From: Chromera velia
Lineage: Eukaryota; Sar; Chromeraceae
NCBI GenBank assembly: GCA_018398765.1
Contig: JAHBMJ010003129.1
Coordinates: forward strand, 29,212-93,211
Direction: 5' to 3'
DNA length: 64,000 bases
The notes beneath the pieces were generated by a model that did not search any database, was not told the origin of the DNA, and saw only the letters and a program-made list of their open reading frames with translations. The position numbers and the translations under genes are program-made. Below, piece after piece: positions 1 through 64,000 of the stretch (position 1 is its first letter; each line of letters opens with the position of its first letter).

Positions 1-618
1 GAAGAAACAATGTTTTTGAAATCGGCATCAAAGAACGATCGAAGAAACAAGAGGCAGAGGCCAACAGGATGACACAGGGAGCAAAAAGCCACAACAGGAC
101 GACACAACTTTCCATGGAACAAAAGCCGGCTCGAGACAAGGAACGCGGGAAGGGCTGAGAAAACAAACACGCAGAGACGCAAAGGAGTAAATGAGGGTAC
201 ACAATGGAGGCTCCAAGCCTGCAGGGTCTCCCTCTAGATTGTCTGCCCAGCACAATCTCATCACAATGCTACTGACCGAGATCAACCTTCAAAGCGAATC
301 TCCAGAGATCCGCTGCAAGAAGGCACGCACAATTCCACGGGAACAATTGAGCGTCGCTTTCCACCATCTCACCTCCGCCCGCATCTTCTTCGCTCTCATC
401 CCTCACACCATCTCAAAACTGCCTTCCCCGTGCGCTTTCGATCTGGAAAGGAACGATGGCTTTGATGTGAGTCTATCGATCGTTCGTTTGGTTCAGAAAG
501 GGGAGTCAGGCAAAAAAGCGCAAACGAAAGTGTCGAAGCGTTGCGACAGTCTTTTTCACTGCGCACCACCACAGATAGTGCCGGCAAAAACTTGAAAGGT
601 AGTCTAAGATGGACTCAC

Positions 619-2376
619 TTGCTCGTCGCGATTCCACCCGTCTACATCTCCGCACCAAATCGACCATTTCCTTTGGGGCCTGCCCCCATTCTTCGAGGAC
701 CTCCTCCATGTACCTTCTGTCGACCCAAAACTCCAAATCCTCCACCGACGGCTTCACCTTTTTATCCAGACGACGAAGGTGCATGCCCATCATGAACACA
801 ACCTCCTCCTGTCCCTCAACCGATATGCCGATGCCGAGAGAGGCCGCACGGTCTCCGTCAGAGCTCTTGTCTGTCCCGACTGTCCATTGGCGCTCTCCAC
901 TGTGAGGCACAACCCCCCGGTAGTCAAGAACGTCCGTGATCAACTGACGGAAACCGTCCCGCACGATCTGAAGCGTCCGTTGGCCCTGCTGGTCGGTCAG
1001 CGACTCAAGAAAAGCGATCATCTCAGAGTCCTGATCGAACGCTGCACGCAGATCGAACCCTCAGTGCAGAGTCAAGTACAAGTCGTGTCTGACAGCTCAG
1101 CATGCACGAAGCCAGAGGACTGGAATCATGGCACTCTTTTCTGTTCGGAAAGAAGCAGGACTATCAGCGTGCGTGACGGGCGGAAAGAATTCTTGACCGG
1201 CGAAGTGAATGGAATGAAGTCTGTATCCTCCTCGCAAGAGGCTCATGAAGTCTCTACCGATCAAAGGTGGTCGATGGATTTATTCAGGCTCCACAACTCT
1301 TCTTGCTGGAAACCAAGAAAGACGGAAATTAATTGAAGGGACCAACCCAAGCGAATATGGAAGCGCTCGAACGGAATCCCGGCCCAATGCCTCCCGGGTT
1401 GTGTATGGGTTTGAGGAGGGCGTGAGCGAGCAGAGATCGTGTTGACGTGAAACTGTCTTTCGGGAGGCGGGGAGGCGAAAAGGGAAGCTACTGGCCTGTC
1501 GATGCCCTTCCCGCCGCGCGCCGTCTTGTCCCCATCCGCCCCCACCTGCTGCAAGAAGATAGCCAGCCAAAAGGAAGGAAAAGCGAGACATTCACACACA
1601 GAAGGGTGGCAGCGCTCCATGGGGCACACATACAGCACTCTAAGGGCCAGACGGTTGCTGGCACACAGACAAGATCCACCACCAGAGAACAAACAAGCGA
1701 GACTGAAAACGATGATGCTTTGTTTCACAGTTCGAAGTTTACCCCGAGTTTCCCTGACTGACCATATTCGTTGACCTGGAGTCCACAGCGTCCGAATGGG
1801 GACTGCACCTCTCCTCCATAGGAGTTTGACCTGCAGACTCAGAGTCCGCATCTTCGTCCTCCTCCGACTCCCCCCCTCCTCTGCTTCGGGATATTTCCTC
1901 AAGCGGAAAGAAGGCCAGCTTCCTCTGTTCGGAAAATACCCCGTCCTCCGTTTTTCGTGGCAGAGCGGAAGGGAGGCCTAATCCCCCCTCCCGGGGTTCC
2001 ACTGAGGGTGACAATCCGAAAGGAGCAGGGGGGGCAGAGGTCTGATGAGGTCTGTCCCTCTTGGGCAGTCCGCATGTTATCCTGCAGTTTAGAAAAGGGG
2101 GGCAGTCTTCCATGAATCCACCAGCACACAGAGGAGTTGGAAGATGAAGGATCATTTTGAACCAGAGTTGTTATCGCCTGGATGGATTGACGCTTCCAGC
2201 CTGTGTGACAGACCTGAAAACGTACGACAGTCTCTCCGGGGAACGTGTATCCTTCCGACTCCAGTCTCCAGCGCACAAGTGCAACCCCCGCGGTTGGCGC
2301 ATTGACAAGAGCTCTTCCCGTGAAGAAGGTTGTTAATTCCTGTGTGAGCAAGAGAATTCAAAAAGAATTTTTTCAT
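619..2376 (-). CDS. Unrecognised multi-exon gene fragments
   Basis: I do not recognise this gene. Three stretches on the minus strand look like exons. The first, 2339 to 2214, begins after a CACACAG acceptor, ends at CAG|GTCTGT and encodes about 42 residues. The second, 2081 to 1776, follows a CTGCAG acceptor, ends at CCAG|GTCAAC and is open in a serine-rich, acidic frame. The third, 1059 to 619, ends at a strong GTGAGT donor and encodes about 147 residues rich in Glu, Arg and Asp. The phases between the first and second do not fit in the frame I prefer, so the joins are not established and these could belong to different genes. An ATG at 2374-2376 could start the first exon without splicing. 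The divergent neighbour on the plus strand is the polyprenyl synthase at 3209. The third exon is the best supported. Confidence 0.3.
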
Positions 2377-2891
2377 TTAACCTGCATGGTCTTTGCAATT
2401 GAAAAATGAGTACATTAACAGAATCTGAAGCTTGGAAACGCGCGGGGACGGCATCAATCAATTAACAAGGCACTACGAAAGACGGACATTTTGGCGTTTA
2501 CGAAGAGGCAGGATTCTGTTGTGCGGGAAAAGTGAAGCAGAAACTTCCACTGATGCCGAGCCGTCAGCTTGAAGAAGAAACATGAGCTGAAATAAATGAG
2601 ATTTCCCCGCTCTGGTCACAAGAATGGAAGGAGGGAAGAAAAAACATCGATCCGAGACGGCTTGTCTTCCTGGACTAATCATGGGGCCACGGTGGGGAAA
2701 CCTGTCTCCCAATCTTTCGAATCAGACAGACAAATGATGTCAAAAAGGCAATCAGGAAGCTGCTTTGATGTTCCCTGGCATGCACATTTGTCCACTTGGT
2801 CACTGTATGTCATGACCTCTAATCTATATATCGATATAGCTAGATGACTCTTTGCACGATCGAAACGACTTATATATTGATGCTGCGACTT

Positions 2892-2962
2892 CATGCACCC
2901 CGGCGGGGCCCAGGAGACGACCGGCGGCCGCGCGCGCCGCGCGGGGGCCCGGCGGGGGCATG
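2892..2962. repeat. GC-rich imperfect palindrome (island 1)
   Basis: A 71-bp block that is almost all G and C lies in AT-richer DNA. It starts CATGCACCCC and ends GGGGGCATG, and the two ends are near-complementary, so a long hairpin can form around a CG-alternating centre. Four similar GC-rich palindromic islands occur in this window. Confidence 0.7.
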
Positions 2963-3208
2963 AAAGTCCCGGCCACAAAACGCTGCTCCCACGCAAAGTT
3001 CTCCTCCTTCTCAGACTCTCTTTCTACCAGTATAGTCCCAACCACTGGCTCGATCCCACATCGTCAGACCTTGAGATTCTGTCTTGACATATTTGTGTGC
3101 CAAAATTGTCAATCCCTGTGACGTCTGTGAAATCCCACAAGGAGCTCCGAACTTCCAGTAATTTGGTTGCCGTCTCGTCTCCGCGATCTGTCATGAGCAC
3201 TGCTGAGG

Positions 3209-4890
3209 ATGCACAGAGCGGTGCAGACTCTCCCTCGGGCAGCAAGGCACATCTGCCGAGCCCATCTATATGCGCATCGTCGCACATTTCTGAATCCTGC
3301 ACTTCAGTATTTGAGGAAGACAGTTCTGAAGTCTGCGCTGTCCTCGAATTTGTCTCTCGTCTCCGAGCTCAAACAGCGTCTCGGGCAGAAATACTTGTTG
3401 AACGAGAATCTCCACGAGAGCGTCTTTCTCTCCAAACCGCTTCTAGAGGTTTCAGACGAAGTGGCACTGCAGCGCTTGACAGAGGAAGTTTTCCAGGACC
3501 TGGAGGCATTTGCAGACGGTGCAGATCCATTTGCACTTGCACAGGAGGACATCAAGGTCGTCTCCTTTGAGATGCTTGACCTTGCCAAGAGTGTGTACCC
3601 AGAAGTGTCTGAAGTTTCTCGATATTTGTTGCAAATACCTGGGAAGAGGGTACGGCCCCTTCTGTGCGTGCTTGTGAACCGCGCAATGGAGAGGGCGTAC
3701 CCTGATCAATTCAGGGAAGGGGACAACGGCGCCCGTCTCCTTCAGTTCCGTCTCGCCGAATTGGCTGAGATGATTCACACTGCGAGTCTGATGCACGACG
3801 ACGTCATAGATGCCGCCGATAAACGAAGGGGAGTGGAGGCGGCGCACCGGGTGTTTGACAACAAGAAAGCGATTTTAGGGGGCGACTTTCTCCTGGCCCG
3901 TGCGTGTCGGATGGTGGCTGGTTTAGGTTCTCTGGAAACGTGTCAGAGGATATCAAACGCTGTGGAAAGTCTTGCAAGAGGGGAGCTTGTGCAATTTCAG
4001 GGACTTACAGGGGGGGGCAGTGTGAACCAAATGCTGGAGGTCTATCTTCAAAAGACGTTCTACAAGACTGCAGCCTTGATGGCCGAGAGTGTGTGCTGTG
4101 GGGCTATTCTGGGTCCGTCTTGTTGTTTTCGGACGGACATTTTTTTTCGTAACAGAAAAAACAGATTCTCTTTCTCGGCCACTTTGCGCCCTTTTTCTGT
4201 GGATGGACATTCTGTTGCGGCCGTGTCTCCTCTCCATTCCTGCGTTTCCTCTGTTAATTCACTCATTCATTCAGCTTTTCCTCTCTCCAACCTCCCTTCG
4301 TCGGCTTCCCTTCAATCGCACTCACTGACATGTTTCTTTCACAGGGTACTCAATTGTGTCCTGCCAATAAAAAGAAACTCAGACCATTGTTGAATTCCTC
4401 CCTTCAGGCGGCTATGAAGAGACGAACCAAAAATGGGCCTTCGAAGTGGGGAGCAACTTTGGGATGGCGTTTCAGGTCTGTCATTCCTGTCAGGAGAATC
4501 CGCTCCCGGAAAAGGTGCACACAGAGTTATGAGCCTACGACGTGTTTTCCGTCGGATTGCCTTGTCCAGACTGTCGCTTCAGTGCTGCGTCCGCTCCCCA
4601 CGTGTTTCTTGCTAGTTGAGCGATTGGGTGAGTGCGTGCCAACCTCGATATGACGAACTCGGCGGAGTAAGAGTGCTGTTTGCACAAAGAGAATTGTGAG
4701 ACAACACTTTGTTGCTGTTGCTGTCTGATTGGCTGCCTGGCTGCAGCTTTATGACGACCTGCTTGACATGACAAGCTCAGCAGAGAAGCTTGGGAAGCCT
4801 GCGATGAGCGATTTGGCAGCGGTGAGGTGTCATCTCTCTCTTTTCTTTTCTTTTCTTTTCTTTTTTTCTTTTTTTCTTTTTTTCTTTTTT

Positions 4891-4926
<36 letters not shown>

Positions 4927-4927
4927 T

Positions 4928-4959
<32 letters not shown>

Positions 4960-6536
4960 TTTCCGCCTCTTCCTTCTCTGAAGCTGTCTTGTGTGATGAC
5001 TTCTCTCGTCCCAACTGAAGATGGAAAAGAATGCCCTGCCATCTTGTCACCAACACCCAAAAATTTGATGGATGAGGGAACGAATAAAGGGGCGCGGGAG
5101 AAGCCTCTCTGACAGCTGCTCTTTTGATGCCTCACGCGAATAGACAGACACTCAGACTGCCACTTCCCTCTCTCTGTTGAGCCTCTTGCCCCCCTGACTC
5201 TCTGGTATATACACGAGCCAAGAAAAAAGTAAGCGTGCGCATGAGAAAGGCTTTCTTATTCGGTGTTGCCCTTCTTCCTTCAGGGCGTGGCTACCGCTCC
5301 CCTGATCTTCTCTGCGGCAGGTTCCCAAACAGGGAGCTCCGGGAGGGAGACGGAGAGGGAGGTGGCAGGGCTGGTATCGAGAAAACTTCGGGGAGAGGGG
5401 GACCTTCAAAAGGTCTGTTCTGCCATTTCCTTCCTTGTCTGGGGACCTATGGGATGTTTTAGTTTTGCTTCGTTTGCAGACTTGCAGAAAGCCAAAAATG
5501 TGCTACGTGTGTCTGGGGAGAGTGCACGGTGGTTTCTTCTCTGCTGCCCGAGGTTCTTCCTTGTGTAATCCATTGTGGTTGGATGTTTCCCGCACAGTGC
5601 GGTTGTTGCCAGTGACGCGGTACTCACGAAGAAACAACTTTTGTTCTTTGTCTGCTTTTGATGAGAAACGTTGCGTGGTCTGAGATTTGGAAGTTTTCCG
5701 GGACGGCTCGTCTTCGTACCGTTTCCCTTTTCATAGGAGAATTTGGCAAGTGCTCTGAGAGTTGGATCGACTGTCAGAGTAGGAGCGGAGGCCTCCGAGT
5801 GGGTGCCTGATTCGTCATTTGGGGAAATCTTGTGGCTGTGCTTTGTTGGCATGAGAGCATTCTCATTTCCAGCATACTGTTTAGTCTTTTCCTCCGATTG
5901 TTTGGGCTGCCTCGTGAATCCTCATATCCGAGTGCAAAGAGAATCTCTTTTATGGCTCTTGAAAAAGTGATTTTGCTTTTTTACTGCACAAACGGGTGCA
6001 TCCATCCAATGTGCAGGCCGCTCAGCTGATCGAGGGGGGGCTCGGGCTGCAACGAACGCGCGCAGCGGTGGGACTCCATTGCAGGCAAGTCCAGGGCGTG
6101 TATTGTGAAAGTTTTCTGCATGGGTGCCCTCCCGTGTGAGTGTCCACAAGTGTGCCCCCCTCCGTGTGCGCGTGTGTGTACCCGTTTGCAGGCGTGCGTG
6201 TGTGTGTGTGTGTGTGTGTGTGGGTGTGTGTGTGTTTGTGTCCATGTCGGTGTCCGTGTGCGTGCGTACCCGTGTCTGTTCTCCTCGGTAGTCTATTGGT
6301 ACGTCAACGCGCCCACTATGTTTCTGGCACATTTTCCATTTCTTTTGCAAATCTTTCCCTTGCTGCATGAGTTGCCGCTCGCTAGTTTGCACGTGAATTT
6401 CGCATCCCTTCGTGCATGCAGACGCACTCTCGATCTCTTGAAAGAGGTTCCGCCTGGCCACGACGGCCGTCCAAATGTGTTTGTGAGGGGACTTGCGGCT
6501 CTTTTACTCCACACCGTAACAAGAACAAAAGGATGA
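3209..6536 (+). CDS. Long-chain polyprenyl diphosphate synthase (solanesyl/decaprenyl type), 6 exons
   Basis: The enzyme condenses isopentenyl diphosphate onto an allylic primer to build the prenyl tail of ubiquinone (or plastoquinone). Exons: 3209-4112, 4408-4475, 4747-4821, 5284-5412, 6017-6084, 6422-6536; joined length 452 residues, phases consistent throughout. Seen: GKRVRP substrate loop, first Asp-rich motif in LMHDDVIDAADKRRG, GELVQ, YLQKTFYKTA, second Asp-rich motif YDDLLDM (made only after joining exons 2 and 3), and a C-terminus with RTR spacing typical of the family. The residue five before the first DDxxD is Ala, as in long-chain enzymes such as IspB. The first about 40 residues are rich in Arg and His and nearly free of acid, suggesting a mitochondrial presequence. 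The ATG at 3209 is the first after an in-frame TGA. Intron 5 appears to use a GC donor (CAG|GCAAGT at 6085). Intron 3 holds a TTTC-type microsatellite. Exact chain length is not readable from the sequence. Confidence 0.92.
4838..4963. repeat. TTTTC/TTTC microsatellite in intron
   Basis: About 125 bases of pyrimidine-only TTTTC then TTTC repeats inside intron 3 of the polyprenyl synthase gene, just downstream of the GTGAGG donor at 4822. Confidence 0.9.
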
Positions 6537-7116
6537 CCTCATTGCTGCACTGGCACCTAGACTGGCACAGCCGCACAGATATAAAACTATATATTTCGAT
6601 GATGGTTTCGATCGCTCAAAAAGATTATAGTTCCCAAAATTCCTTAAAAAAATTCTAAAGAAATTGGTAGATATCTGTCTGAATGCATACAATAGTAGGT
6701 GCAATCGAGATAAGTGCGCATAGAGGGATGCATAGCTATAAATGCATAGATTCCATCATATCCAGCGGCTCCTATGACAACGAAACATTCGGAATCATTT
6801 AAGTCACTGCCAGTTACTGCCAGTGAATCAAATTTATGTCAGTGTTGCTAGTGGAGTTTGTGCGGCTAACTGTTGGATACATATCATAATTGCAGGTGTG
6901 CCGAAAGGATCCTAGACTAGATCTTAGATTCTAAACCTAGAACTACAAAGTCGATATCGAAACCAAATGCTAGACAGCGCCTTATACAGACAGATAACGA
7001 CAGCTAGTACAAAATGATAATTATGATTAACACTTAAATAAATTTACAAATTATACTACAAATGCTGAATTAAATGACCAAATCGATTGGTCTTGTACCT
7101 AGTTTTTTGCTTTGAG
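6537..7116. other. AT-rich intergenic region between convergent genes
   Basis: This gap lies between the 3' ends of the polyprenyl synthase (+) and the LRR gene (-), so it should contain both poly(A) sites. It is AT-rich with no open frame of note. I cannot point to a specific polyadenylation signal. Confidence 0.6.
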
Positions 7117-10100
7117 TCAAGAATCTACCATTTCAGGAAATCCCTTTCTCAGCCACACAGTTGCAACATGGCTAATCCTGTTTCGTCGAAGATTCACTTT
7201 CGACAGGGAGGGAATCCTCCTTGAGGCAAGGAAATCTGCCAAACTCTCTGCCCCCCCATCAGAGAGACTGTTTCTCTGCAGGTCGAGAAGGTCCAACGGA
7301 GGGGGGGTGCGATTGGTCCAGGCATTGAGAAGTGCCTTCAGACCGTCATTACTGAGCGATGACTCATAAATGCTTAACATCCTCAACCCCGGAAGCTTCT
7401 GAGCGTCAAGCGCTTCAGAAAGAGCCGCTTCTTCGGATTGGAGGGAGATTTGTCGGAGCGACAGCTCACGGAGGGAAGAGAGTTTGCCGCTCCGAAGCCC
7501 CGCACACAGGGCGCGGGACCCGGAACGGTCTTGAATGCCCTCGACCTGCAGAACCTGCAGTTTGGACAGATAAGTGGAAGCCAGGGCAACACAGAAGGTT
7601 GCCACCTTTGCGGACGCATCGAGATCGGGGGGATCATCGGGATCGCAGAACTGCACCTCAACCCGCCGCAATGAGGCGGCATGGGGGGAGCCGAGGGTGT
7701 TAGCGAGAAGTTGCATTTCCTGCAATCCCGTGTCTTTTAGGTTCAGATTCATTTCTGTCAAGCACGGCACTTTGCCTGCAGTCACGAGACGAGAGAGCTG
7801 CGGGCTACAGCGGTGCACGTGGGGGGTGGTTTCTAATTTCTTAAGGGATGGGAGACAATGTGAACCCCTCAAAATCCCTCCGAAAAACGCCTGAATTCTT
7901 TCTGCAGGGGGTCCATAGCAAAACTTAAGAAACAGTTCTTCTAGGAATTTCATGGCGGCCCCTGAATGGGTCAACGCCCCCCCCAACGCTTCTGCGGTGG
8001 CTGCGGACGTAAATCTGCAGTCGGCAGACAATTTTTGCAAATATGAAATGTGACCTGAACGAATCCCCTCAGCGAGACGAGAAATGGCGGTCTCATGGCC
8101 AGCAGAATACTCAGTCTGCAGGTCGAGTTCCATTCTCATTAAGGCAGGGGGAGAATTCCCGACACACAGCCCTTCACAGAGAGCAGAAAGCAGTTCGGAA
8201 TCATACACGGTCAAGCGCACACGACGCAGGGACGGGGCCTTGCCGGTGCTCAGAACCTCACCGAGCGCTGAGCCCCCTTCCCCACTCGCGCACGACACTT
8301 CTAGATCCAAATCTTCAACCAACGGCATGCCACCCCCACCCAGACCCTCTGCTAACCCCACAACACCCCCATCACTTTCATCGTCCACAGGGCAATCGCA
8401 TCTCAGCTTCAACTTCCTCAGAGAGGAAGCCCCCCCCGACCCCAACGCCCTCCCCAATGACGACATTGTTGCAGATCGAAGGTAACCAGCCCAAACATCA
8501 AGATGGAGGGTCTCAATCTTCCCCACCTTCCCTTCCCCCACTGCCCTGGCAAGGGCCTCCACTGCCTCATCACAAAGCATTTCTGAGACATATGAAGAAA
8601 TGCAAACCTCAATCGTGCGGAGAGCGGGTGTTTTGTCGTGGGCAGTGGCCTCAAAAATTGCCTTCATGTGCTGAAACGACAAATCTAGACGCTCTCCTAA
8701 CCTGATGCGGCACAGCTGAGAGAGACGGCCGTTGTGCAGGGCATTTGCAAGGGCCTGCATGCCTGTTTCCTCTTCCCCTTCACCCACCCGTCCCTCATTC
8801 TCGCCCGACAGATCGAGATCTTCGAGGAGAGGAGCACCCCCCTCTCCGAGAGCGTTTGCGAACGCCGCGGTTTCCTCGGAACTCATCTCTGTGTCAGAGA
8901 GCTTGAGGACTCGCAGTTTCGGGAAACGACCGGCGGCCACAACAGCCGCAGCAGAAACACGCTCTGGCGCCCCCTCAACCCCGAGCTGTTCATCAAACAA
9001 ACTGTTTTCACTCAGGTCTAATTCCTCCAACTCTGTCAGCTGGGTGGTGGAAAGCAACGCTGAGAGCGGAGCGTAGTCTCTCTTTTGTTGCACCGAACCG
9101 GGACTAATCGGTGTGAGAGACAGGCTGTTGTTCTTCAAAAGCAAAACCCGCAGGAGAGGAACCGCACCTACCTCACATACCCCAGCCACCAAATGTTTGA
9201 ACCCCCCCGCCCCCATGTCATTCCCCTCCAAATCAAGGGAGCGCAGGGAGGTGACCCTCTTTTCTTTCAAGGCCTTTGCCAGGGCCTCCACCCCCTTTGC
9301 CTTCGCCCCCGTACGAGCGAGATTCAGGGACTGAAGGGGGGCAGCGAGACCGCTCGCGAGCGCCCGCACCCCCAGGGGTCCGAGGGGATTGTCGCTGAGG
9401 TCCAGACTTAGAAGGGAGGGGAGCCAACGAGCAGTGACGGCAGCGCTGAGTGAGTCCATCGAGACGCTGCGGAAACTGTTGCCTGCAATCGACAGAAAGA
9501 AACATCGGTTGGGAGCCAGAGAAGCACTTATTCATAGAGTCAAGCTAGGCAGATTGCTTGGAAGGATCGTACGGAATCAACGGCAGAAAAGTTGAGGTCA
9601 GGATAGACACAGGTCCACTATGAAAATGTCGGATTACGTTTTCGGCTTGACGAGAAAGAGAGCAGACAAAAGAGGAATTCGCATCCCACGACACCATTCA
9701 TTTGATGCGAAGGCGAGCCAGCACTCATCTGTGACTGTGCACTCCCCCTTCTCATGTTTCTCTCGAGAAAAGCTGCAAAAGAAAAGCCGAGAAACCTTTC
9801 AGGCATCAGCAGGAAGGAAATGGCAGAAAGACAAGTAAAAATGGGCGAGCTGTCATGGCAAAATGCGAAAAACTTCTCGTCAGAAAGACCTTTCAGATCG
9901 AGGAACTCCAAGGAGGGCGGAAGTGATGGGAAAAAAAGCGGGTAATCGTTCAGGTCACATTCTGCACTCACAATGCATGCATGCATGCACAAAGCTTGTC
10001 TGCAGACCAGAAGAGCGGAAGCTTCGAAATCAGAAGGAAAAAGGGGCAAAATTTGAAACCTTCGGAACATGCACTCCCGACCTTCCCCGCGTGAACCTGT

Positions 10101-10195
10101 ACCTCCAGATTGTCACCGACGCCATGAGAGGTCATACATTTCGGGGCAGCACCTTCACGCCTATACAGACGATACTTACTTACTTACTTACTTAC

Positions 10196-10231
<36 letters not shown>

Positions 10232-11356
10232 AGAGAGGGAGAGAGAGAGAGAGAGACAGAGAGAGAAGTGTTTCACACGGTTTCACGCGAGCACCCACGC
10301 GCACACATGCCTCGCACAGACGCGCGCTGCACAGCACACACATGCAAGGTCGAGCTAGACTGAAGGACTGTACGCCAGACTCACTGCTGGCAATGAGGGT
10401 CTTCAATGAGCAGGACATTCCCCCCGTAGCCCCTCCCCCTTCTCCCCCCGATTTCAGACGCTGGAGGAAGGATGCGAGGACGGGCAGGGAGGACGGAGTG
10501 CAGACACCCGGCCCTGCACGCAGGGGGAGAGACAGACAGGGGAAACGGTCTTTCACAAAGGAGTTGGTTCCCTGTCGGTGTTTTCACACATCTATTTCTT
10601 CAAAGAGAAAGTCATGATTCTCGCTTATGCCCTGAACGGGGGAATATACAGAGTCTTCGGGCACGAGAAAAGATTTTCTTCGGCGGAAGAGAACAAGTGA
10701 AGACCCCACCCTCTAGATGCATTTCCCTCCCCTCCCCTCCCCAACACACACGCACTCAGGGTGCTGGGGGTTGGAGAAAGAGAGGCCCGATCAAGAATGC
10801 AGGCTGAGGCTGATCGGCTGACCGCACTTCAAAGTCTGCAGAGGAGCAGGCCCCGCGGGAAGGGAAGAGAGAAGGAACCTCAGTTTCCGAGCACCCAGTG
10901 AGAAGTCTGCATGCATGCAACCACAAGTCAGGGCCAAGCAAAAACTCGCACATGGATTTACGTGTAAACACTCGGAAGCCCTTCTGTAGAACTCTGCCGA
11001 AGAGCCACCGAACGGACAACCCACGGCAAGCTGGGGCAGGGAAGCAGGCTGTGAGGAAAATGACAGCAGCGAAAAGCGATGAATCGCTATTGGGTGGAGA
11101 CGAGGCTGTCTCATATCTTCTTTCCCCGTCTCCTTCACCAAGAAAATTAAGTGGAACCAGAAGGAACGGGAGGTGCATGGGGACGTACCAAGCAAGTAGA
11201 CACGAAGAAAAAAGAGGGAGCCAACAGGGGGCCGGTCAGGAGGAACGGGCGAGGCAGAGCAGAAGAAAGAAACAGAAGGAAGGATGAAGCACAGAAGAAA
11301 GAGCCCACCCACCCACCCGACAGATCCAGACATTCGAGGGGCAAAGCGGAACGGCC
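7117..11356 (-). CDS. Leucine-rich-repeat protein, ribonuclease-inhibitor type (5' end unresolved)
   Basis: A protein made largely of LRRs, likely a protein-binding horseshoe; no enzymatic domain is visible, and the binding partner is unknown. Exons I can chain, in transcript order: 11356-11317, 10513-10385, 9961-9890 and the long terminal exon 9482-7117 (stop TGA at 7117). Each junction keeps frame and restores an LRR: the first join gives CLDLSGPGV, the second SLKTLIASKCDLND, the third LEFLDLKGNSFRSV. The long exon encodes nearly 790 residues with many repeats of the form LxxLDLsxNxLGxxGvxaLA, the long 28-29-residue repeat class of ribonuclease inhibitor and NLR proteins. The start codon lies upstream of 11356; a possible earlier exon at 12242-12141 (after TGTCTGCAG, ending at a possible GC donor) has compatible phase but no family match. 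The intron at 10177-10264 holds TTAC, CA and GA repeats. The neighbour upstream is the divergent RCC1 gene. Confidence 0.86.
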
Positions 11357-13514
11357 CTGCAGATCTCAGAGTACAGCAGATAAACGGAGCGAAGAAAACG
11401 AAAGAGAGGGATGGGATCGCATTTTTTGACTCAACTTTCAAAACGCCCTCGTGCGCTTTGGATCCACCAGCAGATTTACCTACACAGACAGGCAGGCACC
11501 GACTGACAGCCTTCTTCTCCTTTTGTCGAAAAAAGGGAGGCATGACAAGCGGACACGACAGACGAACCGACAGGGACGTGCCTGGATAGACCGAAAATTA
11601 AGCACATAGAGGGATGCGGCTATCGCGCATGAAGACGGGCAGCACATGCACCAGTCAGTCGGATGGGTAGAGATCGACAGATCCCCCAAAAGAATTTCCC
11701 TTTCCCCAGACCGTTCTCATGAAATGCAGGAGGACGCATCCCAGCCCAAACCCTTCCCTGTGGGAGCAGAGGTAGGAGATTTCCTGCAGGACGAAGCAAG
11801 CACGCGATGCCGTTCAAAGGCAACAGGGAAGAATTCCTTCCTGTACAAGAAACAAGACAATCCCTTGTGCAAATCTACGCAGAGGTTTTTTTCGGCAAAA
11901 ATGACAGGCGGGAAGCGCGTCATAAAATTTAGAGAGAGAGATTTCCCAGAAGAATTCAAGAAGACAACCAAAAAAGAAAACGAGGAGTCTGGTTTTTTAT
12001 CACACACGAGCAAAAAACAAATGTCGACCTCAGTATCTCACAAGTCACTGCAAAAGGCTGCCATCGGGAATGGGGGCAGGTTCACTCGGCACCAGCAAAA
12101 CCGCTCAGACAAATTTAACGCCAATACAAGCACTCGCCTGAGCATTCGTAAGCGTGTGGCCAAAAGCAGCAGAGAGCACAGGATCCGGAGTTTGAGCCGA
12201 CTGCGCTCCTAGTTCCTGAGCTCCCGCTGTTTCTTCTGCAGACAGACGGCATAAGGAACAAAGGTACACGTTTACAGAAAAGAGGGACAAACGGAGACGG
12301 GAAAGTGACAAAAACAGACCGGGAGCGGATCCGTGCAATCTTGTGGCTGGTCTCGACATTTTCCCTCTCTTTTCGGATTTTCGCGGACCAATCAGTGATG
12401 GAGAACAATGGAGAACATCAGCAGTTTTTCAGCGGCGTTCAGGATGCGTTCAGATGACAGATGTGAAAGTTCCCCTCAGCCATCCCACAATCCAGCTGGG
12501 GCATTTTTTTGGGCTCATGGTTTCTTGCTTCCGCTCCCGCGGGTCCGAAGGCCGCGGAGCCGCGTCCGTGATACCCGGCCGGGCCAGGTGGCCCAGCCGC
12601 CCAGCGCCGCGCGGCTATAGCCGCGCCACGCCGAATTGCGCGCAAGACATGCCGGGGCCTTATTTGCGGACTGGTACTGTAAGGAGTCCACGGTGTCCAC
12701 CCGCTGACGGCGAATCTATCGATATGTGCATTCATATGAAGCTTGGAAGCCAATGAAAGGAGAAAGAGGACTGACATTTAATCAAGCTCTGACAGTTTCA
12801 TGTGAAAAAAAAGGTGATCAAATCGAGGAGACGGCATTGAGACGTTGTCCCCTCGACTCGCCGGTTAGCAAGTATTACCAGAATTAATTCGGTCCACAAT
12901 CTTGCGTGACAACTGCAAGTGTTGAGGGCTCATTCCTCAAAGAAAAGTTTTGAGGAAAGCGAGTCTGTGACAGGTTCGAAGGATTCGCGTTTATCTGTCT
13001 CCATTGGATCGAAATGCTGAGCGAGACAGAAAAGATGGACGGACACACCTGCCGGGAAGAAGCGACTCCTTCCTCCATTCGCTACATCAAGTCAGCTGCT
13101 TTCTTATTAATAATCAGGAGTGTGTTCACGAGTGCTCCGTATTTGATGCGACCCGATGGTGCACCTAGAAGCGCTGCTCTGCCTTCCTAATGCATATCTG
13201 TTGGTTTTGCCGTCTCCTGCAAACGTCTCCTTTTCGCCCATGGTTCTCCCACTTTTGTGCGCTTGTTGCCGTATTTCTGCCTGGAATGCTCCTAATTGTT
13301 TTGATAAAGGTTTTTCCTTCCTTTTTGGTACTGCCCCCCTTTCGGTCTGTCCGTGCTGCCCCCCTCCTTTAACTTTTCCCTCTGCGGCTCGATTTCCATC
13401 CTTTCCCTCTGCTTTGACGTCCTACGAGAACAGGACGTGCAGCATGTCGTCATATTCAGAGAATCATTTTTGTCGTTCCCTGTATCAGTAGAGGTGCCTG
13501 AGTGTCGAACATGC
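11357..13514. other. Divergent intergenic region with possible 5' exons
   Basis: This stretch separates the minus-strand LRR exons from the plus-strand RCC1 gene and should contain both promoters. It contains one candidate LRR-gene 5' exon (12242-12141, minus) and the GC island at 12535-12660. I see no other supportable gene; frames here are interrupted and lack family signals. Confidence 0.45.
12535..12660. repeat. GC-rich palindromic island 2
   Basis: A GC-rich block of about 125 bp containing a perfect 18-bp palindrome, GCGCGGCTATAGCCGCGC at 12609-12626, and further inverted GGCC motifs. The surrounding DNA is much less GC-rich. It is comparable in isolation and size to the islands at 2892, 27471, 39058 and 59609. 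Confidence 0.7.
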
Positions 13515-16500
13515 ATGCGCTCTTCCTGCAGAGGCTTCAGGCGGCTTCAACACCGACTCGAACGTCGCCTGCGTCCCGTTCCATCGACCGTTTTCTTTAC
13601 GTCTACCTCTGGAAGGTTCTATCAGCAGTTGTGCCTGCTGATTTTCACCGCAATGTTTCTCACATGCTCCGAAGGTCAGTTCGGCTGTGTGAGACGGCGT
13701 GAATAGAGAGACATCGGCACGGAGTTTGGACAAAGAGATTCCGCTTGATCCAAAGCTTTGGCTGCTTTCACGCTCAATTGCATCACCATGCACTTCTAGT
13801 CTCTCCCTCTGGGGTAGCAGCTGACATGTTCGAGAAGGTGTCGTTGCAAGATGAAGGCTGTCTTGCTTGCGGTACTGAAGACATAATTGTTTTCTCCTGA
13901 GTGTAGTGATTTTGGGTGCTTGCCCTCTAAATAGATAATTCAGAGTCCTCCTGACTTGACAGTCTTGTCTCATGCCACTTTGCTTCTCTTCTCCACGTTT
14001 TCCACCTTCGGATCGACCTTCAATGACCACAAAAGATGCTTGATTTGCTCTTTGTTTTTTGCTTCTCCCCGACACTCCCCGTTCTTGCTGCACTCAGCAG
14101 CTGCCCCGCCAACAAGACTTATTGCACAAGGGAGTAGGCACACTCTCGCGTTGAACGACGAAGGAGAGGTTTCTGCTTTCGGCTCCAACGGGTCCGGACA
14201 GCTCGGTTTGCCAGAAGAAGAAGATGGGAGTGTCCCAACAAAAGTCCCGGGGATGTCTCATGTTGTTGACATCTGTGGGGGTGGAACCTCTTGGAAAGGT
14301 GAAGGCTTTTCGCTTGTGCTTTTGAGAAATGGAACCGTACTCTCATTCGGTGTGAACAGCTCAGGCGAGTTGGGACGCAGGGATGCGGAGGTCGAGGGAG
14401 AGGAATCCAGCCAACGGAACTGGCAGCCTCGGCCTGTAGAGGGGCTGGAGGGGGAGAACGTAACGGCGGTGGAGTGTGGAGTTTCTCACAGGTCTGTTGT
14501 GGTCTCTCTGCGTGTTCAGCACCCGAATCCTCCTTGAGTGAAGAGCCTTCCGTGTTCTGTGTGATCAGTTCTGCCATTTGCCACACACGTCTCCCTGTGT
14601 CTGTGCTGCCTTTGAACTCTCTTCACCAGACCTTCGCGCCTCCCGCCGCTCCATAATTTGTCTTTTCAGGTTTTCTTTTCTTTAAATTAAATCTGCCGCC
14701 TGAAAGTCTGCGTGCTGTCTGCCACCTGAATATCCGACACCCTGAGTGTGTGCTGCTTTCTTCCTGGCTTTCTTGCAGCGCTGCGGTTACCGCAGACGGC
14801 AAGCTGTTCATGTGGGGAAATCTGCGCCACACACATTCTCATAGGGAAGACGCACTGCCAGTCTATCGGACGGCCACCTTGGTTCGCTCAGGTCCCCTTG
14901 CACACGAGAACGTCACTCAGGCTGCGCTTGGGCGTTATCATACTATGATTGTGTGTGAGTCTGGGAGGGCATACTTTTTTGGGAATAAGGTGCGGGCTGA
15001 GGACGGCACGTGGACTCCCGTGGAGTTGGTGTTGGAGGGATTGCAGGAGGAAGAAAGAATTGTTTCCGCGGCCGCGGGTGGCCGCTATTCTCTCCTTTTG
15101 ACCTCTCTCGGGCGAGTGTTAAAAATCAGGTCATCGTGGAATCCAAATGACGGCTATACAAAATTAGATGTCCCCCGGAAGGTTGTTGAGGTTGCGGCAG
15201 GCTCAAAGCATTTCTTTATCCGTCTTGAGGATGGAAGGGTCTATTCTTTTGGAGGACACAACAGCAATGACTATGGTCAGCTGGGAGTTGGGGGTCCTGC
15301 ATCCCTTGAACTTCATTGGCGTGATCAGATATCTCAACCCCGATTGGTCCCTCAAATATCGGCGCAAAGGCTGTGGAAAGGGGGGGTGTCGATGTCTTCT
15401 TCCTTTCTGGTCACAAAGGGGGGGGTATACGCAGCAGGAAGCAACTGGTTCGGGGAGCTCGGCCTGGGAAAGGGCAGCGTCAACAAGACAACTTCTTTCC
15501 TGCCGATTCCTGGTGAGTGATCGCTTTATTGGGGGTGGAGAAAGAGAGAGACATTTGTGCGCCTTGGCGAAGGCAAACAGACTGCCCACTTCTCTTGACA
15601 AATCTTCCACAGTCTTCGGGCGAGGTCTCCATGCAGCTAATCGCTGACGCAATTGTAGAAATGCATGACTCTCGCACATTTTCTTTCCCCTTTTCTCGCA
15701 TGCCGTTATGCTTACTCGCAGCGCTGGACGTAGATGAGTGCAAGCTGGGGGGTTGCGATGCAACGGCATCATGCACCAACACGCTCGGGTCTTTCTCTTG
15801 TGAGTGCCCCGATGAAACATCCAGCAGTGGGGGCGGTGCCTTGTGTGGTCAGTCAGCCTGCGGACCAAAAAGTCAAGACGTGCACAGTGACCTCATTTTG
15901 CAAATGTCCTGATGCGAAGAGAAACAAACAAACTTCTATTCGGTACAGCCGTGTACGTGTCTGCTTGCCCAACTGCTTGCCTGCCTGCTTGCCTTCCGGC
16001 TTGCCTGCCTGTATCTGCCTTTCCTGCTGCTTACTGTACTATTTCTCTATCATGTAGGCAGTTTTTCTGCTTACCCATCTAACTTCAGAGCGAGCAAGGA
16101 CAAAAAAGACGGGAATCCTTTCGTTTGGTTTTTCGTGCTGCTTTCCTTCCTTCTCGACTTCTTTTCTGTCTGAAGGCTCCTCTGCGAGTGCGAAGTGGGT
16201 CCGGATACAGAGAGGAAAGGCAGAAAAGAAGCACCGTTGAGTTGTCTGAGCGACCGGTCTGGCAGTCTGGTTGTCCTGCTGCTCGGTTGCATGTCAGCCT
16301 TCTCCCTGAGAGCCGGTACCCAAAGATTGATTGGGTCTGCGAGTTGGACGGAGTATTAAAACTGTGTCTGTCTTGTTGAAAGGGTGTCTCTGAGGCCTCG
16401 GCTGGTTCTCGCATATGTCGAGTGAATGCTCAGTTGCCGATGTGTGTTTCCATATCCGCTCAAATGCTGTCGAACGAACAAGCTGCCGTTCCTTCTAATG

Positions 16501-18373
16501 CGTCACGTAGTCCTCTCCACTTGTGTGTACTGTCCTAATATTCAGTTGGCCAACCCACTCTTGTAGCACAAGGACGCGTGCACGCCCTTTTCATCGACAA
16601 GCACGGCGGTCTGTTTGGGTTCGGCTCCAATACATATGGGCAACTGGGCTCCAGTGAAGGTGAAAGCAGGGGTATTCCCACCAGAGTTGCTGGGGTTTCT
16701 GGCGCTGTTGACATCTGCGCGGGCACAGGCTTTTCGCTTGTGCTCTTGCAAAATGGTACCGTCCTTTCATTTGGATCGAATCACGATGCAGAGTTGGGAC
16801 GCAGGGATGCGGAGGTCGAGGGAGAGGAATCCAGCCAACGGAACTGGCAGCCTCGGCCTGTAGAGGGGCTGGAGGGGGAGAACGTGACGGCGGTGGAGTG
16901 TGGAGTTTCTCACAGGTCTGTTGTGGTCTCTCTGCGTATTCAGCACCCTTTCCTTTATGGAATCCTCCTTGAGTGAAGAACCTTCCGTGTTCTGTGTGAT
17001 CAGTTCTGCCATTTGCCACACACGTCTCCCTGTGTCCTTGCTGCCTTTGAACTCTCTTCACTAGACCTTCGCGCCTCCCGCCGCTCCATAATTTGTCTTT
17101 TCAGGTTTTCTTTTCTTTAAATTAAATCTGCCGCCTGAAAGTCTGCGTGCTGTCTGCGTGTGCTGCTTTCTTCCTGGCTTTCTCGCAGCGCTGCGGTTAC
17201 CGCAGACGGCAAGCTGTTCCTTTCGGGGGTTCTCCTAGGTCACCCTAGTCTGAGCACGGACCCACCCATTCACCGCACAGCCACGTTCGTTCGCACGGGT
17301 CCCCTTGTATACGAGAACGTCACTCAGGCTGCACTTGGGCGTTATCATACTATGATTGTGTGTGAGTCTGGGAGAGCCCACTTTTTTGGAAATCCGCTCG
17401 TTGGCACGTCGAACGCCCCCGTGGAGTTGGTGTTGGAGGGACTGCAGGAAGAAGAAAAAATCGTTTCCGCGGCTGTAGGTGACCATCACTGTCTTCTGCT
17501 GACCTCGGCTGGGCGAGTGTTCTCTTTCACTTTTGGTCGGTTATTGGATCCTTCTTATGACGTCTGGGGTTCCCGTTCGCACCCACGACTGGTCGAAACT
17601 CGCGGACAACAGGCCGTGGAGGTTGCTGCGGGAGAGAGTCATGCAGTCATTCGGCTGAGGGACGGGAGCATTGTCTCTATTTGGGAGAGACTCAGTGATG
17701 ATGATATGGAGAACCTCTCCCCAAGTGTGGCGGTGCAAAGACTGTGGAAGAGTGGGGCGGGTTCCGACTCCATGGTTCTAATCACTTCCAGCGGTTTGGT
17801 TGGTGCGGGAAACAACGACAGAGGCCAGCTTGGGCTAGGAGGCATTTACGGCTTCGACGTCCGTTTTTTTGTTCCACTTCTCGGTGAGTGTCGAGCCTGA
17901 CAGAATGCGTTTCTTGTCTCTCTTTCCTGTCTGTTCGCATTTCTTTTCGCCTAACGCACCGGAATGCACAAAAACGGACATGCAAGATGGACGGACGCGA
18001 GAGGCGACAGAGGAGATAACGATGGAGTGCTAAGTAAACTGACTGAAAAGGAAAGAAATGTATGTATTTTTGGAGAGAAGCCACAGAACTAGAGACAGAG
18101 AGTGCATGAGACGACCCCGTACGTAGAAGACAGACAGAGACGCGGGAAGACAACCCAACATGCATCCATGCATGCACGATGATCCATGCGTAAATAGACA
18201 GAGAGGAACGACAGAAGAGACACGGAGAAGAGAAAACGTTCGCACGCGCGGAGAAAATCACAGAGAAGGAGAAAATTATCGACTGCCTGCCTGTATGTAC
18301 GATTGTGAGAGTTTGTGACTCTGTATGCGCGTACGCATGCACGGTTGTATACATATATATGTATACACATATG

Positions 18374-18417
<44 letters not shown>

Positions 18418-19394
18418 CACGCACCCGTGCCCACCACAGATACTTACCTTCCCAACAAATGCCGGCGTTTCTTATCGGGTATCCAAAGAGGACGATCTTC
18501 TCCAGTACTTTCCACTTGTCTCCCAAGAGAGAGGCGCTCATGAGAGGGACGGGGGAGTGATGGTGCCTGCCGAGGGAGTCCACGCGGTTCACACCGAGTT
18601 TGTACCAGCCTACCATCCCCGTCTATTTGATGCCAGAAAGCCCGAGGAAATCATTGCCCGTCTCACTGACCCTTGGTCGGAGCAGAATACTATGACTTGC
18701 AAGTTCACCGTCCAAATCACGGGTCAGCTTGTCCACCAGTCTTCAGAACATATACATAGGTCCATGCACAAAGCTCTTTCAGTCTACCATCAATCTGCTC
18801 TTTTTGTCTGTGGTGCATCACAGGATGCCAAATAAATTTTGCTGTTGCCGAATTTGAATGGACGTCCAGGCCTTCTCGTGAGATTTTGTACACATCAGGC
18901 AATTCAATCAGCCTATCGAATCGCAACCTGTGAAGAGTGTTCAGATGGCGAATCGATTGACGCTTGTGCGCATGGTCTTTGTGGGTGTGGTCCGTGTTTG
19001 CAGACGAAGAAGCTCCACAGGTCTTTTGCCCGCCGTTGATGACCCTGCGACAGCAGAAGGGGGATCTCCCTCCTGTTGTCTTTCTCGAGAAACCGCCGGC
19101 CCGGGACAACGTAGACAGCGAGGATGAGCTCAACATCACTTTCTCACCTCCGAACAACAGCAAGCTCGACTTTGGCACAGAGCACGTGGTGACCGTCACA
19201 GTGAAAGCTGTGGATCGCTCTGAGAGAGCGGGATTCTGCACGTTCCCCGTCATTGCTGACCGTTGCCCTCCCAACTCCCAGCGAGAGACAGCGGAGGGGG
19301 ACTGCATGCGCAGGTGCGAAGCGCCAACTGTATTCTGTAGTCGGATTCTCTCTCCGTCCCTCTCTTTCTCTCTCTTTTTCTCCCTCCCTTCCTC

Positions 19395-19459
<65 letters not shown>

Positions 19460-22400
19460 CAACATCTGTGTTCGGAATTTTTTTTTTTTCTCTTCCTCTC
19501 CAGATCACTCTGTGTTTGATTATGTGGCCGTACGATCGTGGCGAACTCTCTTTTGTCCTCTTTCTGGTCATGAGCTTGAGCTTCGAAAACATTTTTCCGG
19601 GTATTCTCAGTTCAGCATAAGCAAGCGCCTGCACGAGCCCGTCTTTGCGCCTTTTTGCAGAGCGTTTCGCTGCTTGGCTGCCCCGCTTCTCTCACTTTGT
19701 GTGCCTCTTGACAAAAGGCGATTTGTATACACTCCCGTTTTTTTCGACGGATGCTTCAGTGTCGCTTGTCAGCGTGTTCTTCAGCAGTCAAATGATTTTT
19801 CGTGGACCCTGACCTCTTTCGCCTTCCTGCCTGCGAACTGCAGAGAGGGTTTCTACCGAGACCCGATTCTCTGGAACAAGATGCACGTGACCGACTGCCG
19901 ACGGTGCCCTGCTCATTCCACCAGCAGGGTGGACAGTAAGCACCCCTCTGAGTGTTTTTGCGATGACGGCTGGTATTTTCTGCTCGCCCTGCCCGAACAC
20001 TGGCGACAGTGCTCCCTATTAGAGGCTTTGGCGACAGGATGCAAGAGCAGCAATCCCAAGAGGCTCTGTGCTGACGATGCTCTGACAGCTTTCACGGAGG
20101 GATGGTGCGAGCAATGCCCCCCGGGCGCGGACTGCAGCTGGCATGCTCAGCGGCAGAGAGCGTGTCCCAGGTATGACCGTTCCCAGTCTGGCAGCTCGTG
20201 TAATGATTTCATCGCCCCGTTTACGTCCCAACTGCGAGACAAGCTGCGAAAGTTAGATGATCAGGAGTGCCCAACTCTCTCCAACAGCAATATCCTCTCC
20301 CTCGAATCAGAAGGTCGCCGTTCCCTGGAGCACAACGATACGACATTAAAGTTCGCCCACGACCTTCTTCAGCACCTGAGACCTTTCCCACGTGAAGGTC
20401 ATTTTCTGTTGCAGCGCTGGCCAGAAGTCTTGGTCTCGCAGTGTCCATTGAAGAACGCCTGTATTGGAGCAACTACAGACGAGAAAACCGTCAGAGAGCT
20501 GAGAGCTTGCCTCCAGAACGACACCTGCGGAGGTCTGTGTGAAGAAAATCACGCGGGGGTCAGTTTGCGTGTCATCTCACGTTTCGTGCTGCCTGTGGTA
20601 GAAGAGACCGAAAATTCGAATTCTCCTGGTGCTTTTGCACTCAAATTCCGTGCTTGAATGTGCGGCCGTGCTTGAATGTGCCTCCCTGGATGTTGCACGG
20701 TCTGTCAAGTCCGTCGGTTGTCCTGTGTCGATTGCTTTGCTTTAGAGTCACGCGACCTTTGGACGTGAATCAGGATCAATTAACTTGCGTCTGTTTTGTC
20801 GGAAGGTTGCAAAAGAAAGAAGCTGTGCGAATTCTGAAGGCAGAGTCTCCCTGCGTGTATCAACGTGCAGCCCCTCTGCAATCAGTGTAAGATGGGAACG
20901 AGAATGGAACGCCGATCAGGGATGTTGGAGAAAAGTTGCGGGCAGTGCCGTGATCAAGACTACGTGTTCCTGATCGGAGCCCTTCTTTTTCTGGCAGCGC
21001 TACTGGTGGTTTTTATCCACGTGACGATTGCATCGAAGAACTACCCGCAGCTCGAAACTCCAGTTTTCGCCGTGGCCATCAAAATTGCTATGGTTTTCGT
21101 TGCTAGACAGATGGTGCTGGCAGAGTTGGCGGGCCCAGCATTCGTTCAGCTTCGCGGAGAAATTGCATCCGCACATGGACTTGCAGTTCGCGGGGCGTCA
21201 GGGGCTGTGGGCATTCTCGGTCGACTGCGGATGCTGCCGTCAATGAGTAGCGTCTTCAGTCTGCAGTGCTTCTCTTTCGCCTTTTTCCATGAGGCTCTTG
21301 CCACGGCTCCAGAGTCTTCCCAGGCAGTCACACTTCACCTCCTCTCGCTATTCGTGCCCGTATCTGTCTTCGTCGCCTTCTGCACTCTCAGATTCTTCGT
21401 CATTTTGATCGGGCTCTTCCTGTCGAGGCTCTCTGGAAGGAAGAAAGCCTTGCGTGCGTCAAACGGGACTGTCAAGCAAGAAAGTGCGCGCAGTCGAGCC
21501 CCGACCGACGTTTCCATTCAACCTGATGGGGTCGCTGGCCGGCTTGTTGACAGTCCGCGATGCAAAGATGCGCTGGTTGATATTGAGTCGAACGAGAGTC
21601 CGCCCAAGAATGTCGTCCAAAAGGATCAGATTCTTCCCAACAGTGTGGTGAGGAGCACCTTGTTGGGGGAAGCAGACAGTCAAAAGGAACGAGAAAAAAG
21701 AGTTCGCAGACGTAACAGGCGGCGGGCTCGATTTCTCGAGCGTTGCTGCAGCGGAATTTCGACTCCTCAACACCACTCTGGGTCGGATTTCCGGCTCTGC
21801 TGGATGGGATGGTGCCTCTGATCCAGTCCATCATGATCATCTGGTTCGACAGTCTGGTTGGTGTCCCCATCTCCACCATCCGGTGCGAATCTCTGCACCA
21901 GAAGATGACCGACCGTCCCGTCCTCCATGTTGACTACTCCCAACCATGCTCTCAAGAAGTTCAGCATAGTCTGTCGTTTTGAATTGCTCTGTCCAACACC
22001 TTCGTTGTCACCCTCATCTTTGTCGTAGCGATTTCTTGGGGCCGTCGAAGTCACGAGAGCAAAACTGGCCCTGTGCCTGCGCAAGCTTTCGTGACTCAAA
22101 GGAAGGAAAAACGTGCAGGAGAGTCTGCTCCAACCAGCCCCTCGAGCTACAGGGCGCTGATCAAAAACAACCCCCGGGTGCTGCAGGCCCTCTTCCATTG
22201 GAAGTACAGTATTTTCCTAGGAGGGTATCGCACAACATGTTGTTTCTGGGAGGCGATTGTTTTCCTCCGCAGATGGAGCCTGTTACTGATTTTTCTTGAG
22301 AGAGACTACAGGTTGAGGTTCACCATCCTCAATGTTCATGCCGTCATCTTTTTTCTTCTGCAGGTATGTCGGCAGACGGGGGGAAGCAGGGGTAGACTGG

Positions 22401-24772
22401 AAGCTGAAAGAAAATCGAAAACAACCAGTGGAATGGAAGGAGTCTGCGGAAAAAAAGCAGACAATGCCGAAGAGAAAAAATGGAAAAGTGACCATGATAG
22501 ACTGATTTGGAGAAACGAAAAAAAAGTCAAGAAATGCAGGCGTTCTTTTGTCCCGGGCCTGCGTATCTCTCTGTCCTTTGGTCTCCAAACCTTTTTTGCC
22601 CCTGCCTGCATTTCATGCTTGCAGATCATCGCGTGGCCGTACGAGTCCCCGTACCTGAACTGGCTGGAGACCCTTTCCGTTGGCTCATGGCTCATGACAA
22701 CTGCCATTTTTCCGGTGAATCCGATTTCTTACCAACCCATTCATACAATCACTGTGTGTGGTGCGCGTTCAGCTGATGCCCTTTTCGCATAGACACTGTG
22801 TTTAGTGATGTTTCTCGGAAAATGTCGACATGTGCTTAGCTCAAATCCTAAAATGCCATCCATTTCGATGCCCGCCACTTGCCTGCAGTTCTTTGTCAGC
22901 AAGCTTGTGCCAGTCTTTATGAAGGTTGCCCTCGTGTACATCGTGGCCCTTCCTTTCCTGGCCTTCGTGCTCTTCGCCGTCTTCGTCATCGGGGGGGGGC
23001 TCGGCAAAAACTGCCTAGTGAAACTCTCCAGCCCGCCCGCAAGGGTAACGCGCTGGCGGCGCTTTATGGCTTGGTATGGGGACTGCGTGACTCCTGTCGT
23101 AAATCGGGCTCTGACTTGTGCCTGCTGCTGTAGGTCCAGGACCTCCGAAAAGACTTGCTGGCAGAGACTTGCAAGCTTCTGGAAGAGATGCTGTGCTGTG
23201 GCATCTCACGCGTTGACTTGCGCCTGCTGCTGTAGGTCCAGGACCTCTGAAAAGACTCGCTCGCAGAGACTTGCAAGCTTCTGGAAGAGCTGCTATGCTG
23301 TGGGATCTCACGCGTTGACTTGCGCCTGCTGCTGTAGGTCCAGGACCTCCGAAAAGACTTGCTCGCAGAGACTTGCAAGCTTCTGGAAGAGCTGCTATGC
23401 TGTGGCATCTCACGCGTTGACTTGCGCCTGCTGCTGTAGGTCCAGGACCTCTGAAAAGACTCGCTCGCAGAGACTTGCAAGCTTCTGGAAGAGCTGCATT
23501 TCTGCGGCGAGGGATGGGAGGGGCGAGATGGAGATCTGCTTCGAACGAGGAAGGACTGGGCAAGTGTCGGATAATTTTGTGGTGAAGAAACGCATGTGTT
23601 TTGATCAGGAACCCACTGGCACGTTTAGTGGGAGGTCTGAAGAAGTTCGTTTATTCCGTCGCACATGGACTGAAGTGAGAGAATTGATCGAACGTGTAGA
23701 GTTTGCGCTCATCCGAGCGATGGAGAAAAGGAACCTCACGCAACGTGACGGTGACAATGGGTCAGGCTCTCTTAAGTTCCCTTGTCCCCCGGAAGTCGCA
23801 GCACCTTTCGCAATCCGTGCGATCAGCCTTTTGAACCGACAGATGCAAAGAGAACCCCGGTATGCCCAAAAGATCATCGACGAATCCTTTCGCACCACCC
23901 CGACAGCAAAGCTGAGTATCGTCCGCAGCTCCTTAAACACAGAAGGGGGGGTTAACGTCCGCAGAAGCTCCACAGGCACAGAAGGGGGGGTTAACGTTCG
24001 CAGAAGCTCCGCAGACATAGAAGGGGGGGTTAACGTCCGCAGCTGCAGCTGCGCAGACACAGGAGGGGGGGTTAACGTTCGCAGAAGCTCTGCAGACACA
24101 GAAGGGGGGGTTAACGTCCGCAGCTGCAGCTCCGCAGACATAGAAGGGGGGGTTAACGTCCGCAGAAGCTCCGCAGACACAGAAGGGGGGGTTAACGTCC
24201 GCAGCTGCAGCTCCGCAGACATAGAAGGGGGGGTTAACGTCCGCAGCAGCTCCGCAGACACCAGTAGCGGAAAGGGTGACGCCACAGACACCAACGCTAG
24301 GAGCAATCCTCTCAGATTCGTGGAAACCGATAAAGAGGCTCGACGCCGGCTTCTACTGGAGTGGAATGTATGTGAGTTGCCAGAAGACCAATCGATTCTC
24401 TTGACAGATCTTTTGTCCTTCGAGTCGCAGCGTGCAGTATGTTGTAGTCCCTCTGAAGGTGCCGACCAACAAGGTGGGCTTTTGGAGGGGACAGAGCATC
24501 GCGAAGGAGGTGATCCTTCGCGCCCTACAGCTGATGGAGATTCTCAGCAGAGGGAGCAAGAATCCAACGGGGGGTTTTGGACTGATGCAGACGCAAAAGT
24601 CGCGGAGACCTCGATTTGGAGTGGGTTGCTTGAAGGGCGGGTGGACTTCTCTGGGAGGGAAGCAGCTGGGGAAAGGGTTTTTTTTGTCCAACAAGTTTCA
24701 CAGAGGAGTTGGGGGGGGGTTGCAGGCTGGTGCGACGCTCAAGGAAATTCGAGAGGGTGTGCTTCTTCTTGA
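13515..24772 (+). CDS. Giant RCC1-EGF-RCC1-HYR-HYR-Cys-rich multi-TM membrane protein, 13 exons, one in-frame TGA
   Basis: Probable cell-surface protein; ligand and function unknown. Exons: 13515-13674 (signal-anchor, hydrophobic stretch LCLLIFTAMFL), 14098-14491 and 14779-15512 (first RCC1 propeller, about 376 residues), 15722-15847 (Ca-binding EGF, DVDEC start), 16546-16915 and 17189-17883 (second propeller, about 355 residues), 18417-18722 and 19004-19313 (two HYR domains), 19844-20558 (cysteine-rich, GCC2/GCC3-like), 20844-21647, 21752-22363, 22625-22714 and 22889-24772 (about ten membrane segments, then a repeat-rich tail). Junctions are phase-consistent and rebuild motifs, for example GVSHSAAVTADGKLF at both propeller joins and ITDEEAPQVFCPP between the HYR exons. 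Joined length is about 2,400 codons. A TGA at 21980-21982 interrupts exon 11 between two membrane segments although the frame continues on both sides. The 3' end is uncertain: from about 24437 two frames are open and later exons up to about 25.2 kb are possible. Confidence 0.82.
14350..14800 (+). repeat. Intragenic duplication, copy 1 (exon end, intron, exon start)
   Basis: The end of RCC1 exon 2, the intron and the start of exon 3 are repeated at 16790-17210. The intron portion (about 14520-14770) is nearly identical to its partner, apart from a roughly 26-base segment before GTGTGCTGC that is absent from the second copy and a short insertion at the partner's 5' end. Confidence 0.9.
16790..17210 (+). 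repeat. Intragenic duplication, copy 2
   Basis: Partner of 14350-14800. Exonic bases from GTTGGGACGCAGGGATGCGG to the donor and the following intron match copy 1 almost base for base, while the exon halves further from the intron have clearly diverged. Confidence 0.9.
21980..21982 (+). other. In-frame TGA within exon 11 of the RCC1/multi-TM gene
   Basis: The frame reads ...HSLSF, TGA, then IALSNTFVVTLIFVVAISW, a clear membrane helix, and stays open to the donor at 22364. No AG acceptor lies shortly downstream that would let an intron remove it in frame. It may be a true inactivating mutation, an assembly error or a recoded codon. Confidence 0.85.
23100..23500 (+). repeat. 117-bp coding tandem repeat, four copies
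   Basis: Four 39-codon units in the last exon of the RCC1/multi-TM gene, each encoding ACCCRSRTSEKT followed by QRLASFWK. Units 1 and 3 share EKTC and units 2 and 4 share EKTRSQ, so the array looks like two copies of a 234-bp dimer. The segment follows the last membrane helix and would be cytoplasmic. Confidence 0.95.
23935..24262 (+). repeat. VNVR-type coding tandem repeat with G7 tracts
   Basis: About nine short units of 13-14 codons with the core EGGVNVR and a Ser-rich end (RRSSAD or SCSSAD). Each unit contains a run of seven G followed by TTAACGT. All units keep the reading frame. Confidence 0.93.
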
Positions 24773-25597
24773 GCACTTACATCCACAGCTGCTTCTTCAA
24801 GTATGCTCGTGGATTTTTCTGAGTGGTTTGCATGCTTTGATTTCACTCTTAGCCTGCATGGGGTGTGAGGTTGCCAGACTTCATGTCAGACCCTGTGTTG
24901 CTATTCCTGCGCTTTTGCAGTGCATTCCCTCTGCAGGCCGTATCTCCTCATATGAATATTATGATTCTTTCCATTTGGGGGAGCATATCCTGTCCCTTCC
25001 TGTGTGTGAGCAGCTCTACATGCTTTATCTGGCTGGAAGTTACGACACCGCAGAGCAATATCCAGACGGAAGAGGATGAGAGGAGATCGACAACTCGGAA
25101 GAGGTTTCACTTCACAGAGTGGTCAAATCTGTTCGGTACGAAACAGAATAGGAATTAGTGCCCAGGGTAATGAGAAAGGGCCCGGCTGTGTCGACTTCTC
25201 GATGGAGAGCGCTGTCTTGCGGACTGGTGCCGGTGCTTCCTCAACAGCAGGAAAAACGACTTCCTCCATGACGAACTCTCTCTCAGGGACCGACTTCATG
25301 GCGCACTCCACTTTCTCTTTTCCTCCGCCTTCCTTCGCCGTCTTTCTTATATAGCATAGACCCGTTTTTCAAGAAGCTCTGCCTCCGGCCGTTGTGTGTG
25401 TCTGATTCCGCTGTCTTTTGGAGAGTCCTGGGCAGCTATTGTAGGGTCGAAAGGAGTGAATGCTTTGACTTGGACCGCTCTCTTGTTTCATTCAGTTTTC
25501 CGCTGAATCTCTCCAACAGGCTCCACCGAGAATCCAGGATTCAGCAACTTATGCATGCTTTCCCTTTCCCCTTCCCTGTTTGTGTGTTTGTGTCTCA

Positions 25598-25633
<36 letters not shown>

Positions 25634-25662
25634 GCTTCTCTTTTCTTCTCTTCTCTTCTCTT

Positions 25663-25702
<40 letters not shown>

Positions 25703-26465
25703 CGTTGGTGTGTGTGCGTGTGCGTGGTGTGCGTGCCTGACTGGTTCACCCACACAGCGAGGGGACAGGAGGGTCATGTATGAAGGTGTTGTGCCGACCT
25801 GTTTCAAGGCTGTTTGGCTGGCGTCAATATTGAGAGACTCGTCATGGGTGTGATGAGAAGTGCTTATTTTTAAGCAGTATTGAACAGCTTCAATGAATCG
25901 GATACATACTGGAGGAGACCATATTTTAGGTGACGCAGCGTCTTTCTGAAACAATCTTTCAAAGTGTTGAAACGAAGATTAAACAAAGAAGAGTCAAACC
26001 CTATGAAAAACAGCATACGTTAACCTAATGTATACGTTTGAGCTGATTTCGAGGCTGATTTCTATGTTAATTTGAAAGGAAGTTCAGCGATGCCGCACTG
26101 TAGCTAGGCACTGTAGTATAGTATTATAAGTGTTTGATTAATTGAGTAAAGTGATTCTGCTTAGCTGAAGGATGAAGGAAAGGTGGCATCCAGTGGTGCA
26201 ACTAGTCTATATGTAGGTATGTATTTGTCACTATTTGATAATTGAGATCGAATAATTGATGATTCTAGTGATGATTTAAAATATACCTAGATTTATGTAT
26301 GATCATTATACGTCTGGAGATATGCTATCGCCATTGTCCTAGCTCTAAGCCCTAGTCTAAACCTCGAATGTTTCAAGCGTTTCAAGCTGTGTAACCAGCC
26401 TGTGTTTTACAGCAAATCGCCGGCAACGCCTAAGGCAACATACAAAATAACTTGGTTTTCACTAG
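24773..26465. other. 3' flank of the RCC1 gene and AT-rich intergenic DNA
   Basis: The first few hundred bases may contain further 3' exons: the frame containing AGATLKEIREGVLLLEHLH (24725 on) ends at CAA|GTATGC, and another short frame ends at a stop at 25158. A TGTC, TTCTC and CT microsatellite lies at 25600-25700. From about 25.9 kb the DNA is AT-rich with no gene that I can support. Confidence 0.45.
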
Positions 26466-26792
26466 GGGTAATTTTCAAAAAAAAAAAAAAATCATTTTCA
26501 TCTTTTTCTTTTTTTTTTCTGGGGTCAAGCTGAAAAATATGTTGTTTAAGTGTTGTTCAGGTGTTGCACGAATCAACATTGAAGTGCCGTTTAAGTATTG
26601 TTATACTATTGTTTCTTTGTCAGTATAATGATAAATGAATGGTGTTACACTGTTATATAAGTGTTGCTTTAGTGTTGCAAGCTATAGGTTGCAAGGTGTT
26701 ACATATGGTTGTTACATCTTGGTCGTCGCAATGGTCGAGGTCATCATTGAATTGCTCCTGAGACCTTTTTTTTTTTTTTTTGAAAATTACCC
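26466..26792. mobile_element. MITE-like element with terminal inverted repeats
   Basis: The left end reads GGGTAATTTTCA followed by about 15 A, and the right end is about 16 T followed by GAAAATTACCC, giving inverted termini of about 25 bp around a 327-bp body without coding potential. The interior repeats GTGTTG motifs. I could not define a target-site duplication, so the class is open. Confidence 0.65.
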
Positions 26793-27688
26793 TCAAGGTA
26801 AAGGCGAGAAAAGGTGTATAAGGTGCTGGTGCTGGTGCAAAAACAAGTTTGCACCTTAGATCAGGTGCAAAACAGGTGCAAAATAAGGTGCACCATTTAC
26901 TCTATAAAAGCTAGGTTTCTAGGGTTGATTTCTAGTATTTCTAACGGCAAAAAGGCGCCTCAATCAAAGCTTAAAAGCTTTTTATGATATAGATTTGCTA
27001 CATTGATTTTTACTATGTGAAACAACTTAAAATATCACTAGAAATATCAGTGAAAAGGCGATAAAAAGCAAAAATAAAAAATATGACAATTAAAGACTAT
27101 ATGTCTCTGACAGTCTCATGACTTCGGTCTCTTTCTGGATTTCTTTTCTCAATTGCTATGTAAACAGACTCAGTCTGCTTACTCAGCTTCTTGACTCAAA
27201 CCTGTTGTTCTGGTCTTTTTACCCTCGTCCGCTCCGCGTTGCTATGCGTGTACATGCAGTCGTTTCTGTTGCATAAGGCAGCCCATAAAACAGTTCTCAT
27301 GCTGCAAAGAGAAGAGGTACTCATGCTCCAATGGACCTAATTGATTTCATGCAGCGCATGCGTTGTCGAACGTGCGTTCAGTGACCTCGATCTATATGTA
27401 GCCGATTTTTAATTTATCTCATGTCTTTGCAAAAATCGGCTGCATATGATTGGATTTGTTCCGCGCACCGTGGCCCGGCAACACGCGCGTTTGGGGCCGC
27501 GGGGAGCCGCAGGGGCGGGGCCGCGGCGCGTTGCATGGCCATAATGCTGACACTTTTCACCCAATTCCATTCAATCAGGTGCAAAACAGGTGCATCAGGT
27601 GCATCTGGTGCAAAACAGGTGTATTTGGTGCAACTTCTTGGTTTGCACCTTTTCTGAGGTGCACCTTTTCCAAGCCTTACCTTAGGGT
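26789..27688. mobile_element. Second inverted-repeat element abutting the first
   Basis: The left end reads ACCCTCAAGGTAAAGGC and then GAAAAGGTG. The right end, read on the minus strand, is ACCCTAAGGTAAGGC and then GGAAAAGGTGC, so the two ends are inverted copies. Both subterminal regions carry the motif GGTGCAAAACAGGTGCA. The element is about 900 bp, has no credible ORF and contains the GC palindrome at 27471-27541. Confidence 0.55.
27471..27541. repeat. GC-rich palindromic island 3
   Basis: A 71-bp GC-rich block whose ends pair: TGGCC then GCAAC and GCG-rich sequence on the left match the reverse complement on the right (GTTGC then GGCCA). Confidence 0.65.
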
Positions 27689-28417
27689 TTTTATAACTGT
27701 TCATACAACAACATTCTCAGAGTCGGAGAATGGTTTTTAATGCATCATCATATAATAATCATGCCAGTGAATCGATATATATATATATATATATATATAA
27801 ATTGATAACATGATTCGATATATATATATGATGATGATTGAGGGTTAAATCTTAGATCCAGTGATGCCAGACCCCAAGCCACTAACAAGGTTTTGAGGAC
27901 AACCCCATGTCATGTAAAACGCTCACTTAACCTAGGTTCCGTAGGGCATTTGAAGGCTTGCAAGACTAGGTGGCCCCTTCGCTTTAGTCTTAAGCACGTA
28001 TGCCAGACGGAGGTACCCAGTCCTTGGAAAAGACAAAAGTTGCATAGCACACAACAAACCAACCCTCCCACCTGCCTTCTCCCCATATATATATATATAT
28101 ATATATACATATATTATCAATTCATAAGAAACATGTTATTCATACCTAGATTATTATGCTAACTGTTGCTAGTCTGTGAGGCTGACTTTCAACTCTTGTT
28201 TTAAATTATAATAGCTTTAATTTCTAAAGGGTATAGTACAAAAGGTTTTACCTAGCGTTTTACTTTCCAAGTAACTTCCGGTAGTTTTATATTACTTTAA
28301 GTATTACTTCTTACCGTTTGGACTTCGAACATCTGTACGCTCAGTGCTCTGCGTAGTGACCACCGACGTCAACGTGACGGTCAAATACACTGGCACTGGC
28401 CTTTTTTAGCTATTCTC
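27689..28417. other. AT-rich intergenic DNA 3' of the CSB gene
   Basis: Contains (TA)n runs near 27775-27830 and 28085-28110 and no gene that I can support. It should contain the CSB poly(A) site. Confidence 0.5.
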
Positions 28418-28574
28418 TCACTCAAACTTCTCCGGGTGGAACTCGTGTCGGAGCGTCCAGACTCCTGGCTCGTTGGGCCCCCCTCCGCGTGTCAGTCGGC
28501 ACATCTGCATGAGTGCAAGTCCACGCACACACAGACACACACAGGCGCACATGCACACACACACACACACATAC

Positions 28575-28669
<95 letters not shown>

Positions 28670-28677
28670 CACACACA

Positions 28678-28718
<41 letters not shown>

Positions 28719-29871
28719 CTCTTCTCATGCGCACCTGTGAATAGACTTCTTTTCCTGCATTCGTCTCAGCTGAATAATCCGCTGTCCGTCTCGTTCTGTC
28801 TGTCTGTCTGACTGTTGTCTGGTTGACTGACCTTTTTGAGAATCTGCCGGAAGACCTCTGACTGAGAAGGTCTGAGCCCCCCAGAGAACTTTGAAAGCAC
28901 CTGCATGGACAGACAGGCAGACACATTCGAGCCCTGGCTGTAACATCGTTCTACGGTCGAACGGTTTCCCTTTTTTCTCCTCTCACCTTTGTGACTTCGC
29001 CGCCATGTACCCTTTTTTACAAGTGTGATCATCACTTGATTTTACCCCAGTCAGATATACAGTAGACAAAAAAAAAAAGAAAAAAACCTGCCAACCTCTC
29101 CAGTCGTACGCCTGTAGACGACTTTGCCGCCCTCAACTTCCACCGCCGCGTCGTGAAAGAATTCGATCAAAGATGCAGCCAACTTTTCGTCCGACGCACC
29201 CAGTCTCACGCCCCCCCTCTCCCTCTCCCTGTCCTTCTCTCTGCCAGGATTTGCAGACGAAAAACTCTCCGCAAAGGGCCCCCCGGCCGCTTCATCAACA
29301 CCCTCTCCCGAAAAGAAACCTTCGACCCCCCCTTCTCCTTCCGCTTGGCCTTCCGCGGCCTCTCGAGACGCCGCAGCAGCAGCGGAAGAAGAAGAGGAAG
29401 AAGAAGATGCTCCTACTGCCTGCGTGCGACCTGACGCAGCCCTGAGTCTTGCCAGGAGTTGCTTCCCTGCACCTCCTACTGCAGCACCCCCTTGAGCGTC
29501 TCCATCCTGCATGGGCCCCGGCATTCTCCTCTTTACCATTTCGTCCGCTTCCTCCCGAGCCTTCTCTCTCCGTGCGTGCTTTGCCCTCTGCCTCTCATCA
29601 GAGACCGAGAGTCCTATCGGAGCTCCTGCCTCTCCCTTGCGGCCTGTCCACGTTGGAACCTGAGAACAAGAGGACACAAAAAAGACAGACAGAAGGATTT
29701 TCAACTGTCAACTAAGCCACGAGAACGTCCAACTCAGGCCAAGTAGAAAGAACACAAAAGAGAGAATGGCTGCCCGGACACATAATCAAAAAGTCAAAGT
29801 CCCGGCATTGATGACATCCATAGACCCTCCAACATCTTTACGAGGAACCCAAGAGAGGGTAAGCATTGGAA

Positions 29872-29902
<31 letters not shown>

Positions 29903-29908
29903 GGGAGG

Positions 29909-29939
<31 letters not shown>

Positions 29940-32149
29940 CGACTCACCGAAATCGAATGAGAGCTCCTCTCTCGGGCAGATTTCTTTACGAGACTCAGAG
30001 CTGCTTCAGCTGCAAGTAGAGAACAAGAAGAAAAAGATGGAGCGGCGTATCAACCAACACAGACCAGGCTCACTTAGTGCGATCGACAGAATAGACAGAT
30101 AAATGGATGTTGGCATACCACAGGCAACACCGATTTGCGGACAGAGGAACAAAAACGCATCATACGAAAAAACCCAAGTCAAAAGTAGAGAAGATGCACT
30201 CTTCATTCCATCCCGCGATCCCTCGACAAACAAACAGCATTTCCTTCCGCGTGCGTTAAATTAGAAATCAGGCGCAAAACCTCCAATCCTCTGCCAAAAA
30301 AAGAGACGTATCACAATCTTCAGACTGGGTGTGGCAAAGGCGCTGCATCATGAGGAAAAAAACACACACAAAGAACGCATACTGGAGCAACACCTCGACA
30401 CCGACGCAGAGACCGAGTGGCAGAGTCCACAACGAGAAACCACTCTCCCATACTTTCATCGACATACTAACCGATTTGCTTGCACTGTTCCGTCCACTGC
30501 CGCGTCTCCTTCTTCCCATCGCCGTCTCCTTCCGTATCCAGAGCGAAGGCCGCCTGCAAGATGAAGGAGAACAGAAATTGATGCACACATACGCAGTCAC
30601 TCATTGAGACAGACAAAAAAATTAGCCAAAGAAAATGAAAATCCGAGAGGAACAGGAGGAGTGCACGTCGACATGGATTTGCGACCCAAAACAAATAAGT
30701 CAGGAAAAAGGCATGACAAAGTAACCCCAACGGAGAAATCGTGAGCAAAAAGAAAGACAGACAAATAGAAGAAAGGAGTCCTCTTTCCTCAGATGCCAGT
30801 TTGGAGAGTCAAGTGCACATCATGCATCAGCTGATTTTCCTCCCTGATAGATCGATCGACTATGTCCGACATCAACAAGACCGACTGACCTTGATTCCAT
30901 CCCTATCATACAACGACTTCAACAAGGTGTTGTGTTCCCTCTCATCTGCTGCCCCGTCCTCTTCCCCCTCTTCTTCACCCTCATCTCTCCCTTCCCCCCC
31001 CCCTCTCTCTCGAATACCACGACCACCCAATCCCACCGCCGCTGCCCCAGTCTCAGAGAAACCCCCCAATCCTCTCCTGGAACGGGATGGGGCGGGTGCT
31101 GCCGCGTCTGCCGCTGACGTTTCTTTTCTGGCGGCGGCCACCAGGGACTGCACGACCCGCTCCTGAGAGCGCCCCGCCCCGCCGCCGCGAGCACCTGCTG
31201 CTGCAGACAACGACGCCGCCGCTTGGGGTGCTTCTCTGTTCGGAGGCGGCGGAGGGTCTGAGAAGAGATCCCTCAGGTCTGACCACTTGAAGAATCTCCT
31301 CTGACGGGGATCCTCCAAGACCTTCTGACTGAGGTAGTGCTTGAAGATCTGGCGGTGATAAATCTTCTCTTCTACCGTGCCTGCCGCCAGGAGACGGTAT
31401 ACGGTCACGTCCTTCTTCTGGCCTATCCGCCAAGCACGCTCTCGTGCCTGAATGGATTCATACGGATAGCAAGGCCAAAGTCTGATGATTGCCTCTATCT
31501 GAGTGGAAGAAGGGAGACTTTTCAGAGAGTGCGACCATCAGAAAGAGACAAAGAAACAATCAAGAAAAGCTGCAAAATCCCTCAACAGAGACCAGGGAAA
31601 CGGGAATAAAAAATAAGACAAAAGAAAAGAGAGCTGAAGCAACACACACAGAAAGGAGTGAAAAAAAATCGTTTTCGTGTTAAACAACCCTTCTCCCACA
31701 ACCACGCAGAACAATTTTCCTTCTTTCTTTCTTCTCACCTGCACGTCAGTCATGGGATTCCAATCTGGATCGAAGATCACCACCCTGTTTGCTCCCGTCA
31801 GATTGACCCCCAACCCCCCGACTCTGGTGGTGAGGAGCATGAGGAAAATTGACGACTCAGGATGATTGAATGCATCCACAAGTTGAAGCCGCTGTGTCAT
31901 CGGAGTCTGCCCGTCCATTCGCGCATAGGGCCACCGCTGGAGTCCGGATCTTCCCGTGATCGTCTCCCCCTCCTCTTCCTCTTCCCGTGCATCCTGATTG
32001 TGTTTGATGATTGCATTCTGAATCACCTCCAGCATCTGGACAGTCTGGGAGAACACTAACGCTCTGTGCCCCTCTCGCCTCCAGAGGGCGAGAACCTCCA
32101 GCAGGACCTTCAACTTTCCAGACCTGCCACCCACCCACCCACCCACCCA

Positions 32150-32220
<71 letters not shown>

Positions 32221-32301
32221 GGAGAGGGGGAGAGAGAGAGAGAGAGAGAGCGACCGAGAGAGAGAGAGAGAGAGGGGGGGGGAGAGAGAGAGAGAGAGAG
32301 G

Positions 32302-32348
<47 letters not shown>

Positions 32349-33346
32349 AGAGACCAGGGTCAACCAGGTGGACGAAAAAAGATTCAGAAGGCGACGGACA
32401 ATACAGAGAATCCAAAAGATTCAGCATGGATCTTTCAAGGCCATTTTTTTGACCAAACATTCATGTCTCAAGTGAACAAAATGACAAGGAGAAGAGTCCC
32501 GTGGCCACAGGCACGACAAAAAGTTGCCCGGCGGAAGAGACACAACTGTCCGCATGAAGTGAGTTGGTCAATAGAAAACGAAGAGAAGAGAATAGGACCA
32601 GAAAAGTCTTGAAGGAGCACGAACCCACCAACCGAATTTCTGTCCCAAAGTCTGGGGGTCTCTCCATCTCGGGACAGGCCAAGAGGAGAAGGTCAGGGTG
32701 GTTGCAGATCTTTCGGAGAACTCCGAGCGCAAAGAAGGCTCTGTACGTGTTGCTGCAGAGTTGGAGACGGAAAGAGAGGGGGACAGGGAAGAAAGCAGGA
32801 GAAAAAGATGAAAGACAGAAAGCGCCCTTCATGGGTTGAGCACGCAATTGCAGTGCATGGGCCCCCACTGGATAACCTCTTGTGAGGTTGCGTTGAGGAA
32901 AAAAGGAAAAGAGAGCAGAAAACAGGCAGGCCACATGTCTCCTTTCCTTCCACCGCAGACGCACTTACTTTTCTTGTGCGAGGGTTTTCCGTTGCGCTGC
33001 GAGAAACTTCACGTACACCTGATGCTGGGCCTCCGAGAGGTTGCAGAGCAGCACCTCCTCCCTCTTTGAAGGGAGAGCCAGGAGGTCCTGTAGCTCGGCC
33101 TTGTTGCGTCTCAGAAGAAAGGGGGAGGTCAACTCACGGAGAAGAACCGCACACCGATACGCGGCCTCGACCCTTGCCTGTGAAGCATGCGCCATTCCAC
33201 CCTGCACGTACAACAGAAGACCAAAGAAAAGACAGTCAGGTCTCGACAAAGGCCCATGGACGAACGCCAGCTGCATGTCCACATAATTCAACTGGAACAA
33301 TAGATGGATGAATCCATCGACAGACAGACACACACACACACACACA

Positions 33347-33384
<38 letters not shown>

Positions 33385-36300
33385 TCCTCAAGTGCTCGAC
33401 CCATCGATCCAAGAAGGAAGCTGTCGAATGCCTTGACTGAGAAATCCATAACAAAGAGAAAAGCAGAACGATTCATCTGTCGTTTTTCCTTTTCCTGCAC
33501 CCAGTCAGACAAACGGACAGAAAGGCAGACGCGTACACAAAGAAAGACAGACCATTTTGATGGGGTCTCCGAATTGTTCCAGAAAGACGGGCAGGGTCCC
33601 CAGCCTGCCAGGGTACACAAAGTCGAAAAGAGACCAGAGCTCCCTCAAATCATTCTGGATAGGGGACCCCGACAGAATTAGGCGGTGGGCAGAGGGAAGC
33701 TGCATGCAGGCAAAAACAGGAGCACAAAGAGACGAATGAAGAGAATGGATGCACACGGTTGAGCAAGGACACAAGTCCCCCCCGGGCCCTTAATTGTAAG
33801 CGAGCGAGAAACGTGCGGAAAGTCATGCAAGACAGTGCAAGGGGAAGACGAGAAGACTTGTGCGTAGCCACAGTTGGTCCTGTAGCCCTGTTCTTCCTCC
33901 CACGGGTCATTCATTCCCTGACTCCGACAATCACTATGATGCCCGCTTCCTCTTGTTACTGTTTCGAGAACTCTGCAACAGCTCTGATCCTCCCTGACTG
34001 ACCTTCTTGACAGAAATGGAGATTTCTGCATCCGGGTTTCTGATCTTCTGTCCCTCATCCAGCACGACCACCCCCCAAGGGAGGCAAAGGAATTCGTCCA
34101 GGCTCTTGCGCAACGACTCGTAGGAGGTGATCAGCACACCGCAAGTGCTCGAAGCCACGCGGGCTGCGTGGAGTCTCTCAGTGAGCTCCTGAAGTAAACA
34201 AAAAGGGGGGGCGAAGACAGAAGAAAAAGTTCTTGTTGCAATTTACAAATTTCATCTCGGAAATAAGCACGAGAGGCATGCAGGATCACCGCCATTCACA
34301 TCCACAAGAGAACGAGTAAGTGAATGTAATCTCCATGAAAAAGAATATACACGAAGAGAAATGCACCAGAACTCACTGTCACCGAGGAAGACAGGCAGAG
34401 AGACACACGCCAGACAGGCAGACAGACCAATAGACAGACAAGACTCGCTGACTGACTAACCTTTTGGTGCGCAAGGCAAACGCGCACCCGGGGACACCAG
34501 GTGTGCAGTTCCTGCTGCCACTGTCTCACGACCGTTGCCGGACAGGCAATCAGAATTCCTGTCGACCTTCTACCTCTCTCATCCTCTCCCGCTCCCATGA
34601 GCCACTCTGTATTTTTCTTTTCTGTCCGACTCATCTCTCTTCGGTAATTGGTTCGAAACTTTGCAGCTTCCATCCATGTCGTTTCTTCTTCATAAGGGAG
34701 CTTTTCAAGGAGTTTCGAATGCACAAGTCCGCCAATATAGGCAGCTACTTGAATTGTTTTCCCTAACCCCATTTCATCTCCCAGAATTCCCCCCACCCTC
34801 TGTGTGTGGAGTCCCCACAGCCAACGTACCCCTTCTTGCTGATATGCATACAGAGACTCCCACAATGATTTGGGAAGCCTGAAATTTCCCTCCACACAAA
34901 TATCCTCTTCCTCTTGCTCCTCCTCATCCTCATCCTCGTCCCCCTCTTCCCTCTTCACAACGACCCCCCCCGTCTGGCCCTGGTCCTCCTCAACTTTTGC
35001 CTTCTTCACCCGCGACCTTCTCTTCAATTCCTGAATTCGACCCTCATACCGCCAGTCCTCGGTATCATCAGGGGCACCCCCCGAGAAATGCATCGACACC
35101 CGCCCACCCTGATCAGACAAAGAGTCAAGACGCCCCAATCTCCTATCTCCATCCGCATCTTCCAGCAAACCTGACGCACGCAGAACGTGCTTGAAATCAT
35201 CGGATAAATCACTCAACTCGTCACTGTCTCTTTCCCTCGACGAGTCACTTTCCTCTTTCTTCACTCTTCTCTCCCCTTGCTGCTTTTTCTTCCCCCTTCC
35301 ATTCTTCTTTTGCCCCTCTCCCCCAACTGAAGAGAGAGCGTCGCGCTCGTCAGCCAAAGACAACGACGAGTCCTCACCTGACGAAGAGGAAGACGAATCG
35401 TCAGACGGGTGGAAAGAAGACCCGTCACCTTCAGAATCACCAAAAAGACCTGAGGGTTGCTCATGGCGAGGGATCTGAACTACACTCTTCTTTTTCTTGT
35501 CTCTCTTTCTTTCTGCCTCTGCAGGCGCCTTCTGCTGCTTCTGTTCTTTCTTCACATTCTTTTCCTTCCCCTCTTCACTCACTGCAAAACCATCCTTGGA
35601 CGCTGAGTCCGTCCCCTCCTTCCTTCTCTTTACTTTTAGCCTCACTCTGACTCCAGTCACGAGGTTGGGCACTGGAATAGCAGGGGCCGCTGAGACAGAC
35701 GCAGGTGGAGGGGGCAACACTCGGACTGCGGCAGACGAAGATGCTGCAGCACCAGACGATTCTACCTGCCTTCTCATGTGAGTGTCCTGCCTGCCCTTTC
35801 TCCGCGCCTCCCTCTCCTTCTCCTTTTCCAAATGAAGTCTCAAAAGTTCTTTGTCCGACGCGTGAGGTCGGTATCCGGCCTTCGTCTTCTCTCTGTCACG
35901 CCGCGTCATGATATCGCGAGGGTCGATGTGAAAGAAAGCAGAGGAAGACGAAGAGGCCGCAGCCGCTCCAGCACCTGCTGCTGCTGCTGCTGCGTTTGTT
36001 GTTGCTGGGGGGGGATTCTGTTGCGGCCTGCCCGAGGGTGGCAGAGGAGACGGAGACGGGGGGTCAGAGGGAGGAGCGTAGATCTCCTCGATCTCTCCAC
36101 TGCTGCTCGAGTCTCCATCTTCCCCTTCCTCAAGCTCTCGGTATCCCTGTGGAATATCTCTCTTCCTCTGCTGGGATTTCTCTGCAGCTTGTGTCTGTGG
36201 AATCATCAACCGCTGTACCCCCCCTATGTCTGCAGGGGGAGGGGAAGCTCCTCGTTGCTTTTGGGGGAGGTCAAACAATTCTTCTTCTACTGCCCCTCTC

Positions 36301-38655
36301 TGGCCCTCTGGTCTTTGAGAGTGATCTCTTCCCCCTGTACCACCTCCCTCTCTCCCCATTCTCTCACGCGCTCTCTTCTTCTCTTCCACCTCTTCCCGCA
36401 GCTTCTCAAGCTCTGAGTTGTGAGACTGGATTTTCTTCCTGCCCTCTTGTGTTTCCCCTAGCAGCTGCCTGTATTCTTCCACCCCCGCATCGTCCCCTTC
36501 GCCCTCGCCTGACCTCTCCCGCTTGCCCCTTTCCTTCTGCTGTTGCAGTTTCTGCATTCTCAGTCTCACACCCAGTCCCTCAAGGGTTCGCAGTCGCCGC
36601 TCTCTCTCTTGCACCACTCTCTGCAGATTCTTCAGCTCTTGGGTGTGCGTCTGAAGCCGAAACGACACGTCCATCTCTTCTTCAACAGCCTGCAAGGAAT
36701 GGAAAGAGAAGAGGAGAGGGTAGTGAAAATTGCGATCAAATGTGCGGCAAAAGATCCAGAAGCTCGCTGAAGTACAACAGACAAGGGCCCCACTCAGTAG
36801 ACCGACAGACAGACAAACAGATCCACCGACGGACAAACCTTCTCGACCTGACGCGAGGAGACCGCGCGCACTCCCAAACTCTCCAGGAGAGCGGACGGTG
36901 CGGGGGCAGGGGAGGGGCGACGAACAGCGGTGGATGAGGAGGACCCAGATGCTGAGGCTGAGGCTGCTGCGGCTCTTCCACCAATTCCCTCTCTCCTACT
37001 GCTTCTCCCCCTCTCCGCCTCACCAAGGCCTCCCTTTTTCACTTGAGTCTTCGAACTGAGAAATCCCGTCAGAGATCTCAGCGCGGATGCGGAAGAGGAC
37101 ACCTCGCCACGCGAACCGCTTGATGACTGCATGGGCTGGCTGGAGGTCCGGGAGGTTTCTTGGGGGATTTCAGATCTGTCTGCTCCGTTCGAGAGAAGGG
37201 CTGGAAGAGGTATGAAACCTTCTGCCTCCCGGTCTCTGCTCAGACCCAACTCCTTCAAGGAGAGACCCTTTTCCTTCTCCTTCTTTTCCATCTTTTCCTC
37301 TTTCTTGTGTCTCTTTTTCTTCTTATTGTTCTTTGAGTTACCAGCGAGAGAGAGAGAGGCATCAGGAGAATCCGATGAGATCGAAGCCCCGTCTTTCTCC
37401 GCTTTTCCTTTCTTTCTCTTCCTTTTCTTTTTGCGATCACTCTCAGCCTTTTCCCCCCTTTTTTTGCTCTGCAGCTCTCTGGACTCGTCTACACGCGTTT
37501 CCGTCCTCGACAAATCCCCCCCGGACTCCTGTTCCTGCAAGGATACCCCACCCACTGCACTACTACTACTGCTACTGCTGCTGGAATTTTCTTCGCGGAT
37601 ATTCTTCTTCTCATCCTCTCTCCCTGCACCTTCGCCGGGAGTAACCCTGAGTCTCTTCGGCTGCTTCTGCTTCGGCCTGCTCGTTTCTTTCCTCCCTCTC
37701 TGCCCCTTTTTTGTCTTTGTCCCTACATACGAAGACTCTGAAGAGGACTCCGAAGAAGAAGAAGAGGAAGACGGAGGGGAGGAAGAAGCAACGTCCAGTA
37801 CGGGGGCAGAGGGACCGGAGGAGGACGACGCGCCACCCTTCCCCTTCGGCTTCTCCGCTGCCGTTTTCCGCTTGGCACCTCCTTGCTTTCTCGTAACTGC
37901 TCGTTGAGGAGGATTGGCACCTGACGAGAATTAAAGAGAATGGGAGGAAGGCAAGATATTTGCAAGACAGCTATGGATGTGCAGCAAACGAAACGGCGGG
38001 TGTCCTGTACACGGAACAAAGCCGCGCATCGACCATCCGGGCCGTTTGAAAGGCAGCTTTGCATGTCCTTCTATCGTGACCTTTGAAACGAAAATCGAGC
38101 CGTACATGATCACCCTTGCGGGCCAGAGTGCAAAGCCCATCCAAACCAAGTATATATATTTTGTTTCCTGTGTTCAAAGAGAAATTGAGGGCACACAATG
38201 CGAGCACAAGGACTCAGACTACGAGTCGGGCACTTTCTCGGCGGCACCACTTCTTTTGACAGGTTGACGATGTGCGGACTCTCCGTGGGAAGTGAACGTT
38301 ATCTGACGATTTCCTGCCTCTCTGCCTGTGGCTGACCGTCAACCTGTTGGGAAAAGAGGAGATCGATGGCGGCGTTGCGGTTTCTCTGGCACTGTCTGAG
38401 TGCTATCTCTATCTGGCTGGTGGAGAAGAAAGGGAACTGTGTGTGCAGCTCCGTGACCGCATTCCGCAGGGACCGCAACCAGGGGCTCTCCTTCTCCTTG
38501 TCCCCCTCTCCCACTGCAACAGCGGCCGACGAAGAAGAACAAGACGCAGGAACCTCCTCTTGCACCCCCTTTACCGCGCCCTCTTCCTCAGGTGGAGAGA
38601 TTTGTGTTGTCTGTCCCGCCTCTCTATCGTCTCCACACTTCTCGTTCCCCTCCAT
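28418..38655 (-). CDS. ERCC6: CSB/ERCC6/Rad26-type SNF2 ATPase with N-terminal CUE-like domain, 14 exons
   Basis: DNA-dependent ATPase of transcription-coupled nucleotide excision repair, acting on stalled RNA polymerase II in the nucleus. Exons in transcript order: 38655-38337, 37920-36839, 36689-34461, 34188-34003, 33699-33553, 33201-32969, 32752-32633, 32123-31739, 31447-30890, 30553-30472, 30009-29948, 29659-29096, 28900-28832, 28504-28418; about 2,040 residues, every phase checked. Seen: [11 protein letters not shown] (motif I), [16 protein letters not shown] (Ia), [10 protein letters not shown] (II, DEGQ), [10 protein letters not shown] (III), [45 protein letters not shown] (V, shown here in part) and [10 protein letters not shown] (VI). 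The C-terminus resembles the ubiquitin-binding/winged-helix end of CSB ([18 protein letters not shown], then [19 protein letters not shown] and [13 protein letters not shown]). Exon 1 encodes a CUE-like helix bundle ([10 protein letters not shown], later AAIDLLFSQ). Exons 2 and 3 carry long charged, disordered linkers. Confidence 0.94.
28500..28720. repeat. CA/GA/CAGA compound microsatellite
   Basis: About 220 bases of CA, then GA, CAGA and CA repeats inside the last intron of the CSB gene. On the transcribed sense strand it reads as TG/TCTG/TC repeats. Confidence 0.95.
32140..32353. repeat. GA-rich microsatellite in a CSB intron
   Basis: An ACCC and CA run followed by about 190 bases of GA with GGGA interruptions. 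The acceptor of CSB exon 8 lies directly beside it at 32124-32125. On the sense strand it is a long CT tract, in effect an extended polypyrimidine tract. Confidence 0.95.
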
Positions 38656-39318
38656 ACTGACTCCCCGCAGAATCCGCCGATAGCCCAACAGCACAGCCTA
38701 GCAAGAAGGTTGAGAAAAAGAGTCCCAATTGATCCGACTCTGTTACCAAGGGGGCAGGACAAACCAAAAGAACGAAATCTCCAGTCTGTAGCGAGACCGG
38801 TTTACTGTATTTCCCTCAGTAAGGGCTCATTAAGAGAGCATGAAGTCCCACTGTAGAGCATGAAGGGAGTTACACATACCAGGCAGATTTTATATGTGAT
38901 GCAGCCTCTTTCTGGCGTTCATCAGGCTCTCTGTCCAGGCCTTCCAAAGATGAAGAAAGAAGGCCATTGAATCCAAGGACTTAGAGTCACACAAATCAAT
39001 CGCACACCCGTCTACGGGTGGCAATGATCAATCGCACACGCACGGCAATGATCCAATGCGCGCGGCGGCGCCTCGGGGCTGGTCCCGGCTGGAGCCTCGC
39101 GCGCAGTGCCGCAGCATGTGGTCGCGCCGGCTGTCATGCATGCGCTTACACAGAAATCGACGACTGTCTACAGAGCAGAATAGCACACAATTTCTGAGAC
39201 AAAGAGTATGTTCGATTGCATGAAATTCCGATGGTGTCGGATAAAGAGGGGGGGGGGTCACCAGCTCTGGATCATATCGGATATCATAGTCGGACCTGGC
39301 TTTTTCCTCATATCGGAC
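38656..39318. other. 5' flank of the CSB gene with GC-rich island 4
   Basis: No gene is visible. A GC-rich palindrome at 39058-39104 begins GCGCGCGG and ends CCTCGCGCGC. The flanks are of ordinary composition, and a second GC-rich patch continues to about 39135. TATCGGAC at 39311-39318 is the left target duplication of the next element. Confidence 0.55.
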
Positions 39319-40709
39319 TACCCCCCTGATACTAAGCTATAAACTTTTTAGAATCAATCAAAATACTGTCATCTTCAGTGGCCTACGGCCACCTTCGATC
39401 AACATTAAAACCATCTTCGACACTCATTGCATTTTTACTAGTGTAAAAAAGATTATCTTATAAAAATGTCTCTACATGGTATAGGCAATTGGGGCATATG
39501 TCAATAGAAGAGGTGTGTGATAAACTATGACACACTGACAATAAAGATAAATGGAGAAAGATAAGGAGAGTCCAGAAGCCTGAGGGAGTAGGGCGGTGGG
39601 GCAGGCCGAGGAGCGCGTAGGGCGGTACTTTTCACTTCATCTTCAGAGGGATACCCGAAAGGCCGGTGCCTTCATTGCTGTATGGCTAGAACCGGACTCA
39701 TCGATCCTACAGTGCAGTGTCTAGTAGGTAGGGATAGGAAACAGGTTATTAACCAAACCAAACCGACTTGGCCATTAAAAAGCGTTTCGGTTCAGTTAAT
39801 CTATCGGTTATATAACCTTTTTATGTCTAAAGGTCGTTTCCTTACTAAATTTGAAACTTTTCACTGTAAAAACGTGATTTTTACAGGTGTGATATACGGA
39901 AAACAAATGGAAAACGACCAAAACATAATAAAAAAACATTTTTAATTCATAAAACTACTTGTTTGATTGTGTTTATAGTCCATATACTGAGAAAAATATG
40001 ATTTTTTATACTTTTTCCTAGACGTTTTCAGTTGTCATAACTAAGTTTTATAACCGTTTTATTATGTTTTCAGTAATTTTTTGTTTGTTTGAAATTGTTT
40101 CTACGTATATAATGTAGTTTTTATTAACTCTTACCGATTAACCTGGTTAACCACCGGTTATGACCGGTTATCATAACTGGAGGGTTAATAACCTATAACC
40201 TAACCTTATAACCTACCTTTTTCCCTACCTTGCTAGTAAACACAGTGTTTTGCTAGCTAATAATTCTAAAGTTCGGCTGCTTTAGGTGAGCAATCGCTAG
40301 CATATTGCTAGCATGCTCCTAACTTTGCAATATAACTTAAATGCTCTGCCACAGACTGATGGATTAAGTCACTTTATCATCATTATCAGTAATCATCAAT
40401 GCCTTTAGATTGTATTGCTTTTATATTTGTGCTTAACTTAAAAATATGACAACAACGGTTAAACAACCATCGATCAATTTGAATGACAACAGCGTACACG
40501 GCCAAGTGTACATCCTTTTAATGTTAACTCTCTTCCATAAATTTGACATACGTTCATCTTTGGTATGCCCTTCGGTCTCTCGTTACCCGTCTTCGGCGGC
40601 TTTCAATCAAAATATACGATTTTCTTCGGCGGCCTGCGGCCACCTTTGATCAAGACTAAGACCACCTTCAGCAGCCTCCGATCAAACGTAGCTTAGTGTT
40701 AAGGGGGTA
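39319..40709. mobile_element. hAT-like non-autonomous transposon with 21-bp TIRs and 8-bp TSD
   Basis: The left terminus TACCCCCCTGATACTAAGCT matches the reverse complement of the right terminus (TACCCCCTTAACACTAAGCT) at 18 of 21 positions once the final A is included. Perfect 8-bp direct repeats TATCGGAC flank the element at 39311-39318 and 40710-40717. An 8-bp duplication is the size made by hAT transposases. The 1,391-bp body is AT-rich and has no transposase-like ORF. A palindromic motif (GGCCTACGGCC and GGCCTGCGGCC) sits near both ends. A second inverted-repeat element is nested inside. Confidence 0.75.
39724..40229. mobile_element. Nested inverted-repeat element
   Basis: Inside the hAT-like element, the sequence AGGTAGGGATAGG with AGGTTATTAACC on the left is mirrored on the right (reverse complement AGGTAGGGAAAAAGG, later AGGTTATTAACC). 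The interior is AT-rich with several GGTTAT motifs. CTAGT occurs immediately outside both ends and could be a 5-bp target duplication. Confidence 0.55.
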
Positions 40710-40717
40710 TATCGGAC

Positions 40718-42590
40718 CTGGCAACACTGAAATGACACTGAGTTGTAAGTTTGGGGGGATTCACTTTTTCCCCCTTTTTAGCTAGCAATCTAGCTGGCAC
40801 ATAGAAACTTACTGTAATGATGTACATATTATAATTAATTTTAAATTCAATTAATTTATTCATTCAATTTAGAGTTCTTTTATTTATTCATCTAGTTCAT
40901 TCATTAAATTATATATTTTCTTTTTTTTTTTTTTAAGTTTTTTGTATTTGTTTATTCATTTATTCCGAGTCATTAATTCATTCAATTTTATTCATTCCCT
41001 CATAATTATCACACTACATTATACAGTGATTCTATATATTTTCAAACTTACACATATGACTCGGATCTAGAAAATTATGGATATGCAGTTAAGCAAAAAA
41101 AAAAGAGTGGTTTGAGTGTACTCAACTAGGCATTTGATTTGAAAGCACTCCTTTGTATTAACTTTCCAAACTTGTATGCTAGCTTGTACGCATACACATT
41201 TTGGTCTAGATTTTGGTCATACTACCTAGCATACTACCCAATACTTATGGAATAGGATTCTACCTGAAATCTACCCACAGTTAACCATGCATCAACCGGC
41301 GCCCATGGTTAGGAATTTCAAGAGCCTCAGAGCTAGGCAACAGCAAAGTTAAGAGCAAGTGCCGCCACCATGAGCATGCTGATGATGCCATTTGATGAAG
41401 AAAACTATCCAAAAAACCCTTGTACCGTCATGAGATCCGCCTCTCATATATGGGGATGCGGCATGTATGAAAAAACCCTCAATCATCATTGTACCGTCAT
41501 GACACGAGTTTGAGTCCCCCTCCTTGGAGGCGAAGCCTTTTGCGACAATACCGGCACCCGTTGAATTCAAAAAACATCTTGCAAATGTAAGATACAGCCC
41601 CAAAAGCTAAGCACTTAAGGCTTCAATGCAGTTTGATCAAAAGGATGGAAAGATCCGGAATGAACGCATTATAGCAGTGACTGTCCTGCAGTCCATCCCC
41701 CTTCGATCCCCACCCCATCAATCGTAGTTACTATATAAAAAGACCTCTAGGAGAGACCTTCAGTCCTGCCCTCTGATGATCATCTTGTAAATCTTATCGA
41801 TGTCGAACTGACTGTACTGACAATTGAAACTTTTATACTAGAAAGTGACTTTTAATTTTCTATATATCATACCAAATTTTATATAAAAAACTAAGTCTTT
41901 AAAGCATTTAGAATGATTCTATTTATTGTTTCTTACCTATATAAAAGTATGAACAACTTTTAAAGATAAGGTTTAATGGGTTTGTGGTATGTATGTTGGA
42001 AATTGTTGGACGTGAGTGAGGTGAAAGAATTATAGTATGTTGATATGTCGAGGAGTGATTGCAGACTCTGCAGGCATGTGACAATGTGCAGTGTAATACA
42101 TAAATAAGCTAACTTTTACTTCTAATGGAATATGCCGAATCTGTATACTGATGTAAGGAGGGAACATACAGTGGGCAACCTCCATAAAAGGTAAGAATGA
42201 ATGTCCGCAAACAGATCTGCCGATTTGACACCCACACAAAGCAGTTCAACCAAACAAATGTTGAGCACTATGACCAACAAAGTCATATTCCAGTATAAAA
42301 GTTTTAATTGTCAGTACAATGTCATGCAGTCAGTTGTCGTCAGGCAGGATCCCTCTGTTATAAGCCCTCCTGAAATATTTTCTGTTATAGCAAATGAAGG
42401 CCGCGAGCTCTTCGTTGTTCATCTTTGCATGCGAGAACCTGCAGGGATCTGCTGCGACTCCAAGAAGTTCAACTCCGACAAAAAACTGACAGCTTGCATA
42501 AAAATTGACGAGTTTAAATTAAATCATTCAATCCATATTGGTAATGCAGTGAACTTTATGCCAAGGGGATTGAGAATCTACTGTAGACAC
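40718..42590. other. AT-rich intergenic DNA
   Basis: Roughly 1.9 kb of AT-rich sequence with TTCATT-type degenerate repeats around 40850-41000. I see no supportable gene. Confidence 0.5.
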
Positions 42591-42599
42591 ATACACATA

Positions 42600-42672
42600 T
42601 GTGTGCACTCTCTCTCTCTCTTTCATACACATACACTCAGTGACTCTCTCTCTCTCTCACACACACATACAG

Positions 42673-42717
<45 letters not shown>

Positions 42718-42742
42718 TACACACACACACTGTCAGACACAT

Positions 42743-42773
<31 letters not shown>

Positions 42774-42794
42774 TATATACACACACACACACAC

Positions 42795-42889
<95 letters not shown>

Positions 42890-42891
42890 TA

Positions 42892-42943
<52 letters not shown>

Positions 42944-43065
42944 CATACACATATATATACACATACACACACACACACACATACACACATACACACATAC
43001 ACACACATACACACATATATATACACTGTGTGATATACATATACACACACACGGACACAGACACA
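42600..43065. repeat. CA/TA compound microsatellite (about 460 bp)
   Basis: A long run of CA repeats interspersed with CATA, TATA and CTCT stretches. Apparent open frames through it on both strands are repeat artefacts. It borders the CCCH zinc-finger exon on its downstream (minus-strand) side. Confidence 0.95.
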
Positions 43066-43141
43066 GAATGACCAAAGAGGACCGCCATGCAAAAACGGGT
43101 TTTGTATGCAAGCAGATTCGATCGAACCAGACCTGACTCAC

Positions 43142-43325
43142 CGTAGCTTCCCCCCATCCCATGAGCGGCGTAAGACTTGCAAGGGTATTCGAACAGATCA
43201 TGCGAGAATTGGCAGGTGTCCGCAAAATGCGTGCACCCCCCATTCCTATGCCAAAAACAGACGTCCATCCACTTGAACCGCTTTTTGGGCTCCCTCTTCA
43301 GGTCATCCGTCTCTTTATTTTTCAT
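43142..43325 (-). CDS. CCCH zinc-finger exon (partial gene)
   Basis: A minus-strand exon that follows a CTTGCAG acceptor just before an ATG at 43325 and ends at a strong GTGAGT donor (43141). It encodes a basic start and then a zinc finger, CFWHRNGGCTHFADTCQFSH, with spacing C-x7-C-x6-C-x3-H. The sequence FEYPCKSYAAHG that follows looks like the start of a second finger, but its remaining Cys/His residues are absent before the donor. CCCH proteins usually bind RNA. The next exon would lie in or beyond the adjoining microsatellite, and I cannot find it. The exon at 44220-43991 could be upstream in the same gene. Confidence 0.5.
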
Positions 43326-43990
43326 GAAGCTGCAAGTAGCCAGACAGACAGACAGATGTGCACTAAATTAATGAAAAAGTGGTCTATGCAACAAACAAGT
43401 CAGCACTGTATAATTATGATATTGTATTCTATTTTTCTCCCTACCCCAGCCCAGTGGCCCCTCCCTGCCTCCGTTCTTGGATCTCGAGACTCTCTCTTCC
43501 CTCTTCTCCTTCTTACGAGGTTCCCCTTACTCCTTTTCTTGATCGCTGCCTCCCTTCCCCCCTCCCGACCCTCCGTCCCATCCCAAAGCCCCTCCTTGTC
43601 AAATCGGATGCCGTCGTTTTGATCTAGACCTATAGACCGAAACTGCTGCTGCGTGACTGACTACCTAATTTCAGTGATTGTCTGCATAGCTAGTTCTGGC
43701 TGCTGAATGAAACTTGCCTCTTTACATCTTCCCAAAATTTTAATGTGTGCCTCCTTGTCAAGCTAGGAACGTTTAAGGAGTGATATAGACTAATGTAGAC
43801 GGATGTAAAGCAATGTCCCTCCCGAAGTCATACCAAAGAAATGCAGCTGACCTGGAGGGGCTTTCAAGCAAGCTCCAGTCTGCAATCAATTTATGGAGCA
43901 GAGCACACAATGGCAGGGTTTCATGAAGAGACAGTCACTTCATCGACGTGTGCACAAGAAACAAGAAAGTGAGATATTGAATGACTATAC

Positions 43991-44220
43991 CGATCGATTT
44001 TGAGTGAATACTCAAGCAGTTCACCGGGTTTGGGGCTTTTGTAGACGTCTCTGGAGAACTTCACAAGAATGAATTCATCGGATTCCTTGCTCTTGTCATT
44101 GGGAAGGTTTTCAAAGCCATAAAATTCGAGATCTGGTTTTTCGGTGGCCAAATCCAGCAGGTCGCCCCTGCCAAAATGAGCAAGAAACTGAAGGATGACG
44201 TCTTTTCCACTGGTTAACAT
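43991..44220 (-). CDS. Unrecognised exon on minus strand
   Basis: An open frame with ATG at 44220 encodes about 76 residues (GRGDLLDLATEKPDLEFYGF region) of ordinary, non-repetitive composition and ends at a possible donor CG|GTATAG. The frame is also open a little upstream of the ATG. I do not recognise the family. It may belong to the same transcript as the CCCH exon. Confidence 0.3.
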
Positions 44221-45284
44221 CTCGTGATCAAGTATGATGAGGGAAGACAGAAGAAAACCTAAACAATCTGAAGGTACAGTGTGTAACTATAAGGGACTCT
44301 GATCATAGGATGTCAAAAAATACCTAAAAAAAGGATATCTCAGCAGAGGATGTGCCTTTGAAGGCGTTGGTGGAGTGTGAAATTGAAGCTTCTCTCTAGA
44401 GAATCAGAAGAATCAGTCTGGAAAACACTCTGAGATATTCTAAGTTCGATCGCAGCCGAAACTGGGCCGTAAAAATCGATCATTCAAACTTCTTCACAAA
44501 AATCCCTATCGCTCCTAGTTTGGACTATGGAACTCGTAGATATAACTAGATTCACGTCTTAATAAAAGGTAACTCCGTTAAGCCGTATCAAGGGGACGTA
44601 TTTCGCCTAATGCTATATAGCTGTTTCGTTTGCTTACACAACATTAGGCACGCGCCCGAGGGATTTTTGCCATTCTCTGCCTGTTGAAAATGGAAAGATG
44701 TACAAAGAGAGAGGTTTCTGCCCTTCTCTGTCTGCTAAGATGAAGGGACGAATACAAAACTGCGGCTGCATTAGTTCATGCGGACGGTTAACACATTTTG
44801 GGGGGGGGGAAAGCCACCTCACCTTGCTTTTTGTGGGGGCTCGTATACCAAAGCCGGGCTGCCCTTTCATGAACGGGCGGGGAGCGCTTTCCCAGGATCT
44901 CCTGACACTCTACAGTCAGGCAGAAGACAAGGATATACCGTGATTCACTGTTACCCCTTCTACTAAAGCACGTGGCATGGGTAGGAAATGTGAGAGATTC
45001 GCAATCCTGTGATCTACCCTCTCTGCATGAGAAATTGTGAGAGCGACTTCAAGGATCGAGACGTGAGGAGACGCCAACTTCCATAAGTCTGGTTATTTAT
45101 GCTCAACATGGTTACTGAGCTTTACAGCGGTCTTTAACACTAGTCTTCAACACGTCAAATCGACGCTCATTAGGCTTCCTGTCCTCATGTCACCCTGCAC
45201 ATTAGCAAGGGAAGAGAGCGAGGGAATATATATGTGTAACACTTGTTGTAAATCCAGTGGCTATGTTGCAAAGAGGATGCTCAC
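44221..45284. other. Intergenic or intronic DNA, no feature seen
   Basis: Moderately AT-rich, with no splice-bounded frame I can support and no long repeat. If the exons on either side belong to one minus-strand gene, this would be an intron. Confidence 0.4.
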
Positions 45285-45636
45285 CTTAATGTAGCATCCC
45301 TCTGCCTTTGTACCAACTGGAAGGGGCTTCCCAGCCCAGTTACTCTTCTGCCCAGTCCCTTCCGGTCCCTTCCTTTTACCTCTCTCGAAGGAGGCTCTTT
45401 TAAGAGGGGACAGACGAGAGAACGCTGCAGCCTCTTCCGGCTGTTGTGTTTCGTCTAATTTTTTTAGGTCTTTCGACCGCCGTCTTTCAACTTGAGACCT
45501 CCTCACCTTTTTAGTTGGGAGGCTCTGATAAGTACGCTTAATTTCAAATCGGAAACGTCTTCTTCCGGTTCGTTCGACGGAACTGTCAGAACAGACTATC
45601 GTTTTTTCTCCTTTGTTTGACTCCTCTTCAATTACT
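45285..45636 (-). CDS. Possible exon encoding a basic protein segment
   Basis: An uninterrupted minus-strand frame of about 117 codons, lacking its own ATG, ends at ATTAAG|GTGAGC. It encodes an Arg/Lys-rich segment (RRSQVERRRSKDLKKLDE) followed by an acidic patch and a basic, Ser-rich stretch. No family recognised. It could be an exon of a nuclear or RNA-binding protein, or a decayed mobile-element ORF. Confidence 0.3.
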
Positions 45637-45965
45637 TAATATATCTTTTCTGACTCACGCATTTTTCTGAGTGCGCGGCGGATAAAACCGCCATCACTAT
45701 TTTTTTTTTTGCCCGCGCAGGACGGATTTGACGTTTCTGGCTCGGTGCGTTGGTGCTGCAAAGGCCACGCCGGGTCCGGGACTATATTTCCTATCAAATC
45801 ATGATTTTTGTCGTTTGAACGCACGGCTTCGCTCCGTAAGCTAGGCTTCACCTTCCATGCAAAAGTGTATAATGGCCCCGGAAAGTGCTTAAAGTTACTT
45901 AATGTAGCTAGCTAGTAGATGCGCGACTCCAATTATTCGTGCCCACACGTGTGCCCCGCACGATC

Positions 45966-46183
45966 ATATACATTTAAGCTTTTATTATCACCTTATATGT
46001 TGTTCATATATGAGTCTTTTTAGAGGAGGGCCTGCTAGATGTATAGAGGTATAGGATCACGTCTTGCCGAAGGGTTAGCCCCAACAAGCTGTAGGGTGGC
46101 CGATGCATGCAGGAAAGGCTACGCTATGTTTTAGTTCTTTCTTAAGCATCATCGTCCAAAAGGAATCCTAGACGGCTTCCACT
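45966..46183. repeat. Dispersed repeat A, copy 1
   Basis: About 215 bp shared in direct orientation with 46578-46784. Diagnostic stretches are TAGAGGAGGGCC, TATAGGATCACGTCTTGCC and GTGGCCGATGCATGCAGGAA. Confidence 0.9.
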
Positions 46184-46454
46184 GCACCGTCCATGGAGAT
46201 GTCCCCATTGCTCTGAGTTCCCCCCCATCAACCCCATGCCAAGTTGAACCAAGACGGAATAGTCCTTCCCCAGTTGCCTGAGTTCACTATCCGAGTAGTC
46301 AGCCCAACATTGCTGCTAAGGCTTTCGATTGGAGAAAACAGAGTACACAAAGAAAAAAATATGGTGGGTGGGTGGGTGTCCGTTCACTTTCACCGACTGT
46401 TTCACATACTGTCTTTCAGATTCTCTTCTTTCACTGCTCTTGCTGTTGCGTTTG

Positions 46455-46575
46455 TTAGAATATATATGAATGTATCTTTCTTACTAAAATATTGTTTGGC
46501 AGCGATGAGTGGCGGCGACATATGGTAATGACGCTTAAACGCTCGGCTAAAGGCTCTGCAGGCGCCGCCACGCCT
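46455..46575. repeat. Dispersed repeat B, copy 1
   Basis: About 120 bp (AATATTGTTTGGCAGCG, CGCTTAAACGCTCGGCTAAA, CTCTGCAGGCGCC) shared with 52735-52875. It lies immediately upstream of repeat A copy 2, so the two may be parts of one longer element. Confidence 0.88.
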
Positions 46576-46577
46576 TC

Positions 46578-46784
46578 CATTTAAGCTTTTATCATCGCTT
46601 TATATCGTTTATATATGAGTTCTTTTAGAGGAGGGCCCGCTAGATGTATAGAAGTATAGGATCACGTCTTGCCAAAGGGTTGGCCCCGACAAGCCGTAGG
46701 GTGGCCGATGCATGCAGGAAAGGCTAAGCTATGTTTTAGCTCTGTCTTAAGTGTCATCGTCCAAAAGGGATCCTAGACGGCTCC
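46578..46784. repeat. Dispersed repeat A, copy 2
   Basis: Direct repeat of 45966-46183 with scattered substitutions. A (TA)n run follows at about 46840. Confidence 0.9.
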
Positions 46785-46979
46785 CTGTCTGAAAAGCGGG
46801 CCCAATCTGATAGGAAAGCAAGCAAGCTGCCTGAAAATATATATATATATATATATATATTAGAAAGGTGGCTGCTTGGTGACCAGAGTATCTGATAGGG
46901 AAATGAATAATGAAATATAGAAAGCAGTGCACTGATGACCGAATAGTCTGCAAAAAGTAGCAGAAAGAACAGTGCGTGG

Positions 46980-49900
46980 GGGTACAAGTCAGAGCAAATG
47001 TGCACATGGGCACGATCGAGTCAAAGAGGATGTACGCAAGAGCTAGCAAGAATATAAGTTAGAGAGAATGTGCGCAGAGGTATGAGTCAGAGCGAATATG
47101 TAAGCCTTAGAGGAGAAGTCTGCTCATCCAGCGGCTGCTTGCCTAGAGAGATTCTGAATTCTTTACATTCCTTTGCAATGACTGAACGAGTACGCAAAGA
47201 GAGGAATCTCTGCCATCCTCTGCTTACAACGACTGAACGAAAACGCAAAGAGAGTCTGACTCAGCGGAATCTCTGCCTTGCTGCTGTAATAACCGAACAA
47301 ACATGAAGATAGAATTCTGTACATTCCTTTTACAATGACTGAACAAGTGTGCAGAGAAGAGGAATCGATCTCTGCCACCATGCACCGGCTTACAACGACT
47401 GGACAAATATGTAGATAGAATTCTGTGCATTACTTTTATGACAACCGAATAAATATGTAGAGAAAAGAATCTCTGTCCTACTTTTGGTCGTGTTCTACTT
47501 GCAACGACTGAATAAACACGTAGGAACACTCAGCAGAATCTTTGCCTTGCTGCTGTGACAACCAAACGAACACGGAGAAAGAATTCTTTACATTCCTTTT
47601 GTAACAACCGAACGAGTGTGCAGAAACTCTGAGAGGAATCTCTCTTATCCTGCTTGAACGGACATGCAGAAAGATTCAGCAGAATCTCAGAGTCTGCCTT
47701 ACTGCTGCAACGACCGAACAGACATTCAGAGAGAACCTTTACATTCCTTTTGCAACTATCAAAGAAGTGTGCAGAGAGAGGAATCTCTGTCATTTTCTGC
47801 TTGCAACAACTGAACAAACACGCAGGAACATCGGCGGAATCTATGCTTTGTTGCTGCAATGAGCTGCTGCAATGACCAAATGAACATAGAGAGAGGAATC
47901 TCTGTCATCTTTTGCTTGCAACGACCAAACGAATGCGCAGAGAGAGGAATCTTTATCGTTCTCTGCTTGCAACAACTGAACGAACATGCAAGGAGACTCA
48001 GCGGAATGATCTCTGCCTTGCTGGGAATAAATATGAAGAGAGAATTTTTTGTATTCCTTTTATAACGACCGAACGATTTGCAGAGAGAGGAATGTCTGTC
48101 ATTCTCTGCTTGCAACGACTGAACGAATACGCTAGGAGACTCAGCAGAATGATCTCTGCCTTACTGCTTCAATGACCGCACGAGATCGAAATTCAATGAA
48201 CATGAAGAGAGAATTCTTTGCATTCCTTTTACAACGACCGAACAAATGCGCAGAGAGAGGAATCTCTATCGTCCTCTGCTTGCAATGACTGAACAAACAC
48301 GCAAGGAGACTCAGCGGAATCTCTGCCTTGCTGGGAATACACATGAAGAGAGAATTTTTTGCATTCCTTTTACAACGACTGAACGATTTGCAGAGAGAGG
48401 AATGTCTGTTATTCTCTGCTTGCAACGACTGAACGAACACGTTAGGAGACTCAGTGGAATGATCTCTGCCTTACTGCTTCAATGACCGCACGAGATCGAA
48501 ATTCAATGAACATGAAGAGAGAATTCTTTGCATTCCTTTTGCAACGACCAAACGAGTGTGCAGAGAGAGGAATTTCTGTTATCCTCCGCTTGCAACAACT
48601 AAACGAACACGCTAGGAGACTCAGCGGAATCTCTGCCTTGCTGCTGCAACGACCGAGTGAAATCGAATGAACATGAAGAGAAAATTCTTTACATTCTTTT
48701 TGCAATGACCGACCGAGTGTGCAGAGAGAGGAATCTCTGCCATTCTCTGCTTGCGACGACTGAACGGATACGCAAAGAGACTCAGCCACGACTGAACGAA
48801 CGTACAGAGAGGGAATCTTTCATCTCTTTGCTGAGATAATCAACGATCAAATGAATATGCAGAGACAGGACTTATCTTCGCCTTGCTGCTGCCACCGGGT
48901 CTAAGAATGAATGCAGTGAGGGATTTCTGCCCTCTCCTATCTGCAAGAGGGAATGAATGCAGAGAGAAGGATCTGTGCGCTTCTCTGTCTCCGAGGCAGA
49001 ATGAATGTGAGAATAAGTGTAGAGGGGGATCTCTGCCCTGTCCTATCTGCAGAAGGAATGAATGTAGGAAGAAAGATCTGTGTCTTTCATTGTCTGCAAG
49101 AAGGAAGGAATATATAGAGGGAGCTCTGCTCTGGCTGTCTCAGCCTGTCTGCAAGGTGGGATGAATCTGAAAATCAATGTAGAGAGCGATCTCTGTGCTA
49201 TTCATTCGTAAAAAGCAAAGAATGCAGAGAGAGGGATCTGTGTGCTTCTCTTTGGAAGGCGGAATGAATCTGAAAATGAATGCAAAGAGCGATCTCTACG
49301 CTATCCAATCTGTAAGAAGCAAAGAATACAGAGAGAAACATCTGTGCGTTTTGATCTGGGAGGCGGAATGAATCTGAGAATGAATGCAGAGAGGGATCTC
49401 TGTCCTATCCTATCTGTAAGAAGGAATGACTGCAGAGAGAGGGATCTGTGCGCTTCTCTCTGGCAGGCGGAATGAATCTGAGAATGGATATAGAGAGGGA
49501 TCCCTGTCTTATCCTATCTGCAAGAAGGAATGACTGCAGAGAGAGGGATCTGTACGCTTCTCCCTGGGAGGTGGAATGAATCTGAGAATGGATACAGAGA
49601 GGGATTTCTATCCTATCCTATCTGCAAGACAGAATGAATGCAGAGAGAGGGATCTGTAAGCTTCCCTTTCTGTGAGGCGGAATGAACCGGGAATGACTGC
49701 AGAGAGGGATCTCTGTCCTCGGCCATTTACAAGAAGGAATGAATGTAGAGAGAGGGAATTGTGCGCTTCTCTGTCTGCAAGAATTAAGGAATGTGTGCAC
49801 AGAGAGAGAGATCTCAGACTGCACCCTTGCCTGCATGTTTGCAAGCTAGAATGCATGCAGAGGATGGTTTATAGCCTTCAGAATTATCCCTGTCCGCAAA

Positions 49901-51240
49901 AAGGAGTGGATACCGAGGGATTGATTCTTGCCTTTCGCTGTCTGTAAGAAGGAGTGAATGCAGAGAGATGCATCTGTACCCTTCGCTGTCTGCAAGAAAG
50001 GAATGAATGCTGAGAGAGAGATCTGAGTTCCCCTTATCTAAAAGAAAGAATGAATGCAGATAGGGACCTTTGCTCTTGTCTGGCTGCAAGCAAACAGGAA
50101 TGCGGGGAGACATCTTTGCCCTTCACTATGTGTAGGAAGAAAGGAATGCAGATGGATCTGCGTCTGCAAGGAGGAATGGATGCAAAGAGAGGGATCTTTG
50201 CCCTTCGCTGCCTGCACGAAAGGAACGAATGGTCAGAGAAGGATCGGTGTGCTCGTTATTTGTACGAAAGAATGATTGTAGAGAGGGATCTTTGCCTTCG
50301 TCTGGGTGCAAGCAAGAAGGGATGCAGATAAGGATTTTTGCCTTTCATCGTATGCAAGAAGAAAGGAATGCAGAGGGATGAAACGCGAGGGTTCTTGCCA
50401 TGGATGCGTCGGCCTGAGTTCTACGCTTTGATCTTAAAAATTTTTCGACGACTCGTGTGGTCAAAGACTATAAAATGCGTTCACAAGGATGGCTTAGATG
50501 CTGAGTGACAAAACAGGGTATGCGCAATAGCAAGAAAAATGTGTGTGCAGGAAGCCGAGAACAGAATACGTTCAGGTAAAGCAGCATCAAATTTGAATGT
50601 GAACATGTGAAAAGAGATATGAAGACCAAAGATGCTCTGGGGCACAAGGGTTCTGACTCAGACTGTCTGGCTCGGTAAGAATCGTGTGCGCAATGGATCA
50701 TAATGGCATATAAACAGAGTGTGCTCATTCACGGGGGTAAGAAGAATGTGGTGCGTGGTGACAGGAGACGAGAATGTGCTCAGGGGCAAGCAAAATGTAT
50801 GTAGTCAGGGGAGTACAAGGATCGAATGCTCAGGAACAAGAAGAATGCGGTATGCAGGGGACTGAGGAATGAGTGTGTAACCCGATGATGATCCGGTGTG
50901 ATCGTGTTCGCATGGGCACGAAGCAGAGAGAATGTGTGCAGGAGCACAAGTCAGAGAGAATGTGTGCATGGACACGAGTCAGAGAGAATGTGCATAGGGG
51001 CACGAGTCAGAGAGAATGTGTGCAAACACATGAGTCAGATAGAACGTGTGCATAGGCACCAGTCAGAGAGGATATGCGCAGGGACACAAGTCAGAAACTA
51101 GGTCAGAGAGAATGTGCATAGGAACATGAGGAATGGGTACAAATATGTGTGACCGGTCAATGATCTGGTATCTTAGTCCGGTGCTATCGTGTGTGGGGGG
51201 CACGAGTCAGACAGAATGTGCGCAGGGGCACTAGTCAGCT
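46980..51240. repeat. Degenerate tandem-repeat complex (about 4.2 kb)
   Basis: Three related blocks. Block 1 (about 47070-48850) has units such as GAGAGGAATCTCTGCC and TTGCAACGACTGAACGAA; a stretch starting TTACTGCTTCAATGACCGCA recurs with a 310-bp spacing (48161 and 48471). Block 2 (about 48850-50400) has units built on GGAATGAATGCAGAGAG and GGGATCTCTG. Block 3 (about 50900-51240, with a herald at 46985-47100) has roughly 30-bp units built on AGTCAGAGAGAATGTG. Frames are open by chance because of the repeat composition; no protein is supported. Confidence 0.85.
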
Positions 51241-51242
51241 GA

Positions 51243-51315
51243 CCCCAGGTGGCCCTGACGGGCCGCCTGGGGTCTTATGTATGACGTTCTCCAGGTGGTC
51301 CTTACGGACCGCCTG
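51243..51315. repeat. Pair of hairpins with CAGGTGG stems
   Basis: The first hairpin at 51243-51272 has stem CCCCAGGTGGCCC, loop TGAC and the matching right arm. The second at 51292-51315 has stem CAGGTGGTCC, loop TTAC and right arm GGACCGCCTG. In both, a T in the left arm faces a G in the right arm, giving a G-T wobble at the same position. Confidence 0.85.
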
Positions 51316-51680
51316 CAGCACCCCAGGCAGTCAGGGGGTCTTTTTGTATTCTCTCTATAGTATGAAAAATATTTAAAAAAGTTTAAAAATACCTTTATTC
51401 TAGGATTTAATATCTGAACGCAACTTTAAAAATTCATTTACAATGCTTCAAATTGAATCAATAAATCAAAATTTTTATATAATTCTAGATATTATTTTAT
51501 AGAAAAGAATTAAATCAAATTTTCTGAATAATTTTTCAGAGTAAATTTCCACTCTGCGATAAGTTTATAAACAATGCAAAGTTGCATGTGTCACTTTTTG
51601 TTTACTTAGATTGACACCTCCCAGACAAGCTTAAAATCTTCTGCCTTATCATGGTGGTGAGGGATACAGGCATCGATTGC
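51316..51680. other. AT-rich gap
   Basis: After a short CAGGCAGTCAGGGGG tail the sequence becomes strongly AT-rich and contains no supportable feature. Confidence 0.5.
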
Positions 51681-52205
51681 CTATCTAAATGTTCTGCAGC
51701 GGTTCTCTTCAGCTACGGCCTGTTCTTCTATTATATCCTCCATATGAAACACCTCTCTCCGTTCCTTTACCTCTTCCCTCTCAGATTCTTCTTCTGCCGC
51801 ATTTGCTGAAAAGGACATGCCATCAGACAGACGCCCCACCTCCCTCTCCTTTCTGAATTGCTCTGCTTGATTCATATTTTCAGGGGGCGCAAAACGTGCC
51901 ACTTCCCACTGAGAGAGGCGTGGCGCAGGCACTAACTATATGGCTCGCTCGCCCGCCGTCATTGGATCAATAGAGGAGGGATTCCACACATGCGTAAATC
52001 GCTGCACATGTTGCGCTGTGAGTACGGTGGTTGGGAAGTACCGGAGCCAGTCCGTCAGCCCCCCCCTTCTGGACATCTCTGCAAAAAAAGCCCTTTCTGT
52101 ATCGCGACCAGCCTTCACCACTCTTTCTAGGTTTGTGACGACAAGGTGGTTCGTGACCGTGATGTGTACCGTAGTTTGTGACGACAAGGTCGGTGCCTTC
52201 GGCAC
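51681..52205 (-). pseudogene. Open frame broken by TAG, unrecognised
   Basis: A minus-strand frame runs from about 52205 to a stop at 51681, with a single in-frame TAG at 51936-51938. Before it lies a segment containing RGGLTDWLRYFPTTVLTAQH, and after it an acidic, Glu-rich tail (EEESEREEVKERREVF). The composition is protein-like on both sides. It lies in a repeat province between hairpin elements, which suggests a decayed mobile-element gene, but I recognise no transposase or polymerase motif. A short intron spanning the TAG cannot be excluded. Confidence 0.35.
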
Positions 52206-52212
52206 CGACCTT
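52186..52212. repeat. Perfect 12-bp stem hairpin
   Basis: AAGGTCGGTGCC, loop TTC, then GGCACCGACCTT. The preceding sequence TTTGTGACGACAAGGT occurs twice (about 52132 and 52175). Confidence 0.88.
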
Positions 52213-52266
52213 CGCCCCAGGCAAGTCTTTGCCCCAGGCAGCTCTATATAAACTTAGGCAAAACCA

Positions 52267-52326
52267 CCTAGGGTTGCCCCAGGCGGCCCTGGCAGGCCGC
52301 CTGCAGCGTGCCTGGGGTACCCTAGG
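52267..52326. repeat. 60-bp imperfect palindrome with CAGGCGG core
   Basis: The left arm CCTAGGGTTGCCCCAGGC pairs with the right arm GCCTGGGGTACCCTAGG, and the inner stem CAGGCGGCC pairs with GGCCGCCTG around CTGGCA. The inner stem has the same core as the hairpins at 51243-51315. Confidence 0.82.
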
Positions 52327-52734
52327 CGCCCCAGGCAGGTTTAGACAGCATGCTCTGCTGAGATCAGCCGAGAGGTCCTGAGATCGCACGCACTCGCATA
52401 ACGTATTTTTTCATTTTTAAGGGGGGGATCAGTTTTGTGTCCGTCACGGTCAGTGTCGCCCGAGTTCCAAAATGTGCCCCTCAAGTAACTTGCACGGAGC
52501 TGTGATCGGACATGCCTTAATTATTTTGCACATGCGTGCCCCTTAAGTAACTCGTACGGAGTTGCATATGCATACGATGCGCGCGCAGTCCTGAAAAGCA
52601 TACTTCGCTGCTGTGGCACCTGCCCTATGGCAGCATACAACTTAGACATGCCCAAGCCCCCGATGGTGTGCATCAATTAGCGGACCCCTAAATAGCCCCC
52701 CGAGGCACTTACCCAACTGGTTGGGTGTATCCCG

Positions 52735-52875
52735 TATATATGTCTTTCTTGCTGAAATATTGTTTGGCAGCGGTGAGTGGCAGCGACATGCGGCGACGAC
52801 GCTTAAACGCATCTTAAACGCTCGGCTAAAGGCTAGCTCTGCCTAGCTCTGCAGGCGCCACCACGCCCTCCAGCA
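52735..52875. repeat. Dispersed repeat B, copy 2
   Basis: Direct repeat of 46455-46575, with an extra duplication of short segments (CTTAAACGC and TAGCTCTGCC). Confidence 0.85.
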
Positions 52876-53380
52876 GGATCTGATTACATCACGAATCATT
52901 CTGTTTCACTGTTGTTTGAGGTGTGTTTGAGAACTAAATTGAGGTTAGATCATGTTAGATCCCGGGTGCACTGTCTCTCCTCGTTTCTCAAACCACTAGA
53001 CATTTGATATGCTTTTCATCGTATTGGATGATAGGTGAATCGTGGAGCGTGTTGTTAGCTTGATTAGCGGAAGTAAGCTCGACAAGAGAGGGCCTCGCAG
53101 TGTGGGAAGGCCCTTTCTATCTATATCTTACCTGTAACTTTTCCTCACAAGAGAGGAGTGGGACTTTCAGCAGCCGCGGTGCTGTGTAAGGTCGTTGTTG
53201 TCGGACAATTTGAGTTTGTGCCGCCGGAATTAGAGGGCAGAAGAGTTTTCTCTTCTGTGAGGCTCGGGTCCTTTTCGCTTCCTGAGACGATCGATCGATG
53301 GACTCGTACCGCCGGGTCAGTTGTCCCCCTCGAGTCTGTGCGAAAGAGAGTGGGAACTTATGAAAAGGGAGGGAGGGAGG

Positions 53381-53416
<36 letters not shown>

Positions 53417-54141
53417 GAGAGAGAAAAGACACCTTGCAAAGGGTTGGCTCCAAAAGGGGTTATCGCGTTCGTTGCCCTGTTGTTTGGATGTTTCCTTGCT
53501 GAATCATTCAAGCCGTATTTGATCCAACCTTGCTCTCCCTCCCTTGCTTCTTGGTATCAGCAAGACGCACTACAGACATTTTTGGGTTCTGGGACTCGCT
53601 CCGGCAGATATAAACAAAAAACTTTTGGAGAACTTTTGGTTCCCTTCCTTTGCTTTTTTTGTTTGCCTGCATGCTGACTCAAAGTGACGTGGAAGAGACA
53701 AAGAAGAAATGGGTGCACGAAGAAGGATCTTCTTGTACAACCATCGCAACCGCTTTCATCAAACTTTCCGTTCCGTTCTTCCCAGCTGCTGAATGGGGGT
53801 GGGTATCTTTTATCAGTCGTCCTTTAGCCCCTCCTGTGCGAGCTGTACCTACAAGGCATGCCTGCTGGACGTTCTCTTTCGATCTCTTGTGCGACCGTGC
53901 AGCTTCATTCAGCCCTAAGCTTTCGGAATGTTGGAGAGTGACTTGAAGACCGGATGCCCGGCCCGGTAGTTCAGAAGAAGCTGTTTCGGTCTGTGCGCTA
54001 TCAAAAGTGTGCTCTTTAACACCCTTTCCAAGAGGCCGAGCAGGCAGGAGAGAAAGTTAACTCAGCAATCCCTGTATTTGAAACGCAGAAAACAATCAAG
54101 TTGGCAGATAACACCTGTCACTGATAGACACTTGCTTGGCA
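52876..54141 (+). other. Region with possible exons, no supported gene
   Basis: Base composition is closer to that of coding DNA than in the repeats on either side. One frame (53441-53677), after a possible acceptor at 53440, encodes a hydrophobic stretch resembling a signal sequence (GVIAFVALLFGCFLAESF), but it has no ATG and no clear partner exon. A (GA)n run lies at 53384-53425. I cannot support a gene model. Confidence 0.25.
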
Positions 54142-54405
54142 GTAGAAAGATGGCAAACAGACGGCAGATAGATGGCAGGCAGATGGCAGACAGACGACAG
54201 ACAGACGGTAGACAGACAGCAGACAGATGGCAGGCAGACGGCAGACAGATGGCAGACAGACGACAGACAGACGGCAGACAAAGGGCAGACAGACAGCAGA
54301 CAGACGGCAGATAAACGGCATACAGACGGCAGACTGACGGCAGATAGACGGCAGACAGATGGCACACAGACGGCAGACAGACGGCAGATGGACGGCAGGT
54401 GGAAG
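54142..54405. repeat. 11-bp minisatellite
   Basis: About 24 tandem copies of an 11-bp unit close to AGACAGAYGGC. It ends where the 48-bp array begins. Confidence 0.9.
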
Positions 54406-54411
54406 GATCTG

Positions 54412-55612
54412 TCTGCTCATTCTCTCCAAGGGCCACCTGCCCGATCGTGGGAATGTCTGTTTGTTCATTCTCTCCAAGGGCCACCTGCCCGATCGTGGGA
54501 GTGTCTGTTTGTTCATTCTCTCCAAGGGCCACCTGCCCGATTGTGGGAGTGTCTGTTTGTTCATTCTTTCCAAGGGCCACCTGCCCGATCGTGGAAGTGT
54601 CTGTTTGTTCATTCTCTCCAAGGGCCACCTGCCCGATCATGGGAGTGTCTGTTCATTCTCTCCAAGGGCCATCTGCCCAATCGTGGGAGTGTCTGTTTGT
54701 TCATTCTCTCCAAGGGCCACCTGCCCGATCGTGGGAGTGTCTGTTTGTTCATTCTTTCCAAGGGCCACCTACCCGATCATGGGAGTGTCTGTTTGTTCAT
54801 TCTCTCCAAGGGCCACCTACCTGATCGTGGGAGTGTCTGTTTGTTCATTCTTTCCAAGGGCCACCTGCCCGATCGTGGGAGTGTCTGTTTGTTCATTCTC
54901 TCCAAGGGCCACCTGCCCGATCATGGGAGTGTCTGTTCATTCTCTCCAAGGGCCACCTGCCCGATCATGGGAGTGTCTGTTTGTTCATTCTCTCCAAGGG
55001 CCACCTGCCCGATCGTGGGAGTGTCTGTTTGTTCATTCTCTCCAAGGGCCACCTGCCCGATTGTGGGAGTGTCTGTTTGTTCATTCTTTCCAAGGGCCAC
55101 CTGCCCGATCGTGGGAGTGTCTGTTCATTCTCTCCAAGGGCCATCTGCCCGATCGTGGGAGTGTCTGTTTGTTCATTCTCTCCAAGGGCCACCTGCCCGA
55201 TCGTGGGAGTGTCTGTTTGTTCATTCTCTCCAAGGGCCACCTACCCGATCATGGGAGTGTCTGTTTGTTCATTCTCTCCAAGGGCCACCTGCCCGATCGT
55301 GAGAGTGTCTGTTTGTTCATTCTTTCCAAGGGCCACCTGCCCGATCGTGGAAGTATCTGTTTGTTCATTCTCTCCAAGGGCCACCTGCCCGATCATGGGA
55401 GTGTCTGTTTGTTCATTCTCTCCAAGGGCCACCTACCCGATCGTGGGAGTGTCTGTTTGTTCATTCTTTCCAAGGGCCACCTGCCCGATCGTGGGAGTGT
55501 CTGTTTGTTCATTCTCTCCAAGGGCCACCTGCCCGATCGTGGGAGTGTCTGTTTGTTCATTCTCTCCAAGGGCCACCTGCCCGATTGTGGGAGTGTCTGT
55601 TCATTCATTCTC
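54412..55612. repeat. 48-bp minisatellite, about 25 copies
   Basis: The unit is 48 bp (ATTCTCTCCAAGGGCCACCT followed by GCCCGATCGTGGGAGTGTCT and GTTTGTTC). Some copies (near 54650, 54930 and 55120) lack TTTG and are 44 bp. Because 48 is a multiple of three, long frames appear on both strands, but the 44-bp copies shift them and no start, splice or domain supports translation. Confidence 0.95.
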
Positions 55613-55805
55613 TTGCTAGGTTGTGTGTGTGTGTGTGTGTGTATGTGTGTGTATGTTCTGGTTGTCCCTTCATTTTCTACAGATGGCGCGCCTTCCTGTC
55701 CAGATGATTTACTAGTGGTTTTGAGGAGTGAGTCTTTATGGTCTGGCGACAACATTTGCGGACACTTAAGCAATTCCACACCAAAACGCCGACCTACAAG
55801 AACTT

Positions 55806-56025
55806 CTTCGGAGAACTTCCTTCCTTCCTTCCTTTTTTTCTTGCTTCCTTCCTTCCTTCCTTCATTCCTTCCTTTCTTCCTTGCTTCCTTCCTTCCTTCC
55901 TTCCTTCTTTCTTTCTTTCTTTTCTTTCTTTTTTTCTTTTTTCTTTCTTTCTGTCTTTTTTCTTTCTGTCTGGCTTTTCCTCGTTCTGTCTGTCTGTCTG
56001 ACTTTCTTTTTTGCTTACTTTCTTC

Positions 56026-56067
<42 letters not shown>

Positions 56068-56212
56068 CTCTTTCTCGCTCTCTTCTTTGCTTTCTTCTTT
56101 TCTCCTTTTTTGTCTTTCTTTCTTCCTTGTTTGCTTTCTTGCTCTCTTGCTGTCTTGCTTTCTTTCTTGCTCTCTTGCCTTCTTGCTCTCTTTCTCTCCT
56201 TTCGTGTTTCTT

Positions 56213-56249
<37 letters not shown>

Positions 56250-56459
56250 GTCTGCCTTTCTTCCTTTCTTTTGTTTCTTCTTTTTTCTTCCTTTCTTTTG
56301 TTTCTTCCTTTTTCTTCCTTTCCTTCCTTCCTTTCTTCCCTCCGTCCTTCCTTCCTTCCCTCCTTTCTTTCTCCCTTCCTCCCTCCCTTCCTTCCTTCCT
56401 TCCTTCCCTTTTTCTTCCTGCCTTCCTTCCTTCCTTCCTTCCTTTCTTTCTTTCTTTCT

Positions 56460-56517
<58 letters not shown>

Positions 56518-56561
56518 CTCTCTTTCTCTCTTTCTTTCTTTCTTTCTTTCTTTCTTTTTTT

Positions 56562-56593
<32 letters not shown>

Positions 56594-56700
56594 TTTTTTT
56601 TTTTTTTTCTTTCTTTCTTTCTTTCTTTCTTTCTCCCTTTCCTCCTTCCTTTTTTCTTCATTCATTCATCCATCCATCCATTCATTCCTTCCGTCCTAGT
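55806..56700. repeat. Homopyrimidine tract (about 0.9 kb)
   Basis: Almost only C and T on the plus strand: TTCC, TTTC, CT and T-run blocks with rare G or A interruptions. The apparent open frames in it on both strands are artefacts of composition. Confidence 0.95.
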
Positions 56701-57676
56701 TTCCTTCTTCTAGTCAAATTCTTTCTTTTTTCCTTGCTTCTCAAATTCATGCAAGCGTGTTTGTGCGGCGCTTTAAAAATGCTTGAGGCTTCCGAGGCGG
56801 TGGCTCTCAGAGACAGCCAGCTGCCTGAGGGAAGGAGAAAGAAGAAGAGAAGATTGAGAAGAAGGAAGACGAAGAGGGTAGCCAGTGCCCCTATGGGTTC
56901 AACTGGCAGTGAAATATCAGAATGGAGTCGATAAATGTGTATGCAAAATTGCTCAGTGGGATTCGGCGTCCGATTCGCTGCTGACTGGAGACATAGTCAA
57001 AAGCGTGTTATGATACTGCTGTAATAGAACCTAAAATATGGCTCAATATGATTCTGAGATACTTGGGATGCATCCTGGATGCCAGTGCTATAAACAAGGA
57101 TATTGTAGATAAACTTCTCTACGAGGAAAATATTTTTTTCAGGGCCAATAATAATTGATTGATTGATTGATTGTACTTATAGGCCAAAAATTAGGCCTAA
57201 CCCCACTGTTACCCGGCCCAAGTACGTTACTAACATGAAAAATGAAGGTGTCTATATTTAACATTATTTCTAATTCTGTCTAAAAAAATAAGTATCTTAG
57301 TAAGTATTAAAATAATAATAAATAATGAGAACTAATGAGAACAACTAGGAGAACAACTCAATGATAAACTTGATGACATGTTATCAAATTATTCTATAAA
57401 TTCTTGGTAGGATCTAGGATCATATAGCTAAAAATAGCATTTTATGTTGCTGAAAGAGTAAAAGCCCTAAGTAAAATTGTGGAAAAACAGTTCAAAAACT
57501 TAATAAGAACCTTTAAGTTTATATATAGACTATAGAAATTATATTAATCGTGATAGGTTAGAATCAAAACTCGTTCGAACTGGTTCAACTTAACTCCGGT
57601 GGTGAACTTATGCGTACTTGTGCGTTGACACCTTTTCACGCATACCGCGCCAGCCTGCGGTCTTGACCATACTCTT
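56701..57676. other. Intergenic region 3' of the desulfurase gene
   Basis: A short frame at 56779-56934 could encode about 51 residues with a strongly basic centre, but there is no support beyond the open frame. From 56935 the DNA is AT-rich. A (GATT)n run at 57157-57172 is followed by GGCCAAAAATTAGGCC, and may be the 3' end of a retroelement on the minus strand. Confidence 0.35.
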
Positions 57677-59411
57677 TTACTCTGCCGCCTTGCCCACCAA
57701 GCGAGGGAAAACGAAGTCGGCAACGCGACGCGCTGCTTCCTCGGCTTCTGCAACGGTCGTACCCCGCCCAGTAGAGACGCGCAAGGTGCCGAGCCCCCAC
57801 TCTTCCGGCACCTTCATTGCCTTCAGAACTGGTGACAGCGTCTCACAGTCAGAGTGACACGCAGAACCTGCACGCAGGGGGAGTGTCAACACAAAATCTG
57901 ATGGAGAGCAGCAAACAAAAACAGGGAAAAGGGCGGACAACGACTCTGCGGAAAGCGGTTTTCCACGCGCTGCTTTCAGAAGGGCAGAAAAGGTCGCAGG
58001 ACGAACGGACAGAACGAAAGAAAGGAGGAATCAAGAACAAGAGCGGATTACAGGAATACTGCAAGCAAGCAGGGTTGACTGACAGAAGGGAGAGGAGAGG
58101 GAATTCTCACATTCATGTGAATGGATTTTTCCTTGGTTCGTTCGTTCGTTCCTTCCTTCCTACTTCACCCCTCTGCTGTTTTACTAACTTACCTCAGGCC
58201 TCCCCCCTCACTGAGTCACTCACTCACCATCTCACTCACTCACTTATTGACCCCCTCACCCGCTCTCTCACTCACTCTCACTCACTGTCACTGTCACTCT
58301 CACTCACTCACTTACTCACCCACGTACTCTCTTACTGACCCGAAGAGACGGCTACTAGAGACTCTCCCAAAGAGAGGGCCATCAGGCTTCCCCTCATCCC
58401 TCTGAAAGATATCGAGAGGGTGTTGGGAAGACGAAGGTGCTCCTTCTCCCTCCCCGATGGACCGTTGAACCGAATCATTTCTTCAACCACGAAGGGACTC
58501 CCAGCGTCTTTGCATTTCTCTGACAGAATTCGCAGCAATGTCTGCTCAAAACTCATTCTGCTTTCCCTCAAACACACAAAGGAAGACTCTCCACATTCAC
58601 GCACAAGCCTACAAGCCTCTCCAAGCGCTGCGCACAACGCGACGTTCTCAGTCCCCCCGCGTCTCCCCCACTCCTGCCCGCCTCCATGGAGAAGGGGGGG
58701 AAGCTCTTCCAGTGCCGTCTCCTTTCGCATGTACAATGCACCCACTCCCTTCGGCGCGTAGAATTTGTGTCCCGCAATGGTCATCATGTCCACGCACAGG
58801 TCCATCACGTCCACAGGGATCTTTCCGACAGACTGGGAAGCATCCACGTGGAACAGCGCATTCGGAGCTCGGGCCCGAACAGCAGATGCAACCTCTTTCA
58901 CTGGTTGCACTGCACCTACCTCTGCATTTGCATGGATGAGAGTAACGAGACAGACTCTCTCATCAAGATGCTCTTTCAGACAGTCAATGTCCAAGAAACC
59001 CTCAGCATCGACTCCCACTTTGACCGTCTCGAATCCTTCCGCTTCAAGTGCCTCGCAGATTTTGAACACGGCCACGTGCTCAACTGCGGAGGTCACGATG
59101 CGGTTTGCGTGGGGAAACTTCTTCCGTACCATCCTTGCACAGGACGAAATCGCCCAATTCAGCGCTTCCGTCGCACCTGAAGTGAAACAGATCTCTTCCG
59201 TGTCATGTGCATTGAGCGTCTTCCTGACTTCCTCTCGCGCTTCTCTCAAAACTTTTGCTGCCGACTTCCCGAAGACATGACCACTGAAGGGATTGCCAAA
59301 GTGGGCGCTCAGACAAAGAGACACCGCCTCTCTGACCGTGGGTGCCACAGGTGTGGTGGCATTGTTGTCAAGATAAATCACATCCTGGAGGCTTCTCGGA
59401 CTGGCCGGCAT
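57677..59411 (-). CDS. Cysteine desulfurase / selenocysteine lyase-like PLP enzyme, 2 exons
   Basis: PLP-dependent class V aminotransferase-fold enzyme that removes sulfur (or selenium) from cysteine (or selenocysteine). Exon 1 is 59411-58340 and exon 2 is 57867-57677; the join is in phase and gives 420 residues. Seen: YLDNNATTPV at the N-terminus, FTSGATEALN, VEHVAV (cofactor-stacking His), HVDASQSVGK, AGHKFYAPKGVGALY (PLP lysine in HKF), GGGQEWGRRGGTENV, and the catalytic loop SSGSACHSD formed exactly at the splice junction, followed by LRVSTGRGTT. The CHSD loop and HKFYAP motif resemble selenocysteine lyase as well as NifS/IscS, so the substrate is undecided. No obvious long targeting presequence is present, which suits a cytosolic or nuclear place. 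The 472-bp intron contains CTCA repeats. It is head-to-head with the SEL1 gene. Confidence 0.93.
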
Positions 59412-59849
59412 TTTTGTTTGCCGTCTCTGACTTCAATCCGTCTCTGCACAAAAGTAACTTTCACGAACGACAGAGCGATCCCCCACGCCTGCTCAGGAAA
59501 GTACCAGAAGTTGCAACAGATCTGATCTCATCAGCTGCTTCTCTCGTCTTCGCTCTTGAAACCTGCTCGAGGTTCCGACCTCAGCTTCCCCCGCGAGATG
59601 GGCCGGGCGGCCGGGGCTGCATGCACGGACGCACAAGCCCCATCAAGCCCCGGCCAGTGGCTGCACGTGCAGTATACGACTCGTATACACTCGGCTTTGA
59701 ACGGTTCTGGAGACGCCGAGCTGTCGAACACTTCTGATGGGTGAGAGGGGCTCTCCGTGACTCTCATTCAAGTTTTATGACGAACATACAGTCTTATCTG
59801 AGAGGGTGACTTGCGACGGAACAGAGAGACGGAAGCGGCAGACTTGGAA
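59412..59849. promoter_or_regulatory. Divergent intergenic region (probable bidirectional promoter) with GC hairpin island 5
   Basis: 438 bp separate the ATG of the desulfurase (-) from the ATG of the SEL1 protein (+). It contains a hairpin-forming island: GGCCGGGGCT at 59609-59618 is exactly complementary to AGCCCCGGCC at 59646-59655. No TATA-like box is evident. A bidirectional promoter is inferred only from the arrangement. Confidence 0.45.
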
Positions 59850-61193
59850 ATGAAGGTGCTTCATCTGTTGTTCCTCTGGGCAGTTGGGTGCCTTCTGTCT
59901 CGTCCTTCAGAAGCCCAACTAGGTAGGTCGGGTGAACCAGGGCAGCTTTCAACGCAAGAAACAGGTGCAACCTTATGCCTCCCTCACCTACTTCTCCGTC
60001 TCTTCTGTGCAGATCCATCAGATGGCGAAGGCTTCGACAACGGGGAGCAGGACTTTGAGATTGTTGATGGAGACGCCGACTCGGTGGAGGGGGTGATAGA
60101 CCCAGAACACCAAGGGGGTGAGACCGAGTCTGAGGAGTTCCTCGCGGAATCCCCTCTCAGTTCAAACGAGGAAGACGATGATGAAGAGGAAGATGCGCTG
60201 GATGAGGGAAGGGAAGGAGGAGCGGAGACAGAAGAGATTGAGATTCCTTCTTTGGCATCATTTGAAGAGGATGAAGAAGAGGAAGAAGAGGTTCCAAGTC
60301 CCATCACCCGGGCGCCGTCACCCGAATCCGATGAGACAGCGGGAGATGGACACGTTGACATCGACCCAGCGAGGGCAGAAAAGTATCACACGGCTCAGGC
60401 TCTCTGGTGAGACAGATGAACCTTTTGCCGTCTCCGAGTGTCTCCATATGTCTCTGCCCACTTTTTTCTCGTTTAGGTTGATTAAGCGCCTGTAGACTTG
60501 TTCTGTTCTCTCAGACTCACCTCCTGTCTGTGGTGCTTGCAGGAACGGCGATGGGAATACGCATCAAGATGGGAAGCAGGCGGTTGCGATCCTCTCTGAA
60601 GTCAGCGCCCCTACTCTCTTCCTTCGTACCTTCTAATTTCACAGTTTACTTTTCATACACAGGCCCTCAGAGACTCAAAACTGTTTCCTTCCACTGTCTC
60701 TCGATCTCATTTTTGACTGTTTCGCTGAGATGACACAGCAGGGCGTCCACTCGCTCTCTGCCTCTCTCCCCCTGCACTTGGTCTTGAATACAGACTGGTG
60801 CTTGAATGTGCATTCCTGCAGTTACGGGAGGGTTCTGACATTGTCGCTGCGTACGCTGCCTACCTGCTTGGTGAGATCTTCTTGATGGGAACTCCGAGAA
60901 GCACTTCCTCTTCCAAATCCGTGCGTCGTGATAGCAGGGCTGCGTTCCAAAGCTTCGAGGAGGCGGTAACGAAGATTTTCGAGATCGAGGAGAAGACCAA
61001 ATCTGTTAAAAAAGACGATGTGCTTCCCGTTGCCGGGCCTGCACTGCACTACCTGTCCTTCTTCCATGGGACGGGATTTGAGGGCGTCACCCCGGTCGGT
61101 CTGTCGGTTCTTTTGGTCGTTTGTTGTTCGCCTGCTAAAGGGAGAGAGGGGCGTGAGAAAGGGGGAAAAGGCGCCATTTCTCTGTCCCTGTTC

Positions 61194-61230
<37 letters not shown>

Positions 61231-61273
61231 CGCTCGGATTTCTAGGTGTGTGGATGTTTCTCAGTGAGTTAAT

Positions 61274-61321
<48 letters not shown>

Positions 61322-61519
61322 GAAGGAGAGAGAGAGTGTTCCTCCTATGCACAGTGTAACATTGGGGCTTCTTTCTTCCGGGTCATCTCCCTGCAGAGAG
61401 ACGAAACGACAGCGTACAGGCTGACGCAAATAGCAGCTAAGAGGGGTCATGGGCCTGCCTGGCTCTCTCTTGGATTCAAGTGAGGCTCTCTCTTTCTCTC
61501 TTTCTTTCTCCCTCTCTCC

Positions 61520-61586
<67 letters not shown>

Positions 61587-62217
61587 GAAGTCTCTCTCTC
61601 TTTCTTTCTCCCTCTCTCTCTCTCTCTCTTTTTCTTTTTTTCTTTCTTTCTCCCTCTCTTCCTCTCTCTTCCCCTCTTGCGCTCTCTTTGGAACCTTCCC
61701 CTTTTCCTCAGAGGTTGTTGTTTGTATGGTGTCGCTTTTTTAATCGTCCTTAATGTCAATGTGCTCTGCACCATGGTGCCAATGTGCAAACACGCCTCCT
61801 GACCTTCCAAAATTTGCCGTATCGACTCAAAGTCTTCTCGGAGACTGGTGCGCGGCACCTTGTGCGTATGAGCTTCATTCACTTATTCTGAATGTGCACA
61901 TCCAAATGTTTGCCTTTAAATCAGAAACATGTACGGAATCGGTGTGAAAAGTGACTGCGAGGAAGCCCTCTCGCTCTATAAGGTCTGTCGGTCTCTCTTT
62001 GGGAGCTGTCACATCATTCACTTCTTTTGAGTCGCTTTTCTTTCTCCGCCTCTTCACTTTCCTTTGCATCCCTGAAGAGACAAAACCATCAGCAGTTGAC
62101 CTTTTCAAGTTTACCGTCTGTCTCCCTTTTGGTTGATGTGTTTTTTTTTTGCCCACGTCTTGTCTGTCTGAGTTCTGGTTCGCGCTCTTTCTCCCTCCCT
62201 CTACTGGCCGGTCTGAT

Positions 62218-62256
<39 letters not shown>

Positions 62257-62931
62257 CTTCCCTCTGGATGAAGGAAGATGCTTCTGGTCATCTTGCGTGA
62301 CTTTCGTATCGACTTTTTTGGTTTCTTTCTCAACACCCATACTTTCATCCTTCCCCTCTCTCACCTTTTTTTGGCCTGATGCAGCAAGCAGCGTGGGCCA
62401 GGCAACAGGGGGGAGCAGGGGCGGGCACCCCGATTGGCGAGTCTGAAAGGTTGTCGAAGGCCCTGGTGGGAGCGCTCTCGCAGGTGCAAGACAAAACGGA
62501 CAGGCAATTCGAGGTGATGAACTATTGGGAGTCTCAGGTCAATTTTTCTTTCTGTGTTTCTCTTAATTGATTGTTCTCTTTGCACATACAGATTTAATGT
62601 TGTGTTGGCATTCAAGAGCTTGTTGTTATAAGATTCCCTGCCTGTCATCTTACGCTTGCTTGCACACTTCAGCATGAAAGTGATAAAGTGAAACGACTCT
62701 ACGCACAAATAAACTGCAAAAAGGCGATTTTCTTCATTGGGGTGGTAGAAAAAGGAGGTAGCTGCGGGAGAGTTGAAAAGAAATGAATAAATGAATACAC
62801 TCAATCACCGAATGAGTGAGTGCAGGCAAAGGGAGGGGACCCTGCTGCGATGTATGAGTTGGGGAAGCTTCACGAGGACGGCGCAGGAGGAGGGGCGGGA
62901 AGGGCGGATTCTGCAAGGTGGGGCTCTCTCT

Positions 62932-62962
<31 letters not shown>

Positions 62963-63590
62963 GAGAGGGAGAGAGAGAGAGAGAGAGAGACGAGCGACAG
63001 AGAATGAATTGACGCTTCTGTGACTCCGTACTGGTCTCTGTGGCGTGCTTTTTTCCTTACGCAGTTACGCGCTCTTTTGTTTTTCCTTACGAAGCGCTTC
63101 ACGTCTTGTTGGCATCTTTTCTGTATCGCTTTCGTTTCCTGAACCTGCTTCCCGCCTTTCGATTCGTGTGTTTTCGCATGAGTCTGAAAAGAGTGGCTGG
63201 AATTTCTCCAGCTTATCTCGACCCGCATGTTGTTCGTTTCTTTGCGAGACCTTTCACTGTGGCCGAGGACTCACCGATGCATGCCCCTGATTCGATGCAT
63301 GTGCTGCTGCAGAAAGGCCGCAGAGTTGTATGAAAACGCGGGAGAGCAAGGAGTGGCTGCAGCGTACATTGATTTGGGAGTCATGTACCTCAATGTGGGT
63401 TTGTTTGACCGAATGAATCGGTAGAACATTGCCATCAGCGACCTGAGTGAGACAAAGAGGCTGCAGTGTTGTTCTTTCTGCTTTGTATTCAAACATCTGC
63501 CAAGTAGCAGGGAAAATACAACACAACCAACGTGTGCAGGCATTCCTGTATGTTCTCTCGTCGCTTTGTCTTGTCACATTCACAGAGAGA

Positions 63591-63621
<31 letters not shown>

Positions 63622-63878
63622 TCCTTCCTTCCTTCCTTCCTTCCTTCCTTCTTTCTTTCTTTCTTTCTTTCTTTGTTTGTTTGTTTGTTTTTTCCTTTGG
63701 ACAGGGCAGCGTGTCCTCCTGACCGGCTGGTGTCTCTCTCTCTCGTTTTGCCGTATTGCTTGATCCCTTTGTGTTGACTCGCAAACAACGGTGGTCCGTG
63801 GTCCTCTGCTCTTTTGTTTTGTTGCAGGGAAATGGTGTGGAAAAGGACCAGAGAAAGGCGCTGGAATGTTTCAAGAAG
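59850..63878 (+). CDS. SEL1-repeat protein with signal peptide (SEL1L/HRD3-like), 3' end beyond window
   Basis: Probable secretory-pathway protein. In SEL1L/HRD3 such repeats scaffold the ER-associated degradation ligase; that role here is inference. Exons: 59850-59922, 60013-60406, 60543-60600, 60822-61094, 61397-61479, 61925-61982, 62385-62537, 62826-62917, 63313-63394, 63828-63878; all phases agree, giving 439 codons to the last visible donor (GTGAGG). The ATG at 59850 starts a signal peptide (HLLFLWAVGCLLS). Exon 2 encodes a very acidic, probably disordered region. SEL1 repeats follow: AAYAAYLLGEIFL, AWLSLGFKNMYGIGV (made across a splice), AAMYELGKLHEDGAG, AAYIDLGVMYLNGNGV and QRKALECFKK. 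Further repeats and any C-terminal membrane anchor lie outside the window. Introns contain CT, GT and TTTC microsatellites. A plain secreted SEL1 protein is the main alternative. Confidence 0.88.
61483..61680. repeat. CT-rich microsatellite in a SEL1-gene intron
   Basis: About 200 bases of CT and TTTC repeats beginning just after the AA|GTGAGG donor of exon 5. Confidence 0.95.
63593..63692. repeat. TTTC/TTCC/TTTG microsatellite
   Basis: About 100 bases of tetranucleotide repeats in the last visible intron of the SEL1 gene. Confidence 0.95.
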
Positions 63879-64000
63879 GTGAGGTGATTGAGAGAGCAAA
63901 GACCGTTTATGCTGGGGGGGGGCGACTAGTGGTATCTTCGTGCAACGCGAATGAGAGAGAGAGGGCGAGACAGAGAGACAGGGGGGCAGGGGGGGGGGGG

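Follow-up and report, generated by a model that had tools for sequence, protein, structure and literature searches.

The window analyzed here, a stretch of 64,000 nucleotides of Chromera velia DNA (C3048:29212-93211 of a 178-Mb assembly), carries a locus that we read as one, probably decayed, member of a family of receptors that resemble the cysteine repeat modular proteins (CRMPs), with a proposed contact-sensing mechanism; we put the probability of this reading at a little under 60%. The domains of this family follow a recurrent order, the family is expanded in the genome, and the window copy contains breaks in its reading frame. A typical member would begin with a signal sequence and continue with one or two RCC1 beta-propellers outside the cell, accompanied by a calcium-binding EGF linker, two HYR-type Ig-like domains of which the first is divergent, a Cys-rich stalk, approximately nine transmembrane (TM) helices and a long, repeat-rich cytoplasmic tail. 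The original prediction, of a membrane protein with several domains and receptor-like character whose RCC1 propellers sit among modules of secreted type, is well supported for the family by open reading frames, splice phases and gene linkage.

Domain order in the window copy

Exons 1-10 of the window gene (13515-21644, plus strand, as are all parts of the gene described below) are separated by nine in-phase GT-AG introns, each between 209 and 719 nt long, and together provide 1521 stop-free codons. The chain of 13 phase-consistent exons originally proposed therefore holds as far as the loop after TM3; beyond this point it runs across frame breaks that had gone unnoticed. Exon 1 (13515..13674) encodes a segment resembling a signal peptide or signal anchor, as read from hydropathy only: the hydrophobic stretch LCLLIFTAMFLT is preceded by an Arg-rich lead of about 38 residues, and this basic lead is unusually long. 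RCC1 repeats of the first propeller follow in exon 2 (14098..14491, Pfam RCC1, E = 3.1e-21; acceptors at 14101 or 14104 are alternatives, with all three sites in phase) and exon 3 (14779..15512, RCC1_2 3.2e-19, RCC1 1.8e-18). A calcium-binding EGF domain in exon 4 (15722..15847, EGF_CA 2.5e-8) links these to the second propeller in exon 5 (16567..16915, RCC1 3.3e-20) and exon 6 (17189..17883, RCC1_2 2.4e-13, RCC1 1e-10). When the window was searched exon by exon, RCC1 and RCC1_2 exceeded the curated Pfam cut-off in these four exons, placing them in the RCC1 superfamily; with EGF_CA between the two pairs, the predicted succession of propeller, Ca-EGF and propeller is confirmed.

N-glycosylation sequons in the window propellers number 6 against 2.1 in shuffled sequences and 4 against 1.5, and this excess is not clear in four paralogue sequences read in frame. 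The propeller units at 14404-14812 and the matching part of 16567-17300 have a tract of about 400 bases in common, which spans an exon end, the intron and the start of the next exon. Identity reaches 95-100% per 60-column block within the tract and ranges from 44% to 93% in the other blocks, and because of this difference gene conversion between the two propellers probably accounts for it.

Of the two HYR domains originally claimed, the second stands. It is encoded by exon 8 (19004..19313), which scores 27.8 bits against the Pfam HYR cut-off of 21.7 (E = 3.2e-6), and five of its ten homologues match HYR at E 0.01. UBX is also matched by two of these ten sequences (best 2.8e-6), an identity that we take to be spurious. 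The first, in exon 7 (18417..18722), is better described as a divergent HYR-like domain: the window copy has no Pfam match, one of six homologues (that on C3222) matches HYR at 2.1e-4, and hhalign aligns the two domains weakly (E = 2.4e-4, probability 43.6). The membrane-proximal Cys-rich region in exon 9 (19844..20558) forms a conserved stalk, with 34 invariant columns across seven sequences. In the window this stalk has no Pfam match over cut-off, and in the paralogue L031 it gives a weak match to EGF_TEN (E = 0.02). Neither an ephrin-like nor a GCC2_GCC3 match was returned by Pfam for the window or paralogue proteins searched, so the families that the original prediction named were recovered for RCC1, EGF_CA and one HYR domain, and not for GCC2_GCC3.

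The last Cys module and TM1-TM3 lie in exon 10 (20871..21644). TM4-TM7 are encoded at 21752..22363, TM8 at 22625..22714 (splice sites placed by eye), and TM9 together with the cytoplasmic tail at 22889..24803. The tail exon contains two tandem-repeat arrays, one of a 102-base unit present 3.8 times (23112-23497) and the other of a 39/81-base unit present 8/4 times (23937-24261). Raw hydropathy counts depend on the threshold, with seven hydrophobic segments in the window pieces at 1.5 and ten at 1.1; the core of L031 also gives ten at 1.1, one of them an Ala-rich loop that we discarded. Our reading of nine helices combines hydropathy with paralogue alignment, dropping two weak segments and adding a sub-threshold TM8. 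The "about ten" helices first suggested are thus not contradicted by the raw range of 7 to 10, and alignment with the paralogues leads us to prefer nine. The TM core and stalk have no Pfam or PDB match over threshold, and AlphaFold2 models were poor (pLDDT 54.6 and 60.5), making a fold search on them uninformative. With an odd number of helices and the N-terminus outside, the tail would lie inside the cell.

RCC1 propellers are usually found inside cells, and Nd6p of Paramecium is a cytosolic protein that is not known to have secreted modules or TM helices. An inverted arrangement can be imagined, in which the propellers face the cytosol and act as Nd6p does. Like the window protein, Nd6p has RCC1-like domains, and according to the relevant passages of PMC9815656 and PMC9670195 it acts in the same exocytosis process as the CRMPs, with both needed in ciliates and Apicomplexa. 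We nevertheless hold inversion to be very improbable, given that Ca-EGF is interspersed among the propellers, that HYR and Cys-rich modules come after them, and that the paralogue on C3576 begins with a signal-peptide-like segment. A predicted extracellular position of the propellers is the topology that we adopt below.

Linkage of propellers and membrane core in the genome

In the paralogue on contig C3222 (locus L033), RCC1 repeats and TM helices belong to one polypeptide. A first unspliced ORF (2834-4486) encodes a propeller, an EGF_CA domain at the position equivalent to window exon 4, and the start of a second propeller (the last assigned by eye). A second unspliced ORF (5485-8262, 926 aa) then runs through RCC1 repeats, EGF_CA, two HYR stretches, the Cys-rich part and TM1-2. 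A further RCC1 exon lies between the two ORFs, and splicing is needed only for that link, inside the second propeller. The 926-aa protein is collinear with the window at HYR (19000-19308), the Cys-rich region (19836-20555) and the TM segments (20868-21272), and its second EGF has no counterpart there. In this search the RCC1 exons of the window were not among the matches listed, and counts for L033 are lower bounds.

Separate transcripts for the RCC1 and the HYR/TM exons had been named beforehand as the observation that would speak against the model, and the corresponding explanation is that these exons form separate neighboring genes. It draws some support from the 34 of 46 RCC1-bearing contigs on which no linked TM or Cys match appears among the matches listed. 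For C3222, however, it is refuted by the single ORF that joins RCC1, EGF, both HYR domains, the Cys-rich part and TM1-2, while splice phases agree across the window exons and linkage is kept at 11 of the 30 TM-core loci among the matches listed. We consider it very improbable and treat the exons as parts of one gene.

With the TM core of C3287 (L031) as query, the genome yielded at least 42 exon matches, which we grouped into at least 30 loci. At 11 of these 30, among the matches listed, RCC1 lies upstream on the same strand at a distance of 2.5-10 kb (C3048, which is the window contig, C292, C3568, C3576, C4005b, C3287, C128, C3222, C3899, C864 and C3519; the core matches of C864 and C3519 are weak, at E = 2.3e-5 and 4.6e-4). 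Chance would give 0.06 such loci if calculated from 60 RCC1 loci, or 0.05 from 46 contigs. C3736 adds an example of the order RCC1-HYR-Cys. RCC1 flanks the EGF position on both sides in C4005b (EGF_CA 3.8e-7) and in C3568, where the EGF match is weak and under the Pfam cut-off (hEGF 2.6e-4). Genome-wide there are at least 50 exon matches to HYR and at least 150 to EGF_CA; all of these are lower bounds (150 of 381 RCC1 candidates and 150 of 1350 EGF_CA candidates were scored, and the HYR and TM counts are to be read likewise). Because HYR and EGF_CA matches are so numerous, those that bear RCC1 seem to make up a single branch within a wider HYR/Cys/multi-TM family.

Upstream of its RCC1 exons, C3576 (L030) has a start that resembles a signal peptide by hydropathy only, followed by a Cys-rich stretch. 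Extra Cys-containing stretches upstream of propellers, with no Pfam match, occur at L030:8385-9566 (minus strand) and L025:39-593. On C57 an RCC1 match (17226), EGF_CA matches (20783-25906) and two HYR matches (29534-30025) all lie on the plus strand, possibly representing another RCC1-EGF-HYR gene type. The same 178-Mb assembly contains 58 exon matches to the light-harvesting family PF00504 and 11 to alveolin PF12314, the latter model not being alveolate-specific, because a Caulobacter control also matches. We regard the genome as that of a photosynthetic alveolate.

Frame breaks in the window copy

Downstream of exon 10 the frame is first interrupted at 21645..21751, a segment of 107 nt that begins GTGAGG, ends GCTGCAG and, if spliced out, connects frames 0 and 2 without loss of phase. 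It is probably an intron, with a frameshift as the alternative, and it has no counterpart in the aligned paralogue ORFs. Within the following exon (21752-22363), an in-frame TGA at 21980-21982 falls in TM5; in a tblastn search the C3287 core, itself one open frame here, aligns to window positions 21734-22375 straight through this codon. Compared with the paralogue on C292, the last exon switches frame between 24634 and 24663. The gene had been predicted to end at 24772, at a stop that now proves to be out of frame. This cannot be the real end, because the conserved tail continues in the other frame (frame 0) to approximately 24803, matched by C292, C3568 and both C4005 copies. The open frame expected of a functional gene is thus interrupted twice before the end of the conserved tail, at the TGA and at the frame switch, and the window copy is probably either a pseudogene or affected by assembly errors.

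The window copy could instead be an intact gene whose product is a complete receptor with an altered TM5, provided that short, copy-specific introns remove the breaks in the TM region. No stop interrupts exons 1-10, and usable splice sites exist both for 21645-21751 and for a 60-nt candidate intron at 21969-22028, which starts GTCTGT, like two of the propeller-exon introns, and ends TTTGTCGTAG. That 60-nt intron would, however, delete most of TM5, a helix that aligns with intronless paralogues, and both candidates are short beside the 209-719 nt of the nine introns of exons 1-10. Moreover, the aligned blocks on either side of the tail frame switch are 28 bases apart, which leaves no room for an intron unless the block boundaries are misplaced. 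Taken together, these points make an intact copy unlikely.

An intact gene whose breaks are errors of assembly or sequencing is a slightly better, if still doubtful, explanation. As far as the account in PMC4501334 extends, short-read data, scaffolding and gap closure went into the published C. velia assembly, which is relevant if it is the assembly used here. Against this, short-read errors do not typically produce a lone TGA in a TM exon that lacks repeats, and the interval 24634-24663 contains no long homopolymer; the runs of 8 T (24678-24685) and 9 G (24711-24719) fall beyond it. Other copies also carry in-frame stops. When aligned to the C3287 query, the TM core contains them in four of 11 sequences (the window, L027, L030 and L035), and the aligned portions of L025, L028, L029, L031, L032, L033 and L034 showed none; of these seven, L033, L028 and L034 are partly covered and L031 is the query itself. 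Because in-frame stops affect four of these 11 cores, pseudogenes or assembly errors seem to be frequent in the family, and decay is the reading of the window copy that we retain. The core of C3576 has one TAG, at a position where the query has Tyr, and that of C3197 (L035) has four in-frame stops.

Relation to known receptors and proposed mode of action

The membrane core and stalk invite comparison with the CRMPs of Apicomplexa and ciliates, which are described in PMC9670195 and PMC9815656 as having a signal peptide, EGF-like and Cys-rich ectodomains, nine TM helices in Toxoplasma and Plasmodium, and a long cytosolic tail; five TM helices are predicted in Tetrahymena (PMC9670195). In both Toxoplasma and Tetrahymena these proteins are needed for regulated exocytosis and are proposed contact sensors (PMC9670195, PMC9815656), and the cytosolic position of the TgCRMPa tail was inferred by experiment (PMC9670195). 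A heterodimer has been modeled for apicomplexan CRMPs. The CRMP repertoires of C. velia and Paramecium are noted as highly expanded, with a suggested role in environmental sensing (PMC9815656), and the family reported here agrees with that account. The window protein resembles the CRMPs in its Cys-rich stalk and in the Ca-EGF before TM1, and would resemble the Toxoplasma and Plasmodium members in its core if our reading of nine helices holds, a likeness of description rather than of sequence. It is in this sense that we infer kinship with the CRMPs. Unlike them, it carries RCC1 and HYR domains, which are absent from the CRMP modules as described in the relevant parts of PMC9815656 and PMC9670195 (EGF-like, ephrin-receptor-like, Kringle, MAR, C-type lectin, furin-like, Ig-like of the He_PIG type, and others).

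The closest precedent for the propellers is provided by the CRINKLY4 (CR4) plant receptor-like kinases, whose extracellular, RCC1-type, seven-blade propeller is presumed to be a ligand-binding head, and which also have a Cys-rich, TNFR-like part (PMC4617170, PMC12487043). CR4 differs in having a single TM helix and a kinase domain, whereas the window protein has several helices and no Pfam kinase match in its tail ORF. Window exons 1-6 lack the C(X10)CWG motif of the CR4 propeller, and the CR4 descriptions in these two sources, so far as they go, include no EGF or HYR domain, both of which the window protein possesses. Among alveolates, Symbiodinium minutum similarly has many RCC1 genes (189), which PMC4083563 treats as chromatin proteins; the part of that account concerned with this expansion describes no link to EGF, HYR or TM segments, in contrast to the family reported here.

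To call the locus an undescribed system, as was originally suggested, is too strong, because the core and stalk look like those of CRMPs, which are known in alveolates (PMC9815656), and extracellular RCC1-type propellers have a precedent in CRINKLY4 (PMC4617170). A limited literature search found no description of CRMP-like proteins bearing two RCC1 propellers. RCC1, CRMP and HYR are absent from the main text of the chromerid genome paper, by word counts, and from its extracellular-protein appendix, the search being confined to these parts. Earlier notice in the supplements of that paper, or in Templeton and Pain 2016, which PMC9815656 cites for Chromera CRMPs, is possible.

In the model that we propose, the RCC1 propellers would act as ligand-binding heads, by analogy with the proposal for CRINKLY4, and the EGF/HYR/Cys stalk would keep them away from the membrane. 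Contact may be relayed to the tail by the multi-helix core, possibly working as a heterodimer of the kind modeled for apicomplexan CRMPs, and this would in turn bring about a surface response, plausibly the regulated exocytosis of extrusomes or microneme-like organelles. We also raise a broader and more speculative possibility, which is unlikely: that receptors with RCC1 heads make up a recognition repertoire undergoing diversification by birth-and-death evolution and gene conversion within a photosynthetic lineage related to Apicomplexa, and that swappable extracellular propellers on a CRMP-type core sense the surfaces of prey, partner or host and fire extrusomes. If so, this repertoire would correspond, in a free-living organism, to the sensor behind rhoptry discharge in parasites. 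CRMPs are proposed to sense the host contact that leads to this discharge. A free-living alga that has numerous CRMP-like receptors, part of them with well-defined RCC1 propeller heads, would be a setting in which to ask about the ligands of the ancestral receptors. The RCC1-headed family would also take the range of extracellular RCC1-type propellers past the CRINKLY4 proteins of plants.

The neighboring genes are ordinary, and no link to the receptor was seen within the window. They comprise a polyprenyl synthetase (3197-4390, plus strand), a leucine-rich-repeat protein (7120-9531, minus), two nearby ORFs with SNF2-related and helicase C-terminal domains (31541-36995, minus) and a class-V aminotransferase (58335-59432, minus). 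Further along the window, positions 54172-55302 consist of repeated sequence that is open in all three plus-strand frames.
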